This document shows, in pieces, positions 1-64,000 of a DNA stretch of 64,000 nucleotides. The stretch is taken from the NCBI RefSeq assembly GCF_004339575.1, contig NZ_SMFV01000002.1, forward strand, positions 186,001 to 250,000, written 5' to 3'. This stretch comes from Phorcysia thermohydrogeniphila (lineage in GTDB: Bacteria > Aquificota > Aquificia > Desulfurobacteriales > Desulfurobacteriaceae). The position numbers were made by a program, and so were the translations under genes. The notes below the pieces were generated by a model, which was not told the origin of the DNA, did no database searches, and was given only the letters and a program-made list of their open reading frames with translations. Position 1 is the stretch's first letter. Every line of letters begins with the position of its first letter.

Positions 1-3000
1 TATAAACCGGAGGAAGTTGCCTTTGCCTATTTGAGGTTAGGATTACTGTATAAATATGATGCTAACTTTGATGAGGCTATTCGTCATTATCAGAAAGCGA
101 TAGAGATTTCTCCCGATTTAAAGATAACTAATGATGCAAAGACTCATTTAGCAACGGTTTATTTTTATTTAGGGCGTTTGGATGATGCTGAGAGGTTATT
201 ACGAGAGGTTCTTAAAAATACTAAGGACGAAAGACAAATAAAGTTTTGTAACTATTGGTTAAGATATATAAGGAAAATCAAGGAATACCAGAGTAGCTTT
301 GGGCCTTTATCTTTTTCATGCGGAAAAGGTTCGCTTCTTGCTGTAGTGGAGAAGCTCAATTTGCCCATAAGGTGGGAAGAGATAGTCAAATTATCTGTGA
401 GTAATAAGGGTATAAGCTTAGCTGAATTGAAGAACTTTCTTGAGAGGAAAGGAGTAAAAGTAAAGATTGTCAAGGCTAAATTAGAGGAATTGGCAAAAAC
501 TTCAAAACCTAAAATAGTACTTGTGAAGGGGAAGCACTATGTGGTTTTGTTGGGAAAGAAAGGAGCAGATGTAGCTTATCTTGATCCTGCCAAAGGAAAG
601 AAGGTTTTAGTAGAAAATATAAAAATTTTTAAGAAGAAGTTTACAGGATATGCTTTAGTTTTTGATGAAGGAAACTATAAAGAAGTAAGTCCAAAATTAG
701 CAAAAAAGTTGTTCGGAGCCTACTGTTGGTGTTGTCCACCGGGAGAGTTGGGAGGGCCGGATGATAATCCAAATACCGAGTATGAGAGTACAGATTGTGG
801 AAGTTCAATGGGACTTCCGTCTATACTCACAAATATGGCCACTTTGAATTTAGTTATTTCTGACGTGGACTTTAGGTATAGACATTATGGAATAGAATTT
901 CTACTTAAGAGGACTTACAATGCTGATTCACCCCACGTTTCAATTTTTGGTAAAGGTTGGAGTTGGTATTATGGAGCAAGGCTGAGGAAGACACCTTCGG
1001 GAAATGTAGACTATTACACTCCTACTGGAAGGATAGTTCATTTCTATTACAATGAAAGTACAGGGGATTTCATTCCTGAGTATGGTTTTGCTGATAGACT
1101 GTGGAAGGAAGGGGATAGATATATCCTTTATAGAAAACTTGATAGATTATACTGGGTTTTTGATGACATAGGTAGATTGATTGAAGTGAGGGATAGAAAT
1201 GGAAATTACATAAGGTTTGAATATCAGGATGATAGTGTTCCTTTCAAGCCCATAAAAATTGTAGATTCGGCAGGAAGAGAAATACTTGTAGAGTACAATA
1301 ATTTAGGATATGTAAGCAAGATTAAAACCTTTGATGGAATAACTATTACGTATGAGTATGATGAAAGAGGGCACTTAATAAGGAATGTAGATGCTTACGG
1401 GACAACTGTAGAGTATGTGTACGATAGGTATGGATACTTAGTAGAGCTAAGACTCCCTAACGGAACCTATAAGTTTCATTACTATACAACTTGGGAAGGA
1501 TATGCTTTAACTGCCATAGAGTTGCCAAACGGGAAAGTTAAAAGATACGGAACGTGGAGAAGTCATTATAACACTCGTGTAGATTATCCTGATGGAACAT
1601 GGGTTTCTTACTGGAACGTATATCCGGGTTGGACAGAAGAGGTGTTTAATGCAAAGGGTAGGATAGTTCTATACGGGTACAATGCGGATGGTTTTAGAAA
1701 TGTGATAGTGGATGCAAGAGGGAATAGAGTTGAGCTGAGCTACGATGATAGAGGCAATATAACGAGGATTCAATATGCTGATGGTACGTATGAGGAATTT
1801 TCTTATAACGAATACGACCTCCCTACAAGGTACAGAGACAGGAATGGAAACGAGTACCAATTTAATTACGATGATAGAGGAAACTTAGTAGAGATAATTT
1901 ATCCGGATGGCTTAAAAACTAAATTTGTTTATAACGATACTGGTTTGCCTGTAAAGGTAATAAATAGAGGAAATAAGAAAGTAACCTTAAAATACGATGA
2001 GTACGGTTACCCGTCAGAGATTACTTTGCCAAGTAAGAGGAGGTGGAGATTTGAGTATGATATACGGGGCAATCTCGTAAAAGTTACTGACGCTGAAGGG
2101 AATGCTTATGAATATACTTACGATAATTTACGTAGAGTGATTCAAGTCAAAGATCCACAGGGGAACATTTATTCCTTGGAGTACAATCACCGAAACTTAG
2201 TAAGGTACGTGGATCCTCTTGGGGGAGAAACAACGTACTTTTATGATCCTCTTGATCTTTTAACAAAGGTATGTAAAGGGGAGAACTGCTATTCTTACGA
2301 AAGAAACGAAGCAGGAAGGATAGTGGCATTAATTGATTATAACGGTAGTAGGTGGGAGATTCTAAGAGATATCGCTGGATATCCTGCAGGAATTAAAGAT
2401 CCTTTGGGTAATGTTATACGGAAGGAATTTGATAACAATTATAGACTTTTGTCTGTAACGTTACCAAGGGGAGAAAAAATTACCTATACCTATGACAGTA
2501 CTGGAAGATTGGTAAGGGTGAGTTATCCTGATGGAAATTATGAAGAATTTAGCTATGATGGGAACGGTAATGTCCTTGAAGCAACGAATAAAAATACAAC
2601 GATTAGTATAGTTTATGATATTTTGAATAGACCGGTTAAGCTTAGGGATGAAACTCTTAACTTGGAGGTTTCTTATAAATACACTCGCGAAGGTTGGCTA
2701 AAGGAGATAGAGTACCCCGGCAAGTTTAAGGTTAAGTATAAGTATGACAAGGATGGGAATGTAAGGAAGATAAAGTTCAAGAAAGGGAAAATTAAGTATA
2801 AATATAGTAAAAGGGGTCTTTTAAAAGAAGCGAAAGTAGGAAAAGTAAAACTTAAATATACTTACGATGAGAGAGGTTTGCTGACTGATGTAGAGATAAG
2901 AGGAAGTAAGTTTGGAGAGTCCTATTTTGAATATAAACGTGATGCCTTAGGTAGGGTTTGGGGGCAGAAATACGTAGGACCTTTTGAGGAGATTGGTTTT

Positions 3001-4005
3001 ATAGAACCGTTTGCCTTCAAGAACGCTCAGTATGATAAAGCATCTCAGCTTATAAGCTTTGAAACCACAATGGGTACGGAAAACTTTGAATATGACCAGT
3101 TGGGTAACTTGATAGCTTGGGATGGAAATTGTGGTAGGAGGGAATATAGGTACGGATACGACAACAAGTTGGAAAGTGTCAAGATAGGAGAGAAAGAGGT
3201 AAAGTTTTACTATACAGCTTTGGGATACCGTTGGAAGAAAGAGGTTGGAGATAAAGTTTATGAATACTTGTATGGAGTTGACGGTAACCTTCTTTACGAA
3301 AGGATTATTTATGACGGAAACATAAAAGAGGAAAGGTACTACATTTATATTCCGGGTAGCCTTGATAGACCGGTAGCTATGGTTGTTAAGAAGGGTAAAA
3401 AGTATGAGGTTTATTACTATATACACAACCATCAAGGTTCTGTTGTTGCTGTGGTTGACAGAAAAGGAAGAGTTGTGAATGTATATGATTATTGGTCGGA
3501 TGGTAACTTCAGGTATATAGAGGAACAGATAGAGCAACCTTTCCTTTACACCGGTGCTTACTATGACAGAGAAACGGAACTTTACTATTTGAGAGCAAGG
3601 TACTATTCTCCAAAACTGAGAAGGTTTATTCAGAGGGATCCTATTCTATTTGAAGGTGGGATTAACCTTTACAACTATACAGGTTGTAATTTCGTTAACT
3701 ATGGAGATTGGCAAGGAAAGCTTCCATTGCCAGTGACTCTAGTGGTAGTAGGAGCTGTAGTTTATAAAGGTTATAAGTTCGCTAAGTTTACTTATAAGTG
3801 TTATTTATGCCTTTCCAAGTTAAACAGTCCTGAAATGGTAGAGTGTAAAGAGAAATACAGTGATCCGGAAAGATGTTTAAATAGAAATGTTGCCTCTGTT
3901 TCCTATGAAGTTCTTAAGCATTGTTATCCTAAGGAATGTGACGAAGGTTGTATGGAACTACTTAAGTGGGTGTATCAGGCTTCTTGGAAGGGAGGAAGAT
4001 TTTGA
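1..4005 (+). CDS. TPR - C39-type peptidase - RHS/YD-repeat giant protein (5' partial)
   Basis: The reading frame is open from base 1, so the gene starts upstream of the window; 1334 codons are visible. Codons 1-95 contain TPR-like helices. Codons 101-225 look like a C39-family cysteine peptidase, with candidate catalytic Cys107 (motif SCGKGS), His179 (GKHYVV) and Asp195 (YLDPA). A Gly-Gly pair (GELGGPDD, codons 251-252) follows and could be a processing site. Next come an RHS N-terminal module (RYRHYGIEFLLKRTYN), then many YD repeats, and an RHS-associated core near codons 1187-1230 (LYYLRARYYSPKLRRF, RDPILFEGG). The core ends in an atypical GDWQGK instead of the usual DPxG. The last ~95 residues are a hydrophobic helix followed by a cysteine-rich tail (seven Cys), the usual place for a variable effector domain. 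Secretion route and target are unknown. Base composition looks more AT-rich than the housekeeping genes to the right. Confidence 0.85.
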   Translation, partial: YKPEEVAFAYLRLGLLYKYDANFDEAIRHYQKAIEISPDLKITNDAKTHLATVYFYLGRLDDAERLLREVLKNTKDERQIKFCNYWLRYIRKIKEYQSSFGPLSFSCGKGSLLAVVEKLNLPIRWEEIVKLSVSNKGISLAELKNFLERKGVKVKIVKAKLEELAKTSKPKIVLVKGKHYVVLLGKKGADVAYLDPAKGKKVLVENIKIFKKKFTGYALVFDEGNYKEVSPKLAKKLFGAYCWCCPPGELGGPDDNPNTEYESTDCGSSMGLPSILTNMATLNLVISDVDFRYRHYGIEFLLKRTYNADSPHVSIFGKGWSWYYGARLRKTPSGNVDYYTPTGRIVHFYYNESTGDFIPEYGFADRLWKEGDRYILYRKLDRLYWVFDDIGRLIEVRDRNGNYIRFEYQDDSVPFKPIKIVDSAGREILVEYNNLGYVSKIKTFDGITITYEYDERGHLIRNVDAYGTTVEYVYDRYGYLVELRLPNGTYKFHYYTTWEGYALTAIELPNGKVKRYGTWRSHYNTRVDYPDGTWVSYWNVYPGWTEEVFNAKGRIVLYGYNADGFRNVIVDARGNRVELSYDDRGNITRIQYADGTYEEFSYNEYDLPTRYRDRNGNEYQFNYDDRGNLVEIIYPDGLKTKFVYNDTGLPVKVINRGNKKVTLKYDEYGYPSEITLPSKRRWRFEYDIRGNLVKVTDAEGNAYEYTYDNLRRVIQVKDPQGNIYSLEYNHRNLVRYVDPLGGETTYFYDPLDLLTKVCKGENCYSYERNEAGRIVALIDYNGSRWEILRDIAGYPAGIKDPLGNVIRKEFDNNYRLLSVTLPRGEKITYTYDSTGRLVRVSYPDGNYEEFSYDGNGNVLEATNKNTTISIVYDILNRPVKLRDETLNLEVSYKYTREGWLKEIEYPGKFKVKYKYDKDGNVRKIKFKKGKIKYKYSKRGLLKEAKVGKVKLKYTYDERGLLTDVEIRGSKFGESYFEYKRDALGRVWGQKYVGPFEEIGFIEPFAFKNAQYDKASQLISFETTMGTENFEYDQLGNLIAWDGNCGRREYRYGYDNKLESVKIGEKEVKFYYTALGYRWKKEVGDKVYEYLYGVDGNLLYERIIYDGNIKEERYYIYIPGSLDRPVAMVVKKGKKYEVYYYIHNHQGSVVAVVDRKGRVVNVYDYWSDGNFRYIEEQIEQPFLYTGAYYDRETELYYLRARYYSPKLRRFIQRDPILFEGGINLYNYTGCNFVNYGDWQGKLPLPVTLVVVGAVVYKGYKFAKFTYKCYLCLSKLNSPEMVECKEKYSDPERCLNRNVASVSYEVLKHCYPKECDEGCMELLKWVYQASWKGGRF

Positions 4006-4727
4006 AAAGAAAAGGTTTTTTGGTATTTTCTTTAGCGGTGTTCTTCCTTTTTCAGACTTACAGGGGAATTTTTTTCTTTTTGGATGTGTTACGTCTAAAT
4101 GGAGAGGAGGTTTTTCTAATTTTTTTTATAGGAACTATTTTGCTACTTTTGAGTATAGCTAAATTTTTTGTCTTACGGAGTTTTAAAGGTTTAGTTCTGT
4201 ATGTAATGAGTTTTCTAGCATCCCTTTTCTTTTTTAGGGAGTGCTTTTCTTCTTTAGGCGGAGTTAGAATTGAAATTTTTGAACTAACAAAGCATGTTTC
4301 ATGTTTTGGTTTTCTAACTTTCCTTGTGTCTCTATTTCTGTTTAGTTTTTTGATCAGTATTGCCGTTCTTATTCATTTAATAAAGTCTAAAGATTTCAAG
4401 TTTAGTTTGTTTGCGGCTGCTGTTTCTTTGTATTTAAGCTCTTTTATTATAAGGGCTGAAAAGGACTGGCTGATGCTTTTAGTTTACATAATTTTTGGAG
4501 TAATTCTGAGTCGTGGTAGGTACCTCGGAAAAGAGGCTGGAGACGAAAGATTTCTTTTCTTGGCTTTTACTATCTTTTTCGTTATTAGTATCATTACAAG
4601 TTTGGTAGCTTTGGTCTGGGAGGATACCTTTTACTTGGTAATTCTGGAAGTGTTGGAGTATATTTTAATTGAGCTGTTCCTTTTCTTGTTCGTTTTCTCT
4701 ACTCGTAGGGAAGAACTCAAGGCATGA
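4002..4727 (+). CDS. Polytopic membrane protein, candidate RHS partner
   Basis: Family not recognised. I place the start at TTG 4002, which overlaps the RHS stop (TTGA) and follows a GGGAGGA ribosome site at about 3990. This gives 241 residues beginning MKRKGFLVFSLAVFF. The protein is very hydrophobic and Phe/Leu-rich, with roughly seven predicted membrane helices and short loops; I see no catalytic motif. It is the first of three overlapping small membrane-protein genes directly behind the RHS gene, the usual position for immunity proteins. An immunity role for a membrane-targeting RHS tail is inference only. Confidence 0.65.
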   Translation: MKRKGFLVFSLAVFFLFQTYRGIFFFLDVLRLNGEEVFLIFFIGTILLLLSIAKFFVLRSFKGLVLYVMSFLASLFFFRECFSSLGGVRIEIFELTKHVSCFGFLTFLVSLFLFSFLISIAVLIHLIKSKDFKFSLFAAAVSLYLSSFIIRAEKDWLMLLVYIIFGVILSRGRYLGKEAGDERFLFLAFTIFFVISIITSLVALVWEDTFYLVILEVLEYILIELFLFLFVFSTRREELKA

Positions 4728-5110
4728 AAAGAAAATTGTTCCATATGTTCTTTTTTGTTTTTCTCTTCCTTGTTACGCTTGTTCCTTGGTTTATGGGTAT
4801 TCCTAAGGAGAAAAAGGTGTTGTTATCGCTGAGTGAGTTCTATGCACTTTCTCCTCTTTTTGTATGGCTTCTTCGGGAGCTCTTCTCAGAAAAGATTTCC
4901 CAACCCATCAAAGAGGCTTTCGTTTTTGCTTATATAACGTTTCTTGGTTTGTCTTGTGCTTTCTTCGCCTTTTTTGGGGCAAACAACAACCCTAAGGAGG
5001 TTTATGAGTCGTTCTTGGAGTGGTTTGAAGTACCAGTGTTTGGTTCCTTAGGTACTTTTCTGATTTTGATTTTCGTCTTATCCCCAAAACTCAGGAAGTA
5101 TGCTGATTAA
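4724..5110 (+). CDS. Small membrane protein, candidate RHS partner
   Basis: A 128-residue protein of unknown family. It starts at an ATG that overlaps the previous stop (ATGA), so translation is probably coupled. About four membrane helices are visible (residues ~7-26, 38-54, 66-86 and 105-121), with a short basic C-terminus. Its N-terminus (MKRKLFHMFFFVFLFL) resembles that of the preceding protein, which hints at related or duplicated membrane proteins. No enzymatic motif is seen. Confidence 0.6.
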   Translation: MKRKLFHMFFFVFLFLVTLVPWFMGIPKEKKVLLSLSEFYALSPLFVWLLRELFSEKISQPIKEAFVFAYITFLGLSCAFFAFFGANNNPKEVYESFLEWFEVPVFGSLGTFLILIFVLSPKLRKYAD

Positions 5111-5399
5111 GCTCAGGAGAGTTTTTGCTGTTTTGTTAAGTTTGCTGAGTTGCCTTTTGGTTTACGTAGGGACGGAGGATTTTGAGGCTGTTTACTGGCT
5201 TTTGGCGTACTACCTTGCCATTCCTTTGCCTCTTATCCTAATTCCCGACGTTTTGGGTAACATAACAGGAACGACTTTCGGAAGACCCGGGCCGATAGTA
5301 AACAAGAAGAGTCCTTCTGCTGTTTTGGAGCTCCTTGGCTGGTTCTTCCTCTTTTTCCCGCTTGCAATTTTCTTTGTGGAGATTTTAATTTTAAGCTGA
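5100..5399 (+). CDS. Small membrane protein, candidate RHS partner
   Basis: A 99-residue hydrophobic protein, family unknown, whose ATG lies 11 bases inside the previous gene. It has three or four membrane helices with a central polar loop (FGRPGPIVNKKSP). It is the last of the three overlapping membrane genes behind the RHS gene; nurA begins 28 bases later, so the whole block may be co-transcribed. Function is unknown; an immunity or accessory role is inferred from position. Confidence 0.55.
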   Translation: MLIKLRRVFAVLLSLLSCLLVYVGTEDFEAVYWLLAYYLAIPLPLILIPDVLGNITGTTFGRPGPIVNKKSPSAVLELLGWFFLFFPLAIFFVEILILS

Positions 5400-5427
5400 G
5401 AATAATTCTTGAGGGCGGGGTAAGGAT

Positions 5428-7161
5428 TTGAGAATAAACTTGCTCCAACTGTTGGGAGGGGATGAGGCCAGAGAGAGGGCTCTTGAAGAACTCTTAAGCT
5501 CTGTAATATCGGCCTACGAGGAAGATGTTCACCTTGACAAGAAAATAGAAGGTTATATTTCTCTTGTTCCCCTTTTAAAGAAGGTTTTTGAAGAAAGCGT
5601 TGAAGTGAAAGTAGGGGAGAATTCTTATACCCTTTCTCTTGAAAGTGTTGACAAGGAAGAGCTCTTAAGACTCTTTGAGGAAAAGGTCAAGGGTAAATGG
5701 CTTCTTGCTGTGGATGAGTCTCAGCAGTCTGGAGATCTAATATTAAATCAGAGTTACTTTTTTAGAGGAAGCTTAGCCTATGGCCTGAAAGTTACTAATA
5801 AGGAAGATGAAGACAGAGAGAAAATCTTGGCCGTTCTATCTTCCTTTAAGGTTGCGGAGGAAACCTACCCTTTAAAGGACAAACTTGACCTTCAAACCTA
5901 CATTCAAAATCTGCTTGTTACTTTGTACTCTCTTATTGTCCTTATAGCAAAAGGTGAAGATGTCTACGGCGTTTTTATAGACGGTCCTCTGATAAGGGAT
6001 ATTCACCACTTTCTCTTTATTACTTTCAATAGGGAAGAACTTTTAGAGCTCTTTAAGCTTGACCCAAAGCTTAAAGAGGAACTTGGCAATGAGGGATGGA
6101 TAAGTAAAGGTTTTTACAGTGAATTCTTAGGTAAAAATATAACGGTTGAGGTTCTTGCAGGGGGCAAGCTTCTTGATTATATCCTCTCCTCACCCGCCTA
6201 TGAGGAGGTTCTGGAGCTCTTAAGTGGTAGAGGGCATGAAGAAGAAAAGCTCCGTCTAACTTTTTCCTACTACGGTGGTTGGGAAGAGGTAAAAAAGAGG
6301 AAGGTTATCCCGGGCATTGTGATTTACTTTTTCCTCCTTCGCCTCCTTTCAGACCTTGCAAGAGAAGAGGGAATACTCGTTCACGGTATTGTAAAGGCTT
6401 CCCACCGCTCTAAGGAATTTCTAAGGTTTTATTACTCAAAGGCTTTTACAAAGCTGGCCGAGCGTAACCTTAGATTTCGGTATAAGCTGTACGGGACTGG
6501 ACTTTTCCCGGTTGATGAAGACAAGATGCTCAGGTTCTCTGAACGCTTAAAAAGGGGAGAGATTTCAAGGGTTCTACTTGAGGAGATGAGTTTAACCGAT
6601 GACCATCTTATCGCTTTTTGTCTTGACTTTAAGGCTGACAGAGCAAACTTCACTCTGCCTGTTGAGATAAGGAGGCACAGAAGTAAGAGGGCTAACCGGG
6701 AGGAAGTTTTTGAAATTGAAAAGGAGTTTAGGGTAGCGACAGCACCTTACGGCAGTGCAACAACAGAAGAACAGACTTTTTGGTTAGAGAGAGTGTTGCT
6801 TGATACTATCCTTCCGCAAGATACTTATAAGTTTTACATGCTCTATTTACGAACTTCGGAACTGAAGTTTCCCCTTAGAGTGGAGTTCTCGGCAGCAAAC
6901 CTTGAAAGGGCGAAAGAGATAGCTTCTGTTGTTTACCTTTTGAGTTCTGTCTACCGTAACTACGGAATTCCGGTAATCCTCAAGTATGCTGACTTTTTGG
7001 TTAGGGTCTCTACTCGGATGATTCAGCGTCTTTCTCGGGGACTCTTGAAAGACAAACTGCTTAAGGAACTCATGGAAGTAGCAGAATCGCTTGAGCCGGG
7101 TAGTCAAGAAATAATGAAAATGCTCATGTACGAGTTTAAGAGGGATTTCTACACAAGATAG
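5428..7161 (+). CDS. nurA: NurA-domain 5'-3' nuclease
   Basis: NurA is the nuclease partner of HerA helicase in archaeal and some thermophilic bacterial DNA-end resection. This 577-residue protein shows the family's acidic first motif (LLAVDESQQSGD, Asp96), a second acidic motif (FIDGP, Asp185) and the basic GIVKASHRSKEF motif (Lys323), then a C-terminal region typical of longer bacterial NurA proteins. The TTG start at 5428 follows a purine-rich ribosome site (GGGCGGGGTAAGGA). herA begins ten bases after the stop, so the pair is an operon. It probably forms a ring complex with HerA and digests 5' strands at double-strand breaks. Whether it serves repair or defence cannot be told from sequence. 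Confidence 0.85.
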   Translation: MRINLLQLLGGDEARERALEELLSSVISAYEEDVHLDKKIEGYISLVPLLKKVFEESVEVKVGENSYTLSLESVDKEELLRLFEEKVKGKWLLAVDESQQSGDLILNQSYFFRGSLAYGLKVTNKEDEDREKILAVLSSFKVAEETYPLKDKLDLQTYIQNLLVTLYSLIVLIAKGEDVYGVFIDGPLIRDIHHFLFITFNREELLELFKLDPKLKEELGNEGWISKGFYSEFLGKNITVEVLAGGKLLDYILSSPAYEEVLELLSGRGHEEEKLRLTFSYYGGWEEVKKRKVIPGIVIYFFLLRLLSDLAREEGILVHGIVKASHRSKEFLRFYYSKAFTKLAERNLRFRYKLYGTGLFPVDEDKMLRFSERLKRGEISRVLLEEMSLTDDHLIAFCLDFKADRANFTLPVEIRRHRSKRANREEVFEIEKEFRVATAPYGSATTEEQTFWLERVLLDTILPQDTYKFYMLYLRTSELKFPLRVEFSAANLERAKEIASVVYLLSSVYRNYGIPVILKYADFLVRVSTRMIQRLSRGLLKDKLLKELMEVAESLEPGSQEIMKMLMYEFKRDFYTR

Positions 7162-7171
7162 GGGGGATGAA

Positions 7172-9073
7172 ATGGGGCATATAGGAATCGTTTACGGAGA
7201 GGCAACGACCGATAGTTTTTCTTTTGTTTTCTCTCCTTCTTACGTGAAAGGCATGAACTTAAAGAACGCTTTTGTGGTTGTAGAGGGTGATAACTTTAAG
7301 CATAAAGTTATTGGGAAAGTAGTTGATATAGTTACCGATAACCCGATGCTCTCAGTGGAGAACTTGAAGTTCTTCGTTGATGATGTAATAGGAAGGGAAG
7401 TTGGAGAGTTTTTAAAGTCAGATAGGTTCGTGAGTTTTCAGGCAAAGTGTGAGGTAATAGGGGAGTTTGATGAAAATGAGAAACGCATAAAGTCTCTTGA
7501 GAAGCCTGTAGAGACCGGTTCAAAGGTTTTCCTAATAGATAAGGAGCTACTTGAAGAAATCTTCTTTGAAGGAAAGCCGGAGTGGCTCTTTCCGGGATTT
7601 ATCAAGCAAGAAGAAAGTGCCCGTTTTTCCCTCAATGGAGACCATCTCTTAACGATGCACTGCGGTGTTTTTGGAATGACCGGTATGGGAAAGACAAACA
7701 CTTCAACCACCTTGTTGGAAGAATTGACCTTTAGAGGGGCTAAGAGTATTGTTTTTGATCCCCATGGAGACTACGAGAACTTCGGGATTTTACGAAAAGA
7801 CCTTTTTGACGCGGTTGAAAGAGTGATTCCTGATGCTCCGGCTTTGAGATCTTTGGTTGAACAGTACAGGAATTTTCTGTCTAAAGCGTGGGAAGGATTA
7901 GAGGAGAAAGTTCCATCGGTTTTGAAAGAAAAAGTTAAAGAAGAAAAGAGTAGGGAACTTGAAAATAGTTCTGTCTACCTTAGACTGGCCATGTTCCGTT
8001 CCCTCTTAGAGAGGGAGGTAGTTCCTTCTTCATCACCGACCAAGTTTGCTGAGAGCCTTAGGGAGTTTGCTGAAAAGTATAACTTTGAGGAAATCTGCAA
8101 AAGAATACCCCAATCTCTTCTTGGTAGGCTCTTAAAGCTTGTTGTGAAGGGTTTTCCGTCCTTAAAGCTTAATGAGTTCTTTGATAAAACGTTTGTTATG
8201 GAGCTCATTGAGGCCTACTCCGGAGAGGAAATATCGGAAGCTCAAGGGCTTTACTACTTAAAGTGGCTTGAACAAGTTGAGATGTTAAGTCTAACGGACA
8301 AGGAAAAGAAAAGGGACAAGGAACTTTTAAAGTTTCTTAGACTTGAGGAGAACAGGCTTGACAACACTAATAGGTCAAAGTGGCCTATTAGGAGACAGCT
8401 CCTTAAGGTTGAAAAGCTTCTGGCTTCGCTAAGAAGAGCAGGATTAATCCCTGTTGATTCTGTTGAATTCATTGAAGAGTTTTCAAGTAAAACCGGAAGT
8501 CTTTCCCTTGTCTCAAACCTGATATTTGACCTAACGGAAGTTAGCCCGGAAACTATGCAGAGAGCTCTCCTCTACTCTGTAGCTTACGCCGGCTTTCACC
8601 TACATAAGTCAAAGAAGCTCTCTTTCCACAAAGGAGATAGCCCTATCCTGTTTGTAATTGAGGAGGCTCGTGTCTTAATTCCGAGCTCCGGGGCTGAAGA
8701 GCTAAGCCATCCTGCAAGTAGGTTTGCAAGGAATATAGTGAGAAGGATAGCCACAGAGGGGAGAAAGATGGGGCTCGGTCTTCTGATAATTTCTCAAAAG
8801 CCTTCCTCTGTTGACCCTTTGCCGGTTTCTCAGTGTAACACGCTTGTCCTTCACAGAGTAATAAACCCGGAGGATTTGAGCTTCGTTAAAAGCGTCGGAG
8901 AGGCCATATCTGAGGAAGACATTGAGATGCTTAAGACCGTTGAGAAGGGAGTTTCTATAGTCAGCGGAACGGCTTTAAAGTTGAGGAAAAGCCTTTTGGT
9001 TAAATTCAGGGAAAGGCTTTCTGCGGAGGGTAGGGAACATCCGAGACCGTTACAGAGAGTTTGGAGCTCCTGA
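7172..9073 (+). CDS. herA: HerA-type hexameric DNA helicase/translocase
   Basis: A 633-residue FtsK/HerA-superfamily ATPase. The N-terminal ~110 residues fit the HAS-barrel domain. The Walker A motif GMTGMGKTNTS (Lys174) is followed by FDPHGDYENF, and the Walker B region is ILFVIEEARVLIP. A conserved sensor/arginine-finger stretch (TEGRKMGLGLLIISQKP) lies near the C-terminus. A strong GGGGGG ribosome site sits six bases before the ATG. It should translocate on duplex DNA and feed ends to NurA. It is followed by a 195-base spacer and a CRISPR array. Confidence 0.88.
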   Translation: MGHIGIVYGEATTDSFSFVFSPSYVKGMNLKNAFVVVEGDNFKHKVIGKVVDIVTDNPMLSVENLKFFVDDVIGREVGEFLKSDRFVSFQAKCEVIGEFDENEKRIKSLEKPVETGSKVFLIDKELLEEIFFEGKPEWLFPGFIKQEESARFSLNGDHLLTMHCGVFGMTGMGKTNTSTTLLEELTFRGAKSIVFDPHGDYENFGILRKDLFDAVERVIPDAPALRSLVEQYRNFLSKAWEGLEEKVPSVLKEKVKEEKSRELENSSVYLRLAMFRSLLEREVVPSSSPTKFAESLREFAEKYNFEEICKRIPQSLLGRLLKLVVKGFPSLKLNEFFDKTFVMELIEAYSGEEISEAQGLYYLKWLEQVEMLSLTDKEKKRDKELLKFLRLEENRLDNTNRSKWPIRRQLLKVEKLLASLRRAGLIPVDSVEFIEEFSSKTGSLSLVSNLIFDLTEVSPETMQRALLYSVAYAGFHLHKSKKLSFHKGDSPILFVIEEARVLIPSSGAEELSHPASRFARNIVRRIATEGRKMGLGLLIISQKPSSVDPLPVSQCNTLVLHRVINPEDLSFVKSVGEAISEEDIEMLKTVEKGVSIVSGTALKLRKSLLVKFRERLSAEGREHPRPLQRVWSS

Positions 9074-9268
9074 AACTTTCCTCTGCAGTGAACCACCTTT
9101 TTGAGCTTTTAAAGCGGAAGGGTTTGCGTTACAAGGGTTATCCGTCAAATTTTTATGTTTTTTAGACTCCCTACTTCCGATTCACTGCAAAAAACTCCCT
9201 TTTCTGTGGTATAACAAAAACAGAAAGACATTGCCGTTCTTTGACAAAAGCCGAATAAGGACTTCTTG
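9074..9268. promoter_or_regulatory. herA-CRISPR spacer with inverted repeats (possible leader)
   Basis: This 195-base stretch contains no credible gene. It holds a perfect 9-bp inverted repeat, TGCAGTGAA (9084-9092) and TTCACTGCA (9181-9189), about 90 bases apart. A second pair, TTTCTGT/ACAGAAA, around 9200-9225 could act as a weak herA terminator. A TTGACA hexamer at 9241-9246 lies 23 bases before the first repeat. If the array is transcribed rightwards, this is its leader; that orientation is inferred. Confidence 0.4.
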
Positions 9269-9430
9269 GTTGAAATGCCCTATAGAGGGATAAGGCGTTG
9301 ACCTGCTCAGGGGTAAGTGTTTCAACTCCGTCTGGTTGAAATGCCCTATAGAGGGATAAGGCGGTTTACTTTTCCTGTGGGAGGGAAAAGTGCTATACAG
9401 AGTTGAAATGCCCTATAGAGGGATAAGGCG
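9269..9430. CRISPR. Minimal CRISPR array: 3 repeats, 2 spacers
   Basis: Three identical 29-base repeats occupy 9269-9297, 9335-9363 and 9402-9430. They start GTTGAAATGCCC and end GGGATAAGGCG, with a 4-bp CCCT/AGGG hairpin around ATAG. The two spacers are 37 and 38 bases and unlike each other. No cas gene is in the window, so the array must use machinery elsewhere or be a remnant. The lack of any repeat divergence argues against long decay. Spacer 2 contains an 8-bp inverted repeat (9368-9375 and 9384-9391). Confidence 0.88.
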
Positions 9431-9459
9431 GAAAGTCGGCTTTTGGGGAGGTTTTAAAA

Positions 9460-11145
9460 CTAACTTATGGTTATGAAACGGGAGAGTTTTTCAAGGAAGG
9501 GGAAGAGGGATAGGAGCTCCACAACATCTTTAAAAGGTCTTTTAAGGATAATCTCCGACGCCAAGTTTCTTGAAACGCCGGGAAGGTAAGTTAGGAGTTT
9601 GTAGGAGACTTTGTTTATGTCTATCGGAATCGGGATTCCTATGACAGACCTTTCTCTGTGGCCTACTACCACTACGTTTACGGTTTTAAAGAGTTCTAAC
9701 TTTTCGGGGATTCTCACTAAAATAGGGTAACTTCCTATCTGCCTTCCGAGTGTGTGCTCCCCGTCGTGGGCTTCTAAGAGGACGTCCCTTATTACGGTTC
9801 CGACCGGAAAGACCTTCTTCATCATCGGAAGGTCAACTTCTTCCCTTACCCACTCCTTAAACTTTTCAAACTCCCTTCTAAACTTCGTTTTTGGTCTTTT
9901 GACCATTTCAGAAATTGGCGTTCCTTCAAAGACCATCACTTGCCTTATGTTTATCCTGCGAAGGAGGAGTCCTTCATCAAGGATTGATAGGAGAAATTCC
10001 CTGTTTTTCTCAAAGGTTTTCTTTGTTTCTCCCGGAAGTCCTACTAAGAAGTTTATTCCCGGAAGGAGCTTGTAGAGGCTGTCTTCCTTTTCTTTAAATG
10101 CTCCGACTTCATTTACTATCCTTATGGCCTTCTTCACCCCTTCGGGGTTCACTTTCAGGAAATTTTTCTTTATCACCTCCTCGTCTGCCGTTTCAAGTCC
10201 AAAAGGTGCAACGTCCCCTTCTGTGTCGTAGCTTGCAATGCAGGAGAGGGCTTTCTTTGACTCTTCAGGATAGGCGTTTATCGTTCCTGCGTTAACGTTG
10301 TCTATGTGAAGGGTCTTTATTTCTCCTACTTCCCTTATAGCTCTAAATAGGTTGCATATTGCGCTATTGTTTGGGACTGGGAACTCTCCTTCTGTCGGTT
10401 TTGCCCTGTAGCCAAGGATGTTTGGCTGTCTTCCGATTCTAAAGTACCTTACGCCGTGCTGATGGAGAGCTCTCACCTCTTCAACTATCTTCTCAGGGTC
10501 TCTTTCCTGTGGAGAGCCGTAAAAGCCCTCTGTGCAGTAGGAACAGTGGTGTTTCCTCTCGCACCCTCTAAAGGTCTCTATCTCGCAGATTACGTAAGGG
10601 TAGTAAAAGTGCTGTTTAACTATGAAAGCTCCAAGGGGAGCAAACCTGTCAACGTGGAGGGCGGTCCTTCTCTGGGTAAAGACACCGCTTGGGAGCTCCC
10701 TCCCTTCTACCAAGTACTTTCCGATGTAGTAGGCTGCAAGCTCAACGTCCCCTTTACACACCAAGTCAAAGCCTTCAAAGAGTAAAGGTTTAGCTCTAAC
10801 TCCTCCCTGTAGTGCAAATCCAAAGGTTACAGGGCCTCCAACCACCTTGTAGGCTGGGAGCTCCCCTACCTCTTCAATCTCTTTTTCCGTTATTGGCTTT
10901 CCTCCTAAGTACCTTCCGGGAACGGTCATTCCAGAGATGAGGAAGATAACGTCTGAGTCCTTTAAGAGCTCCCACTTTTCTTCCCTTTTTCTCAGCTCGT
11001 CTATGGCTACGTATGAGATGCTCTCTTCGGGTATTCCGGCAGTAACGAGAGCTCCGGCCACGTAGCGCACGTAGGTAGAGATGTAGGGTGGAACGCCTAA
11101 ACAGGTTGGCTCGTCAACATAACCGTCAAGAATCGTTATCCTCAA
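9460..11145 (-). CDS. Radical SAM protein with C-terminal helix-hairpin-helix (COG1031-type)
   Basis: 561 residues from a TTG start behind an AGGAGAG site. The N-terminal ~170 residues resemble a B12-binding-like fold. The radical SAM cluster motif is RGCERKHHCSYCTEG, a CX5CX2C spacing instead of CX3CX2C. Matching SAM-binding elements follow (GLETADEEVI, LVGLPGET). The C-terminus contains a helix-hairpin-helix (YLPGVSRNLASEII), the combination that defines the mostly archaeal COG1031 group. Its reaction is unknown to me. It overlaps the antiporter gene upstream by 20 bases and ends 30 bases from the CRISPR array, with no clear terminator between. Confidence 0.75.
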   Translation of the reverse strand: MRITILDGYVDEPTCLGVPPYISTYVRYVAGALVTAGIPEESISYVAIDELRKREEKWELLKDSDVIFLISGMTVPGRYLGGKPITEKEIEEVGELPAYKVVGGPVTFGFALQGGVRAKPLLFEGFDLVCKGDVELAAYYIGKYLVEGRELPSGVFTQRRTALHVDRFAPLGAFIVKQHFYYPYVICEIETFRGCERKHHCSYCTEGFYGSPQERDPEKIVEEVRALHQHGVRYFRIGRQPNILGYRAKPTEGEFPVPNNSAICNLFRAIREVGEIKTLHIDNVNAGTINAYPEESKKALSCIASYDTEGDVAPFGLETADEEVIKKNFLKVNPEGVKKAIRIVNEVGAFKEKEDSLYKLLPGINFLVGLPGETKKTFEKNREFLLSILDEGLLLRRINIRQVMVFEGTPISEMVKRPKTKFRREFEKFKEWVREEVDLPMMKKVFPVGTVIRDVLLEAHDGEHTLGRQIGSYPILVRIPEKLELFKTVNVVVVGHRERSVIGIPIPIDINKVSYKLLTYLPGVSRNLASEIILKRPFKDVVELLSLFPFLEKLSRFITIS

Positions 11146-12295
11146 CTCTCTCCTCTTTCAGGGCAAAGTTAAACAGTATAGGGGCTAAAATGCCGGTTAG
11201 TATTGCTGTTAATATAAGTATCCCTTCAAGACCTTCGTCAATTATTCCAAGTTCTTTCCCAAGCTCTGCAGTAACAATTACGAGAGTTAAAGGAGCAGAG
11301 AGTAGGAACCCTCCTGCTACGGCCTTTCTGAGTGGAACTCCCTCAAAAACGAGGAGTAGAGAGGGAATGACCTTCACTAAAAGGCTTGCTCCCGTTATTA
11401 TTCCAAGTAGCGTTAGAGTTTCTGGGTTAATCTCAGGGACTTTAAAGTTTATTCCTACGTAGATGAAGAATATGGGAATTAAAAAGCCGAAGCTAACTCC
11501 CGACAGTTTCTCCTCTATGCTCTCTGTGTCCTCAAAAACGGTGGCAAATATCATGCCGGCGATAAAAGCTCCTATGATTGGCTCAATGTGGATTGCAGAT
11601 GCAGCGACAGACAGCATGAACATTACTGCAAGGCTTATGCGGACGCCGATTTCTGATGGGTTTTTCTCAAAGAAGAACTTAAACCTGTTTGGATACCACC
11701 AGACAAAGCTCCTCAAGAAGAGGAGAACGAGTCTTGCGACGATTAGGTAGAGGATTAGCTTCAGGATTCCAAGCCAGAACTCAAACTCAAACTTAAACTC
11801 GCTGTAGAGGGTGAAAAGGGTTAGGGTGAGGATACTGATGACCTCTCCTACAATTCCCACCAAAAAGACCGTTTTCCCGAAGTGGGTGTCAAGTAGGCTT
11901 TTCTCCCTCAGGACGGATACAACGATGCCGACCGATACGACGCCAATTGCGATGGAAACCAAGGAGGGTAGCGAGAACTTATTGCCGATGAAGAAGGCGA
12001 GTAGGAAGGCTAAAAGAGGGACTGCTATGTAAACGAGCTTTGTCTTAAGGCTTAGGGTAGATATCTCTTTTAACTTTACTTCAAGTCCGGCAACGAACAT
12101 GAGGAGGAGGAAACCGAAGGAGGAGAGGAAGTCTAACCATTGAGAGGGCTGAATGAGGTTTAAGAACGACTTTCCAAGGACTATCCCGTAGAGTATCTCT
12201 CCGACTGCGACGGGAATCCTCAGCAGTTTACTTAAGAAGGGAACAAAGAGTATTCCTACCGAAATCAGGATTATGGAAAGGAGGGAGTTCTCCAT
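11126..12295 (-). CDS. CPA2-type monovalent cation/proton antiporter
   Basis: About 389 residues forming a transporter with roughly 11-12 membrane helices. The start is typical of the KefB/KefC/Na+-H+ exchanger family (IPVAVGEILYGIVLGKSFL) and the core has IHIEPIIGAFIAGMIFA. I chose the ATG at 12295; an in-frame GTG at 12304 is possible. It lacks an attached nucleotide-binding domain, and the TrkA-N/USP gene just upstream overlaps it by a few bases and probably provides that regulatory part. Likely role: K+ or Na+ exchange with protons at the inner membrane. Confidence 0.82.
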   Translation of the reverse strand: MENSLLSIILISVGILFVPFLSKLLRIPVAVGEILYGIVLGKSFLNLIQPSQWLDFLSSFGFLLLMFVAGLEVKLKEISTLSLKTKLVYIAVPLLAFLLAFFIGNKFSLPSLVSIAIGVVSVGIVVSVLREKSLLDTHFGKTVFLVGIVGEVISILTLTLFTLYSEFKFEFEFWLGILKLILYLIVARLVLLFLRSFVWWYPNRFKFFFEKNPSEIGVRISLAVMFMLSVAASAIHIEPIIGAFIAGMIFATVFEDTESIEEKLSGVSFGFLIPIFFIYVGINFKVPEINPETLTLLGIITGASLLVKVIPSLLLVFEGVPLRKAVAGGFLLSAPLTLVIVTAELGKELGIIDEGLEGILILTAILTGILAPILFNFALKEERVEDNDS

Positions 12296-12296
12296 C

Positions 12297-13703
12297 CTAT
12301 TCACCCACGCATATAAGTATTGATGAGCAGTTTGCTCGGTGTATCATGTGGTAAGGAGGGTAAGGATTAAACCAGTTTGTTTTCCTTCCTTTTCTCGCTC
12401 CTATGACTGCAAGGTCTGCCTTTTTTGACTCCTTAGAGAACTCGGTTACCGGATTGCCCTCTCTGACAGTGAAATTGATGGGTATCTTGTACATGTTTGA
12501 AAAACGAATAATTCTCTCCCTGAGGGAAGTTACCCTTTTATCGTTTTCTCCGCTTGAAACGTAGAGAGCCGTTAGCTCAGCCTTCCACATTAGGGAGAGC
12601 TCTATTGCCGCTTCAAGAGCTCTAAAACTGCTGAAAGAGCCTGAGACCGGAACTAAAATTTTCTTTACAGGCGTTGTTCCCCTTGCAATCAGGACCGGCG
12701 AGTAGGTTCCTTCTGCAAGGATGACTGGAAAAGTTTTTATTCCTAAGTAGAGAGGAAACTCACTGTACTTATCCGATACGACTATAAGGCCGAAGTTTTC
12801 CTCTTTAATAGTCTCAAAGAACTCCTTTTCGCACGTAGGAACTTCTTTAATGTTTACTGGTCTGTTCCCTTTCTTTTCAAACAGTCCTTTTAAGTCAGGA
12901 GTAGGTTTAAAGCAGGTATAGATGGATACTTTTTGGAGTCTAGTGTTTTCCAAGAAGAACCGAGCGTCTTTAATTACCTCCTCTTTTCTTTCAGGTAGAA
13001 AAATTACCTCTTCTATTCCAAATTGAAGTGGAAACTGAGGTTCTCCTGACTTTATGAGTTCTGCGATGTACTTTAAAATCCTTGGTTCACCAACTATTAA
13101 AACTCTATCACCGGGTTTAACAATTGTTCTTGACTTGGGGATTATTAGCTTATCTCCCCTGAAAATAGCAACAATCTTCCATCGCTTTGAGGAGAACTTG
13201 CCCACAGGATAGCCTGCAATTATAGAGGTAGGCATAACTGTTACTTCTATTATTTCTCCTTTACCTAAACCTATGTTGGTTGGCATGATGATTCCGGACT
13301 CTATCTGCCTTTCAAGTTGGGAGGCCGTAGCTACTGCCTTGTCAACGTAGTTGATTCCTTCATTCTCGTATAGCTCGTCCTTTTCTGTACTGTTAGAGAC
13401 TGAGAATATCATCGGGACGCCGAATTCCTTAGCGAGCCTACAGGCCTCAAGGTTGACCTCATCGTCTCCCGTGCAGGCGACGAAAGCTTTTGCTTCCTCT
13501 ATTCCAGCTTTTTTGAGCATAAGCCTGCTCGTTCCGTCTCCCTGAAGAAGTATGGTTCTGTTCATAGAGCTTGAGTCAAGGAGCTCTATAATCTTCTGGA
13601 GTTTCTCCTCGTCTTCGTCTATTACAGTAATGGACCAGTCTTTCTGAAGCCTCTTTATAAGTTCCCTCCCTACCTCACCTGCCCCGACGATTATGAGCTT
13701 CAT
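12297..13703 (-). CDS. TrkA-N/TrkA-C protein with C-terminal universal stress domain
   Basis: 468 residues. Residues 1-120 are a TrkA-N (RCK) NAD-binding fold (MKLIIVGAGEVGRELIKRL). Residues ~160-215 are a TrkA-C ligand domain ending in PGDRVLIVGEP. The C-terminal ~130 residues are a UspA-like domain (KKILVPVSGSFSSFRALEAA, AVIGARKG). A GGCGGAG site precedes the ATG. It overlaps the antiporter gene, so it is probably its cytoplasmic gating subunit, coupling ion exchange to NAD(H), nucleotides or stress. The fused RCK-USP layout is less common than separate genes. Confidence 0.82.
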   Translation of the reverse strand: MKLIIVGAGEVGRELIKRLQKDWSITVIDEDEEKLQKIIELLDSSSMNRTILLQGDGTSRLMLKKAGIEEAKAFVACTGDDEVNLEACRLAKEFGVPMIFSVSNSTEKDELYENEGINYVDKAVATASQLERQIESGIIMPTNIGLGKGEIIEVTVMPTSIIAGYPVGKFSSKRWKIVAIFRGDKLIIPKSRTIVKPGDRVLIVGEPRILKYIAELIKSGEPQFPLQFGIEEVIFLPERKEEVIKDARFFLENTRLQKVSIYTCFKPTPDLKGLFEKKGNRPVNIKEVPTCEKEFFETIKEENFGLIVVSDKYSEFPLYLGIKTFPVILAEGTYSPVLIARGTTPVKKILVPVSGSFSSFRALEAAIELSLMWKAELTALYVSSGENDKRVTSLRERIIRFSNMYKIPINFTVREGNPVTEFSKESKKADLAVIGARKGRKTNWFNPYPPYHMIHRANCSSILICVGE

Positions 13704-13769
13704 ACTGTCTCCGCCTTAAGTAAATTAGGTTCTAACTATTTTATCCTATTGACTTGGTTCTGACTAAGT

Positions 13770-13788
13770 GATAATGGTTATTATTAAG
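13770..13788. promoter_or_regulatory. Fur-like operator upstream of sufC
   Basis: GATAATGGTTATTATTAAG matches the classical 19-bp Fur box at 14 positions by my hand count. It lies between the divergent trkA-type gene and sufC, just upstream of the likely suf promoter. Fur-family control of Fe-S assembly would make physiological sense. No binding protein is in the window, so this is a sequence-based guess. Confidence 0.4.
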
Positions 13789-13801
13789 AATGGTTAAGGT
13801 A

Positions 13802-13830
13802 TTGACAAAACTTCACTTTGGTATTAAGAT
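13802..13830 (+). promoter_or_regulatory. Sigma-70-like promoter for suf
   Basis: A TTGACA hexamer (13802-13807) is spaced 17 bases from TAAGAT (13825-13830), a perfect -35 with a 4/6 -10. Transcription would begin near 13837, about 20 bases before the sufC ATG at 13859, leaving room for its AAGGAGG ribosome site. Confidence 0.5.
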
Positions 13831-13858
13831 TGATACTAAGCTCTCCAAGGAGGTGGCG

Positions 13859-14608
13859 ATGGAGCCAATCTTAAAGGTAGATAACGTGAAGCTAACCATT
13901 GACGGAAAGGCGATTCTGAAGGGAGTTAACTTAGAGGTCAATAGAGGGGAGATTCACGCCATTTTAGGTCCAAACGGTGCAGGTAAGTCAACTCTTGCAA
14001 AGCTCATTATGGGTATTGATGACCTGAAATCCCCTACAGAAGGAGAAATTATCTTTGACGGTAAGGTTATCAACGGTCTTGAGGTTTACGAAAGGGCAAA
14101 GCTTGGAATAACCCTCGCTTGGCAAGAGCCTGCAAGGTTTGAAGGGGTAACTGTTGAGGAGTACCTCAAGCTCTCTGCCCGTAACAACCCTGACGTTGAT
14201 ATTAGGAAGTGCCTTGAAGAGGTAGGGTTAGTTCCTGAAGTTTACCTTAAAAGGTTCGTTGACGACTCCCTCTCCGGTGGAGAGAGGAAGAGGGTAGAGC
14301 TTGCAAGTATCTTGGCCTTTAAGCCAAAGTTCGTAGTTCTTGATGAGATAGACTCGGGAATTGACTTTACCTCAATAGAGGACATCCAGAAGATACTGGA
14401 GACTATGAAGGAAGAGGGAATAACGGTTCTGATGATTACCCATAACGAGAAGCTCCTTGACGTTGCCGATAGGGCTTCTCTCCTCTGTGGTGGAAAAGTT
14501 CTTGAAACGTCAGACCCTCAGAGCATCAAGAGGAAGTTTGAAGAGTGCAAAGTTTGTGACGTCTTAGACTTTGAACAGAAGGGGGAGAAAGATGGAAAGG
14601 GTAGATAA
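13859..14608 (+). CDS. sufC: SufC Fe-S cluster assembly ATPase
   Basis: An ABC ATPase of 249 residues that drives the SufBC(D) scaffold for Fe-S cluster assembly in the cytoplasm. Walker A is GPNGAGKST, the signature is DSLSGGERKRVE, and Walker B is FVVLDEIDSGID; the SufC-typical DEIDSGID is diagnostic against transporter ATPases. The ATG at 13859 follows AAGGAGG, preferred over an upstream in-frame ATG at 13790 that lies before the promoter. It overlaps the scaffold gene by 17 bases. Confidence 0.92.
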   Translation: MEPILKVDNVKLTIDGKAILKGVNLEVNRGEIHAILGPNGAGKSTLAKLIMGIDDLKSPTEGEIIFDGKVINGLEVYERAKLGITLAWQEPARFEGVTVEEYLKLSARNNPDVDIRKCLEEVGLVPEVYLKRFVDDSLSGGERKRVELASILAFKPKFVVLDEIDSGIDFTSIEDIQKILETMKEEGITVLMITHNEKLLDVADRASLLCGGKVLETSDPQSIKRKFEECKVCDVLDFEQKGEKDGKGR

Positions 14609-15515
14609 GCTTTTGAATAACATCCTCTCTTTGGGACTGCCGAAGGACATACTGAAGAATCCTTCAATAGTCATTGAGGGGCACAAGGTTATCAGGGAAG
14701 TTCCCTATCCCGGAATTTCCATTGAGAAGAGGGCTCACGAGGACAGGATAGAGGTCAAGATAAGTGTCCTGCCCGGAGTCGTGATTGAGAAGCCTGTTCA
14801 CATGTGCCTATCAAAGCTTGGTACTGGAGACCAGCTTATTGATATCACGGTGGATATCGGAGAAGGCGCTAAGGTGAAGATGATTTCCCACTGTGCCTTC
14901 AAGGGTAAGAACCTTAAGCACATAAGCAGGACGAAGTTCAGGGTAAGGAAGGGTGCTTCCCTTGAGGTATCAGAGATTCACTACCACGAGAAAGACACCG
15001 ACATAGTAATAGACGCTCGCTCAGAGGGAGTAGTAGAAGAGAGAGCTTCTTACAAGAGTCTTTTCAAGATAGACTCAAACAACGCAGGAAAGGTAAGGGT
15101 AGAGTACGTCGTTGATATCCTTGACCACGCTACTGCAGACGTTGAAACGAAGATAGCCGGAAGGGACGGTGATGAGATATACGTCAAGGATATCATGTAC
15201 CTGAAGGGTAAGTACTCAAGGGCTATAGCTAAGAGTAGGTTAATGGCCCTTGGAAACACCAAGGCTGAGTTCTACGGAGAGACCTACGGACTTGGCGACT
15301 ACTCAAGGGGACACATAGACTGTTCTGAAATAGTAAGGGGAGACGATGTTACTGTGAAGGCAATTCCTATAGTTGTTGTTGACAACGAGACTGCAAAGGT
15401 AACCCACGAGGCTGCCGTTGGTAGTATAGATAAGAAACAGCTTGAGACCCTTATGGCGAGGGGACTTGACGAAGACGAAGCTGTGGACGTAATTGTTAAA
15501 GGAATGCTTAGGTAA
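14592..15515 (+). CDS. sufB: Short SufB/SufD-type Fe-S scaffold protein
   Basis: 307 residues, much shorter than proteobacterial SufB (~490), matching the single short SufBD proteins of archaea and deep-branching bacteria. The beta-helix core shows typical features (DARSEGVVEERASYKSLFKI, GYTYGLGDYSRGHIDC-like region, and KVTHEAAVGSIDKKQLETL). The ATG is preceded by GGGGGAG inside the sufC 3' end. With SufC it would make a minimal two-component Suf system; SufS and SufU are not in view. Confidence 0.88.
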   Translation: MERVDKLLNNILSLGLPKDILKNPSIVIEGHKVIREVPYPGISIEKRAHEDRIEVKISVLPGVVIEKPVHMCLSKLGTGDQLIDITVDIGEGAKVKMISHCAFKGKNLKHISRTKFRVRKGASLEVSEIHYHEKDTDIVIDARSEGVVEERASYKSLFKIDSNNAGKVRVEYVVDILDHATADVETKIAGRDGDEIYVKDIMYLKGKYSRAIAKSRLMALGNTKAEFYGETYGLGDYSRGHIDCSEIVRGDDVTVKAIPIVVVDNETAKVTHEAAVGSIDKKQLETLMARGLDEDEAVDVIVKGMLR

Positions 15516-15542
15516 ATACCACTTAGTATAAAGGAGGAGGAG

Positions 15543-15878
15543 ATGAAGGTATTTGGTCCAGAACCAGAAGGAAAGAGGAAACATACTCCAGTAGTTGAAG
15601 CTCCTGCAAAGGTAAAGAAGGGGGAGTGGTTTGACGTTAAGGTTGTAGTTGGAAAAGACATTCCCCACCCAAATACTAAGGAGCACTGGATTCAGAGCAT
15701 TTCCCTTTGGGCAGGAGACTTTCTTGTAGGAAAGGCAGACCTTGAGCCTGAAAGGGCTGCTTCTGAGGTTGTCTTTAAGGTGAAGCTTGAGGAGACTACA
15801 AAGCTCTCAGCCCACGCTTACTGTAACCTTCACGGCCTTTGGCACAGCGAGGAAGTTACTGTAGAAGTTGAAGAATAA
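15543..15878 (+). CDS. Superoxide reductase (neelaredoxin-type)
   Basis: A 111-residue single-domain superoxide reductase that reduces superoxide to hydrogen peroxide in the cytoplasm without making oxygen. All five predicted iron ligands are present: His14, His42, His48, Cys94 and His97 (motifs KHTPVVE, PHPNTKEHWI, CNLHGLW). The catalytic Lys13 is kept, but the Glu that normally precedes it (EKH) is Arg12. No N-terminal desulforedoxin domain is present. An AAGGAGGAGG site precedes the ATG; it follows sufCB closely and ends at a strong terminator. Confidence 0.92.
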   Translation: MKVFGPEPEGKRKHTPVVEAPAKVKKGEWFDVKVVVGKDIPHPNTKEHWIQSISLWAGDFLVGKADLEPERAASEVVFKVKLEETTKLSAHAYCNLHGLWHSEEVTVEVEE

Positions 15879-15883
15879 CAATT

Positions 15884-15908
15884 AAAGGGGGAGTTGCCTC
15901 CCCCTTTT
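15884..15908. terminator. Bidirectional terminator between the superoxide reductase gene and lysS
   Basis: A perfect 10-bp stem AAAGGGGGAG/CTCCCCCTTT with a TTGC loop and T-runs on both strands separates the converging superoxide reductase and lysS genes. Confidence 0.88.
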
Positions 15909-15913
15909 ACTTT

Positions 15914-17476
15914 TTATTTAGATTCACAAGTTTCTTCCTCTTTACCTTCTTCAGACTTCTTCTCTGGTCTTAACTGAGGGAAGAGGAGAACTTCCCTGAT
16001 TGAGTCCTTGTTTGTGAAGAGCATCACGAGTCTGTCTATTCCGATACCCTCACCGGCCGTCGGTGGCATTCCGTACTCAAGGGCAGTAACAAAGTCCTCG
16101 TCGTACTCCATGGCCTCTTCGTCACCTTTTGCCCTTTCTTCAAGTTGCTGTCTGAACCTCTTTTCCTGCTCTTCTGGGTTGTTGAGCTCGGTGTAGGCGT
16201 TTGCTATTTCCCTTCCAAAGATTATGAGCTCAAACCTTTCAACAAGTTCAGGGTTATCCCTCTTTTCTTTTGCAAGTGGGGATATAGCCTTGGGGAAGTC
16301 AATTACAAAGGTTGGTTGAATGAGCTCTGGCTCAACTAAGGTTTCAAACAGTTCCTGAACCCTCTTAAAGTGGGAGAGCTCCTCTGCCTTCTCTATGCCT
16401 ACCTCCTTTGCCTTGGCTAAAACCTTTTCCTCGTCGTGAAGGAGCTCATCCTCTGTTAGCCCTGTCTTCTTTGAGAGCTCTCCAAGGAAAGAGATTCTCC
16501 TGAATGGCCTCTTAAAGGAGAGTTTTACTCCTTGATACTCAATCTCCCTTACGCCCTTGCCAAATATTTCGTCAAGGAGCTCCTCAAAGAGCTCTTCTGT
16601 CATCTCCATCAGGTCGTAGTAGTCGACGTAGGCCATGTACCACTCAACCATTGTGAACTCAGGGTTGTGGCGTGTGCTGATTCCTTCGTTTCTGAAGTTC
16701 TTCCCGAGCTCGTAGACCCTTTCAAATCCGCCGACTATGAGCCTTTTGAGGTAGAGCTCTGGTGCTATACGCAGGTAAACGTCTGTGTCAAGGGCGTTGT
16801 AGTGAGTGATAAATGGCTTTGCGGCAGCTCCGGAGGCTATAGGCTGAAGTATTGGAGTTTCCACTTCAATGAAACCCCTCTTATCAAGGAACTCACGTAT
16901 TTTCTTGATTATCTTGGCGCGGGTTCTGAATATCTCCCTTACTTCCGGGTTTACTATGAGGTCCAAGTAACGCTGTCTATAACGTTTCTCAACGTCTTTC
17001 AGCCCGTGCCACTTTTCCGGTAGAGGCCTTAAGGACTTTGTGAGCGGCGTTAACTCTGTTACTTCAATGGTCAGCTCTCCGGTTCCCGTCCTAAAAAGCT
17101 TTCCTTTGACGCCAACGATATCTCCGATATCTATGAGCTTTTTAAAGACTTGATTGTAGAAATCTGCTCCAACTGTATCTCTCCTGATGTAACACTGAAT
17201 CCTATCTGTGCCGTCCTGAATGTGGAAAAAGGCAGCCTTACCCATTACCCTCATTGACATAATTCTGCCGGCAAGGGATACCTCTTCTTCCGGCAGCTGT
17301 TCGTTTTCCCTTTCTTCCTTGTCCTTGTGCCTTCCGAATTTCTTGATGAGCTCTCCGGCTGATGCTGTTACGTTGTAGTTGTATGCGTAAGGTTCATAAC
17401 CGAGCTCCTTAAGTTTTTGAGCCTTTTCTTTCCTCTGTTCAACTATCTTCTGCTCAAGGCTTCTCTCCTCAGCCAT
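15914..17476 (-). CDS. lysS: Lysyl-tRNA synthetase, class II
   Basis: A 520-residue enzyme charging tRNA-Lys. An N-terminal OB-fold anticodon-binding domain ([20 protein letters not shown]) is followed by class II motifs 1-3: [42 protein letters not shown], and the C-terminal [13 protein letters not shown]. The lysine-site residues look intact. A short E/K-rich tail follows. This is the only complete lysS copy; its first ~52 codons and promoter region recur at 24545-24745 as part of the tandem duplication. Confidence 0.96.
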
Positions 17477-17591
17477 TTCTCCTCTCCTTTTGCTTGGTAG
17501 TTTGTTAGCTAAAGTTTAGGAAATATAGCTTAATCTTCCTAAAATCAAGGTGGTAAGGTTGTATAATTGCAAAAGTCTAATCTTTCGGAGT

Positions 17592-18383
17592 ATGTGGGTG
17601 TTAGTAGGGTTATTTGAGGCAGTAGGTAGGAAAGTCATAGAATTTTTGGAGTTTTGGGGGAAATGGTTCATCATTTCGCTAAAGGCGCTCTTTCTTGCTT
17701 TCAGAAGGCCGTTTCGGTTCAAACGTTACATTTACTACTTGGCTACCATAGGAACCGACTCTCTGCCGGTTATAGCTATAACCTCCTTCTTTACTGGAGG
17801 CGTTATCGCCCTTGAAACTTACGTTGCCTTTCACCGCTTTAACGCTGAGTATATGATAGGAGGGGTTGTTGCAATTTCAATGGCGAGGGAGCTGGCCCCT
17901 GTTCTCTCTGCCCTGCTTGTAACTGCCCGCGCCGGCTCTGCCATGGCTGCAGAGATTGGAACGATGAAGGTTACAGAGCAGATAGACGCCTTAGAGATGA
18001 TGGCCGTTAATCCAATCAAGTATCTAATTACCCCGAGAGTTTACACGACTGTCATAGCTGTTACAGTTCTCACGCTAATCTCTGACATCGTTGGTTATAT
18101 CGGCGGGTACATCATCAGCATTTACCTGTTTGATGTTAATAAAACCCTTTACATGCGCTATACCGAAATCCTTGCGGAGATGGATGACGTTTACCATGGC
18201 CTGATAAAGGCGGCGATTTTCGGTTTCCTCATTGCGACCATAAGCTGTCTTTACGGGTACTCTACAAGGGGTGGTGCAAAGGGTGTTGGAGAGTCCACAA
18301 CGAGGGCGGTTGTTACGTCTTCAATAGCGATTCTCATATTTGACTACCTGATAACCTACGTAATGAGGCTCTTTGACCTATGA
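17592..18383 (+). CDS. mlaE: MlaE-family ABC permease (copy A)
   Basis: About 263 residues forming the inner-membrane permease of an MCE-type lipid transporter. It has an amphipathic N-terminal helix (GLFEAVGRKVIEFLEFWGKW) and about five membrane helices. The conserved MlaE segments TGGVIALETYVAFHRF and ARELAPVLSALLVTARAGSAMAAEIGTM are present. I use ATG 17592; GTG 17598 is better spaced from the GGAG at 17587. A TATAAT at 17562-17567 is a plausible -10. The end overlaps mlaF by ATGA. Confidence 0.92.
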   Translation: MWVLVGLFEAVGRKVIEFLEFWGKWFIISLKALFLAFRRPFRFKRYIYYLATIGTDSLPVIAITSFFTGGVIALETYVAFHRFNAEYMIGGVVAISMARELAPVLSALLVTARAGSAMAAEIGTMKVTEQIDALEMMAVNPIKYLITPRVYTTVIAVTVLTLISDIVGYIGGYIISIYLFDVNKTLYMRYTEILAEMDDVYHGLIKAAIFGFLIATISCLYGYSTRGGAKGVGESTTRAVVTSSIAILIFDYLITYVMRLFDL

Positions 18384-19144
18384 AAGAGGCAATAGTTGTT
18401 GAAGATCTCAAAAAATCTTTCGGGACAAATGTTGTCCACGATGGGGTTTCTTTTACTGTTTACGACGGTGAGATCTTTGTCGTAATAGGGCCTTCGGGAA
18501 CGGGTAAGAGTGTTCTCCTAAAGCAGATTGCGGGACTACTCAAGCCAGATTCTGGGAAAATCTACGTTTACGGAATGGATGTCCTGAATTTAAGTGGCGA
18601 GGAGTTTATAAGATTTCGGGAAACCTTAACTTACGTGTTCCAGAATGGAGCTCTCTTTGATTCCCTTCCCGTCTGGTACAACGTTGCCTTCTACCTTGTA
18701 GAGAAGAAGGGGATTAAAGAGAAGGAAGCTAGGGAGAAGGCTAAGTATTACCTATCTCTCCTTGGCCTTTCCGGAACGGAAGATTTGTACCCTTCAGAGC
18801 TCTCAGGCGGTATGAGAAAGAGGGTTGCCGTTGCGAGGGCTCTCTGTATGAACCCAAGGTGTATCCTCTTTGACGAGCCAACTTCCGGCCTTGACCCGGT
18901 TATGACGGCCGTTCTTGACAGGCTCATACTGAAACTGAAGAAGGAGTTTGGGAAGACCTGCGTTGTTGTCAGCCACGATATGACTAGCGCTTTTAGGATA
19001 GCTGACAGGATAGCGATTCTGTGGGGCGGTAAAGTTGTTGAGATAGGGACGCCTGAAGAAATAAAGAAGTCAGAAAACCCTGTCGTCAAACAGTTTATAA
19101 ACGGTGAGCCTGATGGACCGATAACAGCGATGATGGAGCTATAA
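18380..19144 (+). CDS. mlaF: MlaF-family ABC ATPase (copy A)
   Basis: 254 residues; powers the MlaE permease. Walker A is GPSGTGKSVLLK, the Q-loop YVFQNGALFDSLPV is characteristic of MlaF, the signature is LSGGMRKRVAVARAL, and Walker B is CILFDEPTSGLDPV. It is sandwiched between mlaE (4-base overlap) and the MCE gene (2-base gap), so subunits should be made together. No MlaB-like STAS gene is present. Confidence 0.95.
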   Translation: MKEAIVVEDLKKSFGTNVVHDGVSFTVYDGEIFVVIGPSGTGKSVLLKQIAGLLKPDSGKIYVYGMDVLNLSGEEFIRFRETLTYVFQNGALFDSLPVWYNVAFYLVEKKGIKEKEAREKAKYYLSLLGLSGTEDLYPSELSGGMRKRVAVARALCMNPRCILFDEPTSGLDPVMTAVLDRLILKLKKEFGKTCVVVSHDMTSAFRIADRIAILWGGKVVEIGTPEEIKKSENPVVKQFINGEPDGPITAMMEL

Positions 19145-19146
19145 AG

Positions 19147-20730
19147 ATGGGGAAGCTAACATTAGAGGCCAAAGTAGGGGCGTTTGTCATTCTGAGTTTT
19201 ATAGGGATTGGCGTTATAGCTACAACTCTTGAACCTTTAAAGTTCAGAGGAGAAAGAGCTGACCAGCGTTATTTCCTTACGTTTAAAAACGTTGCAGGTC
19301 TTGAAAAGGACGCTCCCGTAAGGATTGCTGGCGTAACTGTTGGAAAGGTTTCAAGCGTAAATATGAAGGATGGAAAGGCAATAGTTGAAATCGTCTTCTT
19401 TAAACCTGTCAAGCTTTACGCCAACGCTAAAGCCCGTATAGAAACTATGGGACTGATGGGAGAGAAGTACATTGAGCTTGACCCCGGAAGTCCTGAAGCC
19501 CCAGAACTCCCGCCCGGCTCAAAGCTGGAGAATACGCAGGCTTCGGTCTCAATGGATGAGGTAATGACTTCTTTAAACGAGCTCATTGCCAAGTTTAACG
19601 GAGCTCTCCTTACACCGGACGGAAAGAACAGACTTGCCATTCTTATGGAAAGGATTACCCAGCTCTCTGAAAGCGTTGATAGAGCTGTTAACAACATTAA
19701 TTCTTTGATTGAAGAGAACAGGAAGTCCATTGGGGAAATCGTTAAAAACCTTCTTGCCCTCTCTTCGGTGCTGAAGGAGGAACTTCCACAAGTGATGGAC
19801 AACGTCAACACCTTGACAAGTCAACTTTCAGAGATCGCCTTAGAGAACAGGGAGGATATAAGGAAGACAGTTATTAACCTTAAACTACTGGCAGAGAGAG
19901 TTCCCAAGATAGTAGAAAGAATAGATGGCCTTGTGATAGGAGTTGAAAGGCTTCTGAACGAGCAGAACCTTCAGAATATAGATGAAGCTGTTGAGAACAT
20001 GAAAGAGATATCGGCGGAGCTCAGAGAGCTCTTGGCAAAGGTGAATAAAGGGGAAGGAACTGTTGGTAAGCTCTTTAACGATGAGGAGCTCTATAATAGC
20101 CTTTCAAAAACTGCCAAGACCTTAGGGAAACTTGCCGACAAGTTTGAAGAGACAAGAACCTACATTGGTTTTAGGGGAGACGTAAACTTAAGGACTGGAG
20201 ACAGCAGAGGAGTCTTCTCGCTAAAAATAGTTCCTTCGGCTGACCACTACTACCTCCTTGAAGTTGTGGGTGACTCACAAGGTAAGCTTGATAGGAAAAC
20301 CTACTACATTAACTACGGCAGTTCGGTTGAGAAGCGAGAGGAGTTGGAAACCGATTACAGGACCGAATTTACTTTACAGTATGCGAGGGTCTTTGAGGAC
20401 AGGTGGATACATCCCGGAGGGAAGTTTGTCTTAAGGGGCGGCCTAAAAGAGAGTACCGGCGGTGTTGGACTGGACTACCTTTACAGCGATAGGCTTACCT
20501 TTTTCTCTGACCTTTGGGATACCGGCAGGAAGGATAAAAACGGCGAGGATATTGAGCCTCACCTGAGGGTAGGAATTAAGTATAGGCTTGGTGACAACTG
20601 GTTTATCTACGGCGGAGGAGATGAGCTCCTCTACAGTAAGTGGAGAGGGTTTTTCGTTGGAGCGGGAGTTATGTTTGGAGATGACGACATTAAATACCTT
20701 CTTGGGTCTCTTCCCGGAGGTATAAAGTGA
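19147..20730 (+). CDS. MCE-domain protein with coiled coil and C-terminal beta-barrel-like region (copy A)
   Basis: At 527 residues this is about three times the length of MlaD. An N-terminal membrane anchor (residues ~8-25) is followed by one MCE domain (~40-118). A long heptad-rich helical stretch runs from ~130 to 335. The final ~190 residues alternate polar and hydrophobic residues with Gly and aromatics (RTYIGFRGDVNLR, HLRVGIKYRLGDNWFIYGGG, GFFVGAGVMFGDDD), as in outer-membrane beta-barrels. I infer a protein that spans the periplasm from MlaEF to the outer membrane for lipid transport. Confidence 0.85.
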   Translation: MGKLTLEAKVGAFVILSFIGIGVIATTLEPLKFRGERADQRYFLTFKNVAGLEKDAPVRIAGVTVGKVSSVNMKDGKAIVEIVFFKPVKLYANAKARIETMGLMGEKYIELDPGSPEAPELPPGSKLENTQASVSMDEVMTSLNELIAKFNGALLTPDGKNRLAILMERITQLSESVDRAVNNINSLIEENRKSIGEIVKNLLALSSVLKEELPQVMDNVNTLTSQLSEIALENREDIRKTVINLKLLAERVPKIVERIDGLVIGVERLLNEQNLQNIDEAVENMKEISAELRELLAKVNKGEGTVGKLFNDEELYNSLSKTAKTLGKLADKFEETRTYIGFRGDVNLRTGDSRGVFSLKIVPSADHYYLLEVVGDSQGKLDRKTYYINYGSSVEKREELETDYRTEFTLQYARVFEDRWIHPGGKFVLRGGLKESTGGVGLDYLYSDRLTFFSDLWDTGRKDKNGEDIEPHLRVGIKYRLGDNWFIYGGGDELLYSKWRGFFVGAGVMFGDDDIKYLLGSLPGGIK

Positions 20731-21344
20731 TAGTGGTAATAGACTACGGTATGGGAAACCTGCGTAGCGTGAGCAAGGCATTAGAGTTTGTAGGGGCAGA
20801 GGTTGTTGTTACAGACGACCCTAAGAAGCTAAAACGTGCAAGTGGGCTTGTCCTTCCCGGCGTTGGAGCTTTTAGGGATGCCGTTCGTAACCTGAAAGAA
20901 AGAGGACTTTGGGAGGGTATAGTAGAGGAGGTTGAAAAAGGAAAGCCACTCCTTGGAATCTGCCTTGGGCTTCAGCTCCTCTTTGAAAAGAGTTACGAGT
21001 TTGGAGAGACAGAGGGTTTTGGCTTTATAGAGGGGGAAGTTGTTAGGTTTGAGCTTCCAAAGGAATTTAAAATCCCCCATATGGGCTGGAATCAGGTTTA
21101 CGTGAAGAAGGAGTCGGAGCTCCTAAAAGGCATAAGAGAAGGAGAGTTCTTCTACTTTGTTCACTCCTACTACGTAAAGCCCCGCAGTGAATCTGTAAAG
21201 CTTACCGAGACCGATTACGGTATTTACTTTACGTCTGCCGTTGAGAAGGACAACATTTTTGCAACCCAGTTTCATCCAGAAAAAAGTCAAAAGGCTGGCT
21301 TAAAGCTCCTAAAGAACTTCTGTGAAATTGTTAGGAAAAGCTGA
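20727..21344 (+). CDS. hisH: Imidazole glycerol phosphate synthase glutaminase subunit (copy A)
   Basis: 205 residues; class I glutamine amidotransferase that feeds ammonia to HisF in histidine synthesis. The nucleophile motif is GICLGLQLLFEKS, and the catalytic His/Glu are in ATQFHPEKSQ. Start GTG 20727 lies in the mlaD 3' end behind CGGAGG. HisF is not nearby, so hisH has been inserted into an unrelated operon. Confidence 0.95.
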   Translation: MIVVIDYGMGNLRSVSKALEFVGAEVVVTDDPKKLKRASGLVLPGVGAFRDAVRNLKERGLWEGIVEEVEKGKPLLGICLGLQLLFEKSYEFGETEGFGFIEGEVVRFELPKEFKIPHMGWNQVYVKKESELLKGIREGEFFYFVHSYYVKPRSESVKLTETDYGIYFTSAVEKDNIFATQFHPEKSQKAGLKLLKNFCEIVRKS

Positions 21345-21360
21345 GGATGGGGGGTATAGA

Positions 21361-21765
21361 ATGAAAAAGCTTAGGGCTGGTTTCACTCTCATAGAGCTCA
21401 TGATTGTAATCGTTATACTCGGTCTCCTCGCTGCTTTGGTCGCTCCAAAGTTCTTAAAGAGTGGAGAGGAAGCAAAGGTTACGACGACTCAGGTTCAGAT
21501 GAAGAACGTTGAACAGGCGTTAAAGCTCTATAAACTTCACAACTCCGTTTACCCTACGACTGAGCAGGGCTTAAAAGCACTTGTTGAAAAGCCTGAAACG
21601 GAGCCCGTTCCCAAGAACTGGAAAGGGCCTTACATGGATGAAGTCCCGAAGGACGCTTGGGGCAACGAGTTTATTTACATTTCTGATGGCAAACATTTTA
21701 CCCTTATCTCTCCCGGCCCTGACGGTGAAGAGGGAACAGAGGACGACATAAAGGTGAGCAAGTAA
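21361..21765 (+). CDS. gspG: Type II secretion major pseudopilin GspG (copy A)
   Basis: 134 residues. The type III signal MKKLRAG/FTLIELM has the prepilin-peptidase site after Gly7 and Glu at +5, followed by a hydrophobic helix. The C-terminal GspG domain has YPTTEQGLKAL, GPYMDE, DAWGNEF, and the Ca-binding-like SPGPDGEEGTEDD. It would polymerise into the secretion pseudopilus. No other gsp gene is adjacent. The ATG follows GGATGGGGGG. Confidence 0.92.
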   Translation: MKKLRAGFTLIELMIVIVILGLLAALVAPKFLKSGEEAKVTTTQVQMKNVEQALKLYKLHNSVYPTTEQGLKALVEKPETEPVPKNWKGPYMDEVPKDAWGNEFIYISDGKHFTLISPGPDGEEGTEDDIKVSK

Positions 21766-22478
21766 TGGTTATATACGGCGTTAACCCTGTAGCTGAGGCG
21801 GTAAGGGCTGGATATCCCATCCTTAAGGTTTTTATTGAGGAAGGTTTTAAGGACAGGGAAAAGGTTCTTCCCCTCCTTAAAAAGAGGGGCGTTAAGGTTG
21901 TAAAGGCCGGTAAGAAGAAACTATTGGCCTTGGCAAAGACTGAAAAGCATCAGGGAATAGTTGCTGTTGTCTCCCCAGTAGAGCCTGCAGACTTTGGGGA
22001 GCTCCTTGACATGACGATTTCAACTAATGGCTGTCTCCTCTTCCTTGACAGGATAGAGGACCCCCACAACCTTGGGGCAATCTTCCGCTCTGCCGACGCC
22101 TTTGGAGTTACTGGAATTGTCCTACCGAAGGATAGGAGTGCCAGCATTACAGAAACCGTCGTTAAGGCATCAACGGGAGCTGTTTTCTATGTTCCCTTTG
22201 CCGTTGTTGGGAGTTTTGTCAACGCCCTTAGGGAGTTTAAGGAGGCAGGGGGCTGGCTCATTGGACTTGAGGCCGGTGGGAAGAGCGTAGCTTCCTACCA
22301 GTTCCCTTTTCCCCTCGGGCTTGTAGCCGGTTCTGAAGGAAAGGGAATTTCAAGGAGCGCCCTAAAACAGCTTGATGATGTTGTCTCTATTCCAATGAGG
22401 GGACACGTTAATTCCCTCAACGTCTCTAATGCTGTAGCGATAGGATTATATTTAGTATCCCAACAACAAGGCACTTGA
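21765..22478 (+). CDS. rlmB: 23S rRNA 2'-O-ribose methyltransferase, TrmH/RlmB family (copy A)
   Basis: 237-residue SPOUT methyltransferase. An N-terminal substrate-binding domain (IYGVNPVAEAV) is followed by the knot motifs LDRIEDPHNLGAIFRSADAFG, VAGSEGKGIS and IPMRGHVNSLNVSNAVAI. The family methylates G2251 of 23S rRNA. Start overlaps the gspG stop (TAATG). Exact target site is inferred from family. Confidence 0.9.
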   Translation: MVIYGVNPVAEAVRAGYPILKVFIEEGFKDREKVLPLLKKRGVKVVKAGKKKLLALAKTEKHQGIVAVVSPVEPADFGELLDMTISTNGCLLFLDRIEDPHNLGAIFRSADAFGVTGIVLPKDRSASITETVVKASTGAVFYVPFAVVGSFVNALREFKEAGGWLIGLEAGGKSVASYQFPFPLGLVAGSEGKGISRSALKQLDDVVSIPMRGHVNSLNVSNAVAIGLYLVSQQQGT

Positions 22479-22488
22479 AGGAGGAAAG

Positions 22489-22887
22489 ATGGAAAACCTT
22501 AAGGGAAAACTCGTTTTTATTCAGACGGCAGGTGGAGATAGCGTTATACCCTCTTCTGGGATTATTGGCGTTATTGAGGATGTTACGCCGGAGTACGTGA
22601 AGCTAAAGGATGCAGGTGTCTTTGCTCTCCTTCCAACGACAAAGGGAGCTCAGGCGACGATTATGCCCTTAGACCCAACTGCAAATGAGCCGGTTGAGGC
22701 CTACATACTGAAAAGCCAGATAGTTGCAATTATTCCTGTTGGTGACAGGTCAAGGCTTAAGGAGTTCCACCAGCAGTTTAAGGCGGCAGCTGCCGGAATA
22801 GAGCTTGCCTCTCCGGGCTCTATAGACCTTTCAAAGATAAAGGAGTTTCCAAAAGGTGGTGGTAAAGGAGGATTATCCCTTACGTGA
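22489..22887 (+). CDS. Conserved hypothetical protein (copy A)
   Basis: 132 residues, not recognised. The first ~85 residues look like a small beta-rich fold (KGKLVFIQTAGGDSVI, GIIGVIEDVTPEYVKLKDAG), reminiscent of Sm-like barrels but without a convincing motif. The rest is Ala- and Gly-rich with no signal or membrane segment. An AAGGAGG site precedes the ATG. It sits between rlmB and an NtrB-type kinase, overlapping the latter by GTGA. Confidence 0.7.
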   Translation: MENLKGKLVFIQTAGGDSVIPSSGIIGVIEDVTPEYVKLKDAGVFALLPTTKGAQATIMPLDPTANEPVEAYILKSQIVAIIPVGDRSRLKEFHQQFKAAAAGIELASPGSIDLSKIKEFPKGGGKGGLSLT

Positions 22888-23888
22888 AAGGTGAGGATAT
22901 CCTCTTTTCAATCCCCTTCCCGGTTGCCATAACCGACGGGGAGGGGAGGATTACTAACGTCAACCAGAAGTTTGAGATACTCGTAAACAGGTCGTTTAAG
23001 TACCTTGAAGGAAAGAAACTCTCTTCCTTTTTCAGGAGAGCTCCCGATATAGATAGAAAAATATCAGAGGCTTTTTCTAACCTCGTTGAAGTTTTAGGTT
23101 TTAAGGACGGCCAATACTTCTTGAACTTTGCTCCCTTTTTTATTTCCTCAGAGGTAAAAGGGGTCATAGTTGTCGTTCAGCCAGCTCCAGAGAGTCCCTT
23201 TGAGAAGGACATAGTTGCCTTCCTTAAGGGGCTTTCCCACGAGATAAGGAATCCTCTAAGTGGGATAAAGGGAGCTGCGAAGTGTTTAAAGGAGCTTAAG
23301 CTCTATGACGAGGAACTTGTGTCTGTCCTTATAGAGGAGACGGAGCGTATAGAGAGGCTGTTAAATAACGTCGTTAAGAGCTTTGACTTTTCGGTTCTGA
23401 ACTTAAAAGAGGTGAATATCCATAAGATTATTCAGTTGGTCGTTAAGCTCTTTGAGGCTGAGTTGAGGGAGAGTGGCGTTAACGTTGTGTACGACTTTGA
23501 CCCCTCTCTCCCGGAGATTCTACTTGACCCTGATAGAATCACTCAGGCCCTCATTAACGTCTTTAAGAATGCTCTTGAAGCAGTTACGGAGTCTTCCAGA
23601 AAGGAGGTAAGGATAGAGACAGGTTACGCTATTCATCCCTCTGGATTCATATTTATAAGGGTCAAAGATTCGGGTGTTGGTATGAGCGAGGAAGAGCTTG
23701 CCAACCTGTTTCTTCCCTTCTACACCACAAAGGAAAAGGGAAGTGGTCTTGGAGCTTTTATTACTAACGAGATAGTGAGAAGGCACGGTGGAGAGATAAG
23801 AGTAAAGAGCGAGAAAGGGAAGGGCACGGAAGTAACAATACTTTTGCCGATGAAGAGGAGTGATGGCAAGGATACTAATAGCCGATGA
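22884..23888 (+). CDS. NtrB-type sensor histidine kinase (copy A)
   Basis: 334-residue soluble kinase, the likely phosphodonor for the adjacent NtrC-like regulator. An N-terminal PAS domain ([20 protein letters not shown]) is followed by a HisKA domain with the phospho-acceptor in [16 protein letters not shown]. The HATPase has its N box ([11 protein letters not shown]), G1 (VKDSGVGMS) and G2 ([13 protein letters not shown]) boxes. Start is GTG. It overlaps ntrC by about 26 bases. Cytoplasmic PAS sensing suggests an intracellular signal; nitrogen is only a guess. Confidence 0.9.
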
Positions 23889-24585
23889 TGAAAGGAGCAT
23901 AAGGTTAGTACTCAGGAAGTACCTCCAGTCTCAGGGGCACGAGGTTCTTGAGGTTGAGGACGGCCAGAGGGCTTTGGAGATTTTAAAGAGCTCTCCAGTT
24001 GACGTTGCCTTTGTTGACATAAAAATGCCGGCTAAGAGTGGCTTAGAGATACTGGACGAGGTTAAAGAGGTTCCCATAGTAATCCTTACCGCCTACGGGA
24101 CTATGGACTACACCGTTTCTGCAATGGAAAAGGGTGCTGTTGACTACATAACAAAGCCTTTTTCCTTTGAAGAGATAAAGGAGATTCTGGATAAGGTTCT
24201 CTCTTCCCACTCTCAAGGGGTGGAAACGGCTGAGGCTTCCGAGGAGATAGTCGGAACGAGCCGTAAAATGCAGGAGGTCTTTAAACTTGTAGGTAGGGTA
24301 GCCAAGAGCGACGTTACTGTTTTAATAACCGGTGAAAGTGGCACTGGGAAAGAGCTGATAGCCAAGGCCATTCATAAGTATTCGGACAGAAAAGACAAGC
24401 CCTTCCTCGCCGTTAACTGTGCTGCTCTTCCGCCTAACCTCCTTGAGGCGGAGCTCTTTGGCTATGAGAGAGGAGCCTTCACAGGGGCAGTCTCCTCAAA
24501 GAAGGGACTTTTTGAGCAGGCAAATGGAGGGACGCTCTTCCTTGTCCTTGTGCCTTCCGAATTTCTTGATGAGCTCTCCGGCTGA
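23863..24585 (+). pseudogene. Truncated NtrC-type sigma-54 activator (copy A, cut at duplication junction)
   Basis: 240 residues against 456 for the intact copy at 31086. It keeps the receiver (Asp in FVDIKMP, Lys in TKP), Walker A (GESGTGKE) and the sigma-54-contacting GAFTGA loop. It is cut just after NGGTLFL. Thirteen foreign residues from antisense lysS follow before the stop. Walker B, sensor regions and the DNA-binding HTH are missing, so it cannot activate transcription. It could still be phosphorylated and compete with the intact protein. Confidence 0.93.
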
Positions 24586-24699
24586 TGCTGTTACGTTGTA
24601 GTTGTATGCGTAAGGTTCATAACCGAGCTCCTTAAGTTTTTGAGCCTTTTCTTTCCTCTGTTCAACTATCTTCTGCTCAAGGCTTCTCTCCTCAGCCAT
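24545..24699 (-). pseudogene. lysS 5' fragment (duplication by-product)
   Basis: The first ~52 codons of lysS with its start and upstream region, cut in the N-terminal domain after RHKDKEE. The frame runs on into antisense ntrC sequence to a stop at 24496, giving about 67 residues. No catalytic part remains. If the copied lysS promoter is active, transcripts would run antisense into truncated ntrC and the ntrB-like gene of copy A. Confidence 0.93.
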
Positions 24700-24814
24700 T
24701 TCTCCTCTCCTTTTGCTTGGTAGTTTGTTAGCTAAAGTTTAGGAAATATAGCTTAATCTTCCTAAAATCAAGGTGGTAAGGTTGTATAATTGCAAAAGTC
24801 TAATCTTTCGGAGT

Positions 24815-25606
24815 ATGTGGGTGTTAGTAGGGTTATTTGAGGCAGTAGGTAGGAAAGTCATAGAATTTTTGGAGTTTTGGGGGAAATGGTTCATCATTTC
24901 GCTAAAGGCGCTCTTTCTTGCTTTCAGAAGGCCGTTTCGGTTCAAACGTTACATTTACTACTTGGCTACCATAGGAACCGACTCTCTGCCGGTTATAGCT
25001 ATAACCTCCTTCTTTACTGGAGGCGTTATCGCCCTTGAAACTTACGTTGCCTTTCACCGCTTTAACGCTGAGTATATGATAGGAGGGGTTGTTGCAATTT
25101 CAATGGCGAGGGAGCTGGCCCCTGTTCTCTCTGCCCTGCTTGTAACTGCCCGCGCCGGCTCTGCCATGGCTGCAGAGATTGGAACGATGAAGGTTACAGA
25201 GCAGATAGACGCCTTAGAGATGATGGCCGTTAATCCAATCAAGTATCTAATTACCCCGAGAGTTTACACGACTGTCATAGCTGTTACAGTTCTCACGCTA
25301 ATCTCTGACATCGTTGGTTATATCGGCGGGTACATCATCAGCATTTACCTGTTTGATGTTAATAAAACCCTTTACATGCGCTATACCGAAATCCTTGCGG
25401 AGATGGATGACGTTTACCATGGCCTGATAAAGGCGGCGATTTTCGGTTTCCTCATTGCGACCATAAGCTGTCTTTACGGGTACTCTACAAGGGGTGGTGC
25501 AAAGGGTGTTGGAGAGTCCACAACGAGGGCGGTTGTTACGTCTTCAATAGCGATTCTCATATTTGACTACCTGATAACCTACGTAATGAGGCTCTTTGAC
25601 CTATGA
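24815..25606 (+). CDS. mlaE: MlaE-family ABC permease (copy B)
   Basis: Identical to the copy at 17592, including about 115 bases of upstream sequence with the TATAAT at 24785-24790, so it has its own promoter region. Lipid-transport permease; same start ambiguity (GTG 24821). Confidence 0.92.
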   Translation: MWVLVGLFEAVGRKVIEFLEFWGKWFIISLKALFLAFRRPFRFKRYIYYLATIGTDSLPVIAITSFFTGGVIALETYVAFHRFNAEYMIGGVVAISMARELAPVLSALLVTARAGSAMAAEIGTMKVTEQIDALEMMAVNPIKYLITPRVYTTVIAVTVLTLISDIVGYIGGYIISIYLFDVNKTLYMRYTEILAEMDDVYHGLIKAAIFGFLIATISCLYGYSTRGGAKGVGESTTRAVVTSSIAILIFDYLITYVMRLFDL

Positions 25607-26367
25607 AAGAGGCAATAGTTGTTGAAGATCTCAAAAAATCTTTCGGGACAAATGTTGTCCACGATGGGGTTTCTTTTACTGTTTACGACGGTGAGATCTT
25701 TGTCGTAATAGGGCCTTCGGGAACGGGTAAGAGTGTTCTCCTAAAGCAGATTGCGGGACTACTCAAGCCAGATTCTGGGAAAATCTACGTTTACGGAATG
25801 GATGTCCTGAATTTAAGTGGCGAGGAGTTTATAAGATTTCGGGAAACCTTAACTTACGTGTTCCAGAATGGAGCTCTCTTTGATTCCCTTCCCGTCTGGT
25901 ACAACGTTGCCTTCTACCTTGTAGAGAAGAAGGGGATTAAAGAGAAGGAAGCTAGGGAGAAGGCTAAGTATTACCTATCTCTCCTTGGCCTTTCCGGAAC
26001 GGAAGATTTGTACCCTTCAGAGCTCTCAGGCGGTATGAGAAAGAGGGTTGCCGTTGCGAGGGCTCTCTGTATGAACCCAAGGTGTATCCTCTTTGACGAG
26101 CCAACTTCCGGCCTTGACCCGGTTATGACGGCCGTTCTTGACAGGCTCATACTGAAACTGAAGAAGGAGTTTGGGAAGACCTGCGTTGTTGTCAGCCACG
26201 ATATGACTAGCGCTTTTAGGATAGCTGACAGGATAGCGATTCTGTGGGGCGGTAAAGTTGTTGAGATAGGGACGCCTGAAGAAATAAAGAAGTCAGAAAA
26301 CCCTGTCGTCAAACAGTTTATAAACGGTGAGCCTGATGGACCGATAACAGCGATGATGGAGCTATAA
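25603..26367 (+). CDS. mlaF: MlaF-family ABC ATPase (copy B)
   Basis: Identical 254-residue ATPase to the copy at 18380, with intact Walker A, Q-loop, LSGGMRKR signature and Walker B. Same 4-base overlap with mlaE. Confidence 0.95.
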   Translation: MKEAIVVEDLKKSFGTNVVHDGVSFTVYDGEIFVVIGPSGTGKSVLLKQIAGLLKPDSGKIYVYGMDVLNLSGEEFIRFRETLTYVFQNGALFDSLPVWYNVAFYLVEKKGIKEKEAREKAKYYLSLLGLSGTEDLYPSELSGGMRKRVAVARALCMNPRCILFDEPTSGLDPVMTAVLDRLILKLKKEFGKTCVVVSHDMTSAFRIADRIAILWGGKVVEIGTPEEIKKSENPVVKQFINGEPDGPITAMMEL

Positions 26368-26369
26368 AG

Positions 26370-27953
26370 ATGGGGAAGCTAACATTAGAGGCCAAAGTAG
26401 GGGCGTTTGTCATTCTGAGTTTTATAGGGATTGGCGTTATAGCTACAACTCTTGAACCTTTAAAGTTCAGAGGAGAAAGAGCTGACCAGCGTTATTTCCT
26501 TACGTTTAAAAACGTTGCAGGTCTTGAAAAGGACGCTCCCGTAAGGATTGCTGGCGTAACTGTTGGAAAGGTTTCAAGCGTAAATATGAAGGATGGAAAG
26601 GCAATAGTTGAAATCGTCTTCTTTAAACCTGTCAAGCTTTACGCCAACGCTAAAGCCCGTATAGAAACTATGGGACTGATGGGAGAGAAGTACATTGAGC
26701 TTGACCCCGGAAGTCCTGAAGCCCCAGAACTCCCGCCCGGCTCAAAGCTGGAGAATACGCAGGCTTCGGTCTCAATGGATGAGGTAATGACTTCTTTAAA
26801 CGAGCTCATTGCCAAGTTTAACGGAGCTCTCCTTACACCGGACGGAAAGAACAGACTTGCCATTCTTATGGAAAGGATTACCCAGCTCTCTGAAAGCGTT
26901 GATAGAGCTGTTAACAACATTAATTCTTTGATTGAAGAGAACAGGAAGTCCATTGGGGAAATCGTTAAAAACCTTCTTGCCCTCTCTTCGGTGCTGAAGG
27001 AGGAACTTCCACAAGTGATGGACAACGTCAACACCTTGACAAGTCAACTTTCAGAGATCGCCTTAGAGAACAGGGAGGATATAAGGAAGACAGTTATTAA
27101 CCTTAAACTACTGGCAGAGAGAGTTCCCAAGATAGTAGAAAGAATAGATGGCCTTGTGATAGGAGTTGAAAGGCTTCTGAACGAGCAGAACCTTCAGAAT
27201 ATAGATGAAGCTGTTGAGAACATGAAAGAGATATCGGCGGAGCTCAGAGAGCTCTTGGCAAAGGTGAATAAAGGGGAAGGAACTGTTGGTAAGCTCTTTA
27301 ACGATGAGGAGCTCTATAATAGCCTTTCAAAAACTGCCAAGACCTTAGGGAAACTTGCCGACAAGTTTGAAGAGACAAGAACCTACATTGGTTTTAGGGG
27401 AGACGTAAACTTAAGGACTGGAGACAGCAGAGGAGTCTTCTCGCTAAAAATAGTTCCTTCGGCTGACCACTACTACCTCCTTGAAGTTGTGGGTGACTCA
27501 CAAGGTAAGCTTGATAGGAAAACCTACTACATTAACTACGGCAGTTCGGTTGAGAAGCGAGAGGAGTTGGAAACCGATTACAGGACCGAATTTACTTTAC
27601 AGTATGCGAGGGTCTTTGAGGACAGGTGGATACATCCCGGAGGGAAGTTTGTCTTAAGGGGCGGCCTAAAAGAGAGTACCGGCGGTGTTGGACTGGACTA
27701 CCTTTACAGCGATAGGCTTACCTTTTTCTCTGACCTTTGGGATACCGGCAGGAAGGATAAAAACGGCGAGGATATTGAGCCTCACCTGAGGGTAGGAATT
27801 AAGTATAGGCTTGGTGACAACTGGTTTATCTACGGCGGAGGAGATGAGCTCCTCTACAGTAAGTGGAGAGGGTTTTTCGTTGGAGCGGGAGTTATGTTTG
27901 GAGATGACGACATTAAATACCTTCTTGGGTCTCTTCCCGGAGGTATAAAGTGA
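26370..27953 (+). CDS. MCE/coiled-coil/beta-barrel-like protein (copy B)
   Basis: Identical 527-residue protein to the copy at 19147: membrane anchor, one MCE domain, long helical region and barrel-like C-terminus. Doubling this gene with mlaEF would raise dosage of the complete transporter. Confidence 0.85.
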   Translation: MGKLTLEAKVGAFVILSFIGIGVIATTLEPLKFRGERADQRYFLTFKNVAGLEKDAPVRIAGVTVGKVSSVNMKDGKAIVEIVFFKPVKLYANAKARIETMGLMGEKYIELDPGSPEAPELPPGSKLENTQASVSMDEVMTSLNELIAKFNGALLTPDGKNRLAILMERITQLSESVDRAVNNINSLIEENRKSIGEIVKNLLALSSVLKEELPQVMDNVNTLTSQLSEIALENREDIRKTVINLKLLAERVPKIVERIDGLVIGVERLLNEQNLQNIDEAVENMKEISAELRELLAKVNKGEGTVGKLFNDEELYNSLSKTAKTLGKLADKFEETRTYIGFRGDVNLRTGDSRGVFSLKIVPSADHYYLLEVVGDSQGKLDRKTYYINYGSSVEKREELETDYRTEFTLQYARVFEDRWIHPGGKFVLRGGLKESTGGVGLDYLYSDRLTFFSDLWDTGRKDKNGEDIEPHLRVGIKYRLGDNWFIYGGGDELLYSKWRGFFVGAGVMFGDDDIKYLLGSLPGGIK

Positions 27954-28567
27954 TAGTGGTAATAGACTACGGTATGGGAAACCTGCGTAGCGTGAGCAAG
28001 GCATTAGAGTTTGTAGGGGCAGAGGTTGTTGTTACAGACGACCCTAAGAAGCTAAAACGTGCAAGTGGGCTTGTCCTTCCCGGCGTTGGAGCTTTTAGGG
28101 ATGCCGTTCGTAACCTGAAAGAAAGAGGACTTTGGGAGGGTATAGTAGAGGAGGTTGAAAAAGGAAAGCCACTCCTTGGAATCTGCCTTGGGCTTCAGCT
28201 CCTCTTTGAAAAGAGTTACGAGTTTGGAGAGACAGAGGGTTTTGGCTTTATAGAGGGGGAAGTTGTTAGGTTTGAGCTTCCAAAGGAATTTAAAATCCCC
28301 CATATGGGCTGGAATCAGGTTTACGTGAAGAAGGAGTCGGAGCTCCTAAAAGGCATAAGAGAAGGAGAGTTCTTCTACTTTGTTCACTCCTACTACGTAA
28401 AGCCCCGCAGTGAATCTGTAAAGCTTACCGAGACCGATTACGGTATTTACTTTACGTCTGCCGTTGAGAAGGACAACATTTTTGCAACCCAGTTTCATCC
28501 AGAAAAAAGTCAAAAGGCTGGCTTAAAGCTCCTAAAGAACTTCTGTGAAATTGTTAGGAAAAGCTGA
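27950..28567 (+). CDS. hisH: HisH glutaminase (copy B)
   Basis: Identical to the copy at 20727 with intact Cys nucleophile and His/Glu. Only the glutaminase subunit is doubled, since no hisF lies in the unit. Confidence 0.95.
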   Translation: MIVVIDYGMGNLRSVSKALEFVGAEVVVTDDPKKLKRASGLVLPGVGAFRDAVRNLKERGLWEGIVEEVEKGKPLLGICLGLQLLFEKSYEFGETEGFGFIEGEVVRFELPKEFKIPHMGWNQVYVKKESELLKGIREGEFFYFVHSYYVKPRSESVKLTETDYGIYFTSAVEKDNIFATQFHPEKSQKAGLKLLKNFCEIVRKS

Positions 28568-28583
28568 GGATGGGGGGTATAGA

Positions 28584-28988
28584 ATGAAAAAGCTTAGGGC
28601 TGGTTTCACTCTCATAGAGCTCATGATTGTAATCGTTATACTCGGTCTCCTCGCTGCTTTGGTCGCTCCAAAGTTCTTAAAGAGTGGAGAGGAAGCAAAG
28701 GTTACGACGACTCAGGTTCAGATGAAGAACGTTGAACAGGCGTTAAAGCTCTATAAACTTCACAACTCCGTTTACCCTACGACTGAGCAGGGCTTAAAAG
28801 CACTTGTTGAAAAGCCTGAAACGGAGCCCGTTCCCAAGAACTGGAAAGGGCCTTACATGGATGAAGTCCCGAAGGACGCTTGGGGCAACGAGTTTATTTA
28901 CATTTCTGATGGCAAACATTTTACCCTTATCTCTCCCGGCCCTGACGGTGAAGAGGGAACAGAGGACGACATAAAGGTGAGCAAGTAA
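28584..28988 (+). CDS. gspG: Type II secretion pseudopilin GspG (copy B)
   Basis: Identical to the copy at 21361, with prepilin cleavage site after Gly7 and the C-terminal GspG domain. Its ATG follows the same GGATGGGGGG site. Confidence 0.92.
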   Translation: MKKLRAGFTLIELMIVIVILGLLAALVAPKFLKSGEEAKVTTTQVQMKNVEQALKLYKLHNSVYPTTEQGLKALVEKPETEPVPKNWKGPYMDEVPKDAWGNEFIYISDGKHFTLISPGPDGEEGTEDDIKVSK

Positions 28989-29701
28989 TGGTTATATACG
29001 GCGTTAACCCTGTAGCTGAGGCGGTAAGGGCTGGATATCCCATCCTTAAGGTTTTTATTGAGGAAGGTTTTAAGGACAGGGAAAAGGTTCTTCCCCTCCT
29101 TAAAAAGAGGGGCGTTAAGGTTGTAAAGGCCGGTAAGAAGAAACTATTGGCCTTGGCAAAGACTGAAAAGCATCAGGGAATAGTTGCTGTTGTCTCCCCA
29201 GTAGAGCCTGCAGACTTTGGGGAGCTCCTTGACATGACGATTTCAACTAATGGCTGTCTCCTCTTCCTTGACAGGATAGAGGACCCCCACAACCTTGGGG
29301 CAATCTTCCGCTCTGCCGACGCCTTTGGAGTTACTGGAATTGTCCTACCGAAGGATAGGAGTGCCAGCATTACAGAAACCGTCGTTAAGGCATCAACGGG
29401 AGCTGTTTTCTATGTTCCCTTTGCCGTTGTTGGGAGTTTTGTCAACGCCCTTAGGGAGTTTAAGGAGGCAGGGGGCTGGCTCATTGGACTTGAGGCCGGT
29501 GGGAAGAGCGTAGCTTCCTACCAGTTCCCTTTTCCCCTCGGGCTTGTAGCCGGTTCTGAAGGAAAGGGAATTTCAAGGAGCGCCCTAAAACAGCTTGATG
29601 ATGTTGTCTCTATTCCAATGAGGGGACACGTTAATTCCCTCAACGTCTCTAATGCTGTAGCGATAGGATTATATTTAGTATCCCAACAACAAGGCACTTG
29701 A
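28988..29701 (+). CDS. rlmB: RlmB-type rRNA methyltransferase (copy B)
   Basis: Identical 237-residue SPOUT enzyme to the copy at 21765, with the same TAATG overlap with gspG. Confidence 0.9.
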   Translation: MVIYGVNPVAEAVRAGYPILKVFIEEGFKDREKVLPLLKKRGVKVVKAGKKKLLALAKTEKHQGIVAVVSPVEPADFGELLDMTISTNGCLLFLDRIEDPHNLGAIFRSADAFGVTGIVLPKDRSASITETVVKASTGAVFYVPFAVVGSFVNALREFKEAGGWLIGLEAGGKSVASYQFPFPLGLVAGSEGKGISRSALKQLDDVVSIPMRGHVNSLNVSNAVAIGLYLVSQQQGT

Positions 29702-29711
29702 AGGAGGAAAG

Positions 29712-30110
29712 ATGGAAAACCTTAAGGGAAAACTCGTTTTTATTCAGACGGCAGGTGGAGATAGCGTTATACCCTCTTCTGGGATTATTGGCGTTATTGA
29801 GGATGTTACGCCGGAGTACGTGAAGCTAAAGGATGCAGGTGTCTTTGCTCTCCTTCCAACGACAAAGGGAGCTCAGGCGACGATTATGCCCTTAGACCCA
29901 ACTGCAAATGAGCCGGTTGAGGCCTACATACTGAAAAGCCAGATAGTTGCAATTATTCCTGTTGGTGACAGGTCAAGGCTTAAGGAGTTCCACCAGCAGT
30001 TTAAGGCGGCAGCTGCCGGAATAGAGCTTGCCTCTCCGGGCTCTATAGACCTTTCAAAGATAAAGGAGTTTCCAAAAGGTGGTGGTAAAGGAGGATTATC
30101 CCTTACGTGA
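29712..30110 (+). CDS. Conserved hypothetical protein (copy B)
   Basis: Identical to the unrecognised 132-residue protein at 22489: beta-rich first part, Ala/Gly-rich end, no signal peptide. Confidence 0.7.
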   Translation: MENLKGKLVFIQTAGGDSVIPSSGIIGVIEDVTPEYVKLKDAGVFALLPTTKGAQATIMPLDPTANEPVEAYILKSQIVAIIPVGDRSRLKEFHQQFKAAAAGIELASPGSIDLSKIKEFPKGGGKGGLSLT

Positions 30111-31111
30111 AAGGTGAGGATATCCTCTTTTCAATCCCCTTCCCGGTTGCCATAACCGACGGGGAGGGGAGGATTACTAACGTCAACCAGAAGTTTGAGA
30201 TACTCGTAAACAGGTCGTTTAAGTACCTTGAAGGAAAGAAACTCTCTTCCTTTTTCAGGAGAGCTCCCGATATAGATAGAAAAATATCAGAGGCTTTTTC
30301 TAACCTCGTTGAAGTTTTAGGTTTTAAGGACGGCCAATACTTCTTGAACTTTGCTCCCTTTTTTATTTCCTCAGAGGTAAAAGGGGTCATAGTTGTCGTT
30401 CAGCCAGCTCCAGAGAGTCCCTTTGAGAAGGACATAGTTGCCTTCCTTAAGGGGCTTTCCCACGAGATAAGGAATCCTCTAAGTGGGATAAAGGGAGCTG
30501 CGAAGTGTTTAAAGGAGCTTAAGCTCTATGACGAGGAACTTGTGTCTGTCCTTATAGAGGAGACGGAGCGTATAGAGAGGCTGTTAAATAACGTCGTTAA
30601 GAGCTTTGACTTTTCGGTTCTGAACTTAAAAGAGGTGAATATCCATAAGATTATTCAGTTGGTCGTTAAGCTCTTTGAGGCTGAGTTGAGGGAGAGTGGC
30701 GTTAACGTTGTGTACGACTTTGACCCCTCTCTCCCGGAGATTCTACTTGACCCTGATAGAATCACTCAGGCCCTCATTAACGTCTTTAAGAATGCTCTTG
30801 AAGCAGTTACGGAGTCTTCCAGAAAGGAGGTAAGGATAGAGACAGGTTACGCTATTCATCCCTCTGGATTCATATTTATAAGGGTCAAAGATTCGGGTGT
30901 TGGTATGAGCGAGGAAGAGCTTGCCAACCTGTTTCTTCCCTTCTACACCACAAAGGAAAAGGGAAGTGGTCTTGGAGCTTTTATTACTAACGAGATAGTG
31001 AGAAGGCACGGTGGAGAGATAAGAGTAAAGAGCGAGAAAGGGAAGGGCACGGAAGTAACAATACTTTTGCCGATGAAGAGGAGTGATGGCAAGGATACTA
31101 ATAGCCGATGA
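30107..31111 (+). CDS. NtrB-type sensor histidine kinase (copy B)
   Basis: Identical PAS-HisKA-HATPase kinase to the copy at 22884. This copy directly precedes the only intact regulator gene, so it is the one co-expressed with a working partner. Confidence 0.9.
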   Translation: MKGEDILFSIPFPVAITDGEGRITNVNQKFEILVNRSFKYLEGKKLSSFFRRAPDIDRKISEAFSNLVEVLGFKDGQYFLNFAPFFISSEVKGVIVVVQPAPESPFEKDIVAFLKGLSHEIRNPLSGIKGAAKCLKELKLYDEELVSVLIEETERIERLLNNVVKSFDFSVLNLKEVNIHKIIQLVVKLFEAELRESGVNVVYDFDPSLPEILLDPDRITQALINVFKNALEAVTESSRKEVRIETGYAIHPSGFIFIRVKDSGVGMSEEELANLFLPFYTTKEKGSGLGAFITNEIVRRHGGEIRVKSEKGKGTEVTILLPMKRSDGKDTNSR

Positions 31112-32456
31112 TGAAAGGAGCATAAGGTTAGTACTCAGGAAGTACCTCCAGTCTCAGGGGCACGAGGTTCTTGAGGTTGAGGACGGCCAGAGGGCTTTGG
31201 AGATTTTAAAGAGCTCTCCAGTTGACGTTGCCTTTGTTGACATAAAAATGCCGGCTAAGAGTGGCTTAGAGATACTGGACGAGGTTAAAGAGGTTCCCAT
31301 AGTAATCCTTACCGCCTACGGGACTATGGACTACACCGTTTCTGCAATGGAAAAGGGTGCTGTTGACTACATAACAAAGCCTTTTTCCTTTGAAGAGATA
31401 AAGGAGATTCTGGATAAGGTTCTCTCTTCCCACTCTCAAGGGGTGGAAACGGCTGAGGCTTCCGAGGAGATAGTCGGAACGAGCCGTAAAATGCAGGAGG
31501 TCTTTAAACTTGTAGGTAGGGTAGCCAAGAGCGACGTTACTGTTTTAATAACCGGTGAAAGTGGCACTGGGAAAGAGCTGATAGCCAAGGCCATTCATAA
31601 GTATTCGGACAGAAAAGACAAGCCCTTCCTCGCCGTTAACTGTGCTGCTCTTCCGCCTAACCTCCTTGAGGCGGAGCTCTTTGGCTATGAGAGAGGAGCC
31701 TTCACAGGGGCAGTCTCCTCAAAGAAGGGACTTTTTGAGCAGGCAAATGGAGGGACGCTCTTCCTTGACGAGATAGGGGAGCTCCCCTTGGAACTCCAAG
31801 CAAAGCTTTTAAGGGTTCTTCAAGAGAAGGAAATTCGCAGAATTGGCGGGGAAAGAACCATAAAAGTTGACGTAAGGATAGTTGCGGCAACAAACAGAAA
31901 CCTTGAGGAAGAGGTCAAGAAAGGAAACTTTAGAGAAGACCTTTTCTTCCGGCTTAACGTAGTAACGATAGAGCTCCCCCCTCTTAGAGAGAGGAGGGAG
32001 GACATCATACCCCTTGCGCTCTACTTTATCAGGAAGTTTTCAAGGGAGTTCAAGCTGCCGGTTAAGGAGCTTACAGAGAGGGCAGTTGAATGGCTCATGA
32101 GCTACGAGTTTCCGGGAAACGTAAGGGAGCTTGAAAACATGATACTGAGGGCTATGATTGTTTCTCCTACTAACGTTATAGACGTTGAGGACCTTAAACC
32201 TTCTCTAACTTCCCGAAAGACTCCCTCCTTTGAGGAGGCGATAAAGAACTTTGTCGTTGAAGTTTTTACCTTGGAGCAGAAAGAAAAGAGCAACCTTTAC
32301 GAGCTCGTTGTAAAGAGTGCAGAGAAGATACTGATTTCGGAAGTACTACGTTTCTGTGGCTTTAACCAGCAAAGGGCAGCTTCTGTTCTCGGCATCCACA
32401 GGAACACTCTTAGGAGGAAGATAAAGGAGTTCGGAATAGAAGTGGGAAAGGATTGA
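31086..32456 (+). CDS. NtrC-type sigma-54-dependent response regulator (intact)
   Basis: 456 residues. An N-terminal receiver domain has phospho-Asp in FVDIKMP. The AAA+ domain has Walker [19 protein letters not shown] for sigma-54 contact, Walker B LFLDEIGELP, and the R-finger region FREDLFFRLNVV. A Fis-type HTH ends the protein (NQQRAASVLGIHRNTLRRKI). It remodels RpoN holoenzyme at enhancer-dependent promoters; rpoN is in this window at 62443-63726. ATG 31086 is preferred over the adjacent GTG 31083; GAAGAGGAG precedes it. Target genes unknown; I saw no clear -24/-12 promoter in the intergenic gaps I scanned. Confidence 0.94.
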   Translation: MARILIADDERSIRLVLRKYLQSQGHEVLEVEDGQRALEILKSSPVDVAFVDIKMPAKSGLEILDEVKEVPIVILTAYGTMDYTVSAMEKGAVDYITKPFSFEEIKEILDKVLSSHSQGVETAEASEEIVGTSRKMQEVFKLVGRVAKSDVTVLITGESGTGKELIAKAIHKYSDRKDKPFLAVNCAALPPNLLEAELFGYERGAFTGAVSSKKGLFEQANGGTLFLDEIGELPLELQAKLLRVLQEKEIRRIGGERTIKVDVRIVAATNRNLEEEVKKGNFREDLFFRLNVVTIELPPLRERREDIIPLALYFIRKFSREFKLPVKELTERAVEWLMSYEFPGNVRELENMILRAMIVSPTNVIDVEDLKPSLTSRKTPSFEEAIKNFVVEVFTLEQKEKSNLYELVVKSAEKILISEVLRFCGFNQQRAASVLGIHRNTLRRKIKEFGIEVGKD

Positions 32457-32551
32457 TGTATCTCAATTTCTTTTCATCGTAGTATGTTTATATTAAACTT
32501 TGAAGCTTTTAAGAACGTTATACCTATTCTGAAGTTCGGAAGGTCTGATGA

Positions 32552-32809
32552 ATGAAGTACCCCTTTGGTAAGGACAGGAAGGGCAGGATAATACTATGTC
32601 AGGATGGTTCTCCCTTTCTTCCTCAGTATCCCGGGGGAATAGACCCCTCCCGGTGTACTGGGTGCAGGGAGTGCGTGGAGGTATGCCCGCAAGGGTGTAT
32701 AGAACTTCAGGAGATAGAAGGAAAACAGGTAGCAGTTTTAATTAGTTTGGATTTTTGCATAGGCGACGGAATATGCAAGATGATCTGTCCTGAGGATGCT
32801 TTCTTGTGA
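32552..32809 (+). CDS. 4Fe-4S ferredoxin, or N-terminal half of a Sec-containing ferredoxin
   Basis: 85 residues with one classical cluster motif (CTGCRECVEVCP) and a second, irregular set (CIGDGICKMICP). The PFLPQYPGGIDPSRC lead-in resembles nif-type FdxB ferredoxins. CGGAAGG precedes the ATG. The frame ends at TGA 32807-32809. The same frame then continues without interruption into a second ferredoxin-like segment (32831-33154), so TGA may be read as selenocysteine at residue 86 of a 200-residue protein. As a stand-alone gene it would be a small cytoplasmic electron carrier. Confidence 0.8.
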   Translation: MKYPFGKDRKGRIILCQDGSPFLPQYPGGIDPSRCTGCRECVEVCPQGCIELQEIEGKQVAVLISLDFCIGDGICKMICPEDAFL

Positions 32810-32821
32810 GGTATCGGTTGC

Positions 32822-32838
32822 TCCTCCAGTTTGGAGGA
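32822..32838 (+). promoter_or_regulatory. Hairpin 12 bases after the in-frame TGA (SECIS-like)
   Basis: A perfect 7-bp stem TCCTCCA/TGGAGGA closes a 3-base loop GTT. Nineteen bases separate the TGA from the loop, and the loop begins with G. Both agree with general descriptions of bacterial SECIS elements (stem-loop just 3' of UGA, G among the first two loop bases). It is not followed by a T-run, so it is not a typical terminator. It also buries the GGAGGA that could otherwise serve as a ribosome site. Confidence 0.5.
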
Positions 32839-33154
32839 TATAGAGGTTAGGATAGAGGACCTGATTTCTGATGCTGATGGTAACTACGCCTACCTTACGT
32901 TTGGTGGTCACCTTTATACTCCTTTTTTCCTTGAAACGATAGATAGGGAAAAGTGTCAGAACTGTGAACGTTGCCTACAGATGTGCGATACCCGTGGAAT
33001 TGATGATGACGGTAACGTTGTTCCGGCCTTTCCTGAAATCTGTAGCGGCTGTATGCACTGCGTAAATGCTTGTCCTTCACAGAGCGTAAAAGTGCGTCCC
33101 ATTCCCCTTCAGGAAATGATAAAGAGAGTAAAAGCACGGATGAAAAACAAGTAA
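32831..33154 (+). CDS. Second 4Fe-4S ferredoxin segment (FdxB-like), possibly the readthrough product of 32552
   Basis: As a separate gene it would have to start at TTG 32831, inside a hairpin with no ribosome site upstream, and there is no in-frame ATG or GTG before the first cluster motif. That makes independent initiation doubtful. The protein has YTPFFLETIDREKCQNCERC with CX2CX2CX3C, and CSGCMHCVNACP. These resemble nif-specific ferredoxin III and the upstream half, suggesting an internal duplication. It ends two bases before the converging gene at 33157. Confidence 0.65.
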   Translation: MEDIEVRIEDLISDADGNYAYLTFGGHLYTPFFLETIDREKCQNCERCLQMCDTRGIDDDGNVVPAFPEICSGCMHCVNACPSQSVKVRPIPLQEMIKRVKARMKNK

Positions 33155-33156
33155 TC

Positions 33157-34026
33157 TTATTTACACACCTTGAATTTTATCCCTAACCAAACGGCCGTTT
33201 TCCTTAAATCTGGATGACCGTTAAGGAGGAGACTTAACTCTTTCAACGAGATTGGAAGAACGGGGTAAGCTATCAGCTCAATGCAGTGAGGGTTTTCTAT
33301 GAACTCAATTAACGGTTGACCTATTCTCTCCATTAGTACCTTATCCTTATTGATACTTTCGTTGATTGACGTGATGAGTTTTTTCTTAAGTTCCTCTACG
33401 CTTATCCCTTCTTCCAAAGCCTGCTGTTTGAAGTACTCGTGCACAAAACCCCTATCCTTGTACTTAAGGGCTAAATACTCAATCTTAGTTTCCCTAATGG
33501 TTCTTCTCTCTGATATTACCCCTGCGAGAGCTCTTTCCAGCTTCCTCTTTGAAAGGTTTTTGAGCTTGCAGAGTAAAGAGAGGTCTCCAAGGGAGGAGAC
33601 AGAAGTTTTCAACATTACCTGTAAGCTGTCGTCTTCAAAGGAGTAACCGGTTACTAAGTTTACTATCGTTCGCGGGGTGTTCGTTATTCCGATTAGGCTG
33701 CTTGGGAACTCAAGGCCTATAACCTTTATCAGCATACGGTCGGGGAGCTCCTTCTTCCTCGCTGTAAATGGAAGGTCTATCTCTACGGCTTTGACGGAAA
33801 TGTTCATTCCAAGGATATTGGTGTTTATGTCTTTGAGGGTTATAGTGTTTTTGAGGAGACTGTAGTCTATCTCAGCGCAGGAGACGTTGAAGGGGAGCTC
33901 CTTAATTCTTTTGCTGAACTTCTCTACAAGTTTTGCTTCAATGTAAGTTTCAAGGGCAAAATAGGAAGAAACAACTGCACCTATAAAGAGCAAAAATACG
34001 AGGATAGCCTTTGCCCTGTTTTCCAT
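33157..34026 (-). CDS. Membrane-anchored hypothetical protein
   Basis: 289 residues, family not recognised. One N-terminal membrane helix (residues ~7-27) is followed by a mainly extracytoplasmic region. Part of it (EIDYSLLKNTITLKDINTNI, NISVKAVEIDLPF) resembles the start of AsmA/DUF748-like proteins, but the match is weak. A charged helical stretch at ~195-240 follows. It sits two bases downstream of hemE and is probably co-transcribed with hemE and the AhbD-like gene. A heme-related role is possible only by context. Confidence 0.65.
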   Translation of the reverse strand: MENRAKAILVFLLFIGAVVSSYFALETYIEAKLVEKFSKRIKELPFNVSCAEIDYSLLKNTITLKDINTNILGMNISVKAVEIDLPFTARKKELPDRMLIKVIGLEFPSSLIGITNTPRTIVNLVTGYSFEDDSLQVMLKTSVSSLGDLSLLCKLKNLSKRKLERALAGVISERRTIRETKIEYLALKYKDRGFVHEYFKQQALEEGISVEELKKKLITSINESINKDKVLMERIGQPLIEFIENPHCIELIAYPVLPISLKELSLLLNGHPDLRKTAVWLGIKFKVCK

Positions 34027-34028
34027 GG

Positions 34029-35069
34029 CTAACCTTTGAGTTCCTTGCTTATTCTGTGGACTGTGTCAACTAAGAACTTGGCCTTCTTCGGGTCTGTCTG
34101 GGGCAGTATCCCGTGTCCCAAGTTAAATATGTGTCCCCTTGCCTTTAGTCCTTCTTCTAAGATTTTCCTAACCTTTTCTTCAATTGTTCTCTCATCGGCA
34201 AAGAGGGCTACAGGGTCAAGGTTGCCCTGAATGGACTTATCTATCCTCTCAAGGGCAAAGGAAATTTCCGTCTTCCAGTCAAGGCCTATTACGTCCACGT
34301 TTAACCTGTTGTTGACTTCTAAGAGGTGGGAGGAGTTTACGCCAAAGTGGATTATCGGCGTTTCTGGATGTCTCCTTTTTAGCTCGTTGACTATTCTCTC
34401 CGTGTAGGGGAAGACGAACTTTTCGTAGTCTTCTTTGGAGAGAACTCCCATCCATGAATCAAAAATCTGGACGATGTCAGCGCCGGCCTCTATTTGGGCG
34501 GACAGGTACTCTATTACCGTGTCTGTCAGCTTGCTCATAAGGGAATCCCAAAGTTCTGGGTTGTTCCACATTGTACTTTTAGCAGCTATGTAGTTTTTGG
34601 AGCTCCCCCCTTCCAGCATATAGCTTGCAAGCGTAAAGGGTGCGCCGGAAAAGCCTATTAAGGGTCTATCCGTTAGTTTCTCCTTTATTATCTGAATTGT
34701 TTCAAGGACGTACGGTAAATCTTTCTCAGGCTCTGGAATTTTTAGCCTCTCAACGTCGTCAACAGTTTCAATTTTTGGATTTAGAACAGGGCCTTTCCCT
34801 TCAACAAACTGAACGTCAATCCCCATCTTCTCTACTGGAACTAAGATATCAGAAAAGAGTATTGCAGCGTCAACACCAATCTCATCAATTGGAATTAGTG
34901 TTACCTCTGCTGCAAGCTTAGGGTTCCTGCATAGGTCCATAAAGCTGCCCGCTTGTTCTCTTATCTTCCTGTAACGTGCAGAGTACCTTCCTGCCTGTCT
35001 CATAATCCAGATTGGAGTAAAGTCAGTCTTCTCTCCTCTTGCTGCTTTAAGGAGTGGGTAATCCTTCAT
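34029..35069 (-). CDS. hemE: Uroporphyrinogen decarboxylase
   Basis: 346 residues, the usual length. It converts uroporphyrinogen III to coproporphyrinogen III. The N-terminal signature [11 protein letters not shown] and the acidic [12 protein letters not shown] region are present, as is the conserved [17 protein letters not shown]. Its start overlaps the AhbD-like gene by ATGA, so the two are co-translated. No hemN, hemG or ferrochelatase is in view. Confidence 0.96.
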
Positions 35070-36175
35070 CTGTCCTCCGTCTTTTCTTTGTTCTTCCTCA
35101 TTTTCACCGGGATATACCTGCAGATAGGGTCTTCCTCCATGTAGTCGCCGTGCTCCCAGTAGGCGCGGACTCTACAGCCGTTACAGATCTTCACGTACTC
35201 ACAGGAGCCGCAGCGTCCTTTAAACTCCTCTATTTTTCTCATGTCCTGCATAATCTTTGATTCAAACCAAGCTCTGTCAAAGGGAACGTCAAAGACGTTT
35301 ACGTCCGATATGGGGAAGTAGCTACAGGGTCTAAGCCAGCCGTGGCAGTCTATGTAGGCGATGTACTGGCCTGCAACGCATCCCTTTCCTCCACCGGTTC
35401 CAAAGGAGAGGTTTCTCCTCTTTAGGTTTAGTCCATCCCTCTTGGCGTTCTGATTGAAGATTCTGTAGTAGTGGGGAGCACAGGTTGGACGAACCAAGAT
35501 TGTATTATCTCCTTTTAGGATTAACTCCTTCTCAAGCTCGTAGTGCCAGTTGAGCCAGTATTCAGCTTCCTCTGCATTGAGGAGCTCCGCATTTGCCTCC
35601 TCTCCCCTTCCTACCGGTAGGACTAAGAACATATACCAAGCTCTTGCTCCAATTTCCCTTGCCTTTTTGTAAACGTTTGGAATGTCAAAGGCGTTCCTTT
35701 TGGTGAAGGAGGAGTTTATGAGGAAAGGAATTCCGTGTTTTTTAAAGAGCTCTGCCGCCTTCATTACCCCTTCGTAGGCTCCCGGCTGCTTTCTGAAATC
35801 GTCGTGTATCTCGGGAGTTGAACCGTCTAAGGAGAGGGAGACCATCTTTATTCCGACCCTTTTCATCTCGCGGCAGACTTCATCGTCAACGAGGGTTCCG
35901 TTCGTCGCTATGCACATCCTAAAGCCTTTCTCCGTTCCGTAGGCGGCAATGTCCCACACGTCTTCCCTTAGGAGGGGCTCTCCGCCTGTGAGGACGATTG
36001 TTGGCTTTGAGAGCTTGGCTATATCGTCCATTAGTTTTTTAGCGTCTTCAAATGAGAAGTGTCCTTGCTCAGACTCCATCGTTGAGGCGGAGCGGCAGTG
36101 GATACACTTTAGGTTACAACGCCTTGTTATTTCCCATGCAATCCATTTAGGAAGGAATTCTTCTTTTGTTGCCAT
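35066..36175 (-). CDS. ahbD: AhbD/NirJ-like radical SAM-SPASM heme biosynthesis protein
   Basis: 369 residues. The radical SAM motif is [13 protein letters not shown] (Cys20, 24, 27), with GGEPLL and ATNGTL next. A C-terminal SPASM region carries several Cys ([28 protein letters not shown]). This fits AhbD, which decarboxylates Fe-coproporphyrin III to heme b, better than AhbC/NirJ, but the two are related. Overlap with hemE supports a heme role. With cytochrome bd in the window, heme demand is clear. Confidence 0.75.
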
Positions 36176-36229
36176 CTTAACCCCTTGCTAAATGTTCTTA
36201 AAGTTCTGAAAGTTTACCAAACATTTAAG

Positions 36230-37405
36230 TTATGTCCTGTACTCCGCGTTAATCCTTACGTATTCGTAAGAAAGGTCGCAGGTTAAGTACTCAAAGCTTT
36301 CATTTCCTAAGTTCAGGTTCAGCTCTATTGTAATCTCGGAGCTCTCCTTCATGTACTTATAAACCTCTTCTTCAACGTAGTCAGCCCTTTCGCCTTTAAA
36401 GAGGAGGAATTTGCCGATGTAGAGCTCCACCTTCTCCTCTTTTATCCCTACTCCCGCAGCTCCCGCCGCTGCGATGATCCTTCCCCAGTTGGGGTCGCAA
36501 CCAAAAATGGCCGTCTTTACAAGTGGTGAGAGGGCTATTTTCCTTGCAACGGCTCTTGCTTGCTCCTTTGTCTCTGCACCTTTAACCACTATCTTGGCTA
36601 CCTTTGTAGCTCCTTCGCCGTCCTTAACTATCTGGTATGCAAGTTCTTTAAGCACCTTTGTAAGGAGCTCCTTAAACTCCTCGTAGTTTTCCTCTGTAAT
36701 GGTGACGTCCGATTTACCTGTGGAGAGCAGAAAGACGCAGTCGTTGGTACTCATATCTCCGTCAACAGTGATTGCGTTAAAGGAAACGTCAACAGCTTCT
36801 TTTAAAGCCTTCTGGAGGAGCTCAGGAGGAACTTTTGCGTCTGTTGCTATAAATGAGAGCATTGTTGCCATTGCAGGGTCTATCATTCCGGCACCTTTAG
36901 CGATTCCTCCGATGACGTAACCCTTACCTTCTGCAAAGGCCGTTTTCGGAAAGGTATCCGTCGTCATTATTGCCCTTGCAGGTTCTTCTCCTTTAGCCTT
37001 TCCAAGGTTCTCTGCTGCTTCCTTTATCCCCTTTTCTACCCTATCCATTGGGAGGAGCTCTCCAATGACGCCGGTTGAGGCGACTAAGAAGGGAGCTCCT
37101 TTTCCGGAGTAACGGCCTGCGAGTTCTGCCATCCTTTGGGCGTCTCTAAGACCTTGCTCTCCAGTGCAGGCGTTTGCGTTCCCGCTGTTTGCAACTATAC
37201 CGTTTACCTTGCTGCTAATACCTTTTGAGAACTTGATAGGAGCGGCCTGCACGTCGTTTCTCGTATAAACGGCCGCAAAGACAGAAGGGGTTTCTGTTAC
37301 TATCAAAAGGGTGTCTGGCCTATCCAGTTTTTTCTGTGTCTTTTTTATTCCTCCAAAGCCAGTTCCACACAAGATACCGGGAACTTCTGCTATTCCCCTT
37401 TTCAA
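36230..37405 (-). CDS. argJ: Bifunctional ornithine acetyltransferase/N-acetylglutamate synthase
   Basis: About 391 residues from TTG 37405, which follows GGAGGA; an ATG at 37453 lacks a ribosome site. ArgJ recycles the acetyl group in arginine synthesis. Autocleavage occurs at the Thr of AMATML (GMIDPAMATMLSFIATD), giving alpha and beta chains. VNGIVANSGNANACTG and CDPNWGRIIAAAG are diagnostic. argB lies separately at 54223. Confidence 0.95.
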   Translation of the reverse strand: MKRGIAEVPGILCGTGFGGIKKTQKKLDRPDTLLIVTETPSVFAAVYTRNDVQAAPIKFSKGISSKVNGIVANSGNANACTGEQGLRDAQRMAELAGRYSGKGAPFLVASTGVIGELLPMDRVEKGIKEAAENLGKAKGEEPARAIMTTDTFPKTAFAEGKGYVIGGIAKGAGMIDPAMATMLSFIATDAKVPPELLQKALKEAVDVSFNAITVDGDMSTNDCVFLLSTGKSDVTITEENYEEFKELLTKVLKELAYQIVKDGEGATKVAKIVVKGAETKEQARAVARKIALSPLVKTAIFGCDPNWGRIIAAAGAAGVGIKEEKVELYIGKFLLFKGERADYVEEEVYKYMKESSEITIELNLNLGNESFEYLTCDLSYEYVRINAEYRT

Positions 37406-37510
37406 CACTTCCTCCGAGTATAGTTTAGTAAGATAGTAGAAAGATTCTAACATCCTTTGAACTCTAAACCAGTTTGTGAGGTCTATTTGGAGCTCTGGAA
37501 AAAGCTTTCT

Positions 37511-40282
37511 ATGCTCTACTTCAGGTTCTGGAACAAGTTCTCTATTAGAGCAAGAATACTAATGCTTATTTCTCTTGTTATCTTTCCTATGGTTTTAATG
37601 ACGGGAAAGTCCGTTTATTCTGGAATATCTAAATATATCAAGAAAGACAAAGAGTTAAGATGTATTGAACATATAAAACATCATATATACATCGTTTCAC
37701 TACTTCAGAAGCACAGAGGACTGTTATCTATCTACCTTAATGGTGATAAAAGGGTAAAGGAACGAGTTCTGGATTTGGAGCGGGAAATTAAGGAACAGTT
37801 TAAGGAGTGTTTGAGGAGGTGCAAAGAACCTGAAAAGAAAAAAGATTTAGAAAAGATGTACCTGCAGTTTAAATCTCTTCTTCTCTCTTCCTTTTTGGAA
37901 AAAGGGTTTTCTGCTAAGGAGATTTTTGATAGACATACTTTGCTTATCAGCAGATTGTTGGAGTTTGCGAAGGACGAGGCAATAAAGGATGGGCTATTAG
38001 TGGATTCTGAACCTTATATCAGGACTTTGGCAGATGTAGCGCTAATAGAACTTCCGCAGCTTACCGAAATCATTGGAAGAGTTCGTGGGCTGGGGAGCGG
38101 GATTCTTGCCAAAAAGAAGCTGGAGGAGGAAGAAAAGGAAGATATAGTAGAGCTCTACAGGCTTCTTTCTGGCTACAGGAGCGTAGTTGGCTGGACAGTT
38201 AATAATATCCAGCTACCCCAAGGTATACACGTAGAGTTTCACGATGTTCTTGCAAAAGTTGACAATTACCTTGATTTTGTAGAGTTATCCTTCATTATAA
38301 AGTTTAACTCAACTCTTGACCCGATTAGTTTTTTTGACAGGTCTTCTGAGATTATTGATAGGGTTTATAGCCTCTACGATTCTTTAACTGATTACCTTCA
38401 GAGTTTTCTAAAAGAGAGAAAAAAGGTTTACTTGGGCTCTTTTACGGTAGAAGCTCTCGCATTAATCCTCTTTTCTTCGTTTTTAACCTGTACTGCGGTT
38501 ACTATTTACAGGACTATTGGCCTTTCGCTTAACGAGATACTTAGGGTTGCTGATGGAATTTCTCGGGGTGATTTTGATGTTAAAGTGGAGATTTCTGATA
38601 GAAATGAATTTGGAAGAGTGGCAAGGGCCCTAAATACAGCCCTTGAAAGGTTAAAGGAAACAGTAACCCTCCTTAAAAATTATAAGCTTGCCGTTGATGA
38701 GAGTAATGTTATCCTGAAGACAGACTCTCAGGGAATAATAACTTATGCTAACAAAGAGTTTGAAAAACTTAGTGGTTATAAAGCCTCTGAAGTTACTGGA
38801 AAGCATTTAAGTTTTGTTTTTGAGACCTTTACTGACAAAGATACCTTTCACGATGTCCTTAAGGCAGTAAAAGAGGGGAAACTGTGGAAAGGGAGGCTTG
38901 TAGGCAAAGGTAAAGCAGACAAAAAGTGTGTTGTTGATACGACGATTGTTCCTATTTCTAAGGAAGGAAAAAAGATCATTGAATTTGTTGTAATCTGTCA
39001 CGATGTCACTGAGCTTGAAGAAAGTAGGCAGAGGCTTTACCATCTCCTCAACTATGATACCGTAACTGGGCTGCCCAATAGGAACAAGTTACTGGAGGAT
39101 ATCTATAAGGCAGAATATCCTGCTATTTGCGTTCTGGACATTTCTGACTTCAACCATTTAAACGAACTTTTTGGAGAAGAGCAAGGTGATGCAATTTTAG
39201 AGCAAGTAGGAAAAGAACTTAAGAAGTTTAGCAAGAACGTTCTCCCTTACAGGGTTCAGTCCGATGAGTTTGCTCTCCTGTATGACCTCGGAAAGAAGAG
39301 CCTTACGAAGGAGGAGTTTCTGGCCTTTTGTAGGGAAATAATAAATGCACTTGAAAACGCTGCCTTTAGGTGTGGGGACGTAGACGTTTTCCTTAACTTT
39401 AAGGCAGGATTTGCTGCTACTAAGGAGAATAAGAAGAACTTACTGGCCTACGCTGAAATGGCTCTAAATGAGGCAAGGAGAAGGAGGGTGAAGATTTTTG
39501 AAATGTCCTTCGGTCGTCACTCTTTTGATTACCTGAAAAACATGCTGTGGATAAAGAAAGTTAGAGGAGCTCTTGAGGATCACAGAATTATTCCTTTCTA
39601 CCAGCCTATTTACAATAACGCTACTGGAAAGGTTGAAAAGTTTGAAGCTCTGGTTAGGATGGTTGACGAGGATGGCCATTTCGTTTCTCCCGGTATGTTT
39701 CTTTCGGTTGCGAAGAAGGCAGGTATTTATCCCGACCTTACCCGTGAGATGTTCAGGCGCGTTCTGGAAGATTTTGAAAACTTACCTTTTGATGTTTCTG
39801 TCAACATATCCTTTGAGGACCTGCTTTCAGAAAAGACTGTAAACTTTATTCTGGATGCACTCAAAAGGTTCCCTTCTCCGGACAGGTTAACTTTTGAGAT
39901 TCTGGAAACAGAAGAGATAGAGAACTACAGCTTACTGCACGATTTTGTTTCAGAGATAAAAACTTTTGGCTGTAAGTTTGCTATTGATGACTTTGGAACC
40001 GGTTATTCAAACTTTGAAAACTTAATGAAACTTAGGGTTGACTACCTGAAGATAGATGGTTCAATAATTAAAAGGCTACCGGAGGATAGAGGAGCAAGGG
40101 CCTTGACAGAGGCTATTGTATCTTTCTCCAAGGAGCTTGGGATAAAAACGGTTGCGGAGTTTGTTTCCAGCGGTGAAATCTTTGAGCTGGTTAAGGAAAT
40201 AGGAATAGACTACTCTCAGGGCTACTACTTTGGAAAACCGGAACCAATAGATGTTGTAAAGAGAAAGTTTAAAAAGCTTTGA
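37511..40282 (+). CDS. Membrane HAMP-PAS-GGDEF-EAL c-di-GMP enzyme
   Basis: About 923 residues from ATG 37511 (a TTG at 37457 would add 18). Two membrane helices (near residues 13-35 and 310-335) flank a ~280-residue helical extracytoplasmic sensor, possibly nitrate-sensor-like. HAMP follows (GISRGDFDVKVEISDRNEFG), then PAS (ITYANKEFEKLSGYKASEV). The GGDEF domain is degenerate: RVQSDEFALL replaces RxGGDEF. The EAL domain keeps EALVR, DDFGTGYSNF and LKIDGS. The likely net activity is c-di-GMP hydrolysis, with GGDEF as a GTP-sensing module. It converges on and overlaps the PilZ gene by 14 bases. Confidence 0.9.
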   Translation: MLYFRFWNKFSIRARILMLISLVIFPMVLMTGKSVYSGISKYIKKDKELRCIEHIKHHIYIVSLLQKHRGLLSIYLNGDKRVKERVLDLEREIKEQFKECLRRCKEPEKKKDLEKMYLQFKSLLLSSFLEKGFSAKEIFDRHTLLISRLLEFAKDEAIKDGLLVDSEPYIRTLADVALIELPQLTEIIGRVRGLGSGILAKKKLEEEEKEDIVELYRLLSGYRSVVGWTVNNIQLPQGIHVEFHDVLAKVDNYLDFVELSFIIKFNSTLDPISFFDRSSEIIDRVYSLYDSLTDYLQSFLKERKKVYLGSFTVEALALILFSSFLTCTAVTIYRTIGLSLNEILRVADGISRGDFDVKVEISDRNEFGRVARALNTALERLKETVTLLKNYKLAVDESNVILKTDSQGIITYANKEFEKLSGYKASEVTGKHLSFVFETFTDKDTFHDVLKAVKEGKLWKGRLVGKGKADKKCVVDTTIVPISKEGKKIIEFVVICHDVTELEESRQRLYHLLNYDTVTGLPNRNKLLEDIYKAEYPAICVLDISDFNHLNELFGEEQGDAILEQVGKELKKFSKNVLPYRVQSDEFALLYDLGKKSLTKEEFLAFCREIINALENAAFRCGDVDVFLNFKAGFAATKENKKNLLAYAEMALNEARRRRVKIFEMSFGRHSFDYLKNMLWIKKVRGALEDHRIIPFYQPIYNNATGKVEKFEALVRMVDEDGHFVSPGMFLSVAKKAGIYPDLTREMFRRVLEDFENLPFDVSVNISFEDLLSEKTVNFILDALKRFPSPDRLTFEILETEEIENYSLLHDFVSEIKTFGCKFAIDDFGTGYSNFENLMKLRVDYLKIDGSIIKRLPEDRGARALTEAIVSFSKELGIKTVAEFVSSGEIFELVKEIGIDYSQGYYFGKPEPIDVVKRKFKKL

Positions 40283-41324
40283 GTTCTTTCAGAATCTCAA
40301 ACTGCCTCCTCATTATGTACTCGGAGATAGCTTCCTCTTCTTTGGGCTTAAGGTGGAACTGAATTCCCATCCTGTAGAGCTTGTCCTGCTCAGTAATGTA
40401 CCTAACCTCACCATCTACTATCATTCTCTTTCCATCAAGCGGAAAGGATACTTTTACTTTGTTGCCCGGAAGGAGTTCAGGATTTACGTGGAAAAGAACG
40501 CCTATCCCGCCGATGGATATATCTGCGACAATTCCGGTAAGTTTTCCTCTTTCGCTTTCAACGACAACGCTGAAGCTCTCCTCGGGCTCAACCCTTACGT
40601 ACTTTCTCTTCTCCTGAGGTATCTCCTCAAAGGAGAGGTTTGATATTTTTATCTGTTTCCTCTCAGGGTGGAACTCTATGACTTCGGCCTTTACAGGCTT
40701 TGGAGCGTTGGATATTTTGAGGTACGTAATCTTAGACTCGTAGAAGGCTTTAAGGTAAGAGCAGTTCTCCAAGGATAGCGTTATACCTGACTCCTCTGTC
40801 TGGACGACCGTGGCGTTACAGGCTACGGGAACCTGTTTAAAGAACGTTATTGCCTTTACTGGGATTTGTTTTTCCTTTATGAGGGAGAATACATTCATGA
40901 ACGTCTTCTTGACCGCCTTTTCGCCGGCCTTCTCAGATTCTTTCCTCAGGGCTTCTATGTATTCTCTTTGAACTCTTGTAGCTTCAACTAAGTAGCTTTC
41001 TACATGTTCAATGAGCCTTTTGAGCTCATCTATGGAAGGAGATATTGTGATTAGGTGGTCTACGTAGTCCTTTATCAGTATCATCATTGATTTTGTGAGG
41101 CACTCTGAGAAGTCAACGTTGCTTTCAAGGGCTTTTTTTAGGAGCTTGTGAAACTTCTCCTTAGAGTTCAGTATAAAGATGGTGTCGTATATGTTAATAG
41201 CTAATGTCCTGACTGCGTTTTCTGAGAGGATGCATCTTGAGAGCTTCTTGCTCTGTTCTACGAATGTTTCAGTGAACTTTTCCTTGTATTCTGAGATAAA
41301 TTTTTCGGATAAAATCTTTCCCAT
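40269..41324 (-). CDS. PilZ-domain c-di-GMP effector with helical N-terminus
   Basis: 351 residues. The first ~155 are helical and charged, with no membrane segment. Residues ~160-240 look like a YcgR-type N-domain. The C-terminal PilZ domain has both binding motifs: RKYVRV (RxxxR) and DISIGGIGV (DxSxxG). It should bind c-di-GMP and alter motility, adhesion or transcription. Convergence with the EAL gene suggests a paired system. Confidence 0.88.
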   Translation of the reverse strand: MGKILSEKFISEYKEKFTETFVEQSKKLSRCILSENAVRTLAINIYDTIFILNSKEKFHKLLKKALESNVDFSECLTKSMMILIKDYVDHLITISPSIDELKRLIEHVESYLVEATRVQREYIEALRKESEKAGEKAVKKTFMNVFSLIKEKQIPVKAITFFKQVPVACNATVVQTEESGITLSLENCSYLKAFYESKITYLKISNAPKPVKAEVIEFHPERKQIKISNLSFEEIPQEKRKYVRVEPEESFSVVVESERGKLTGIVADISIGGIGVLFHVNPELLPGNKVKVSFPLDGKRMIVDGEVRYITEQDKLYRMGIQFHLKPKEEEAISEYIMRRQFEILKELKAF

Positions 41325-41377
41325 CTGTGAGACTCCTGAAAAGGTGATGGTTCAAATTCTACCAGATTGGAAGGGAC

Positions 41378-42466
41378 ATGAAGTTCAAGAGACCTAAGTG
41401 CCTCGTAGCAGAGAGACTGAAGGAGGAGGGTCTTAAAAGGCCAAAGCTCCTGTTTTACCCCGGCAGAGGAGATGTCTTTAACAGGATTGCCTATAAGCTC
41501 GTGAAGGGTGAGCTGGGAATTCTGAAAGAAGAGGAGTTCGGAGAGAGCATTCTGCCGGGGAAGGTCGTGGGCGAGTGCGACGGAGTGGAGCTCCTTGCTC
41601 TACGAGGAGATGTAAAGCCGGACTCTGCAGTTGTCAAGGCGAGAGGAAGCGTTGACTTTAGCGGTATAAGCTTTAATTACCCTACCTTTGCCGTTGATAT
41701 GTCTCTTTTTGATAAGCTCCTTCCTTCAGAGAGAAAGAGCCTTATGGTTCAGCTTGAGATAGCCTACGGAGTTATTAAGGATTATTTGACCCCCGAGAAT
41801 TTCATCGTCACCTCTGCAGGTGACGAAGCTATCAAGATACTGGAGGAATTTTTCTATCCATCTGTTCCGTTTCAGCTTTACAGCTCCCTGCCGAAAGTAG
41901 AAAACGTCATAGTCCTTGACCCCTTCGGAGATGAGGAGTTTACACACGAGGAGGTGACGCCGGATACCCTCATAGTAGTTGGTGGTATCGTTGACAGTAG
42001 CGAGAGGATGAAGGGAGCAACCTTGCAGATACTCCCCAACGTAAAGCACAGGCGTATAACCTATAAGGGAAGCCGGGAGATTGTTCCGGACAGGATAAAC
42101 GAAATCGTTAAGATTGTCTGCCAGTACCTAACGGAAGATATAACCTTAGAGGAGGCGGTAAGGAGAAATATAACAAGGGATGCAAGGCTTCGCTTTGTAA
42201 GGAAGGAGCTCCAAAAGAACTTGGTTCGCTTCCTTGTTAACGGAGAGCTCTTAAGGGGCATTCCTGAGGAGCTCTATTTAAAGTGGAAGGAGGAGTTTGA
42301 ACTTTCCGATTTCTTCTTCAGGAAAGGGGCAAAGCACGTTGGAGGTTTTATAGTCTTTAGGCCTTCGGTTTTTGATAGAGTTATAGGTGAGACGAAGAGG
42401 AGGAAGAAGAGAGTTTTTGTTTTGGGGGAATTAAAGGATGAAGACATTGTTGCGGTCTATCCTTGA
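41378..42466 (+). CDS. Trm10-like SPOUT methyltransferase candidate
   Basis: 362 residues from an ATG behind GGAAGGG. The central segment LIVVGGIVDSSERMKGATL followed by SREIVPDRINEIVKIV resembles the GGLVD and VPDRxNxIVEI elements of archaeal Trm10 enzymes, which methylate N1 of purine 9 in tRNA. The N-terminal ~150 residues are family-specific and not recognised. Substrate is inference. It overlaps cysteine synthase by 29 bases. Confidence 0.6.
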   Translation: MKFKRPKCLVAERLKEEGLKRPKLLFYPGRGDVFNRIAYKLVKGELGILKEEEFGESILPGKVVGECDGVELLALRGDVKPDSAVVKARGSVDFSGISFNYPTFAVDMSLFDKLLPSERKSLMVQLEIAYGVIKDYLTPENFIVTSAGDEAIKILEEFFYPSVPFQLYSSLPKVENVIVLDPFGDEEFTHEEVTPDTLIVVGGIVDSSERMKGATLQILPNVKHRRITYKGSREIVPDRINEIVKIVCQYLTEDITLEEAVRRNITRDARLRFVRKELQKNLVRFLVNGELLRGIPEELYLKWKEEFELSDFFFRKGAKHVGGFIVFRPSVFDRVIGETKRRKKRVFVLGELKDEDIVAVYP

Positions 42467-43349
42467 AGAGGTAGGGAATACGCCCCTTTTAAGGGTAGAG
42501 ATTGAAGGCGTTGAGCTTTTCTTGAAGCTGGAGATGTTTAACCCCGGAGGTTCTATAAAGGACAGGGTTGCCCTTGCAATTATTGAGGATGCAGAAAGAA
42601 GAGGACTTTTAACGCCTGACAAAATTGTCATAGAGGCTACGAGCGGTAACACCGGCATAGGCCTTGCACTGGTGTGTGCAGCGAAGGGTTACCGGTGTGC
42701 AATCGTTATGCCGGAGAACATGAGTGAGGAGAGGAAAAAAATCCTGAAAGCCTACGGGGCAGAGCTAATCCTGACACCGGCAGAGGAAGGAATTCCGGGA
42801 GCTGTAAAGAAAGCAAGGGAACTCGTTGAGAATAACCCGGAGCTCTACTTCCCTGCCAAGCAGTTTGAGAATCCTGTGAATCCAGAAGTTCACTACAGGA
42901 CTACCGCCAAGGAGATACTTGAACAGATGGGAGTTGTTCCGGACGTTTTTGTTGCCGGTATCGGAACGGGCGGGACGTTTACGGGTGTTTCAAGGCGCTT
43001 TAAGGAGGTAAATCCAGACTGCCTCTGCGTTGCCGTTGAACCTGATACGTCTGCCGTTATCTCTGGAAAACCGGCAGGTCCTCATAAAATTCAAGGAATA
43101 GGTGCAGGGTTTATTCCGGCCGTTTTAGATACCTCACTGATTGACAGGGTAGAGACAGTTTCTTACGAAGAGGCTAAACGGTATGCAAAGCTCTTAGCGT
43201 CAGAATTTGGGATTCTCTCAGGAATTTCTTCTGGGGCTAACGTTGCCGTTTCTGTAAAGGTTGCTAAGGAGACGGGGAGAGTCAAAAGGGTTGTTACGGT
43301 ACTTCCCGACACTGGAGAGAGGTACCTCTCTACCGACCTTTTTGATTAA
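42438..43349 (+). CDS. cysK: Cysteine synthase (O-acetylserine/O-phosphoserine sulfhydrylase family)
   Basis: 303-residue PLP enzyme forming cysteine from an activated serine and sulfide. The PLP lysine is Lys41 in NPGGSIKDR. The substrate loop SGNTGIGLA and the phosphate-binding GIGTGGTFTG are intact. Length and the C-terminus fit CysK/CysM. The acceptor (acetyl- or phosphoserine) cannot be decided from sequence. Confidence 0.92.
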   Translation: MKTLLRSILEEVGNTPLLRVEIEGVELFLKLEMFNPGGSIKDRVALAIIEDAERRGLLTPDKIVIEATSGNTGIGLALVCAAKGYRCAIVMPENMSEERKKILKAYGAELILTPAEEGIPGAVKKARELVENNPELYFPAKQFENPVNPEVHYRTTAKEILEQMGVVPDVFVAGIGTGGTFTGVSRRFKEVNPDCLCVAVEPDTSAVISGKPAGPHKIQGIGAGFIPAVLDTSLIDRVETVSYEEAKRYAKLLASEFGILSGISSGANVAVSVKVAKETGRVKRVVTVLPDTGERYLSTDLFD

Positions 43350-43369
43350 CTGAATGAAGGGGATGGAGC

Positions 43370-44416
43370 TTGGAGATAAGGCGGATAGAGGGGATTGTCC
43401 CCCTTGAGGGAATTTCAAGGAACCTTCCTCAAAAGTTGGAGAACTTTTCCTACCACGATATGAAAAAGCTCCTCTCAACGATTTCTTCGGGAGCGCAGAA
43501 AAAAGGTGTAGAGGAGGAGCTGAGCTCTCTCCTTATAAAGGCGACGTTTGAGGGTTTTACCCCAGAAGGTAAGGCAAAGCTTCGCTCAGGACACTTAATC
43601 CTGATTGCAGACGTTGAGGTTAACAGGGAGTTTAAAATTGGAGAGGAGCTCCTTTTTCGCTTAAAGTCCCTCCACCCTCGGATAGAGCTCTCTCTGGTAA
43701 AGGAAGAAGAGCTTTTAGAGACTGTCCTTGGGAAGTTAAGGTTACTTTTACCAAAGTTTTCTGCCGATAGAGTCCTCCTCACCTTAGAGGTTCTAAAAAA
43801 CCCAAAAGTTCTTAGCTTCCTTGCTAACTACGTATCACTCCACTACCCTGAGCTTAAAGAAGAATTCGGAAAGTTCTTAAAGGGTATCTCCAATTCGCTC
43901 AGCAAAACCTTTTTTTCTCCCTTTTCTCTTTTTTCCCTGTTACTTCTTTTAGAGGATGACGTCTTTGAGAGCGTTAAGGAAGAGCTCCCAGAAAAACTTA
44001 CGAAGGGCTCAATCAAGGAGCTGGTTACTTCCTTCCTATCCCTTCAGTCTGTTTTTGTTGTTAGCGGTATTGTGGTTTTTCCCTTTATCTTTGATGAGGA
44101 GTTTAAGGGGGACGTTTACTTTGCGCCTAAGGAAGATGACATTCAGAAGGTTTACGTTGAGGTGGAAACCCGCTTTGGAAGGTTGGGAATTTTTATTCAG
44201 CTTCTTAATGAAAGCCTTTCGGTTGAGGCTGTAACGGAGAGTGAAGAGCTCAGGGGAATTTTAAGGAAGAGTGAGGAGTCCTTCAGGAGAGAGCTTGAAG
44301 AAGAGGGATTTAAACTTGTCCTCTTTCGGGTTTCTGATGACCTAAGCTACGGTGATGAGAAGAAGAGGGAAATCTTTAAAGGGGAAAGGGGTGTTACTGT
44401 TGACTTTTCGGCTTAG
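43370..44416 (+). CDS. FliK-like protein (flagellar hook-length control C-terminal domain)
   Basis: 348 residues from TTG 43370, preceded by AAGGGG. The last ~100 residues (VYVEVETRFGRLGIFIQLL, RKSEESFRRELEEEGFKLVL) resemble the C-terminal domain of FliK, the hook-length ruler that switches export specificity. The N-terminal part is not the usual Pro/Gln-rich ruler but helical and Leu-rich. No flagellar gene is adjacent. It overlaps the converging ThyX-like gene by 23 bases. Confidence 0.55.
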   Translation: MEIRRIEGIVPLEGISRNLPQKLENFSYHDMKKLLSTISSGAQKKGVEEELSSLLIKATFEGFTPEGKAKLRSGHLILIADVEVNREFKIGEELLFRLKSLHPRIELSLVKEEELLETVLGKLRLLLPKFSADRVLLTLEVLKNPKVLSFLANYVSLHYPELKEEFGKFLKGISNSLSKTFFSPFSLFSLLLLLEDDVFESVKEELPEKLTKGSIKELVTSFLSLQSVFVVSGIVVFPFIFDEEFKGDVYFAPKEDDIQKVYVEVETRFGRLGIFIQLLNESLSVEAVTESEELRGILRKSEESFRRELEEEGFKLVLFRVSDDLSYGDEKKREIFKGERGVTVDFSA

Positions 44417-44795
44417 GTAGAAAGTCTGGCAGGAACTTTGAAATTTCCTTTGTAAACCTTAGTTCAGGTTTTTCTGCTAAGAGTTCTATCATTGTCCTGA
44501 GGTTTAAAGAGACTATGAAACCATCCTCAGTTTCCGTTATCTTTAGGAATGGTTTATCAATCATTATCCTGAATAGCTCCTCTTTAAACGAGTCATCCAC
44601 TTTAAAGGTCATAACGCCGTGCTCAACGACGGATAGGTGCCCCATTCCCACTACTTTCTTTATTAAACGCCTGTCTTCCTCTTCAGAGTAGCGGGAAAGG
44701 AGCTGTTCAAGCGGCAGCCCGGAGTAGCAGACCCGGGCTGCAGTAGCGATAACTTTCAGCATATCGTCGGTTTGGGATAGGAGGGTAATACCCAT
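44394..44795 (-). CDS. Short ThyX-like protein lacking the RHR motif
   Basis: 133 residues against ~220-250 for flavin-dependent thymidylate synthase. The N-terminal signature is clear (AARVCYSG, then GMGHLSVVEHGVMTFKV) and a later piece (VSLNLRTMIELL) matches the ThyX NARSL region. The segment between, which carries RHRxxSxNxxSxR for FAD/dUMP binding, is missing, as is the C-terminal AQWEI part. Either an internally deleted remnant or a repurposed short form. It starts two bases after the L31 stop (TAAAATG), so it is probably coupled to rpmE. Confidence 0.65.
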   Translation of the reverse strand: MGITLLSQTDDMLKVIATAARVCYSGLPLEQLLSRYSEEEDRRLIKKVVGMGHLSVVEHGVMTFKVDDSFKEELFRIMIDKPFLKITETEDGFIVSLNLRTMIELLAEKPELRFTKEISKFLPDFLPKPKSQQ

Positions 44796-44796
44796 T

Positions 44797-45003
44797 TTAG
44801 TACTTGCCCTCGTACTTGGCCATAAACTTCTCTACCCTACCCCTCATAACCTTCTGCTTCTGGGTTCCCGTGAAGAAGGGATGGCACTGGTTGCACACTT
44901 CAACCCTGATTTCTGGGAACTTGGTGGACCTCGTTACCCACGTGTTGCCGCACGCACAGATAACTCTCGTTTCCCTGTATTCGGGGTGGATGCCCTTTTT
45001 CAT
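44797..45003 (-). CDS. rpmE: 50S ribosomal protein L31 (zinc-type)
   Basis: 68 residues. Starts MKKGIHPEY with the zinc ligands CAC and CNQC and the L31 signature [16 protein letters not shown] site precedes the ATG. This is the zinc-containing form, not the Cys-less paralog. Confidence 0.96.
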
Positions 45004-45075
45004 TTAATGAACCTCCTGATATAATTCGGCTCTGCTGTGCTTGTGAAGTTTAGTTAAGAAGGCTAAGGGTGTCAA

Positions 45076-45699
45076 GTGGAGCTTGGGAGCCTTGTTGAAG
45101 TTTCAACCCAGTTCATAAAGAGCCATCCGGAGCTTGCCTGCTTTTTCCTCTTTTTGTGGGCTTTCCTTGAGACGGGACTTCTGCTTGGTCTCCTCCTTCC
45201 GGCTGAAAAGATACTGATTGTCGGTAGCGTTCTCGCCTCAAAGGGCGTTATCCCTCCATCCTCTTTCCTAATCTGTGCAAGTTTTGGGACAGTTCTTGGT
45301 TATACGGTTTCCTACCTTGCAGGGTACTTTCTGGGTGAGGAGCCCCTAAAAAAGTACCTATCCTTCTTAAAAGTTTCCCGTGAGGACTTTGAGAGGGTAG
45401 GAAAGCTTATAAGGAGGAGAGGAGAGCTTACCGTTGTCTTTGGACGTTTTATACCGGTTGTGAGAGCTGTTCTTCCCGTAGTCATTGGAGCTTTCAGGCC
45501 GCCTTTCTGGAAGTTTACCCTCTACAACGTTATAGGAGCTCTTCTTTGGGTTTTATCTTACCTTGTAGTTGGCAACTTGATAGGTGAGTTCTTTTCATTT
45601 ATCATTAAGCATAAGCTTATCGGCGTTACTGTTCTATCTGCTGCTCTTCTACTCTACTTTTTCTGGAGAAGGTATGGAAAGAATAAGAAACTGCTTTGA
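45076..45699 (+). CDS. DedA-family membrane protein
   Basis: 207 residues from GTG 45076 behind AAGGGTG. Four or five helices with the DedA/SNARE-associated hallmarks ETGLLLGLLLPAEKIL and GRFIPVVRAVLPVVIGAFR. DedA proteins act in membrane homeostasis and are proposed phospholipid or undecaprenyl-phosphate flippases. Its 3' end overlaps trpA by 26 bases. Confidence 0.9.
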   Translation: MELGSLVEVSTQFIKSHPELACFFLFLWAFLETGLLLGLLLPAEKILIVGSVLASKGVIPPSSFLICASFGTVLGYTVSYLAGYFLGEEPLKKYLSFLKVSREDFERVGKLIRRRGELTVVFGRFIPVVRAVLPVVIGAFRPPFWKFTLYNVIGALLWVLSYLVVGNLIGEFFSFIIKHKLIGVTVLSAALLLYFFWRRYGKNKKLL

Positions 45700-46465
45700 A
45701 TCCCTTGAAGCTAAAGGCGAAAAGCCGTTAATAGTTTACGCAACGGCCTGTGATCCGGACTGTTCTAAGTCGGTAGAGATCTTTAGGTTGCTCTTAGAGT
45801 ATGCCGACATGTTAGAAGTGGGAATGCCCTTTTCTGACCCTCTTGCCGACGGTCCCACGATTCAGAAGGCCCACGAGAGGGCCCTTTCTTCAGGGGCAAA
45901 CACGAAGAGAGTTTTTGAGCTCGTTGAGAAATTACGGGAGTTTGAGAGGGAAAAGCCTATACTCCTCATGGGTTACTACAACCCAATTTTCGTTTACGGA
46001 GAGGAAAAGTTCATAAGGGACGCAAAGGCTGTTGGCGTTGACGGCTTCATCGTGCCAGACCTTCCTCCAGAAGAGGGGGAGGATTTTGCAAGGAAGGTGA
46101 AGTCACTAAAGCTTTCCCCCGTTTTCCTTGCAGCTCCAACCAGCACTGACGAAAGGGTTAGAAAGATTGGAGAGGTTACCGGAGAGTTCATCTACTACGT
46201 TTCCGTTACTGGCATAACGGGGGAAAGGGAGAGGCTTGCCTATGAGGAGATAGAGAGAGACATCCGTAGGATAAAGGAAATTACCGGTAAGAGGACTGTT
46301 GTAGGTTTTGGCATATCGCGGGGAGAGCACATAAGGGAGATGTATAATACTCCTGATGGCTTCGTTGTCGGTAGCGCCGTAGTTAGGCGGATAGAAAAGG
46401 GCGATATGGACGGGCTTAGAGCTCTCCTCAAAGAGCTAAAAGAAGCTACGAAATCATCTATTTAG
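45674..46465 (+). CDS. trpA: Tryptophan synthase alpha subunit
   Basis: 263 residues from ATG 45674 preceded by GGAGAAGG inside the dedA 3' end. Cleaves indole-glycerol phosphate. Catalytic acids are present (EVGMPFSDPLADGPTIQ for the Glu; VDGFIVPDLPPEE for the Asp). The GFGISRGEHI phosphate site and VVGSAVVRRI end are typical. No other trp gene is nearby. Confidence 0.96.
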   Translation: MERIRNCFESLEAKGEKPLIVYATACDPDCSKSVEIFRLLLEYADMLEVGMPFSDPLADGPTIQKAHERALSSGANTKRVFELVEKLREFEREKPILLMGYYNPIFVYGEEKFIRDAKAVGVDGFIVPDLPPEEGEDFARKVKSLKLSPVFLAAPTSTDERVRKIGEVTGEFIYYVSVTGITGERERLAYEEIERDIRRIKEITGKRTVVGFGISRGEHIREMYNTPDGFVVGSAVVRRIEKGDMDGLRALLKELKEATKSSI

Positions 46466-46475
46466 CGGAGGAAAT

Positions 46476-46712
46476 ATGTTTGGTCTTGGAACTCAGGAAC
46501 TTTTGCTTATTTTTGCGATTGCACTGCTAATCTTTGGGCCTAAGAAACTCCCTGAGCTTGCACGCTCTACTGGAAAGGCCATAAGGGAGTTCAGGAGGGC
46601 TTCCTCTGGAATACTTGACGAGGAAGAGGAAAAGAAGTCTGCTGAGAAAAAAGAAAAAGAAACAGTAGCCGAGGCTGAAAAGGTAGAAAAAATAAAGGTC
46701 AAGGAACAGTAG
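46476..46712 (+). CDS. tatA: Twin-arginine translocase subunit TatA
   Basis: 78 residues: one membrane helix (LLLIFAIALLIFGPKKLPEL), the FGPKKLP hinge and an amphipathic helix (ARSTGKAIREFRR), then an acidic/Lys-rich tail. Forms the pore of the Tat exporter for folded proteins. GCGGAGG precedes the ATG; tatC follows. Confidence 0.95.
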   Translation: MFGLGTQELLLIFAIALLIFGPKKLPELARSTGKAIREFRRASSGILDEEEEKKSAEKKEKETVAEAEKVEKIKVKEQ

Positions 46713-46719
46713 CGAGGAC

Positions 46720-47475
46720 ATGTCAACAAAGAGAACCGTTGATCCCCACGAAGAACTGCCGGTTACAGAGCATATAGAGGAGCTTAGGCAGAGAATTTTC
46801 CGCTCTGTAATAGCTATCGTAGTTGGCTTTCTGGTTGCGTGGCCTTTTAAAAAGGATATACTCCTATTCTTAGAAAGGCCACTACCGGAAAACCTTCAGG
46901 GGAAATTAATATTCCTCTCACCTCCAGAGGCCTTCTTCACGGCACTAAAGGTCACGTTTTTTGCGGGTATTCTAATTGCTTTTCCGTACGTCCTCTATCA
47001 GGTCTGGAAGTTTATAGAACCCGGCCTTTACGAGCACGAGAAGAAGTTCGCTCTACCCTTTATGTTCTTTTCCATTTTCTTCTTCTTCTTGGGAGCTCTT
47101 TTTGCCTACTTCGTTATTCTTCCTTTTGGCCTTAGGTTCCTTTTAGGATTTATGGGAGACCTGTTAACTCCTCAAATCACGGTAGGGAGCTATATATCCT
47201 TCGTCATTCAGATGATACTTGCTTTTGGTTTTGTCTTCCTGCTTCCGGTTGTTGTGTGGTTGCTTTCAAAGCTGGAAGTAATAAATTACGTGATGTTAGA
47301 GAAGAACAGAAAATTTGCTATCCTTGTAATATTCATAGTAGCTGCAGTACTAACGCCTCCTGATGCTTTCTCTCAAGTGATGATGGCTTTGCCTCTTCTT
47401 GGACTTTATGAGCTGAGTATATGGATTGCCAAACTATCTGGAAGGAAGAGAGAGGGAGAAGAGGAATCTTACTAA
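46720..47475 (+). CDS. tatC: Twin-arginine translocase subunit TatC
   Basis: 251 residues, six membrane helices. The N-terminal HIEELRQRIFRS and the loop WKFIEPGLYEHEKKF are TatC signatures for binding twin-arginine signals. It sits seven bases after tatA; no tatB is seen, consistent with a TatAC system. Confidence 0.95.
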   Translation: MSTKRTVDPHEELPVTEHIEELRQRIFRSVIAIVVGFLVAWPFKKDILLFLERPLPENLQGKLIFLSPPEAFFTALKVTFFAGILIAFPYVLYQVWKFIEPGLYEHEKKFALPFMFFSIFFFFLGALFAYFVILPFGLRFLLGFMGDLLTPQITVGSYISFVIQMILAFGFVFLLPVVVWLLSKLEVINYVMLEKNRKFAILVIFIVAAVLTPPDAFSQVMMALPLLGLYELSIWIAKLSGRKREGEEESY

Positions 47476-47520
47476 ACAGCTTCACTAAAAATCCCAAACC
47501 CTGTTTGGAGGAACGTCTTT

Positions 47521-48792
47521 ATGGCGGAAAATGCTACCCAAGGATTTACTATTGACCAGCTCCAGAAAATGAGCATTTTTGACCTCAGGAAGATAGCCAA
47601 ATCCCTCGGTATAGACGTTAAGCTCGTCAAGAAGCAGGAGCTTATAAGGAAGATACTTGAGAAGGATGCAGAGAGAAGGGGTGCCATTTTTAGAGTGGGA
47701 GTTCTTGAAGTTCTGCCTGATGGTTTTGGTTTCCTGCGCTCTCCAGAAAATAACTACCTGCCAAGCTCAAGTGACATCTACGTTTCTCCTTCCCAGATAA
47801 GAAAGTTTGGTTTAAGGACCGGCGACACGATTGCGGGAGAGGTAAGACCTCCAAAGGAAGGTGAGAAGTACTACGCTCTCCTAAAGGTTGACGCGATAAA
47901 CTGGGAGCCTCCAGAAGTTGCAAAGACAAGACCCCAGTTTTACCAGCTGACACCTCTTCACCCCACCGAGCGCTTCAGGCTGGAGAACGACCCTGCGGAG
48001 CTCTCAACAAGGGTTGTTGACCTTATCACTCCTGTTGGTAAGGGACAGAGGGGACTTATAGTTGCTCCTCCAAGGGCAGGTAAAACTGTCCTCCTCCAAA
48101 AGATGGCCAACGCTATAAAGACAAACTACCCGGAGACCTACCTCATTATCCTTCTGATAGACGAGCGTCCGGAAGAAGTTACCGATATGAAGAGAAATAC
48201 CCTTGCAGACGAGGTTATCAGCTCAACCTTTGACGAACCTCCCGAAAGGCACGCTCAGGTTGCAGAGATAGTTATAGAGAAGGCAAAGAGGCTTGTTGAG
48301 CATAAAAAGGACGTTGTCATTCTCCTTGACTCTCTCACAAGGCTTGCAAGGGCTTACAATACCCTTACTCCTCCCAGTGGAAAGATACTCTCTGGTGGTA
48401 TTGACGCCCACGCCTTCCACAAGCCAAAGAGGTTCTTTGGTGCTGCGAGGAACATAGAGGAGGGCGGTAGTCTCACAATAATAGCTACGGCCTTAGTAGA
48501 GACAGGTAGTAGGATGGATGATGTTATCTTTGAGGAGTTTAAAGGAACTGGTAACATGGAGATAGTCCTTGACAGGCAGCTTGTTGAAAGGCGTATCTTC
48601 CCTGCAATAAACATTCAGAAGTCGGGAACGCGTAAAGAAGAGCTCCTTTTACCTGAGTGGGAGCTCAACCGCGTTTGGATTTTAAGGAGACTCCTTACTT
48701 CCATGTCTCCAGTTGAGGCGATGGAGTTCCTCCTTGAAAAGTTGAAGAAATATAAGACCAACGAAGACTTCCTGAAGGCAATGAACGCATGA
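47521..48792 (+). CDS. rho: Transcription termination factor Rho
   Basis: 423-residue hexameric RNA helicase. Rho-N ([14 protein letters not shown]), a cold-shock RNA-binding fold ([21 protein letters not shown]), Walker [13 protein letters not shown], Walker [17 protein letters not shown] and the R-loop [10 protein letters not shown] are intact. TTTGGAGG precedes the ATG. It overlaps gmhA by four bases. Confidence 0.97.
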
Positions 48793-49400
48793 AGGAGCTT
48801 ATATACTATTCCTTTGTAGAGAGCGCTGACCTAAAGAGAGCCTTTGTTGAGGAGAACCGGGAAAAGATATACACGGTTTTCCTTGAGATTGCCAAGAGGG
48901 TAAAGGAGGGGAGGAAAATACTTCTCTGCGGTAACGGCGGTTCTGCCGCTGACTGTCAGCACATAGCGGCGGAGCTTGTTGGCAGGTTCGGGATGGAGAG
49001 AAGGCCGCTGCCGGCAGTAGCTCTCACGACGGATACTTCGATCTTAACTGCCGTTGGGAACGATTACTCGTTTGATAGAATATTTGAAAGACAGGTGGGA
49101 GCTCTGGGCGAGGAAGGGGACGTGCTTATAGCAATAAGCACAAGCGGTAATTCTAAGAACGTCATAAATGCTGTCCTGAAAGCTAAGGAGAAAAAGCTTC
49201 TTACAGTTGGATTTTCCGGCAGGGACGGTGGCGAGCTTGCAAAAGTAGCCGACCACTGCTTTGTTGTTAAGAGCTTTTCCACTCCCAGAATACAGGAAGT
49301 TCACATAACCCTTGGGCACGTCCTATGCGACTTCATTGAGAAATACCTTTTCTCCTATGACAGCTATTTCCCTCCCTTCGGGGAGGGAAGCCAGCAGTAG
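48789..49400 (+). CDS. gmhA: Sedoheptulose-7-phosphate isomerase
   Basis: 203 residues, first step of ADP-heptose synthesis for lipopolysaccharide core. SIS fold with [31 protein letters not shown] and the C-terminal [14 protein letters not shown]. It implies a heptose-containing LPS and so a Gram-negative envelope. Start overlaps the rho stop (ATGA). Confidence 0.94.
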
Positions 49401-49443
49401 TTCTCTTTTAGGTCCTGAATAACCTGATAAAATTCCCTAACCT

Positions 49444-49463
49444 TGAAAATTCCTGAAAATTCC
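49444..49463 (+). repeat. Two tandem 10-mers upstream of the ADH synthase gene
   Basis: TGAAAATTCC occurs twice head to tail, 17 bases before the ATG at 49481, and a related AAAATTCCC lies at 49430. The position between a weak TAAAAT -10 (49428-49433) and the ribosome site would suit an operator or RNA-leader element. Confidence 0.3.
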
Positions 49464-49480
49464 ATTTGGAGGTTTCCATA

Positions 49481-50275
49481 ATGAAAATCGGAAAAGAGAT
49501 AAGAATGGAAAGAATTATTAACAGGGAAACGGGGAACACTGTTATTATCCCGATGGATCACGGTGTTTCAATGGGGCCGATTCCGGGCATTATAGACATC
49601 AGGGAGTCAATAGATAAAGTTGCCAATGGTGGCGCTAATGCCGTAATCATCCACAAGGGACTTGTGAGGCACGGTCACAGAAGACGCGGTAAAGACGTTG
49701 GACTTATCGTTCACCTTTCAGCAAGTACTGCTCTTTCTCCGAAACCAAACTCAAAAGTCCTTGTTTGTTCTGTTGAAGAAGCTATAAAGCTTGGAGCAGA
49801 TGGTGTTTCTATCCACGTAAACTTGGGGGATGTGAACGAAGATAAGATGCTTGAGGACTTTGGCAGGATCTCTGAAAAGTGTCTTGAGTGGGGAATGCCC
49901 CTTATTGCTATGATGTATGCCCGCGGTGAGCATATCAAGGATCAGTTTGACCCTGACGTTGTTGCCCACTGTGCAAGGGTTGCTGCGGAGCTGGGAGCTG
50001 ACATCGTTAAAGTTCCGTACACCGGAGATCCAGAGTCTTTCAGGAAGGTAACTGAGGGCTGTCCTATTCCTGTTGTTATTGCTGGTGGTCCAAAGATGGA
50101 CAGTGACATGGCGATCCTTGAAATGGTTGAAGGAGCAATGAAGGCTGGTGGTAAGGGCGTTTCAATCGGAAGGAATGCCTTCCAACACGAAAATCCGGAG
50201 AAAATCGTTAGAGCTATCGCTGCAATAGTCCACGAGGGTAAAACGGCAAAAGAGGCCGCAGAGCTCTTAAAGTAA
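49481..50275 (+). CDS. ADH synthase / archaeal-type class I aldolase
   Basis: 264 residues. Very like the methanogen enzyme (MJ0400 type) that makes 2-amino-3,7-dideoxy-D-threo-hept-6-ulosonate, first step of the DAHP-independent route to dehydroquinate: [33 protein letters not shown], the Schiff-base Lys in VKVPYTGD, and [12 protein letters not shown]. Fructose-bisphosphate aldolase activity is the main alternative. ATG 49481 follows TTTGGAGG. A strong terminator follows. Confidence 0.82.
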
Positions 50276-50296
50276 GGGGGCTTTATCCCCCTTTTT
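50274..50296. terminator. Terminator after the ADH synthase gene
   Basis: AAGGGGG/CCCCCTT stem with a CTTTAT loop and a following T5, overlapping the stop codon. The mirrored A/T flanks would also serve the converging aldehyde dehydrogenase gene. Confidence 0.85.
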
Positions 50297-50312
50297 ACTT
50301 TTTATGTATAGA

Positions 50313-50332
50313 AGGGCAGGAAAACCTGCCCT
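50313..50332. terminator. Hairpin just after the aldehyde dehydrogenase stop
   Basis: An 8-bp perfect stem AGGGCAGG/CCTGCCCT with an AAAA loop lies two bases past the minus-strand stop. It lacks a strong T-run and may stabilise the mRNA end or pair with the neighbouring terminator. Confidence 0.55.
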
Positions 50333-50334
50333 AA

Positions 50335-51765
50335 TTAATTTAGATCAAAGCATATAGTCTTAATTTCTGTCATTTCCTCAATGGCAAAGTGGGGGCCTTC
50401 CCTTCCTATGCCACTTTCCTTAACGCCGCCGTAGGGCATCTGGTCAACTCTGAAGGTTGGAATCTCGTTAACCATAATTCCGCCGCACTCAACTTCTTCT
50501 ACGAACTTGAAGGCCGCTTTGATGTTATTCGTAAAGATTCCGGCCTGAAGTCCGTAAGGAGAGTTGTTGACCTGTTTAATTCCCTCTTCAAGTCCGGAGA
50601 CCCTGTTTACGAGGATTACTGGGCCAAAGACCTCTTTTGAAAAGAGCTTGGCTTTTTCGGGAACGTTTGTAACGATTGTCGGCTCAATGAGGGTATCGCT
50701 TAACCTCCTGCCACCACATACAACTTGACCGCCAAGGGCGACCGCTTCCTCTATCCACTCCATAATCCTGTCAGCAGCGTTTTTGTCTATTACAGGTCCA
50801 ACGTCTGTTTCCTCTTTTCTCGGGTCGCCTACTTTCAGGGTTTTCGTGAACTTTGTTATTTCCTCAACGAACTGCTCAAACAGCTTTTCGTGGACGAATA
50901 CTCTCTGAACGGATATACAAACCTGTCCGGCAAGGGCAAATCCACCCCTTGCAACTTTTTCGGCAATTGCTGTGAGCTTCTCTTCCTGATCCTCGTCTAT
51001 ATAAACGCCCGCGTTTGAACCGAGCTCCATCGCATACTTTTTAAGCCCGCCACGGCTCATTATTATCTTTCCTGTCTCAACGCTTCCGGTGAAGGTAATC
51101 ATCCTAACGTCGCTGTTCCTTACAAGGGCGTCGCCGGCCTCCTCCCCGTAACCTGTGACGACGTTTACCGCTTCTGGTGGGAATCCGGCCTCTATAAGGA
51201 CTTCAGCCAGCTTTATGACCGTTAAAGAGGTGTTTTCAGATGGCTTTATTATCACGCTGTTTCCTGCTGCAAGGGCAGGAGCTACCTTGTGGCAGGTTAG
51301 GTTTAGGGGGAAGTTAAAGGGAGTGATGCAACCTATTAGTCCTATTGGAACTCTCCTGTAAAAGCCTACTTTGTTCTTAATTCCGGGAGCTGCGTCAAAG
51401 GGGACTTCCTCTCCGAGGACTCTTTTGGCCTCTTCTGCCGCCAAGGTTATTGTATTAACGGCTCTTCCCACTTCTCCCATTGATTCCTTTATGGTTTTAC
51501 CGACTTCCAACGTTAGGAGCTCCGCAAACTCTGGAGCTCTACTTGAGAGAATCCTTGCCGCTTTCTGAAGACACTGGTAACGTTCATAAGCCGTCATTTT
51601 TTTCATCTTTTCAAAGCCTACTTTTGCAGCTTCAACGGCGAGTTTTACGTCTTCTTCTTTACCCCTCGGAATGGTGCCGATTAAGGAGCCATCGTAAGGG
51701 AAAAAGATTTCAATCTCTTCATGCTTAAAAACTTTCTTCCCTCCTATGAGCATGTAACCTTTCAT
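50335..51765 (-). CDS. NAD(P)-dependent aldehyde dehydrogenase (GapN/lactaldehyde dehydrogenase-like)
   Basis: 476 residues from ATG 51765, behind GGGGGTG. Catalytic Cys in GQVCISVQR, Glu in MELGSNAG, cofactor motifs TPFNFPLNL and FTGSVETGK. The ELGSN signature groups it with glyceraldehyde-3-phosphate, lactaldehyde or succinate-semialdehyde dehydrogenases of thermophiles; the substrate cannot be set from sequence. It starts just after the phosphoesterase stop. Confidence 0.88.
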   Translation of the reverse strand: MKGYMLIGGKKVFKHEEIEIFFPYDGSLIGTIPRGKEEDVKLAVEAAKVGFEKMKKMTAYERYQCLQKAARILSSRAPEFAELLTLEVGKTIKESMGEVGRAVNTITLAAEEAKRVLGEEVPFDAAPGIKNKVGFYRRVPIGLIGCITPFNFPLNLTCHKVAPALAAGNSVIIKPSENTSLTVIKLAEVLIEAGFPPEAVNVVTGYGEEAGDALVRNSDVRMITFTGSVETGKIIMSRGGLKKYAMELGSNAGVYIDEDQEEKLTAIAEKVARGGFALAGQVCISVQRVFVHEKLFEQFVEEITKFTKTLKVGDPRKEETDVGPVIDKNAADRIMEWIEEAVALGGQVVCGGRRLSDTLIEPTIVTNVPEKAKLFSKEVFGPVILVNRVSGLEEGIKQVNNSPYGLQAGIFTNNIKAAFKFVEEVECGGIMVNEIPTFRVDQMPYGGVKESGIGREGPHFAIEEMTEIKTICFDLN

Positions 51766-51766
51766 C

Positions 51767-52483
51767 CTACACCCCCGCAAGTAGTCTTGCTGCTAAAAAT
51801 TCTGGAAGACCTTCTTTCAGTATGGCCTTTGCTGCGCTTTTTACGTCGTAGCTTTTTCTGCGGAAGTAAACCTTACCGTCAGAGACGATTATAAACGAGG
51901 CATCAGGGTTCCTGTCCCGTGGTTGACCGACGCTTCCCGGGTTTATTAGGTATCTTCCTGAGCTAAGAGTTATTTCGCTTGCAGAGAGCTTAGCCGCACT
52001 TGCACCTTTTAGCTCGTAGGCAACGGGTATATGTGTGTGACCAAAAAAGCACACAGGACGAACCTGTCTTATTAGGGCTGAGTAGGCATCCTCTGCTGTT
52101 AAGATGTACTCCATACTTCCCGGAGCTACAGGCGTGTCATGAACTAACTGATAACTTTGGGTAAAAGCCTGAACTCCCTTTTCCATCAACTTGTTTAAGA
52201 GGGAGGGCTTTACCATTTCTTTGGTCCAGAGGATTGCCCTTGCAGCGTAATCGTTAAGTGCCGTTATGTCAACAAAGCTTAGAAGGGCAAGCTCGTGGTT
52301 TCCGAGGATGAACTGGGAGCAGTTTTCAAGTACCCATTCTAAGCACTCGTTCGGGAAAGCTCCGTAGCCGATAACGTCGCCTAAGCACCATATTTCGTCT
52401 ACTTTTTCTTTTTGGAGCTCCTTGGCTACTGCCTCAAGGGCGTGGTAGTTACTGTGAATGTCGGATATTATTCCCACTTTCAT
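51767..52483 (-). CDS. Calcineurin-like metallophosphoesterase (YfcE/MJ0936-like)
   Basis: 238 residues. Metal ligands are visible in IISDIHSNYHAL, CLGDVIGYG, LGNHE and GHTHIP; NPGSVGQPRDRN is typical of this phosphodiesterase subgroup. Substrate unknown. It forms an operon with the aldehyde dehydrogenase and diverges from the EpmA-like gene. Confidence 0.88.
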   Translation of the reverse strand: MKVGIISDIHSNYHALEAVAKELQKEKVDEIWCLGDVIGYGAFPNECLEWVLENCSQFILGNHELALLSFVDITALNDYAARAILWTKEMVKPSLLNKLMEKGVQAFTQSYQLVHDTPVAPGSMEYILTAEDAYSALIRQVRPVCFFGHTHIPVAYELKGASAAKLSASEITLSSGRYLINPGSVGQPRDRNPDASFIIVSDGKVYFRRKSYDVKSAAKAILKEGLPEFLAARLLAGV

Positions 52484-52515
52484 GACAGTTAAAGTTTATT
52501 ATGGGAGGCGAGTTA

Positions 52516-53475
52516 ATGGAAGTGGAAATCCTTAGCCTTCGTTCAAGGGCTCTAAAAGCCGTTAGAGACTTTTTCTACTCTCAAGGTTTCTTGGAAGTTG
52601 AAACGCCTCTCCTTGTCCCTTATGAAAACCCAGATTCAAACGTTAAAAACGTAAAGGTTCCCTTTCAAGATTTTGCGGGAAAAAGCTACCATTGGTACCT
52701 CCACACCTCCCCTGAGTTTTTTATGAAAAGGCTCTTGTGGTACGGTGCCGAGCGGATTTTTCAGGTCTGTAAAGTCTTTAGGGACGGAGAAGTAACGGAT
52801 ACCCACAACGTTGAATTTACTATGGTTGAGTGGTATAGGGTGGATGGAGATTATAGGGTCGGAATGGCCGAAACTCTTGAACTTGTTAAAGCAGTTCTTG
52901 AAGCCTGCGGAAAGGTGGAGTTCCTTTTTAAGGGAAAGAAGGTAAAGCCAAGTAGCCCTCTCTACCTGACGGTCTCTGAGGCTTTTAGGGAGTTTGCGGG
53001 CGTTAAGGACGTCTTTGACGAGGAGGAGGTAAGATTTTTTTCTAAGGAGGAAAATTACGAAGATGGATTTTTTAAACTTCTCGTTGAGAGGGTAGAGCCG
53101 GCTCTTTCTGAGGTTGACGTTCCTGTTTTCCTCTACGACTACCCTAAGAAGTTTTCTGCAATGGCTAAGGTAAAGGGAAATTTTGCCGAGAGGTTTGAGC
53201 TCTACATTGCGGGTCTTGAGGTTGCCAACGGTTACACGGAGCTAACAGATTTTGAGGACTACAGGAGAAAGTTCCTTGAGAAGGGAGAAAAAGCTGTAGA
53301 TTTAGGTTTTTTGGAACTCCTACGCCGAAAGCCTCTGCCTCCTTGTGAGGGAGTAGCTCTTGGCTTTGATAGGTTACTCATGCTCATTTTGGGAGCTCCC
53401 AAGATTAGTGATGTTATACCCTTTACGGTTAAAAGGTTGACAGGAGAGATTACTTCCCTTTCCAGTCTTCCGTAA
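52516..53475 (+). CDS. epmA: EpmA/PoxA-like lysyl-tRNA synthetase paralog (EF-P lysyltransferase)
   Basis: 319 residues from ATG 52516 behind GGGAGGCG. A class II synthetase core without the anticodon-binding domain: [52 protein letters not shown] and EGVALGFDRLLML. This is the EpmA architecture, which attaches beta-lysine to elongation factor P. EpmB and efp are not in view. It converges with ubiX, overlapping by 26 bases. Confidence 0.88.
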   Translation: MEVEILSLRSRALKAVRDFFYSQGFLEVETPLLVPYENPDSNVKNVKVPFQDFAGKSYHWYLHTSPEFFMKRLLWYGAERIFQVCKVFRDGEVTDTHNVEFTMVEWYRVDGDYRVGMAETLELVKAVLEACGKVEFLFKGKKVKPSSPLYLTVSEAFREFAGVKDVFDEEEVRFFSKEENYEDGFFKLLVERVEPALSEVDVPVFLYDYPKKFSAMAKVKGNFAERFELYIAGLEVANGYTELTDFEDYRRKFLEKGEKAVDLGFLELLRRKPLPPCEGVALGFDRLLMLILGAPKISDVIPFTVKRLTGEITSLSSLP

Positions 53476-54025
53476 GGTTAAAACTTCTGCCGGTAAGTAA
53501 CCTTAAGGCCTTTTCAACTACGAAATCAACGAGCTCCATAAGCGATGATGGTTTGCCGTAAAAGCCGGGACATGCCGGGAGGACGGTAGCTCCTGCATCT
53601 ATTGCTTTGAGCATGTTCTCCACGTGAATTCTGTTTACCGGCGTTTCCCTGAAAACGAGGACAAGAGGTCTTTTCTCTTTAAGCGTGACATCGGCTGCTC
53701 TGTGAATCAGGTTGCTCGTTACTCCATTTGCTATGTGCCCTAAGGTTCCTGCTGAACACGGGATTATTACCATTCCTTTGGTTCTGTAGGAGCCGCTTGA
53801 GGGGGGAGCAAAGAGGTCTTCTGGACTAAAGAGGTTAACCTGACTTTTTGGGAGCTCCCTAACAAACTCCTCGGGTTTTAGTCCCGTCTCATATTCAAAT
53901 ACTCTCTTCCCCGTCTCGGAGAATATCAGGTCAACGCCGTAACCGTGAGTTACCAAGACTTCAACGGTTCTTTTACCGTAAATAGAGCCGCTCGCGCCTG
54001 TTATTCCTACTACTATTCTCTCCAC
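53450..54025 (-). CDS. ubiX: UbiX-family flavin prenyltransferase
   Basis: 191 residues from GTG 54025. Makes prenylated FMN for UbiD-type decarboxylases. Hallmarks: [54 protein letters not shown], and [11 protein letters not shown]. No ubiD is adjacent. Its start lies inside a small upstream frame (53973-54143). Confidence 0.94.
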
Positions 54026-54143
54026 CGGTTTTTTCTCTCCTCTTCTCTTCCAAGGTGTGTTTCCAAGCTAAGATAGCGAATGAAAGGGGAAGAGCTATTG
54101 CTATAATAGTGCAGATTATTCCGAGAATGGTGTTTTGGTCCAT
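53973..54143 (-). CDS. Small single-helix membrane protein overlapping the ubiX start
   Basis: A 56-codon frame with ATG at 54143 behind GGGGCGAGG. Residues ~5-25 form a clear membrane helix ([20 protein letters not shown]) followed by a Lys/Arg/Glu-rich tail. It runs 53 bases into ubiX in another frame. The good ribosome site and helix support a real peptide; function unknown. Confidence 0.5.
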
Positions 54144-54222
54144 TTCCTCGCCCCTTTGTGAGTTTTGCTTTCCTTATAATATTGGAAATTTCCTATTAAA
54201 TAGCAATAGGTGGAGAGGAAAT

Positions 54223-55101
54223 ATGGAAGAACTCATAGAAAAGGCTACGGTTCTGCTGGAAGCCCTTCCCTACATAAGGAAGTTTTACGGTAAGACGGTT
54301 GTTATCAAGTACGGCGGTAATGCAATGGTTGACGACGAGTTAAAGAGTGCCTTTGCCGAGGATGTTGTTCTTCTCAAGTACATTGGAATTAACCCGGTTG
54401 TCGTTCACGGCGGGGGACCTCAGATAGGGGAGTTCCTAAAGAAGCTCAACATTCCTACTCGCTTTGTTGGTGGTATGAGGGTTACAGATAGGGAAACTAT
54501 GAACGTCGTTGAAATGGTTCTCGTTGGAAAGGTTAACAAGGAAATCGTTAAGCTCATAAACTCCCACGGCGGAAGTGCCGTTGGTCTTTCTGGCAAGGAC
54601 GGCAACTTGATAGTCGCCGAAAAGATAGACTCTCGGAAGTACCTTTCAGAGGTAAAAGCACCTGAGATTATTGACCTTGGTTTTGTTGGAAAGGTTAAAA
54701 AGGTCAACCCAGAGATTGTCATAAAGCTTCTTGAGTCTAAGTTTATACCTGTAATAGCTCCGGTTGGGATAGGGGAAGACTACGAGGCTTACAACATAAA
54801 CGCAGACCTTGTTGCGGGGGAGGTTGCTGCAGCTTTGAAAGCTGAAAAACTGGTTATGCTTACAGACGTGGAGGGGATAAAGGACAGGTCGGGCAACCTT
54901 ATTAGGTCTATTTCCCGTCAGGAACTTTCCTCTCTAATTGAGGACGGTACCGTTTCGGGGGGTATGATTCCGAAAGTGAAAGCTTGCGAGATAGCTCTTA
55001 CTGGAGGGGTGAAAAAGGCTCACATCATTGACGGAAGAGTTAAGCACTCTGTCTTACTGGAGATATTTACGCAGGAAGGGATAGGGACGGAGATAATATA
55101 A
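54223..55101 (+). CDS. argB: Acetylglutamate kinase
   Basis: 292 residues from ATG 54223 behind GGTGGAGAGG. Second step of arginine synthesis. Motifs: [36 protein letters not shown] and [15 protein letters not shown]. The long N-terminal helix suggests the hexameric, arginine-inhibited type. A perfect palindrome GGAAATTTCC (54184-54193) and a TATAAT (54175-54180) lie upstream. Confidence 0.95.
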
Positions 55102-55130
55102 GATATGTTCAATATTCAGCATATTAGATT

Positions 55131-55161
55131 CCTGTCCAGTTTAACAGGGTTTTGATATAAT
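55131..55161 (+). promoter_or_regulatory. cydAB promoter region with CCTGT/ACAGG inverted repeat
   Basis: TATAAT (55156-55161) preceded by a 5-bp inverted repeat CCTGT (55131-55135)/ACAGG (55144-55148) at the -35 position. This lies 60 bases before cydA and could be an operator for redox or oxygen control. Confidence 0.4.
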
Positions 55162-55222
55162 CATTCTGCCAAGCGTGAAATAGATTGCAATTGGAAATAA
55201 AAACCCTTAGGGAGGTGCCGCA

Positions 55223-56629
55223 ATGGACGGAGGATTTGTACTACTGGTGTCGCGACTGCAGTTCGCGATGACAGCCTTTTTCCACTTCCTATTCGTGCCA
55301 TTGACTCTTGGTCTATCAACTATCTCTGCAATCATGTTGACCCTCTATTACACCACCAACAAGGAAATCTACCGTGACATGGCCAAGTTCTGGGCCAAGC
55401 TCTTTGCTATTAACTTCGCCCTTGGAGTAGCTACAGGGCTTGTTCACGAGTTTGAGTTTGGTATGAACTGGTCAGTTTACTCAAGGTTCGTTGGTGATAT
55501 TTTTGGAGCTCCCCTTGCAGTTGAAGGACTTCTCGCCTTCTTCATGGAGTCCACGTTTATGGGAGTTTACATCTTTGGATGGGACAAAGTTCCAAAGGCA
55601 GTTCACTTACTTGCAGCTTGGCTTTCATCCATAGGTTCAAACCTTTCCGCTCTCTGGATTCTCATTGCTAACGGGTGGATGCAGCACCCTGTCGGGGCAA
55701 AAGTGGTTGAGGCTGCTGCAGGAAAGAGGGCAGAGCTTGTAGACTGGTGGGGAATTGTTTTCAACCCTGTAGCGGACGTGAAGTTCTGGCACACTTCTAC
55801 TGCAGGAATGGTTCTTTCTGCAGTATTTGTTCTTTCAATTAGTGCTTACCATATTCTTAAGAAGCAGCACGTAGAGTTCTTCAAGAAGTCTGCTTACATA
55901 GCTCTTATCTTTGGCTTCATTGCTTCTGTTGGTGAAATCGTTATCGGTGATATCCACGCCCATGAGGTTGCTAAGACTCAGCCAACAAAACTTGCAGCAG
56001 GTGAAGCTCTTTGGGAAACAAAGAAAGGGGCTAACATCCTGCTTGTAGCTTGGGCTGATGAAGAAAAGCAAGAGAACGTTATAGAGATACCCCTTCCAAT
56101 ACCGGGACTCCTCAGCTTCCTCGCAGCTCACAGCTTTGACGCAGAGATTAAAGGAGCTAAGGAACTCCAAAAGCAGTTTGAGGCTCAGTTTGGACGGGGT
56201 GACTACATCCCACCTGTTAACTTCAACTTCTGGGCATTCCACACAATGGTTTACCTTGGATTCTACTTTGTAATTCTCTTCCTTCTCGGTCTTATGAAGT
56301 ACAAAAACCTTGAGAACAGCACTGGTTACCTCAAGATGGCTCTCTACTCACTTCCGCTTCCATACATTGCTTGCTGGCTTGGATGGGCCTTTGCAGAAGT
56401 TGGAAGACAGCCTTGGATTGTTTACCCACTTACTGACGACTACGGAAAGTTCATTCTTCCTGAAATTGGACTTAAAACTGCTCAGGCTGTATCCCCGCTT
56501 ACAAACGTTGAAGTTGTGATTACCTACGTAATCTTCGTCCTAACCTTCGTTGGACTTGCGATTGCAGACTTCTACCTCCTTGCCAAGTTTGCAACCAAGG
56601 GTCCAGAAAAAGAAACAGAACTCTATTAA
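55223..56629 (+). CDS. cydA: Cytochrome bd quinol oxidase subunit I
   Basis: 468 residues, nine or so membrane helices. Heme-ligand region RLQFAMTAFFHFLFVP, FMESTFMGVYIFGWD, and GWAFAEVGRQPWIVYPL are CydA signatures. The Q-loop is of the short type. Reduces oxygen to water with quinol; in an anaerobic thermophile this is most likely oxygen removal. GGGAGG precedes the ATG. First gene of a five-gene operon. Confidence 0.96.
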   Translation: MDGGFVLLVSRLQFAMTAFFHFLFVPLTLGLSTISAIMLTLYYTTNKEIYRDMAKFWAKLFAINFALGVATGLVHEFEFGMNWSVYSRFVGDIFGAPLAVEGLLAFFMESTFMGVYIFGWDKVPKAVHLLAAWLSSIGSNLSALWILIANGWMQHPVGAKVVEAAAGKRAELVDWWGIVFNPVADVKFWHTSTAGMVLSAVFVLSISAYHILKKQHVEFFKKSAYIALIFGFIASVGEIVIGDIHAHEVAKTQPTKLAAGEALWETKKGANILLVAWADEEKQENVIEIPLPIPGLLSFLAAHSFDAEIKGAKELQKQFEAQFGRGDYIPPVNFNFWAFHTMVYLGFYFVILFLLGLMKYKNLENSTGYLKMALYSLPLPYIACWLGWAFAEVGRQPWIVYPLTDDYGKFILPEIGLKTAQAVSPLTNVEVVITYVIFVLTFVGLAIADFYLLAKFATKGPEKETELY

Positions 56630-56644
56630 TGGAGGAGGTGAGAG

Positions 56645-57835
56645 ATGCACTTTGATTTACCTACCATATGGACAATCCTTGTAACCGTGCTTATTGCCGG
56701 TTACATCGTTACAGACGGTTTTGATCTTGGTGTAGGTATCCTTCATACCATTGTTGCCAAGACAGACATAGAAAGAAGGGTTACCATTAACGCTATCGGT
56801 CCTGTTTGGGACGGTAACGAAGTTTGGTTCATTACTGCTGGTGGTGCGGCCTTTGCTGCCTTTCCTGAGCTTTACGCCGCTCTATTTAGCTCCCTCTACA
56901 TTGCTCTCTTTGTAGTTCTCTTAGCTCTCATCTATAGAGCTGTATCCTTTGAGTTCAGGAGCAAGGAAGAGAGTGAAGGTTGGAGGAAGTTCTGGGACCA
57001 GAGTATCTTCTGGTCAAGCTTGATAGTTGCTCTCCTTATCGGTGTTGCAGTAGGTAACATCTTGGCAGGTATTCCAATTAAGAACTCTGCTATAGAAGGT
57101 GAAATGCTCAAAGGCTTTGTTTATGCTGAGAAGTTCCCAATGAGTTTTATCAATCTCGTTAATCCATTTACCTTCCACGGTCTCTTTGGACTTCTCGTTG
57201 GTGTAACAACTGTTCTCTTCATCATCCTTCACGGTGTTTCATGGCTCATCTGGAAAACTGAAGGTGAAGTTGCTGAAAGGGCAAGGAACATAGCTCTTAA
57301 GGTATGGCCACTCTTTGTGATTATGTACGTTGTTTGTACTGGAATTGCCTACACAATTTCCTTCAAGATTAAAGACCCTGAAAACGTTAAGTACCTGAAC
57401 CTTCCTGAAGATATGCTAAAAGAGATAGCATCTATGCTAAACAACGGCGTTCTTGAACATGCTCTCTTTAGATTCCCCGCTATTGAGTTCACACTTATAG
57501 TTCTTGCCGCTCTGTCTGCAGTAGGTTACTTCTTTGCCGTTAAAAACATGAACGGTGCTAAGGCATTTCTCTTCTCTACTCTTACTTTCCTCTTTGCAGG
57601 CTTTGCTGTTATGTTTGGCGCTTATCCGTTGGCAGTTCCTTCAAGCTATGGACTTGAACACTCAATTTCCATCTACAACGGATGTTCCAGTAACTATACT
57701 CTTACCGTTATGCTTGTAGCAGCCATCATCTTTACACCAATTGTTATTGCTTACCAAGCTTGGGTTTACAAGATGTTCCTCTTTAAGATTTCTGCTGAGT
57801 CCATTAAGAAAGAAATTGAAGAGGCTAGGGCTTAA
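56645..57835 (+). CDS. cydB: Cytochrome bd quinol oxidase subunit II
   Basis: 396 residues. Signatures YIVTDGFDLGVGILH, IGPVWDGNEVWFITAGGAAFAAFPELYA and the later FRFPAIEF. Polytopic partner of CydA. GGAGGAGG precedes the ATG, 15 bases after cydA. Confidence 0.95.
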   Translation: MHFDLPTIWTILVTVLIAGYIVTDGFDLGVGILHTIVAKTDIERRVTINAIGPVWDGNEVWFITAGGAAFAAFPELYAALFSSLYIALFVVLLALIYRAVSFEFRSKEESEGWRKFWDQSIFWSSLIVALLIGVAVGNILAGIPIKNSAIEGEMLKGFVYAEKFPMSFINLVNPFTFHGLFGLLVGVTTVLFIILHGVSWLIWKTEGEVAERARNIALKVWPLFVIMYVVCTGIAYTISFKIKDPENVKYLNLPEDMLKEIASMLNNGVLEHALFRFPAIEFTLIVLAALSAVGYFFAVKNMNGAKAFLFSTLTFLFAGFAVMFGAYPLAVPSSYGLEHSISIYNGCSSNYTLTVMLVAAIIFTPIVIAYQAWVYKMFLFKISAESIKKEIEEARA

Positions 57836-57846
57836 AGGAGGGAGAT

Positions 57847-57939
57847 ATGTGGCTTATAATAGCTTTTATCTGGTGGGTTGCGGTAGCTTTCATCACCTAC
57901 AGCCTTGCAAAATCAAAGTTTGAGGGAGAGGGGGCTTAG
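57847..57939 (+). CDS. cydX: CydX-like small subunit of cytochrome bd
   Basis: A 30-residue peptide starting MWLIIAFIWWVAVAF: one membrane helix, Trp at position 2, acidic tail. It lies 11 bases behind cydB with a GGAGGGAG site, exactly where CydX/CbdX peptides that stabilise the oxidase are found. Confidence 0.85.
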   Translation: MWLIIAFIWWVAVAFITYSLAKSKFEGEGA

Positions 57940-57970
57940 TTCCCTCTCTCCTTTACTATGAGGAGGGTAA

Positions 57971-58384
57971 ATGGCCGCCATCATTGGCCTGAAGGAAAAG
58001 TTCCTCCCTGAAAGAAAGGATTTAATTGACAAAGCCCTTTACCTCTACCAGCAAACCGAAAGCTGGGAAGAGGTGGAAAGGTTCCTGAGGGAGGAGTTCA
58101 AGGAGGAACTCAGTTTCTTCAGGCCTAACCTCTTTACCTATTTCCTGATTGTTGGCGGTGCCCTTTTACTCCCGACGCTCTACCTGTGGAAAGTGGTCTT
58201 TGAACCGGGAACATCAGCATACTTTTTCTCAAGGCTTGTATTTATCCTATCTGCAATGTTTGCCCTTAAGGGTATTGTTGGTCATTACGTTATTGTTTTC
58301 CTGAACCGTGACAGGTTTGAGGCTGAGCTTAAGAGCTTAAAAGCATTTATTACAGGAGGGAAGGATGGAAAACAGCCCCATTAG
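57971..58384 (+). CDS. Hypothetical two-helix membrane protein of the cyd operon
   Basis: 137 residues, not recognised. A helical, charged N-terminal half (~55 residues, KFLPERKDLIDKALYLY) precedes two membrane helices (~57-75 and ~85-110). GAGGAGG precedes the ATG. Its place between cydX and another short membrane peptide suggests a role in oxidase assembly or regulation. Confidence 0.7.
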   Translation: MAAIIGLKEKFLPERKDLIDKALYLYQQTESWEEVERFLREEFKEELSFFRPNLFTYFLIVGGALLLPTLYLWKVVFEPGTSAYFFSRLVFILSAMFALKGIVGHYVIVFLNRDRFEAELKSLKAFITGGKDGKQPH

Positions 58385-58469
58385 GAAATTGATGTTCTTT
58401 GGCGTTTTCGGGACATACCTTCTGATAGTTCTCGTTACCTCCCTTGTGATTTATTCTACTATGAAGTAA
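58365..58469 (+). CDS. 34-residue membrane peptide at the end of the cyd operon
   Basis: Begins MENSPIRKLMFFGVFGTYLL; one long membrane helix with very short ends. The ATG lies in the end of the preceding gene behind GGAGGGAAGG. A strong terminator follows, marking the end of the operon. Possibly a second small oxidase subunit; inference. Confidence 0.6.
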   Translation: MENSPIRKLMFFGVFGTYLLIVLVTSLVIYSTMK

Positions 58470-58488
58470 AGATAGATAAGTTGAGGAG

Positions 58489-58512
58489 GGGGGAGCCTCA
58501 GCTCCCCCTTTT
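58489..58512. terminator. Bidirectional terminator, cyd operon / kinase operon
   Basis: GGGGGAGC/GCTCCCCC stem with a CTCA loop and T4, directly before the minus-strand kinase stop at 58513. Confidence 0.88.
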
Positions 58513-59235
58513 CTATTTTCGCAGTTCCAATATAAAAGCCTTAAAACCTTCGTCCGGGTTTTCCTTGTAGAGCTCTATCAGTTCCCTTACCCTTTCCTGA
58601 CTTATCCCGAGTTCTCTAAGGAGCTCCTTCCTCCTTATCAAGTGGTAGCCGACAAACTGGAGTAAGTTCCTTGGCCTTTCTGAAAACTTAGCGCTTTCAA
58701 AGTCTATTACCCTTATTCTCTGACCATCAAAGAGGAGATGCTTTTCTCCCTTTATCTCCGAGTGTTTAACTCCTGCCCTGTCAAGGAAGTAGCAGCTCCT
58801 CAAGGCCTCTTTTACGACGGTTTTTGGGTCGTAATTTTTTAGAGCTCTGGAAAAAGGAAGTCCTTCTATGAACTCCATTATCAGGTACTCTTCGGTGCAT
58901 TGGTGAACCTTTGGAGCTGGGTTCTGTTCTTCCGTCTTTATTGAAAAGTTTTCAAGGTGTTTGAGGATTTCACACTCCTTCTCTATGAGCTTTTCTTTTA
59001 GAACGTCAGACCTCTTTACCTTTATGGCTACTAAGTTCCTGTTAAGTTTGCCTTTAAATACTGTTCCCCTGTAGCCTTTGGCTACGAACTCTAAGAGCTC
59101 CACTCCAAGTTTTTGAAGTTCCTTTAGTATCCTCAGAGCTCTCTCTTCCCTGCATGTCGGGTAGTCAAGGAGAAGGTAGAGCTCTCTTTTCATAGCAGAG
59201 TAAACTCCGGGATACCGTGTTTTTTCCTCAGACAT
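58513..59235 (-). CDS. Predicted small protein kinase (COG2112-like)
   Basis: 240 residues. Glycine-rich loop AKGYRGTVFKG, Lys in LVAIKVKRSD, hinge-like YLIMEFIEG, a variant catalytic loop GVKHSEIKGEKHLLF (no HRD Asp), and metal-site VIDFESAKF. It resembles the archaeal COG2112 group of RIO/Bud32-like kinases. Substrate unknown. It overlaps the upstream gene by 46 bases; rpoN-glnE lead the operon. Confidence 0.72.
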   Translation of the reverse strand: MSEEKTRYPGVYSAMKRELYLLLDYPTCREERALRILKELQKLGVELLEFVAKGYRGTVFKGKLNRNLVAIKVKRSDVLKEKLIEKECEILKHLENFSIKTEEQNPAPKVHQCTEEYLIMEFIEGLPFSRALKNYDPKTVVKEALRSCYFLDRAGVKHSEIKGEKHLLFDGQRIRVIDFESAKFSERPRNLLQFVGYHLIRRKELLRELGISQERVRELIELYKENPDEGFKAFILELRK

Positions 59236-59813
59236 TTTTTAATGAGAGCTCTCTCTGTAACCTCATAGACCTTTTCGTGCCAGTAGAACCTGTAAGGTTT
59301 AAGTTTTTCAACCGCTAAGTGTTTACAGCTCTCTGCATAGGGTGAATACTGGAAGAGGAAGTCGTAGAACTTCTCCTCAAGGTTTATCAGCTCTTCCTCA
59401 ATTTCCTTTAAACTGTCAAGGCCTTTAAGCTCCTCTAACCTCTCTATTATAGAGAGGTCATCTATTTCAAGCTCAAGTAGTATGGACTTGAGTATTGTGT
59501 ATAGCTTGTCAAGCTTCCTGTAGGGAATTGTCTCTTCCTGTAAAGAACCAAGGGCAAACTTGGCCTCTTTGCGGGTAAACTGCTTGAAACGTTCCCTAAC
59601 CAGCCTGTCTATATCGCAGAGCGTAAAACGTCCCTGTGGGGGATTTTCGCTTAAGACTAAGAGGACAAAGTGTAGGGGAATCTGCATTGAATACCAATCC
59701 CTTAAAACGGCCGTGTCGTTTGAGCCAGAGTAGAAAAAGAGTGATGGGTATTCTTCTTCAAGGTGAGTTACAATTTCTCTGATGTATTCCTTTAGACTCT
59801 TTTCTTTATCCAT
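59190..59813 (-). CDS. Hypothetical protein between glnE and a kinase gene
   Basis: 207 residues, no recognised family, soluble. The first ~100 residues may form a winged-helix-like segment (LCDIDRLVRERFKQFTRKEAKFALGSL), then a helical Glu-rich region. It overlaps glnE by 22 bases and the kinase by 46, so all three are co-translated. Confidence 0.65.
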   Translation of the reverse strand: MDKEKSLKEYIREIVTHLEEEYPSLFFYSGSNDTAVLRDWYSMQIPLHFVLLVLSENPPQGRFTLCDIDRLVRERFKQFTRKEAKFALGSLQEETIPYRKLDKLYTILKSILLELEIDDLSIIERLEELKGLDSLKEIEEELINLEEKFYDFLFQYSPYAESCKHLAVEKLKPYRFYWHEKVYEVTERALIKKCLRKKHGIPEFTLL

Positions 59814-62446
59814 TCAACGAACTCCCCGAAAGCTTCCCTTATCTCCTTTTTGAGCTGGACAATTCTATCACTGTAGGTGATGAAACTGCCAAAGAGCCTC
59901 TTTTCTGTCTCTGCCTCTCTGATTTTCCTGTAAAGACGGGTTAGCTTTTTAAATTCTGGGGTTTTCTCGGATAGAGCTCTCAAGGCTTTTAGGGTGTTGC
60001 CGAACTGCCTCCTTGAATAGAGCTGGTAAATGTAAGCAATAAACTCAAGGTCAACAACGCCGCCAGCAGAGTACTTTATGTCGTTCTTCCCTTTTCCAAG
60101 CTCTCTTTCAAGCCTTTCTCTCATAGTTAGTATTTCGTGTAAGGTATCCTTATCAAGGGGTTTCCCAAACAGGAAGTCCTTTACAATTCCTTCTACTTCT
60201 TCCCTGAGGTTCCCTTTCAGGAAACGGAAACGGGTGAAGGCGAGCCTTTCCCAGACTCGTGCAGTCTTCTCTGTGTACTCCCTAAAGTACTTGACGGTGA
60301 ATATGAGCTCTCCCTTCTCTCCAAAGGGTCTGAGCCTTGTGTCAACCTCGTACCCTAAGCTTTCAAGCTCCTTGATAAGTTTTAGAGCTCCTTCTGTGCT
60401 TTCAAGAGGTTTCTCTGAGAAAAAGAGTAGGTCAATATCTGACTCTACGTTCATTTCCCTACTTCCGTGCTTTCCTAAGGAGGCTAAGGAAAAGGCCTGA
60501 GGAGAGTTTTCGTATAGCGTGTCAATAACAAAATCTGCAATTTCTGTGAGCTCCTTAAAGAATTCCTCTACCTCTGTTCGCTTTAGTCTCAGGCGGAGGA
60601 GTGCCCTTACCTCTGCTAAGTTCTTCACAAACCTGAGGTTTTTAAACTCTAATAAATCTTGGCGGAGGCCTTCCTTTGTTACTGGGTTCTCTATGTAGTC
60701 GGGGTTAAATATGAAGTCAACGATTTCTGGCGTTTCTCTAAAGCGCTTTATGAAAAAATCCTTTGTGGAGAGGAGGAAGAAGAGAAGCTTTATGGCGTGA
60801 ATTTCTGAGAGAATGGAGAAGAAGAAGACCCTTCCCTCTTCTCTCTCAAAAAAGGTTACAAGGTTCTTCATGGCGTTCTTGGAGTCCGGGGCATCAAAGA
60901 GGAGCTCCAAGAAGCGTTCTCCCATTACGTCTAATCGGTTAGTCTCTTCTGCAGAGAGCGTCTTTAAGTTTAGGAGAACTTCTATAAAGCGTTTAACCTC
61001 TTCTGGTTCCCTGAATCCAAGTTTCTGGAGCTCAAGAGTTGTAACGGCAGATAGAGGTTTCCTGTCTCCTGTAGGGAAGAACTTGTTAAAGTAAGCGTTA
61101 ACCGTTCCCATGAGGTGTTGGAGTTTCTCAAGGAATTCCTCTCTACTTTTAAATCCCATCTTTTTAGCAAGCTCTTCTGCCTCTTCACTTTCGGGGTGGA
61201 AGGTTTGGGTTTGACGGAAGTTCGTGATCTGGAGCATGTGCTCGGCTTTTCGTAAAAAAATGTAAGCCTCTTTTAGTTCTTCATACTCCTTCTCCTGAAG
61301 GAATCCCCATTTAAAGAGCCTTCTTAAGGCTATGAGAGTGTTCTTTGAGCGTATGTATGGGTGTTTTCCGCCGTAGATGAGCTGGAAGGCCTGAACGATA
61401 AACTCAACCTCTCTGATTCCTCCTTCGCTGAGTTTAAGGTCAATTTTCTTTCCTTTCTTTAGAACCTTTGTTTTTATGAGCTCTTTAAGCCTCAGGAGCT
61501 CCTCAATTAGCGTAAGGTCTATGTACTTCCTGAATACAAAAGCTCTCGCCAGTTTCAGAAACTCAGTGCCAGTTCTCATTAGGTCGCCGGCCGACGGCCT
61601 TGCCTTTAAAAGGGCAAATCTCTCCCAAGGCCTTGCGACGGCCGTGTAGTACTGTTCTAAGGCCTCTATGTCGTTACACAGAGGGCCCATAGTTCCGTTG
61701 GGTCTAAGCCTTAAGTCAACGTTCATGCAGATGCCTTCGTCTGTGTTTTTAGTAAGGAGCTCCACCAAGTACTTTGAAAGTATCGTAAAGTAGTCGTGGT
61801 TCTGGAGCTTTCCGTAGCTTCCTCCTGTTGTTTCGCCGTACCTGCTCTCATAGACAAAAATGAGGTCTATGTCGGAGGAGTAGTTGAGCTCGTAACCTCC
61901 TGCTTTTCCCATATCAACGACGACAAATCCACAGGAAGGTTTGCCGTAACGCTCTTCTAGAACTTTTTCGGCAAAGGAGAGGGCGGCCTTTATACAGGCG
62001 TCGTGTATGAGGGTTACGTCCCTGACAAGCTCCTGAAAGTCAGCAATTCCGAGTATGTCCCGCAGAACTACCCTTGACATCTGAAGGTTTTTGTAAACCC
62101 TTAGCCTGTTCATAAAGGATTTTTCCGTTTCACTTTCAAGGAGCTCTACCCGAAACTCTGAGGGTAAAAAACGTTTTTTATAGATTTCTTTAAGTTCCGG
62201 TAGTTTATGTGTGTGTTTTATCAGGAAATCTCCTAAGAACTGAGAAAAAGAGAAGAGCTTTATAAGGTGAAAGAGGAAGTCGCCCTGCAGCCACTTAGGC
62301 ATCTGGCCGGATAATTTCTCCCGTAACTTCTCTGTGAGTATTAGAGCTCTCCTTTTGTTGGGGAGCTCTTCCTTCTCAATAAAGTCTAAAGCTTTTTGCC
62401 ATTCAGGTTCAAAGGAGTTTCTACACTTTTCAAGTAACAGTTTCAT
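59792..62446 (-). CDS. glnE: Glutamine synthetase adenylyltransferase/adenylyl-removing enzyme
   Basis: 884 residues, slightly shorter than E. coli GlnE. Two nucleotidyltransferase domains are clear: N-terminal GGYELNYSSDIDLIFVYE with DLRLRPNG, and C-terminal GSREMNVESDIDLLFF with DTRLRPFGEKG. It adjusts glutamine synthetase activity to nitrogen status. Start overlaps rpoN by ATGA, tying nitrogen control to sigma-54. Confidence 0.95.
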   Translation of the reverse strand: MKLLLEKCRNSFEPEWQKALDFIEKEELPNKRRALILTEKLREKLSGQMPKWLQGDFLFHLIKLFSFSQFLGDFLIKHTHKLPELKEIYKKRFLPSEFRVELLESETEKSFMNRLRVYKNLQMSRVVLRDILGIADFQELVRDVTLIHDACIKAALSFAEKVLEERYGKPSCGFVVVDMGKAGGYELNYSSDIDLIFVYESRYGETTGGSYGKLQNHDYFTILSKYLVELLTKNTDEGICMNVDLRLRPNGTMGPLCNDIEALEQYYTAVARPWERFALLKARPSAGDLMRTGTEFLKLARAFVFRKYIDLTLIEELLRLKELIKTKVLKKGKKIDLKLSEGGIREVEFIVQAFQLIYGGKHPYIRSKNTLIALRRLFKWGFLQEKEYEELKEAYIFLRKAEHMLQITNFRQTQTFHPESEEAEELAKKMGFKSREEFLEKLQHLMGTVNAYFNKFFPTGDRKPLSAVTTLELQKLGFREPEEVKRFIEVLLNLKTLSAEETNRLDVMGERFLELLFDAPDSKNAMKNLVTFFEREEGRVFFFSILSEIHAIKLLFFLLSTKDFFIKRFRETPEIVDFIFNPDYIENPVTKEGLRQDLLEFKNLRFVKNLAEVRALLRLRLKRTEVEEFFKELTEIADFVIDTLYENSPQAFSLASLGKHGSREMNVESDIDLLFFSEKPLESTEGALKLIKELESLGYEVDTRLRPFGEKGELIFTVKYFREYTEKTARVWERLAFTRFRFLKGNLREEVEGIVKDFLFGKPLDKDTLHEILTMRERLERELGKGKNDIKYSAGGVVDLEFIAYIYQLYSRRQFGNTLKALRALSEKTPEFKKLTRLYRKIREAETEKRLFGSFITYSDRIVQLKKEIREAFGEFVEWIKKRV

Positions 62447-63726
62447 TTCTCTCTCCTCTCAAAGGCTGATGGTATTCCCATCTCCTCCCTGTACTTTGCT
62501 ACGGTTCTCCTTGCTATTTTAATCCCCTCTTTTTTCAGAATTTCTGCTATTTTACTATCGCTTAAAGGTTTTTTCTTGTCTTCGTTTTCAATTATTTGTT
62601 TGATACGCTCTTTCACGGATTCCGTTGAAATACCGCCTATGCCTTTTTTAAAGAAGAACTTGAAAGGATAAACGCCGTGAGGTGTTTCAACAAACTTATC
62701 TTTAACCGCTCTACTTATCGTTGACTCGTGAATTGAGAGCTTCTCCGCAACTTCGTGGTAGCTTAGGGGTTTTAGGGTTCTTCCGTCTTTGAGGAACTCT
62801 TTCTGGTGCTCAAAAACAACTTTTCCTATTTTTTTTAGAGTTTCGTTTCTCTGTTCTATAGCCTTTTTAAGGTTTATAGCCCGCTGGTATTTCTCGTATA
62901 TGTATTTTTTCAGTTCTTCTCTTGTGGCGTGTTTTAGGTAGAAAGTGTTGATTTTCAGGTTGAACCTTCCCGGCTGCAGCACTTCTACTATTACGTTTTC
63001 GTCCTTAAGGTAGACCCTTAGGTCGGGAACTATCCTAAGGTTAAAGTCTCCGAGGTTTCCGGGCTGGGGGTCAAGTCTTTTTAAGAGTGCTAAGAACTCT
63101 TCAAGTTCTTTGTCCGTGAGGCCTACCTTTTTCTGGAAGTCTTTCCTGCTCTTGGAAAGGAGCTCTAAGTGGTCAATGGCAGATATGAACTTTTCAGTTA
63201 CTTCTAATTCCTGTAGCTGTGCTTTAAAGGCTTCCTTTACAGAGTAAGAGCCGCAGCCGGCTGGTGATAGTTGCTTAACAACTTCGCGCACCTTTTTAAC
63301 CGTTTCAGTCGGAACGGAGAGCTCCTTGGCTATCTCGTTCTCCGTTAGGCTCAGGAACCCTCTTTCATCAAGGTTCTCAATTATCAACTTAGCTATTTCA
63401 AGCTCTTTTCCCTCAAGTTCTGCTGCTGCTTGCTGCAGGAGAGATTCTCTCAGGGAAAGCCTTGAAGGTATAACGGTTTTTTCTTCCTCCTCTGCCGGAA
63501 ATACGTTGCCTCCTTCAAAGATAAACTCAGGGATTTCTCTTTCTTCTATCTCCTTTTCTGCTTCTTCGCCCTCTTCCAGCTCTAAGAGTGGGTTTTCTTC
63601 TATTTCGTTCTTTATGGCTTCCTCAAGCTTTAAAAGGGGAAGCTGGAGGACCTCAAGGTGAAGGTAAACGCTCGGGGTTAGCTTGAGCTGTAAGGAAAGC
63701 TTTAAATCGTAGCGGAGCTCTGCCAT
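62443..63726 (-). CDS. rpoN: RNA polymerase sigma-54 factor
   Basis: 427 residues. Region I (LKLSLQLKLTPSVYLHLEVLQ-type Gln/Leu-rich start) is followed by an acidic linker, the core-binding domain, an HTH (YHEVAEKLSIHESTISRAVKDK) and the RpoN box ARRTVAKYREEMGIPSA. Directs transcription from -24/-12 promoters with NtrC-type activators, one of which is at 31086. Confidence 0.96.
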   Translation of the reverse strand: MAELRYDLKLSLQLKLTPSVYLHLEVLQLPLLKLEEAIKNEIEENPLLELEEGEEAEKEIEEREIPEFIFEGGNVFPAEEEEKTVIPSRLSLRESLLQQAAAELEGKELEIAKLIIENLDERGFLSLTENEIAKELSVPTETVKKVREVVKQLSPAGCGSYSVKEAFKAQLQELEVTEKFISAIDHLELLSKSRKDFQKKVGLTDKELEEFLALLKRLDPQPGNLGDFNLRIVPDLRVYLKDENVIVEVLQPGRFNLKINTFYLKHATREELKKYIYEKYQRAINLKKAIEQRNETLKKIGKVVFEHQKEFLKDGRTLKPLSYHEVAEKLSIHESTISRAVKDKFVETPHGVYPFKFFFKKGIGGISTESVKERIKQIIENEDKKKPLSDSKIAEILKKEGIKIARRTVAKYREEMGIPSAFERREK

Positions 63727-63758
63727 ACGTTCCCGTTTGCTTTGATAGAATTTCTGAC

Positions 63759-64000
63759 ATGAAGAGAATATATGTTCACCTACTCATTGTATCATTGCTG
63801 GCCTTCCTTGCAGCCTGCGGAGTTGTAAGGACCTCCCCCTTCGGAGATAAGGCTTTTATTTTTATCCCTACTCCTCAAGAAGTAAACATCGGTAGGCAGG
63901 CTGCAAGGCAGGTAGAGAGGAAAGTCAAACTCTGTCGTGACCCCGTTATAAACGAGTACGTTAGGTTTGTAGGAAATAAAATAGCGGCGGTTAGCGACAG
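63759..64000 (+). CDS. M48-type metallopeptidase lipoprotein, 5' part (truncated by window end)
   Basis: 80 codons visible. Lipoprotein signal with lipobox LAAC (Cys20), then PTPQEVNIGRQAARQVERK and NEYVRFVGNKIA, which resemble the region before the HEXXH of BepA/YfgC-like periplasmic peptidases. The catalytic part lies beyond the window. It diverges from rpoN. Confidence 0.7.
   Translation, partial: MKRIYVHLLIVSLLAFLAACGVVRTSPFGDKAFIFIPTPQEVNIGRQAARQVERKVKLCRDPVINEYVRFVGNKIAAVSD

Follow-up and report, generated by a model that had tools for sequence, protein, structure and literature searches.

Background

A 2026 inventory of prokaryotic selenoproteins comprises 119 families, and its Fe-S selenoproteins include HgcB (GVGU), the family NF005503 (UxxC), HdrA (CxxU), a ferredoxin-thioredoxin reductase (CxU) and an Fe-S oxidoreductase (UGH) (PMC13188914). 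None of the 119 families combines two dicluster domains with a UGxxC motif between them (PMC13188914). Our searches of the literature for a selenocysteine (Sec) ferredoxin, or for selenoproteins from Desulfurobacterium or Thermovibrio, brought up no report, and in the genome paper of T. ammonificans the tRNA alone is mentioned. Here we describe a gene from Phorcysia thermohydrogeniphila, a thermophilic hydrogen oxidiser belonging to the Desulfurobacterium group, which is a deep-branching hydrothermal-vent lineage. The gene lies within the 64,000-nucleotide stretch of DNA that was analysed (the window), and its in-frame UGA at codon 86 is very probably decoded as Sec to give one chain of 200 residues. 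No protein or selenium measurement stands behind this assignment, which draws on sequence evidence only. The protein, referred to here as selenoferredoxin, represents a new family of selenoproteins that relies on an established mechanism and adds an unusual kind, a two-domain ferredoxin, to the roughly 119 prokaryotic families (PMC13188914).

By motif, the nearest described system is HgcB (NF040864, GVGU), which is also a ferredoxin and carries a G-x-G-C/U element shortly past its second cluster motif. The HgcB profile aligns with residues 31-94 of selenoferredoxin at 51.3 bits, under its curated cut-off of 99, and the GVGC/U element of HgcB appears to align with G-x-x-C90 and not with Sec86. 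Unlike HgcB, selenoferredoxin has a second ferredoxin domain, has no C-terminal Cys pair and places its Sec four residues ahead of the GxxC cysteine. The partner protein HgcA was found in 0 of the 22 family genomes; given this absence and the score below cut-off, identity with HgcB and a link to HgcA were both rejected. The Fe-S cluster domain selenoprotein NF005503 is likewise a multi-cluster Fe-S protein with one Sec, but the selenoferredoxin motif is UGxxC (UxxxC), the UxxC test is not met, and none of the 25 top-scoring NCBIfam matches is NF005503. No NCBIfam model (June 2026) scored above its own cut-off among these 25.

The remaining systems share less with selenoferredoxin. The ferredoxin domain of HdrA, whose Sec form carries CxxU, resembles domain 1 over 56 aligned columns (43% identity, 1.1 A), a fold match that is the only use for which the AlphaFold model of moderate confidence (mean pLDDT 67) was sufficient. 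However, selenoferredoxin has neither the flavin domain nor the CxxU motif and has only the generic ferredoxin fold in common with HdrA, and the HdrA model NF040770 reached 49 bits against a curated cut-off of 1100, which is not met. The Sec form of ferredoxin-thioredoxin reductase (NF041072, CxU) embodies a common idea, the delivery of ferredoxin electrons to a selenol/thiol pair, but no homology was detected in the profile searches made, and in selenoferredoxin the clusters and the selenol reside in one ferredoxin-type chain. An earlier note on this DNA had proposed a candidate selenoprotein ferredoxin, of a type for which it knew no described example. Its candidate is supported by a TGA at the equivalent codon in 19 of 19 homologous copies, and its statement on novelty agrees with the 119-family table (PMC13188914), with the caveat of HgcB, which differs in architecture and Sec position.

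Results and discussion

Gene and protein

Translation with TGA as Sec yields a 200-residue frame from ATG 32552 to TAA 33152-33154 with one in-frame TGA, at 32807-32809 (Table 1). Sequence and translation thus bear out the initial observation of two ferredoxin-like segments in one frame split only by this TGA, and the predicted 200-residue product with GIGC directly after Sec86 was recovered. In homologs, the position of the Shine-Dalgarno-like element of the window is occupied by AAAGGTG, GGAAGG or a comparable sequence. As a check on chance, we considered every TGA triplet of the window, 2127 over the two strands. Of these, 13 are flanked in frame by at least 60 open codons on each side, and only the one at residue 86 is also followed, at the spacing of a SECIS, by a stem of at least 7 bp whose loop is of the G[G/U] type.

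Table 1. Coordinates of selenoferredoxin features and neighbouring genes in the window
Feature	Coordinates	Strand	Basis
Selenoferredoxin gene	32552..33154	+	18 further homologous copies, 57-88% identity, full length across TGA
Sec codon TGA (residue 86)	32807..32809	+	TGA in 19/19 copies
Shine-Dalgarno-like GGAAGG	32538..32543	+	8 bases 5' of ATG, from sequence
Ferredoxin domain 1 (residues 30-84)	32639..32803	+	Pfam Fer4 / Fer4_7; invariant columns
U-G-x-x-C motif, Sec86 to Cys90	32807..32821	+	aligned homologs
SECIS-like hairpin UCCUCCA-GUU-UGGAGGA, within coding frame	32822..32838	+	fold, covariation, third-position divergence minimum, bSECIS limits
Inter-domain segment DxxGNYAYLTxGGxLYTP (residues 107-124)	32870..32923	+	conserved in alignment
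Ferredoxin domain 2 (residues 129-179)	32936..33088	+	Pfam Fer4_21, best stretch 129-178
NtrC-family sigma-54 response regulator	31083..32456	+	directly upstream of gene; family search and synteny
PAS / HisKA / HATPase sensor kinase, paired with NtrC-family regulator	30107..31111	+	family search and synteny
CRP/FNR-type palindrome TTGATGTATCTCAA	32453..32466	.	9/10 vs TTGAYNNNNRTCAA; 85 bases before ATG

Membership in the [4Fe-4S] ferredoxin domain superfamily is met by the Fer4 score (71.6 bits against a cut-off of 21.1) and by the conserved Cys motifs. Domain 1, which alone forms a complete 2[4Fe-4S]-type ferredoxin fold region, carries CxxCxxCxxxCP followed by CxxDxxCxxxCP, with an invariant Asp72 in place of the second cysteine of the second motif (CIGDGxC). 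Domain 2 carries CxxCxxCxxxC and CxxCxxCxxxCP with all eight cysteines invariant, so that 16 cluster-type positions, consisting of 15 cluster cysteines and Asp72, are invariant across the protein. The segment between the domains matched no Pfam family in a Pfam scan. Gly87 is present in 17 of 18 aligned rows, and UGxxC is found in every copy but one, which has UKxxC. Sec86 and Cys90 are invariant with no replacement seen, which speaks for a catalytic or ligand role.

Coding across the in-frame TGA

The selenoferredoxin gene occurs in 19 copies in 18 of 22 Desulfurobacteriaceae genomes (6 of 7 genera), each of which crosses the TGA, and on inspection the codon equivalent to residue 86 was TGA in every copy and never TAA or TAG. 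The terminal stops of the same copies vary (13 TAA, 3 TGA and 3 TAG), and an ordinary stop at codon 86 would thus be unlikely to have remained TGA throughout. Two of the copies come from chromosomes assembled in one or two contigs (G009 and G018; 1,541,968 and 1,682,965 bases), and the same TGA is present in a sister metagenome-assembled genome (MAG) in GTDB (Desulfurobacterium sp., L009; 87% identity). The homologs therefore give the answer that the earlier note had sought from them at residue 86, with TGA conserved, a single chain and a SECIS-like hairpin at the same place. The contrary outcome that it had named as refuting, two genes with normal starts and TAA or TAG at this position, was not met in any of the 19.

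Pairwise divergence at the first, second and third codon positions is 0.20/0.10/0.58 upstream of the TGA and 0.19/0.10/0.59 in residues 98-130. Residues 87-90, which precede any possible restart, show a coding pattern as well (0.31/0.19/0.57). The pN/pS ratio is 0.19 for residues 14-85 and 0.23 for residues 94-190. As judged from these alignment measures, coding constraint and purifying selection run unbroken through the TGA. Separately, the second selenoferredoxin copy in one MAG (L027; G008:C129) has an extra in-frame TGA at the otherwise invariant Cys49 codon, which may mean that this copy is decaying, that the bin is mixed, or that the protein has a second Sec.

The SECIS-like hairpin

RNA folding placed a 7-bp stem at 32822-32828 and 32832-32838 with a GUU loop at 32829-32831, starting at the 13th base after the TGA, which confirms the perfect hairpin with a G-first loop 12 bases past the TGA that the earlier note had pointed out. 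Published limits for bacterial SECIS elements are a loop of 3-9 nt, a stem of 4-16 bp, a G in the first two loop positions, a spacing of 16-37 nt and an energy of at most -7.5 kcal/mol (PMC13188914). The predicted hairpin of the window, with a 3-nt GUU loop closed by A-U, 7 bp, a spacing of 19 nt and -10.2 kcal/mol, meets all five when compared with these values (PMC13188914). Scanned against Rfam with gathering thresholds applied, the window gave no match.

Across the copies the hairpin follows the consensus UCCUCC-[A/G]GUUY-GGAGGA, and the third-position divergence of the gene, with a mean of 0.56, falls to its minimum of 0.20 over the six codons from residue 90, where the hairpin lies. Double changes preserve the pairing: the loop is closed by A-U in 8 distinct rows and by G-C in 6 (4 rows have A-C), and one stem pair is flipped from C-G to G-C. 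In the covariation test, the number of paired cells, the number of cells changed on both sides and the covariation score each exceeded all 500 shuffles and all slid versions of the hairpin; the number of pair types was no higher than in the 500 shuffles. In three copies the hairpin is shifted by 3 nt as one unit. Spacing is identical in 16 of the 19 copies and borderline in the other three (L017, L025 and L026), where a 5-nt loop starts 15 nt past the UGA, one under the minimum of 16; this shortfall is removed if an N1-N2 pair closes a 3-nt loop. L015, L025 and L026 have a mismatch at the fifth stem pair. On the evidence of fold and alignment, the hairpin fits the published bacterial SECIS model.

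Selenocysteine machinery and distribution

The genome that contains the window encodes SelA (C2:295734-297089, 642.6 bits), SelB (C1:511304-513175, 430 bits) and SelD (C3:171402-172328, 379.6 bits, with its own in-frame TGA for Sec), all above cut-off, and a tRNA-Sec at C4:40516-40606 (84.2 bits against a gathering score of 47; reported by ARAGORN as tRNA-SeC with anticodon TCA). With selA, selB, selD and tRNA-Sec all in place, a lack of Sec machinery, which would have refuted the proposal, can be set aside. The set is complete in nearly all family genomes; most of the few absences (such as SelA in G017, or SelB and tRNA-Sec over cut-off in G006) concern assemblies that are incomplete or fragmented. 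Sec-SelD was found in 21 family genomes, including that of the window, with a near-invariant GGUC-loop SECIS (GCCC-GGUC-GGGC) whose spacing resembles that of the selenoferredoxin hairpin, and it served as an undisputed control from the same family. A Sec-type formate dehydrogenase (FdhA) with the SECIS GCC-GGUCU-GGC is present in two family genomes; none was seen in most of the family genomes, the one studied here included. Selenoferredoxin provides Desulfurobacteriaceae with a Sec protein beyond SelD. As a separate observation, four genomes of one genus (G010-G013, genus g4) keep SelA, SelB, SelD and tRNA-Sec and have neither selenoferredoxin nor, at 1e-120, a formate-dehydrogenase-like enzyme.

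Selenoferredoxin is present in 6 of the 7 family genera, and the genomes searched yielded no further occurrence. At 1e-14 the remaining 114 genomes of the phylum contained no relatives, at 1e-13 there were no genuine ones among 391 relatives sampled across 261 genera, and plasmids and viral contigs gave none. Two weak out-of-phylum matches (G247 and G384) turned out to fall on the ends of two neighbouring HdrA-like genes and were rejected as relatives. A protein scan across GTDB, made with a single query sequence, was insensitive; its patterns were too specific, and the sister MAG was all that it matched. Within the limited sampling of 136 phylum genomes and 391 relatives, no counterpart with Cys at position 86 was found, and the usual Sec/Cys pair test could therefore not be passed. 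A true absence would be unusual; all known selenoproteins are stated in published work to have Cys homologs (PMC12013277). It is quite conceivable, if still short of an even chance, that selenoferredoxin is a Sec-only family that arose in Desulfurobacteriaceae with no Cys form anywhere, combines Fe-S electron transfer and a selenol/thiol site in one chain, and is among the few users of the Sec machinery. Tools that depend on Cys homologs would discard such a protein, and gene callers and standard annotation are expected to break the gene into two pieces.

Alternative readings and proposed function

The TGA could instead end an ordinary 85-residue ferredoxin, with a second ferredoxin gene reinitiating downstream and the GGAGGA arm of the hairpin serving as its ribosome site. 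That 3' arm does resemble a Shine-Dalgarno sequence and a TTG is present at 32831, but this triplet overlaps the hairpin as the earlier note had remarked, and its view that the downstream part has no credible start of its own is upheld by the homologs. No start codon is conserved among the 18 aligned rows in residues 87-131: residue 94 is TTG or ATG in 7 rows and residue 97 is ATG or GTG in 3, with no other candidates up to residue 131, so reinitiation cannot explain the second half in general. Combined with the protein-level constraint on residues 87-90 ahead of any start and the unvarying TGA, this leaves two separate genes very improbable. Still further from acceptance, to the point of being negligible, is a sequencing error, a frameshifted pseudogene or a reassigned TGA; nothing except the presence of the stop speaks for these, and conservation already refutes them. 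The TGA is shared by 19 copies whose genomes were assembled independently, both of its flanks show a pN/pS of about 0.2, and TGA is the terminal stop of the same gene in three relatives. A dual product is harder to dismiss, although we consider it unlikely: the UGA would act as a stop when selenium is scarce, to give the 85-residue ferredoxin, and as a Sec codon when selenium is present, to give the 200-residue selenoprotein. In bacteria generally, decoding of UGA as Sec competes with termination, and the completeness of domain 1 on its own would suit a short form. There is no direct evidence for it, however, and domain 2 and the linker are conserved as strongly as domain 1, which indicates that the long form carries the function. 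Such a dual product would supplement decoding as Sec and does not exclude it.

Under decoding as Sec, SelB with Sec-tRNA would bind the GU-loop hairpin just 3' of UGA 86 and selenocysteine would be inserted, and the ribosome would complete a single 200-residue chain of two ferredoxin domains and a conserved linker, in which Sec86 and Cys90 lie just where the chain leaves domain 1. The product is predicted to be a soluble redox protein (polyferredoxin) in which a low-potential donor would charge up to four Fe-S clusters, one of them with the invariant Asp for a Cys ligand. The clusters would pass electrons singly to the Sec86/Cys90 selenol-thiol pair at the end of domain 1, and this pair may reduce a disulfide, polysulfide or other thiol-reactive substrate; its candidate substrates span thiol, sulfur and metal chemistry, including disulfide, polysulfide, selenite, peroxide and nitrosative species. 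A role as selenol-thiol reductase is our first choice, but it is inferred from motif reasoning alone and is offered only tentatively. Alternatively, Sec86 may not be a redox-active selenol but could bind an Fe-S cluster through its selenolate, for instance in place of the ligand that is missing at Asp72. The invariant Asp72 at an expected Cys ligand leaves one cluster without an all-Cys set, and Sec86 lies seven residues past the last Cys of domain 1. Nevertheless, the residue at the equivalent place in 2[4Fe-4S] ferredoxins is not known to be a ligand, and the co-conservation of Cys90 with Sec86 favours a pair. The AlphaFold model was too weak for distances to be measured. We regard the ligand role as doubtful and less likely than a selenol-thiol reductase.

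Genomic context

In each of the ten relatives' contexts read, the gene comes after a PAS sensor kinase and an NtrC-family regulator like those in Table 1, with the regulator directly upstream. Genus g4 has the same neighbourhood, but there the slot after the response regulator is occupied by a leuC-like gene (named by eye from sequence). A sigma-54 promoter was sought because the neighbouring regulator is of NtrC type; the best matches for the gene had 4-5 mismatches and were unconvincing. The CRP/FNR-type palindrome overlaps the end of the upstream regulator gene. A perfect 10/10 box, TTGAY-N4-RTCAA, is found in 10 of the 19 homologous upstream regions at 70-86 bases from the start, and the copy in the window has one mismatch; the palindrome is shared by several genera. 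Such boxes are of the kind bound by CRP/FNR-family regulators and point to redox- or anaerobiosis-linked expression. A CRP/FNR-family redox regulator probably tunes expression through this predicted upstream site, although the binding regulator is unidentified.

Two minor observations concern the upstream region. Positions 17313-24544 and 24536-31767 of the window form a 100% identical direct duplication of 7232 bases with a period of 7223, which was not seen in the contexts of relatives and either arose very recently in tandem or is an artefact of assembly. The duplicated unit contains Mla-type transporter genes, hisH, gspG, rlmB, the sensor kinase and the first part of the response regulator, and the regulator of the first duplicate is truncated at the junction. 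At 29712-30110, a 132-residue protein without a Pfam or NCBIfam match is conserved beside the kinase-regulator pair in all contexts read.
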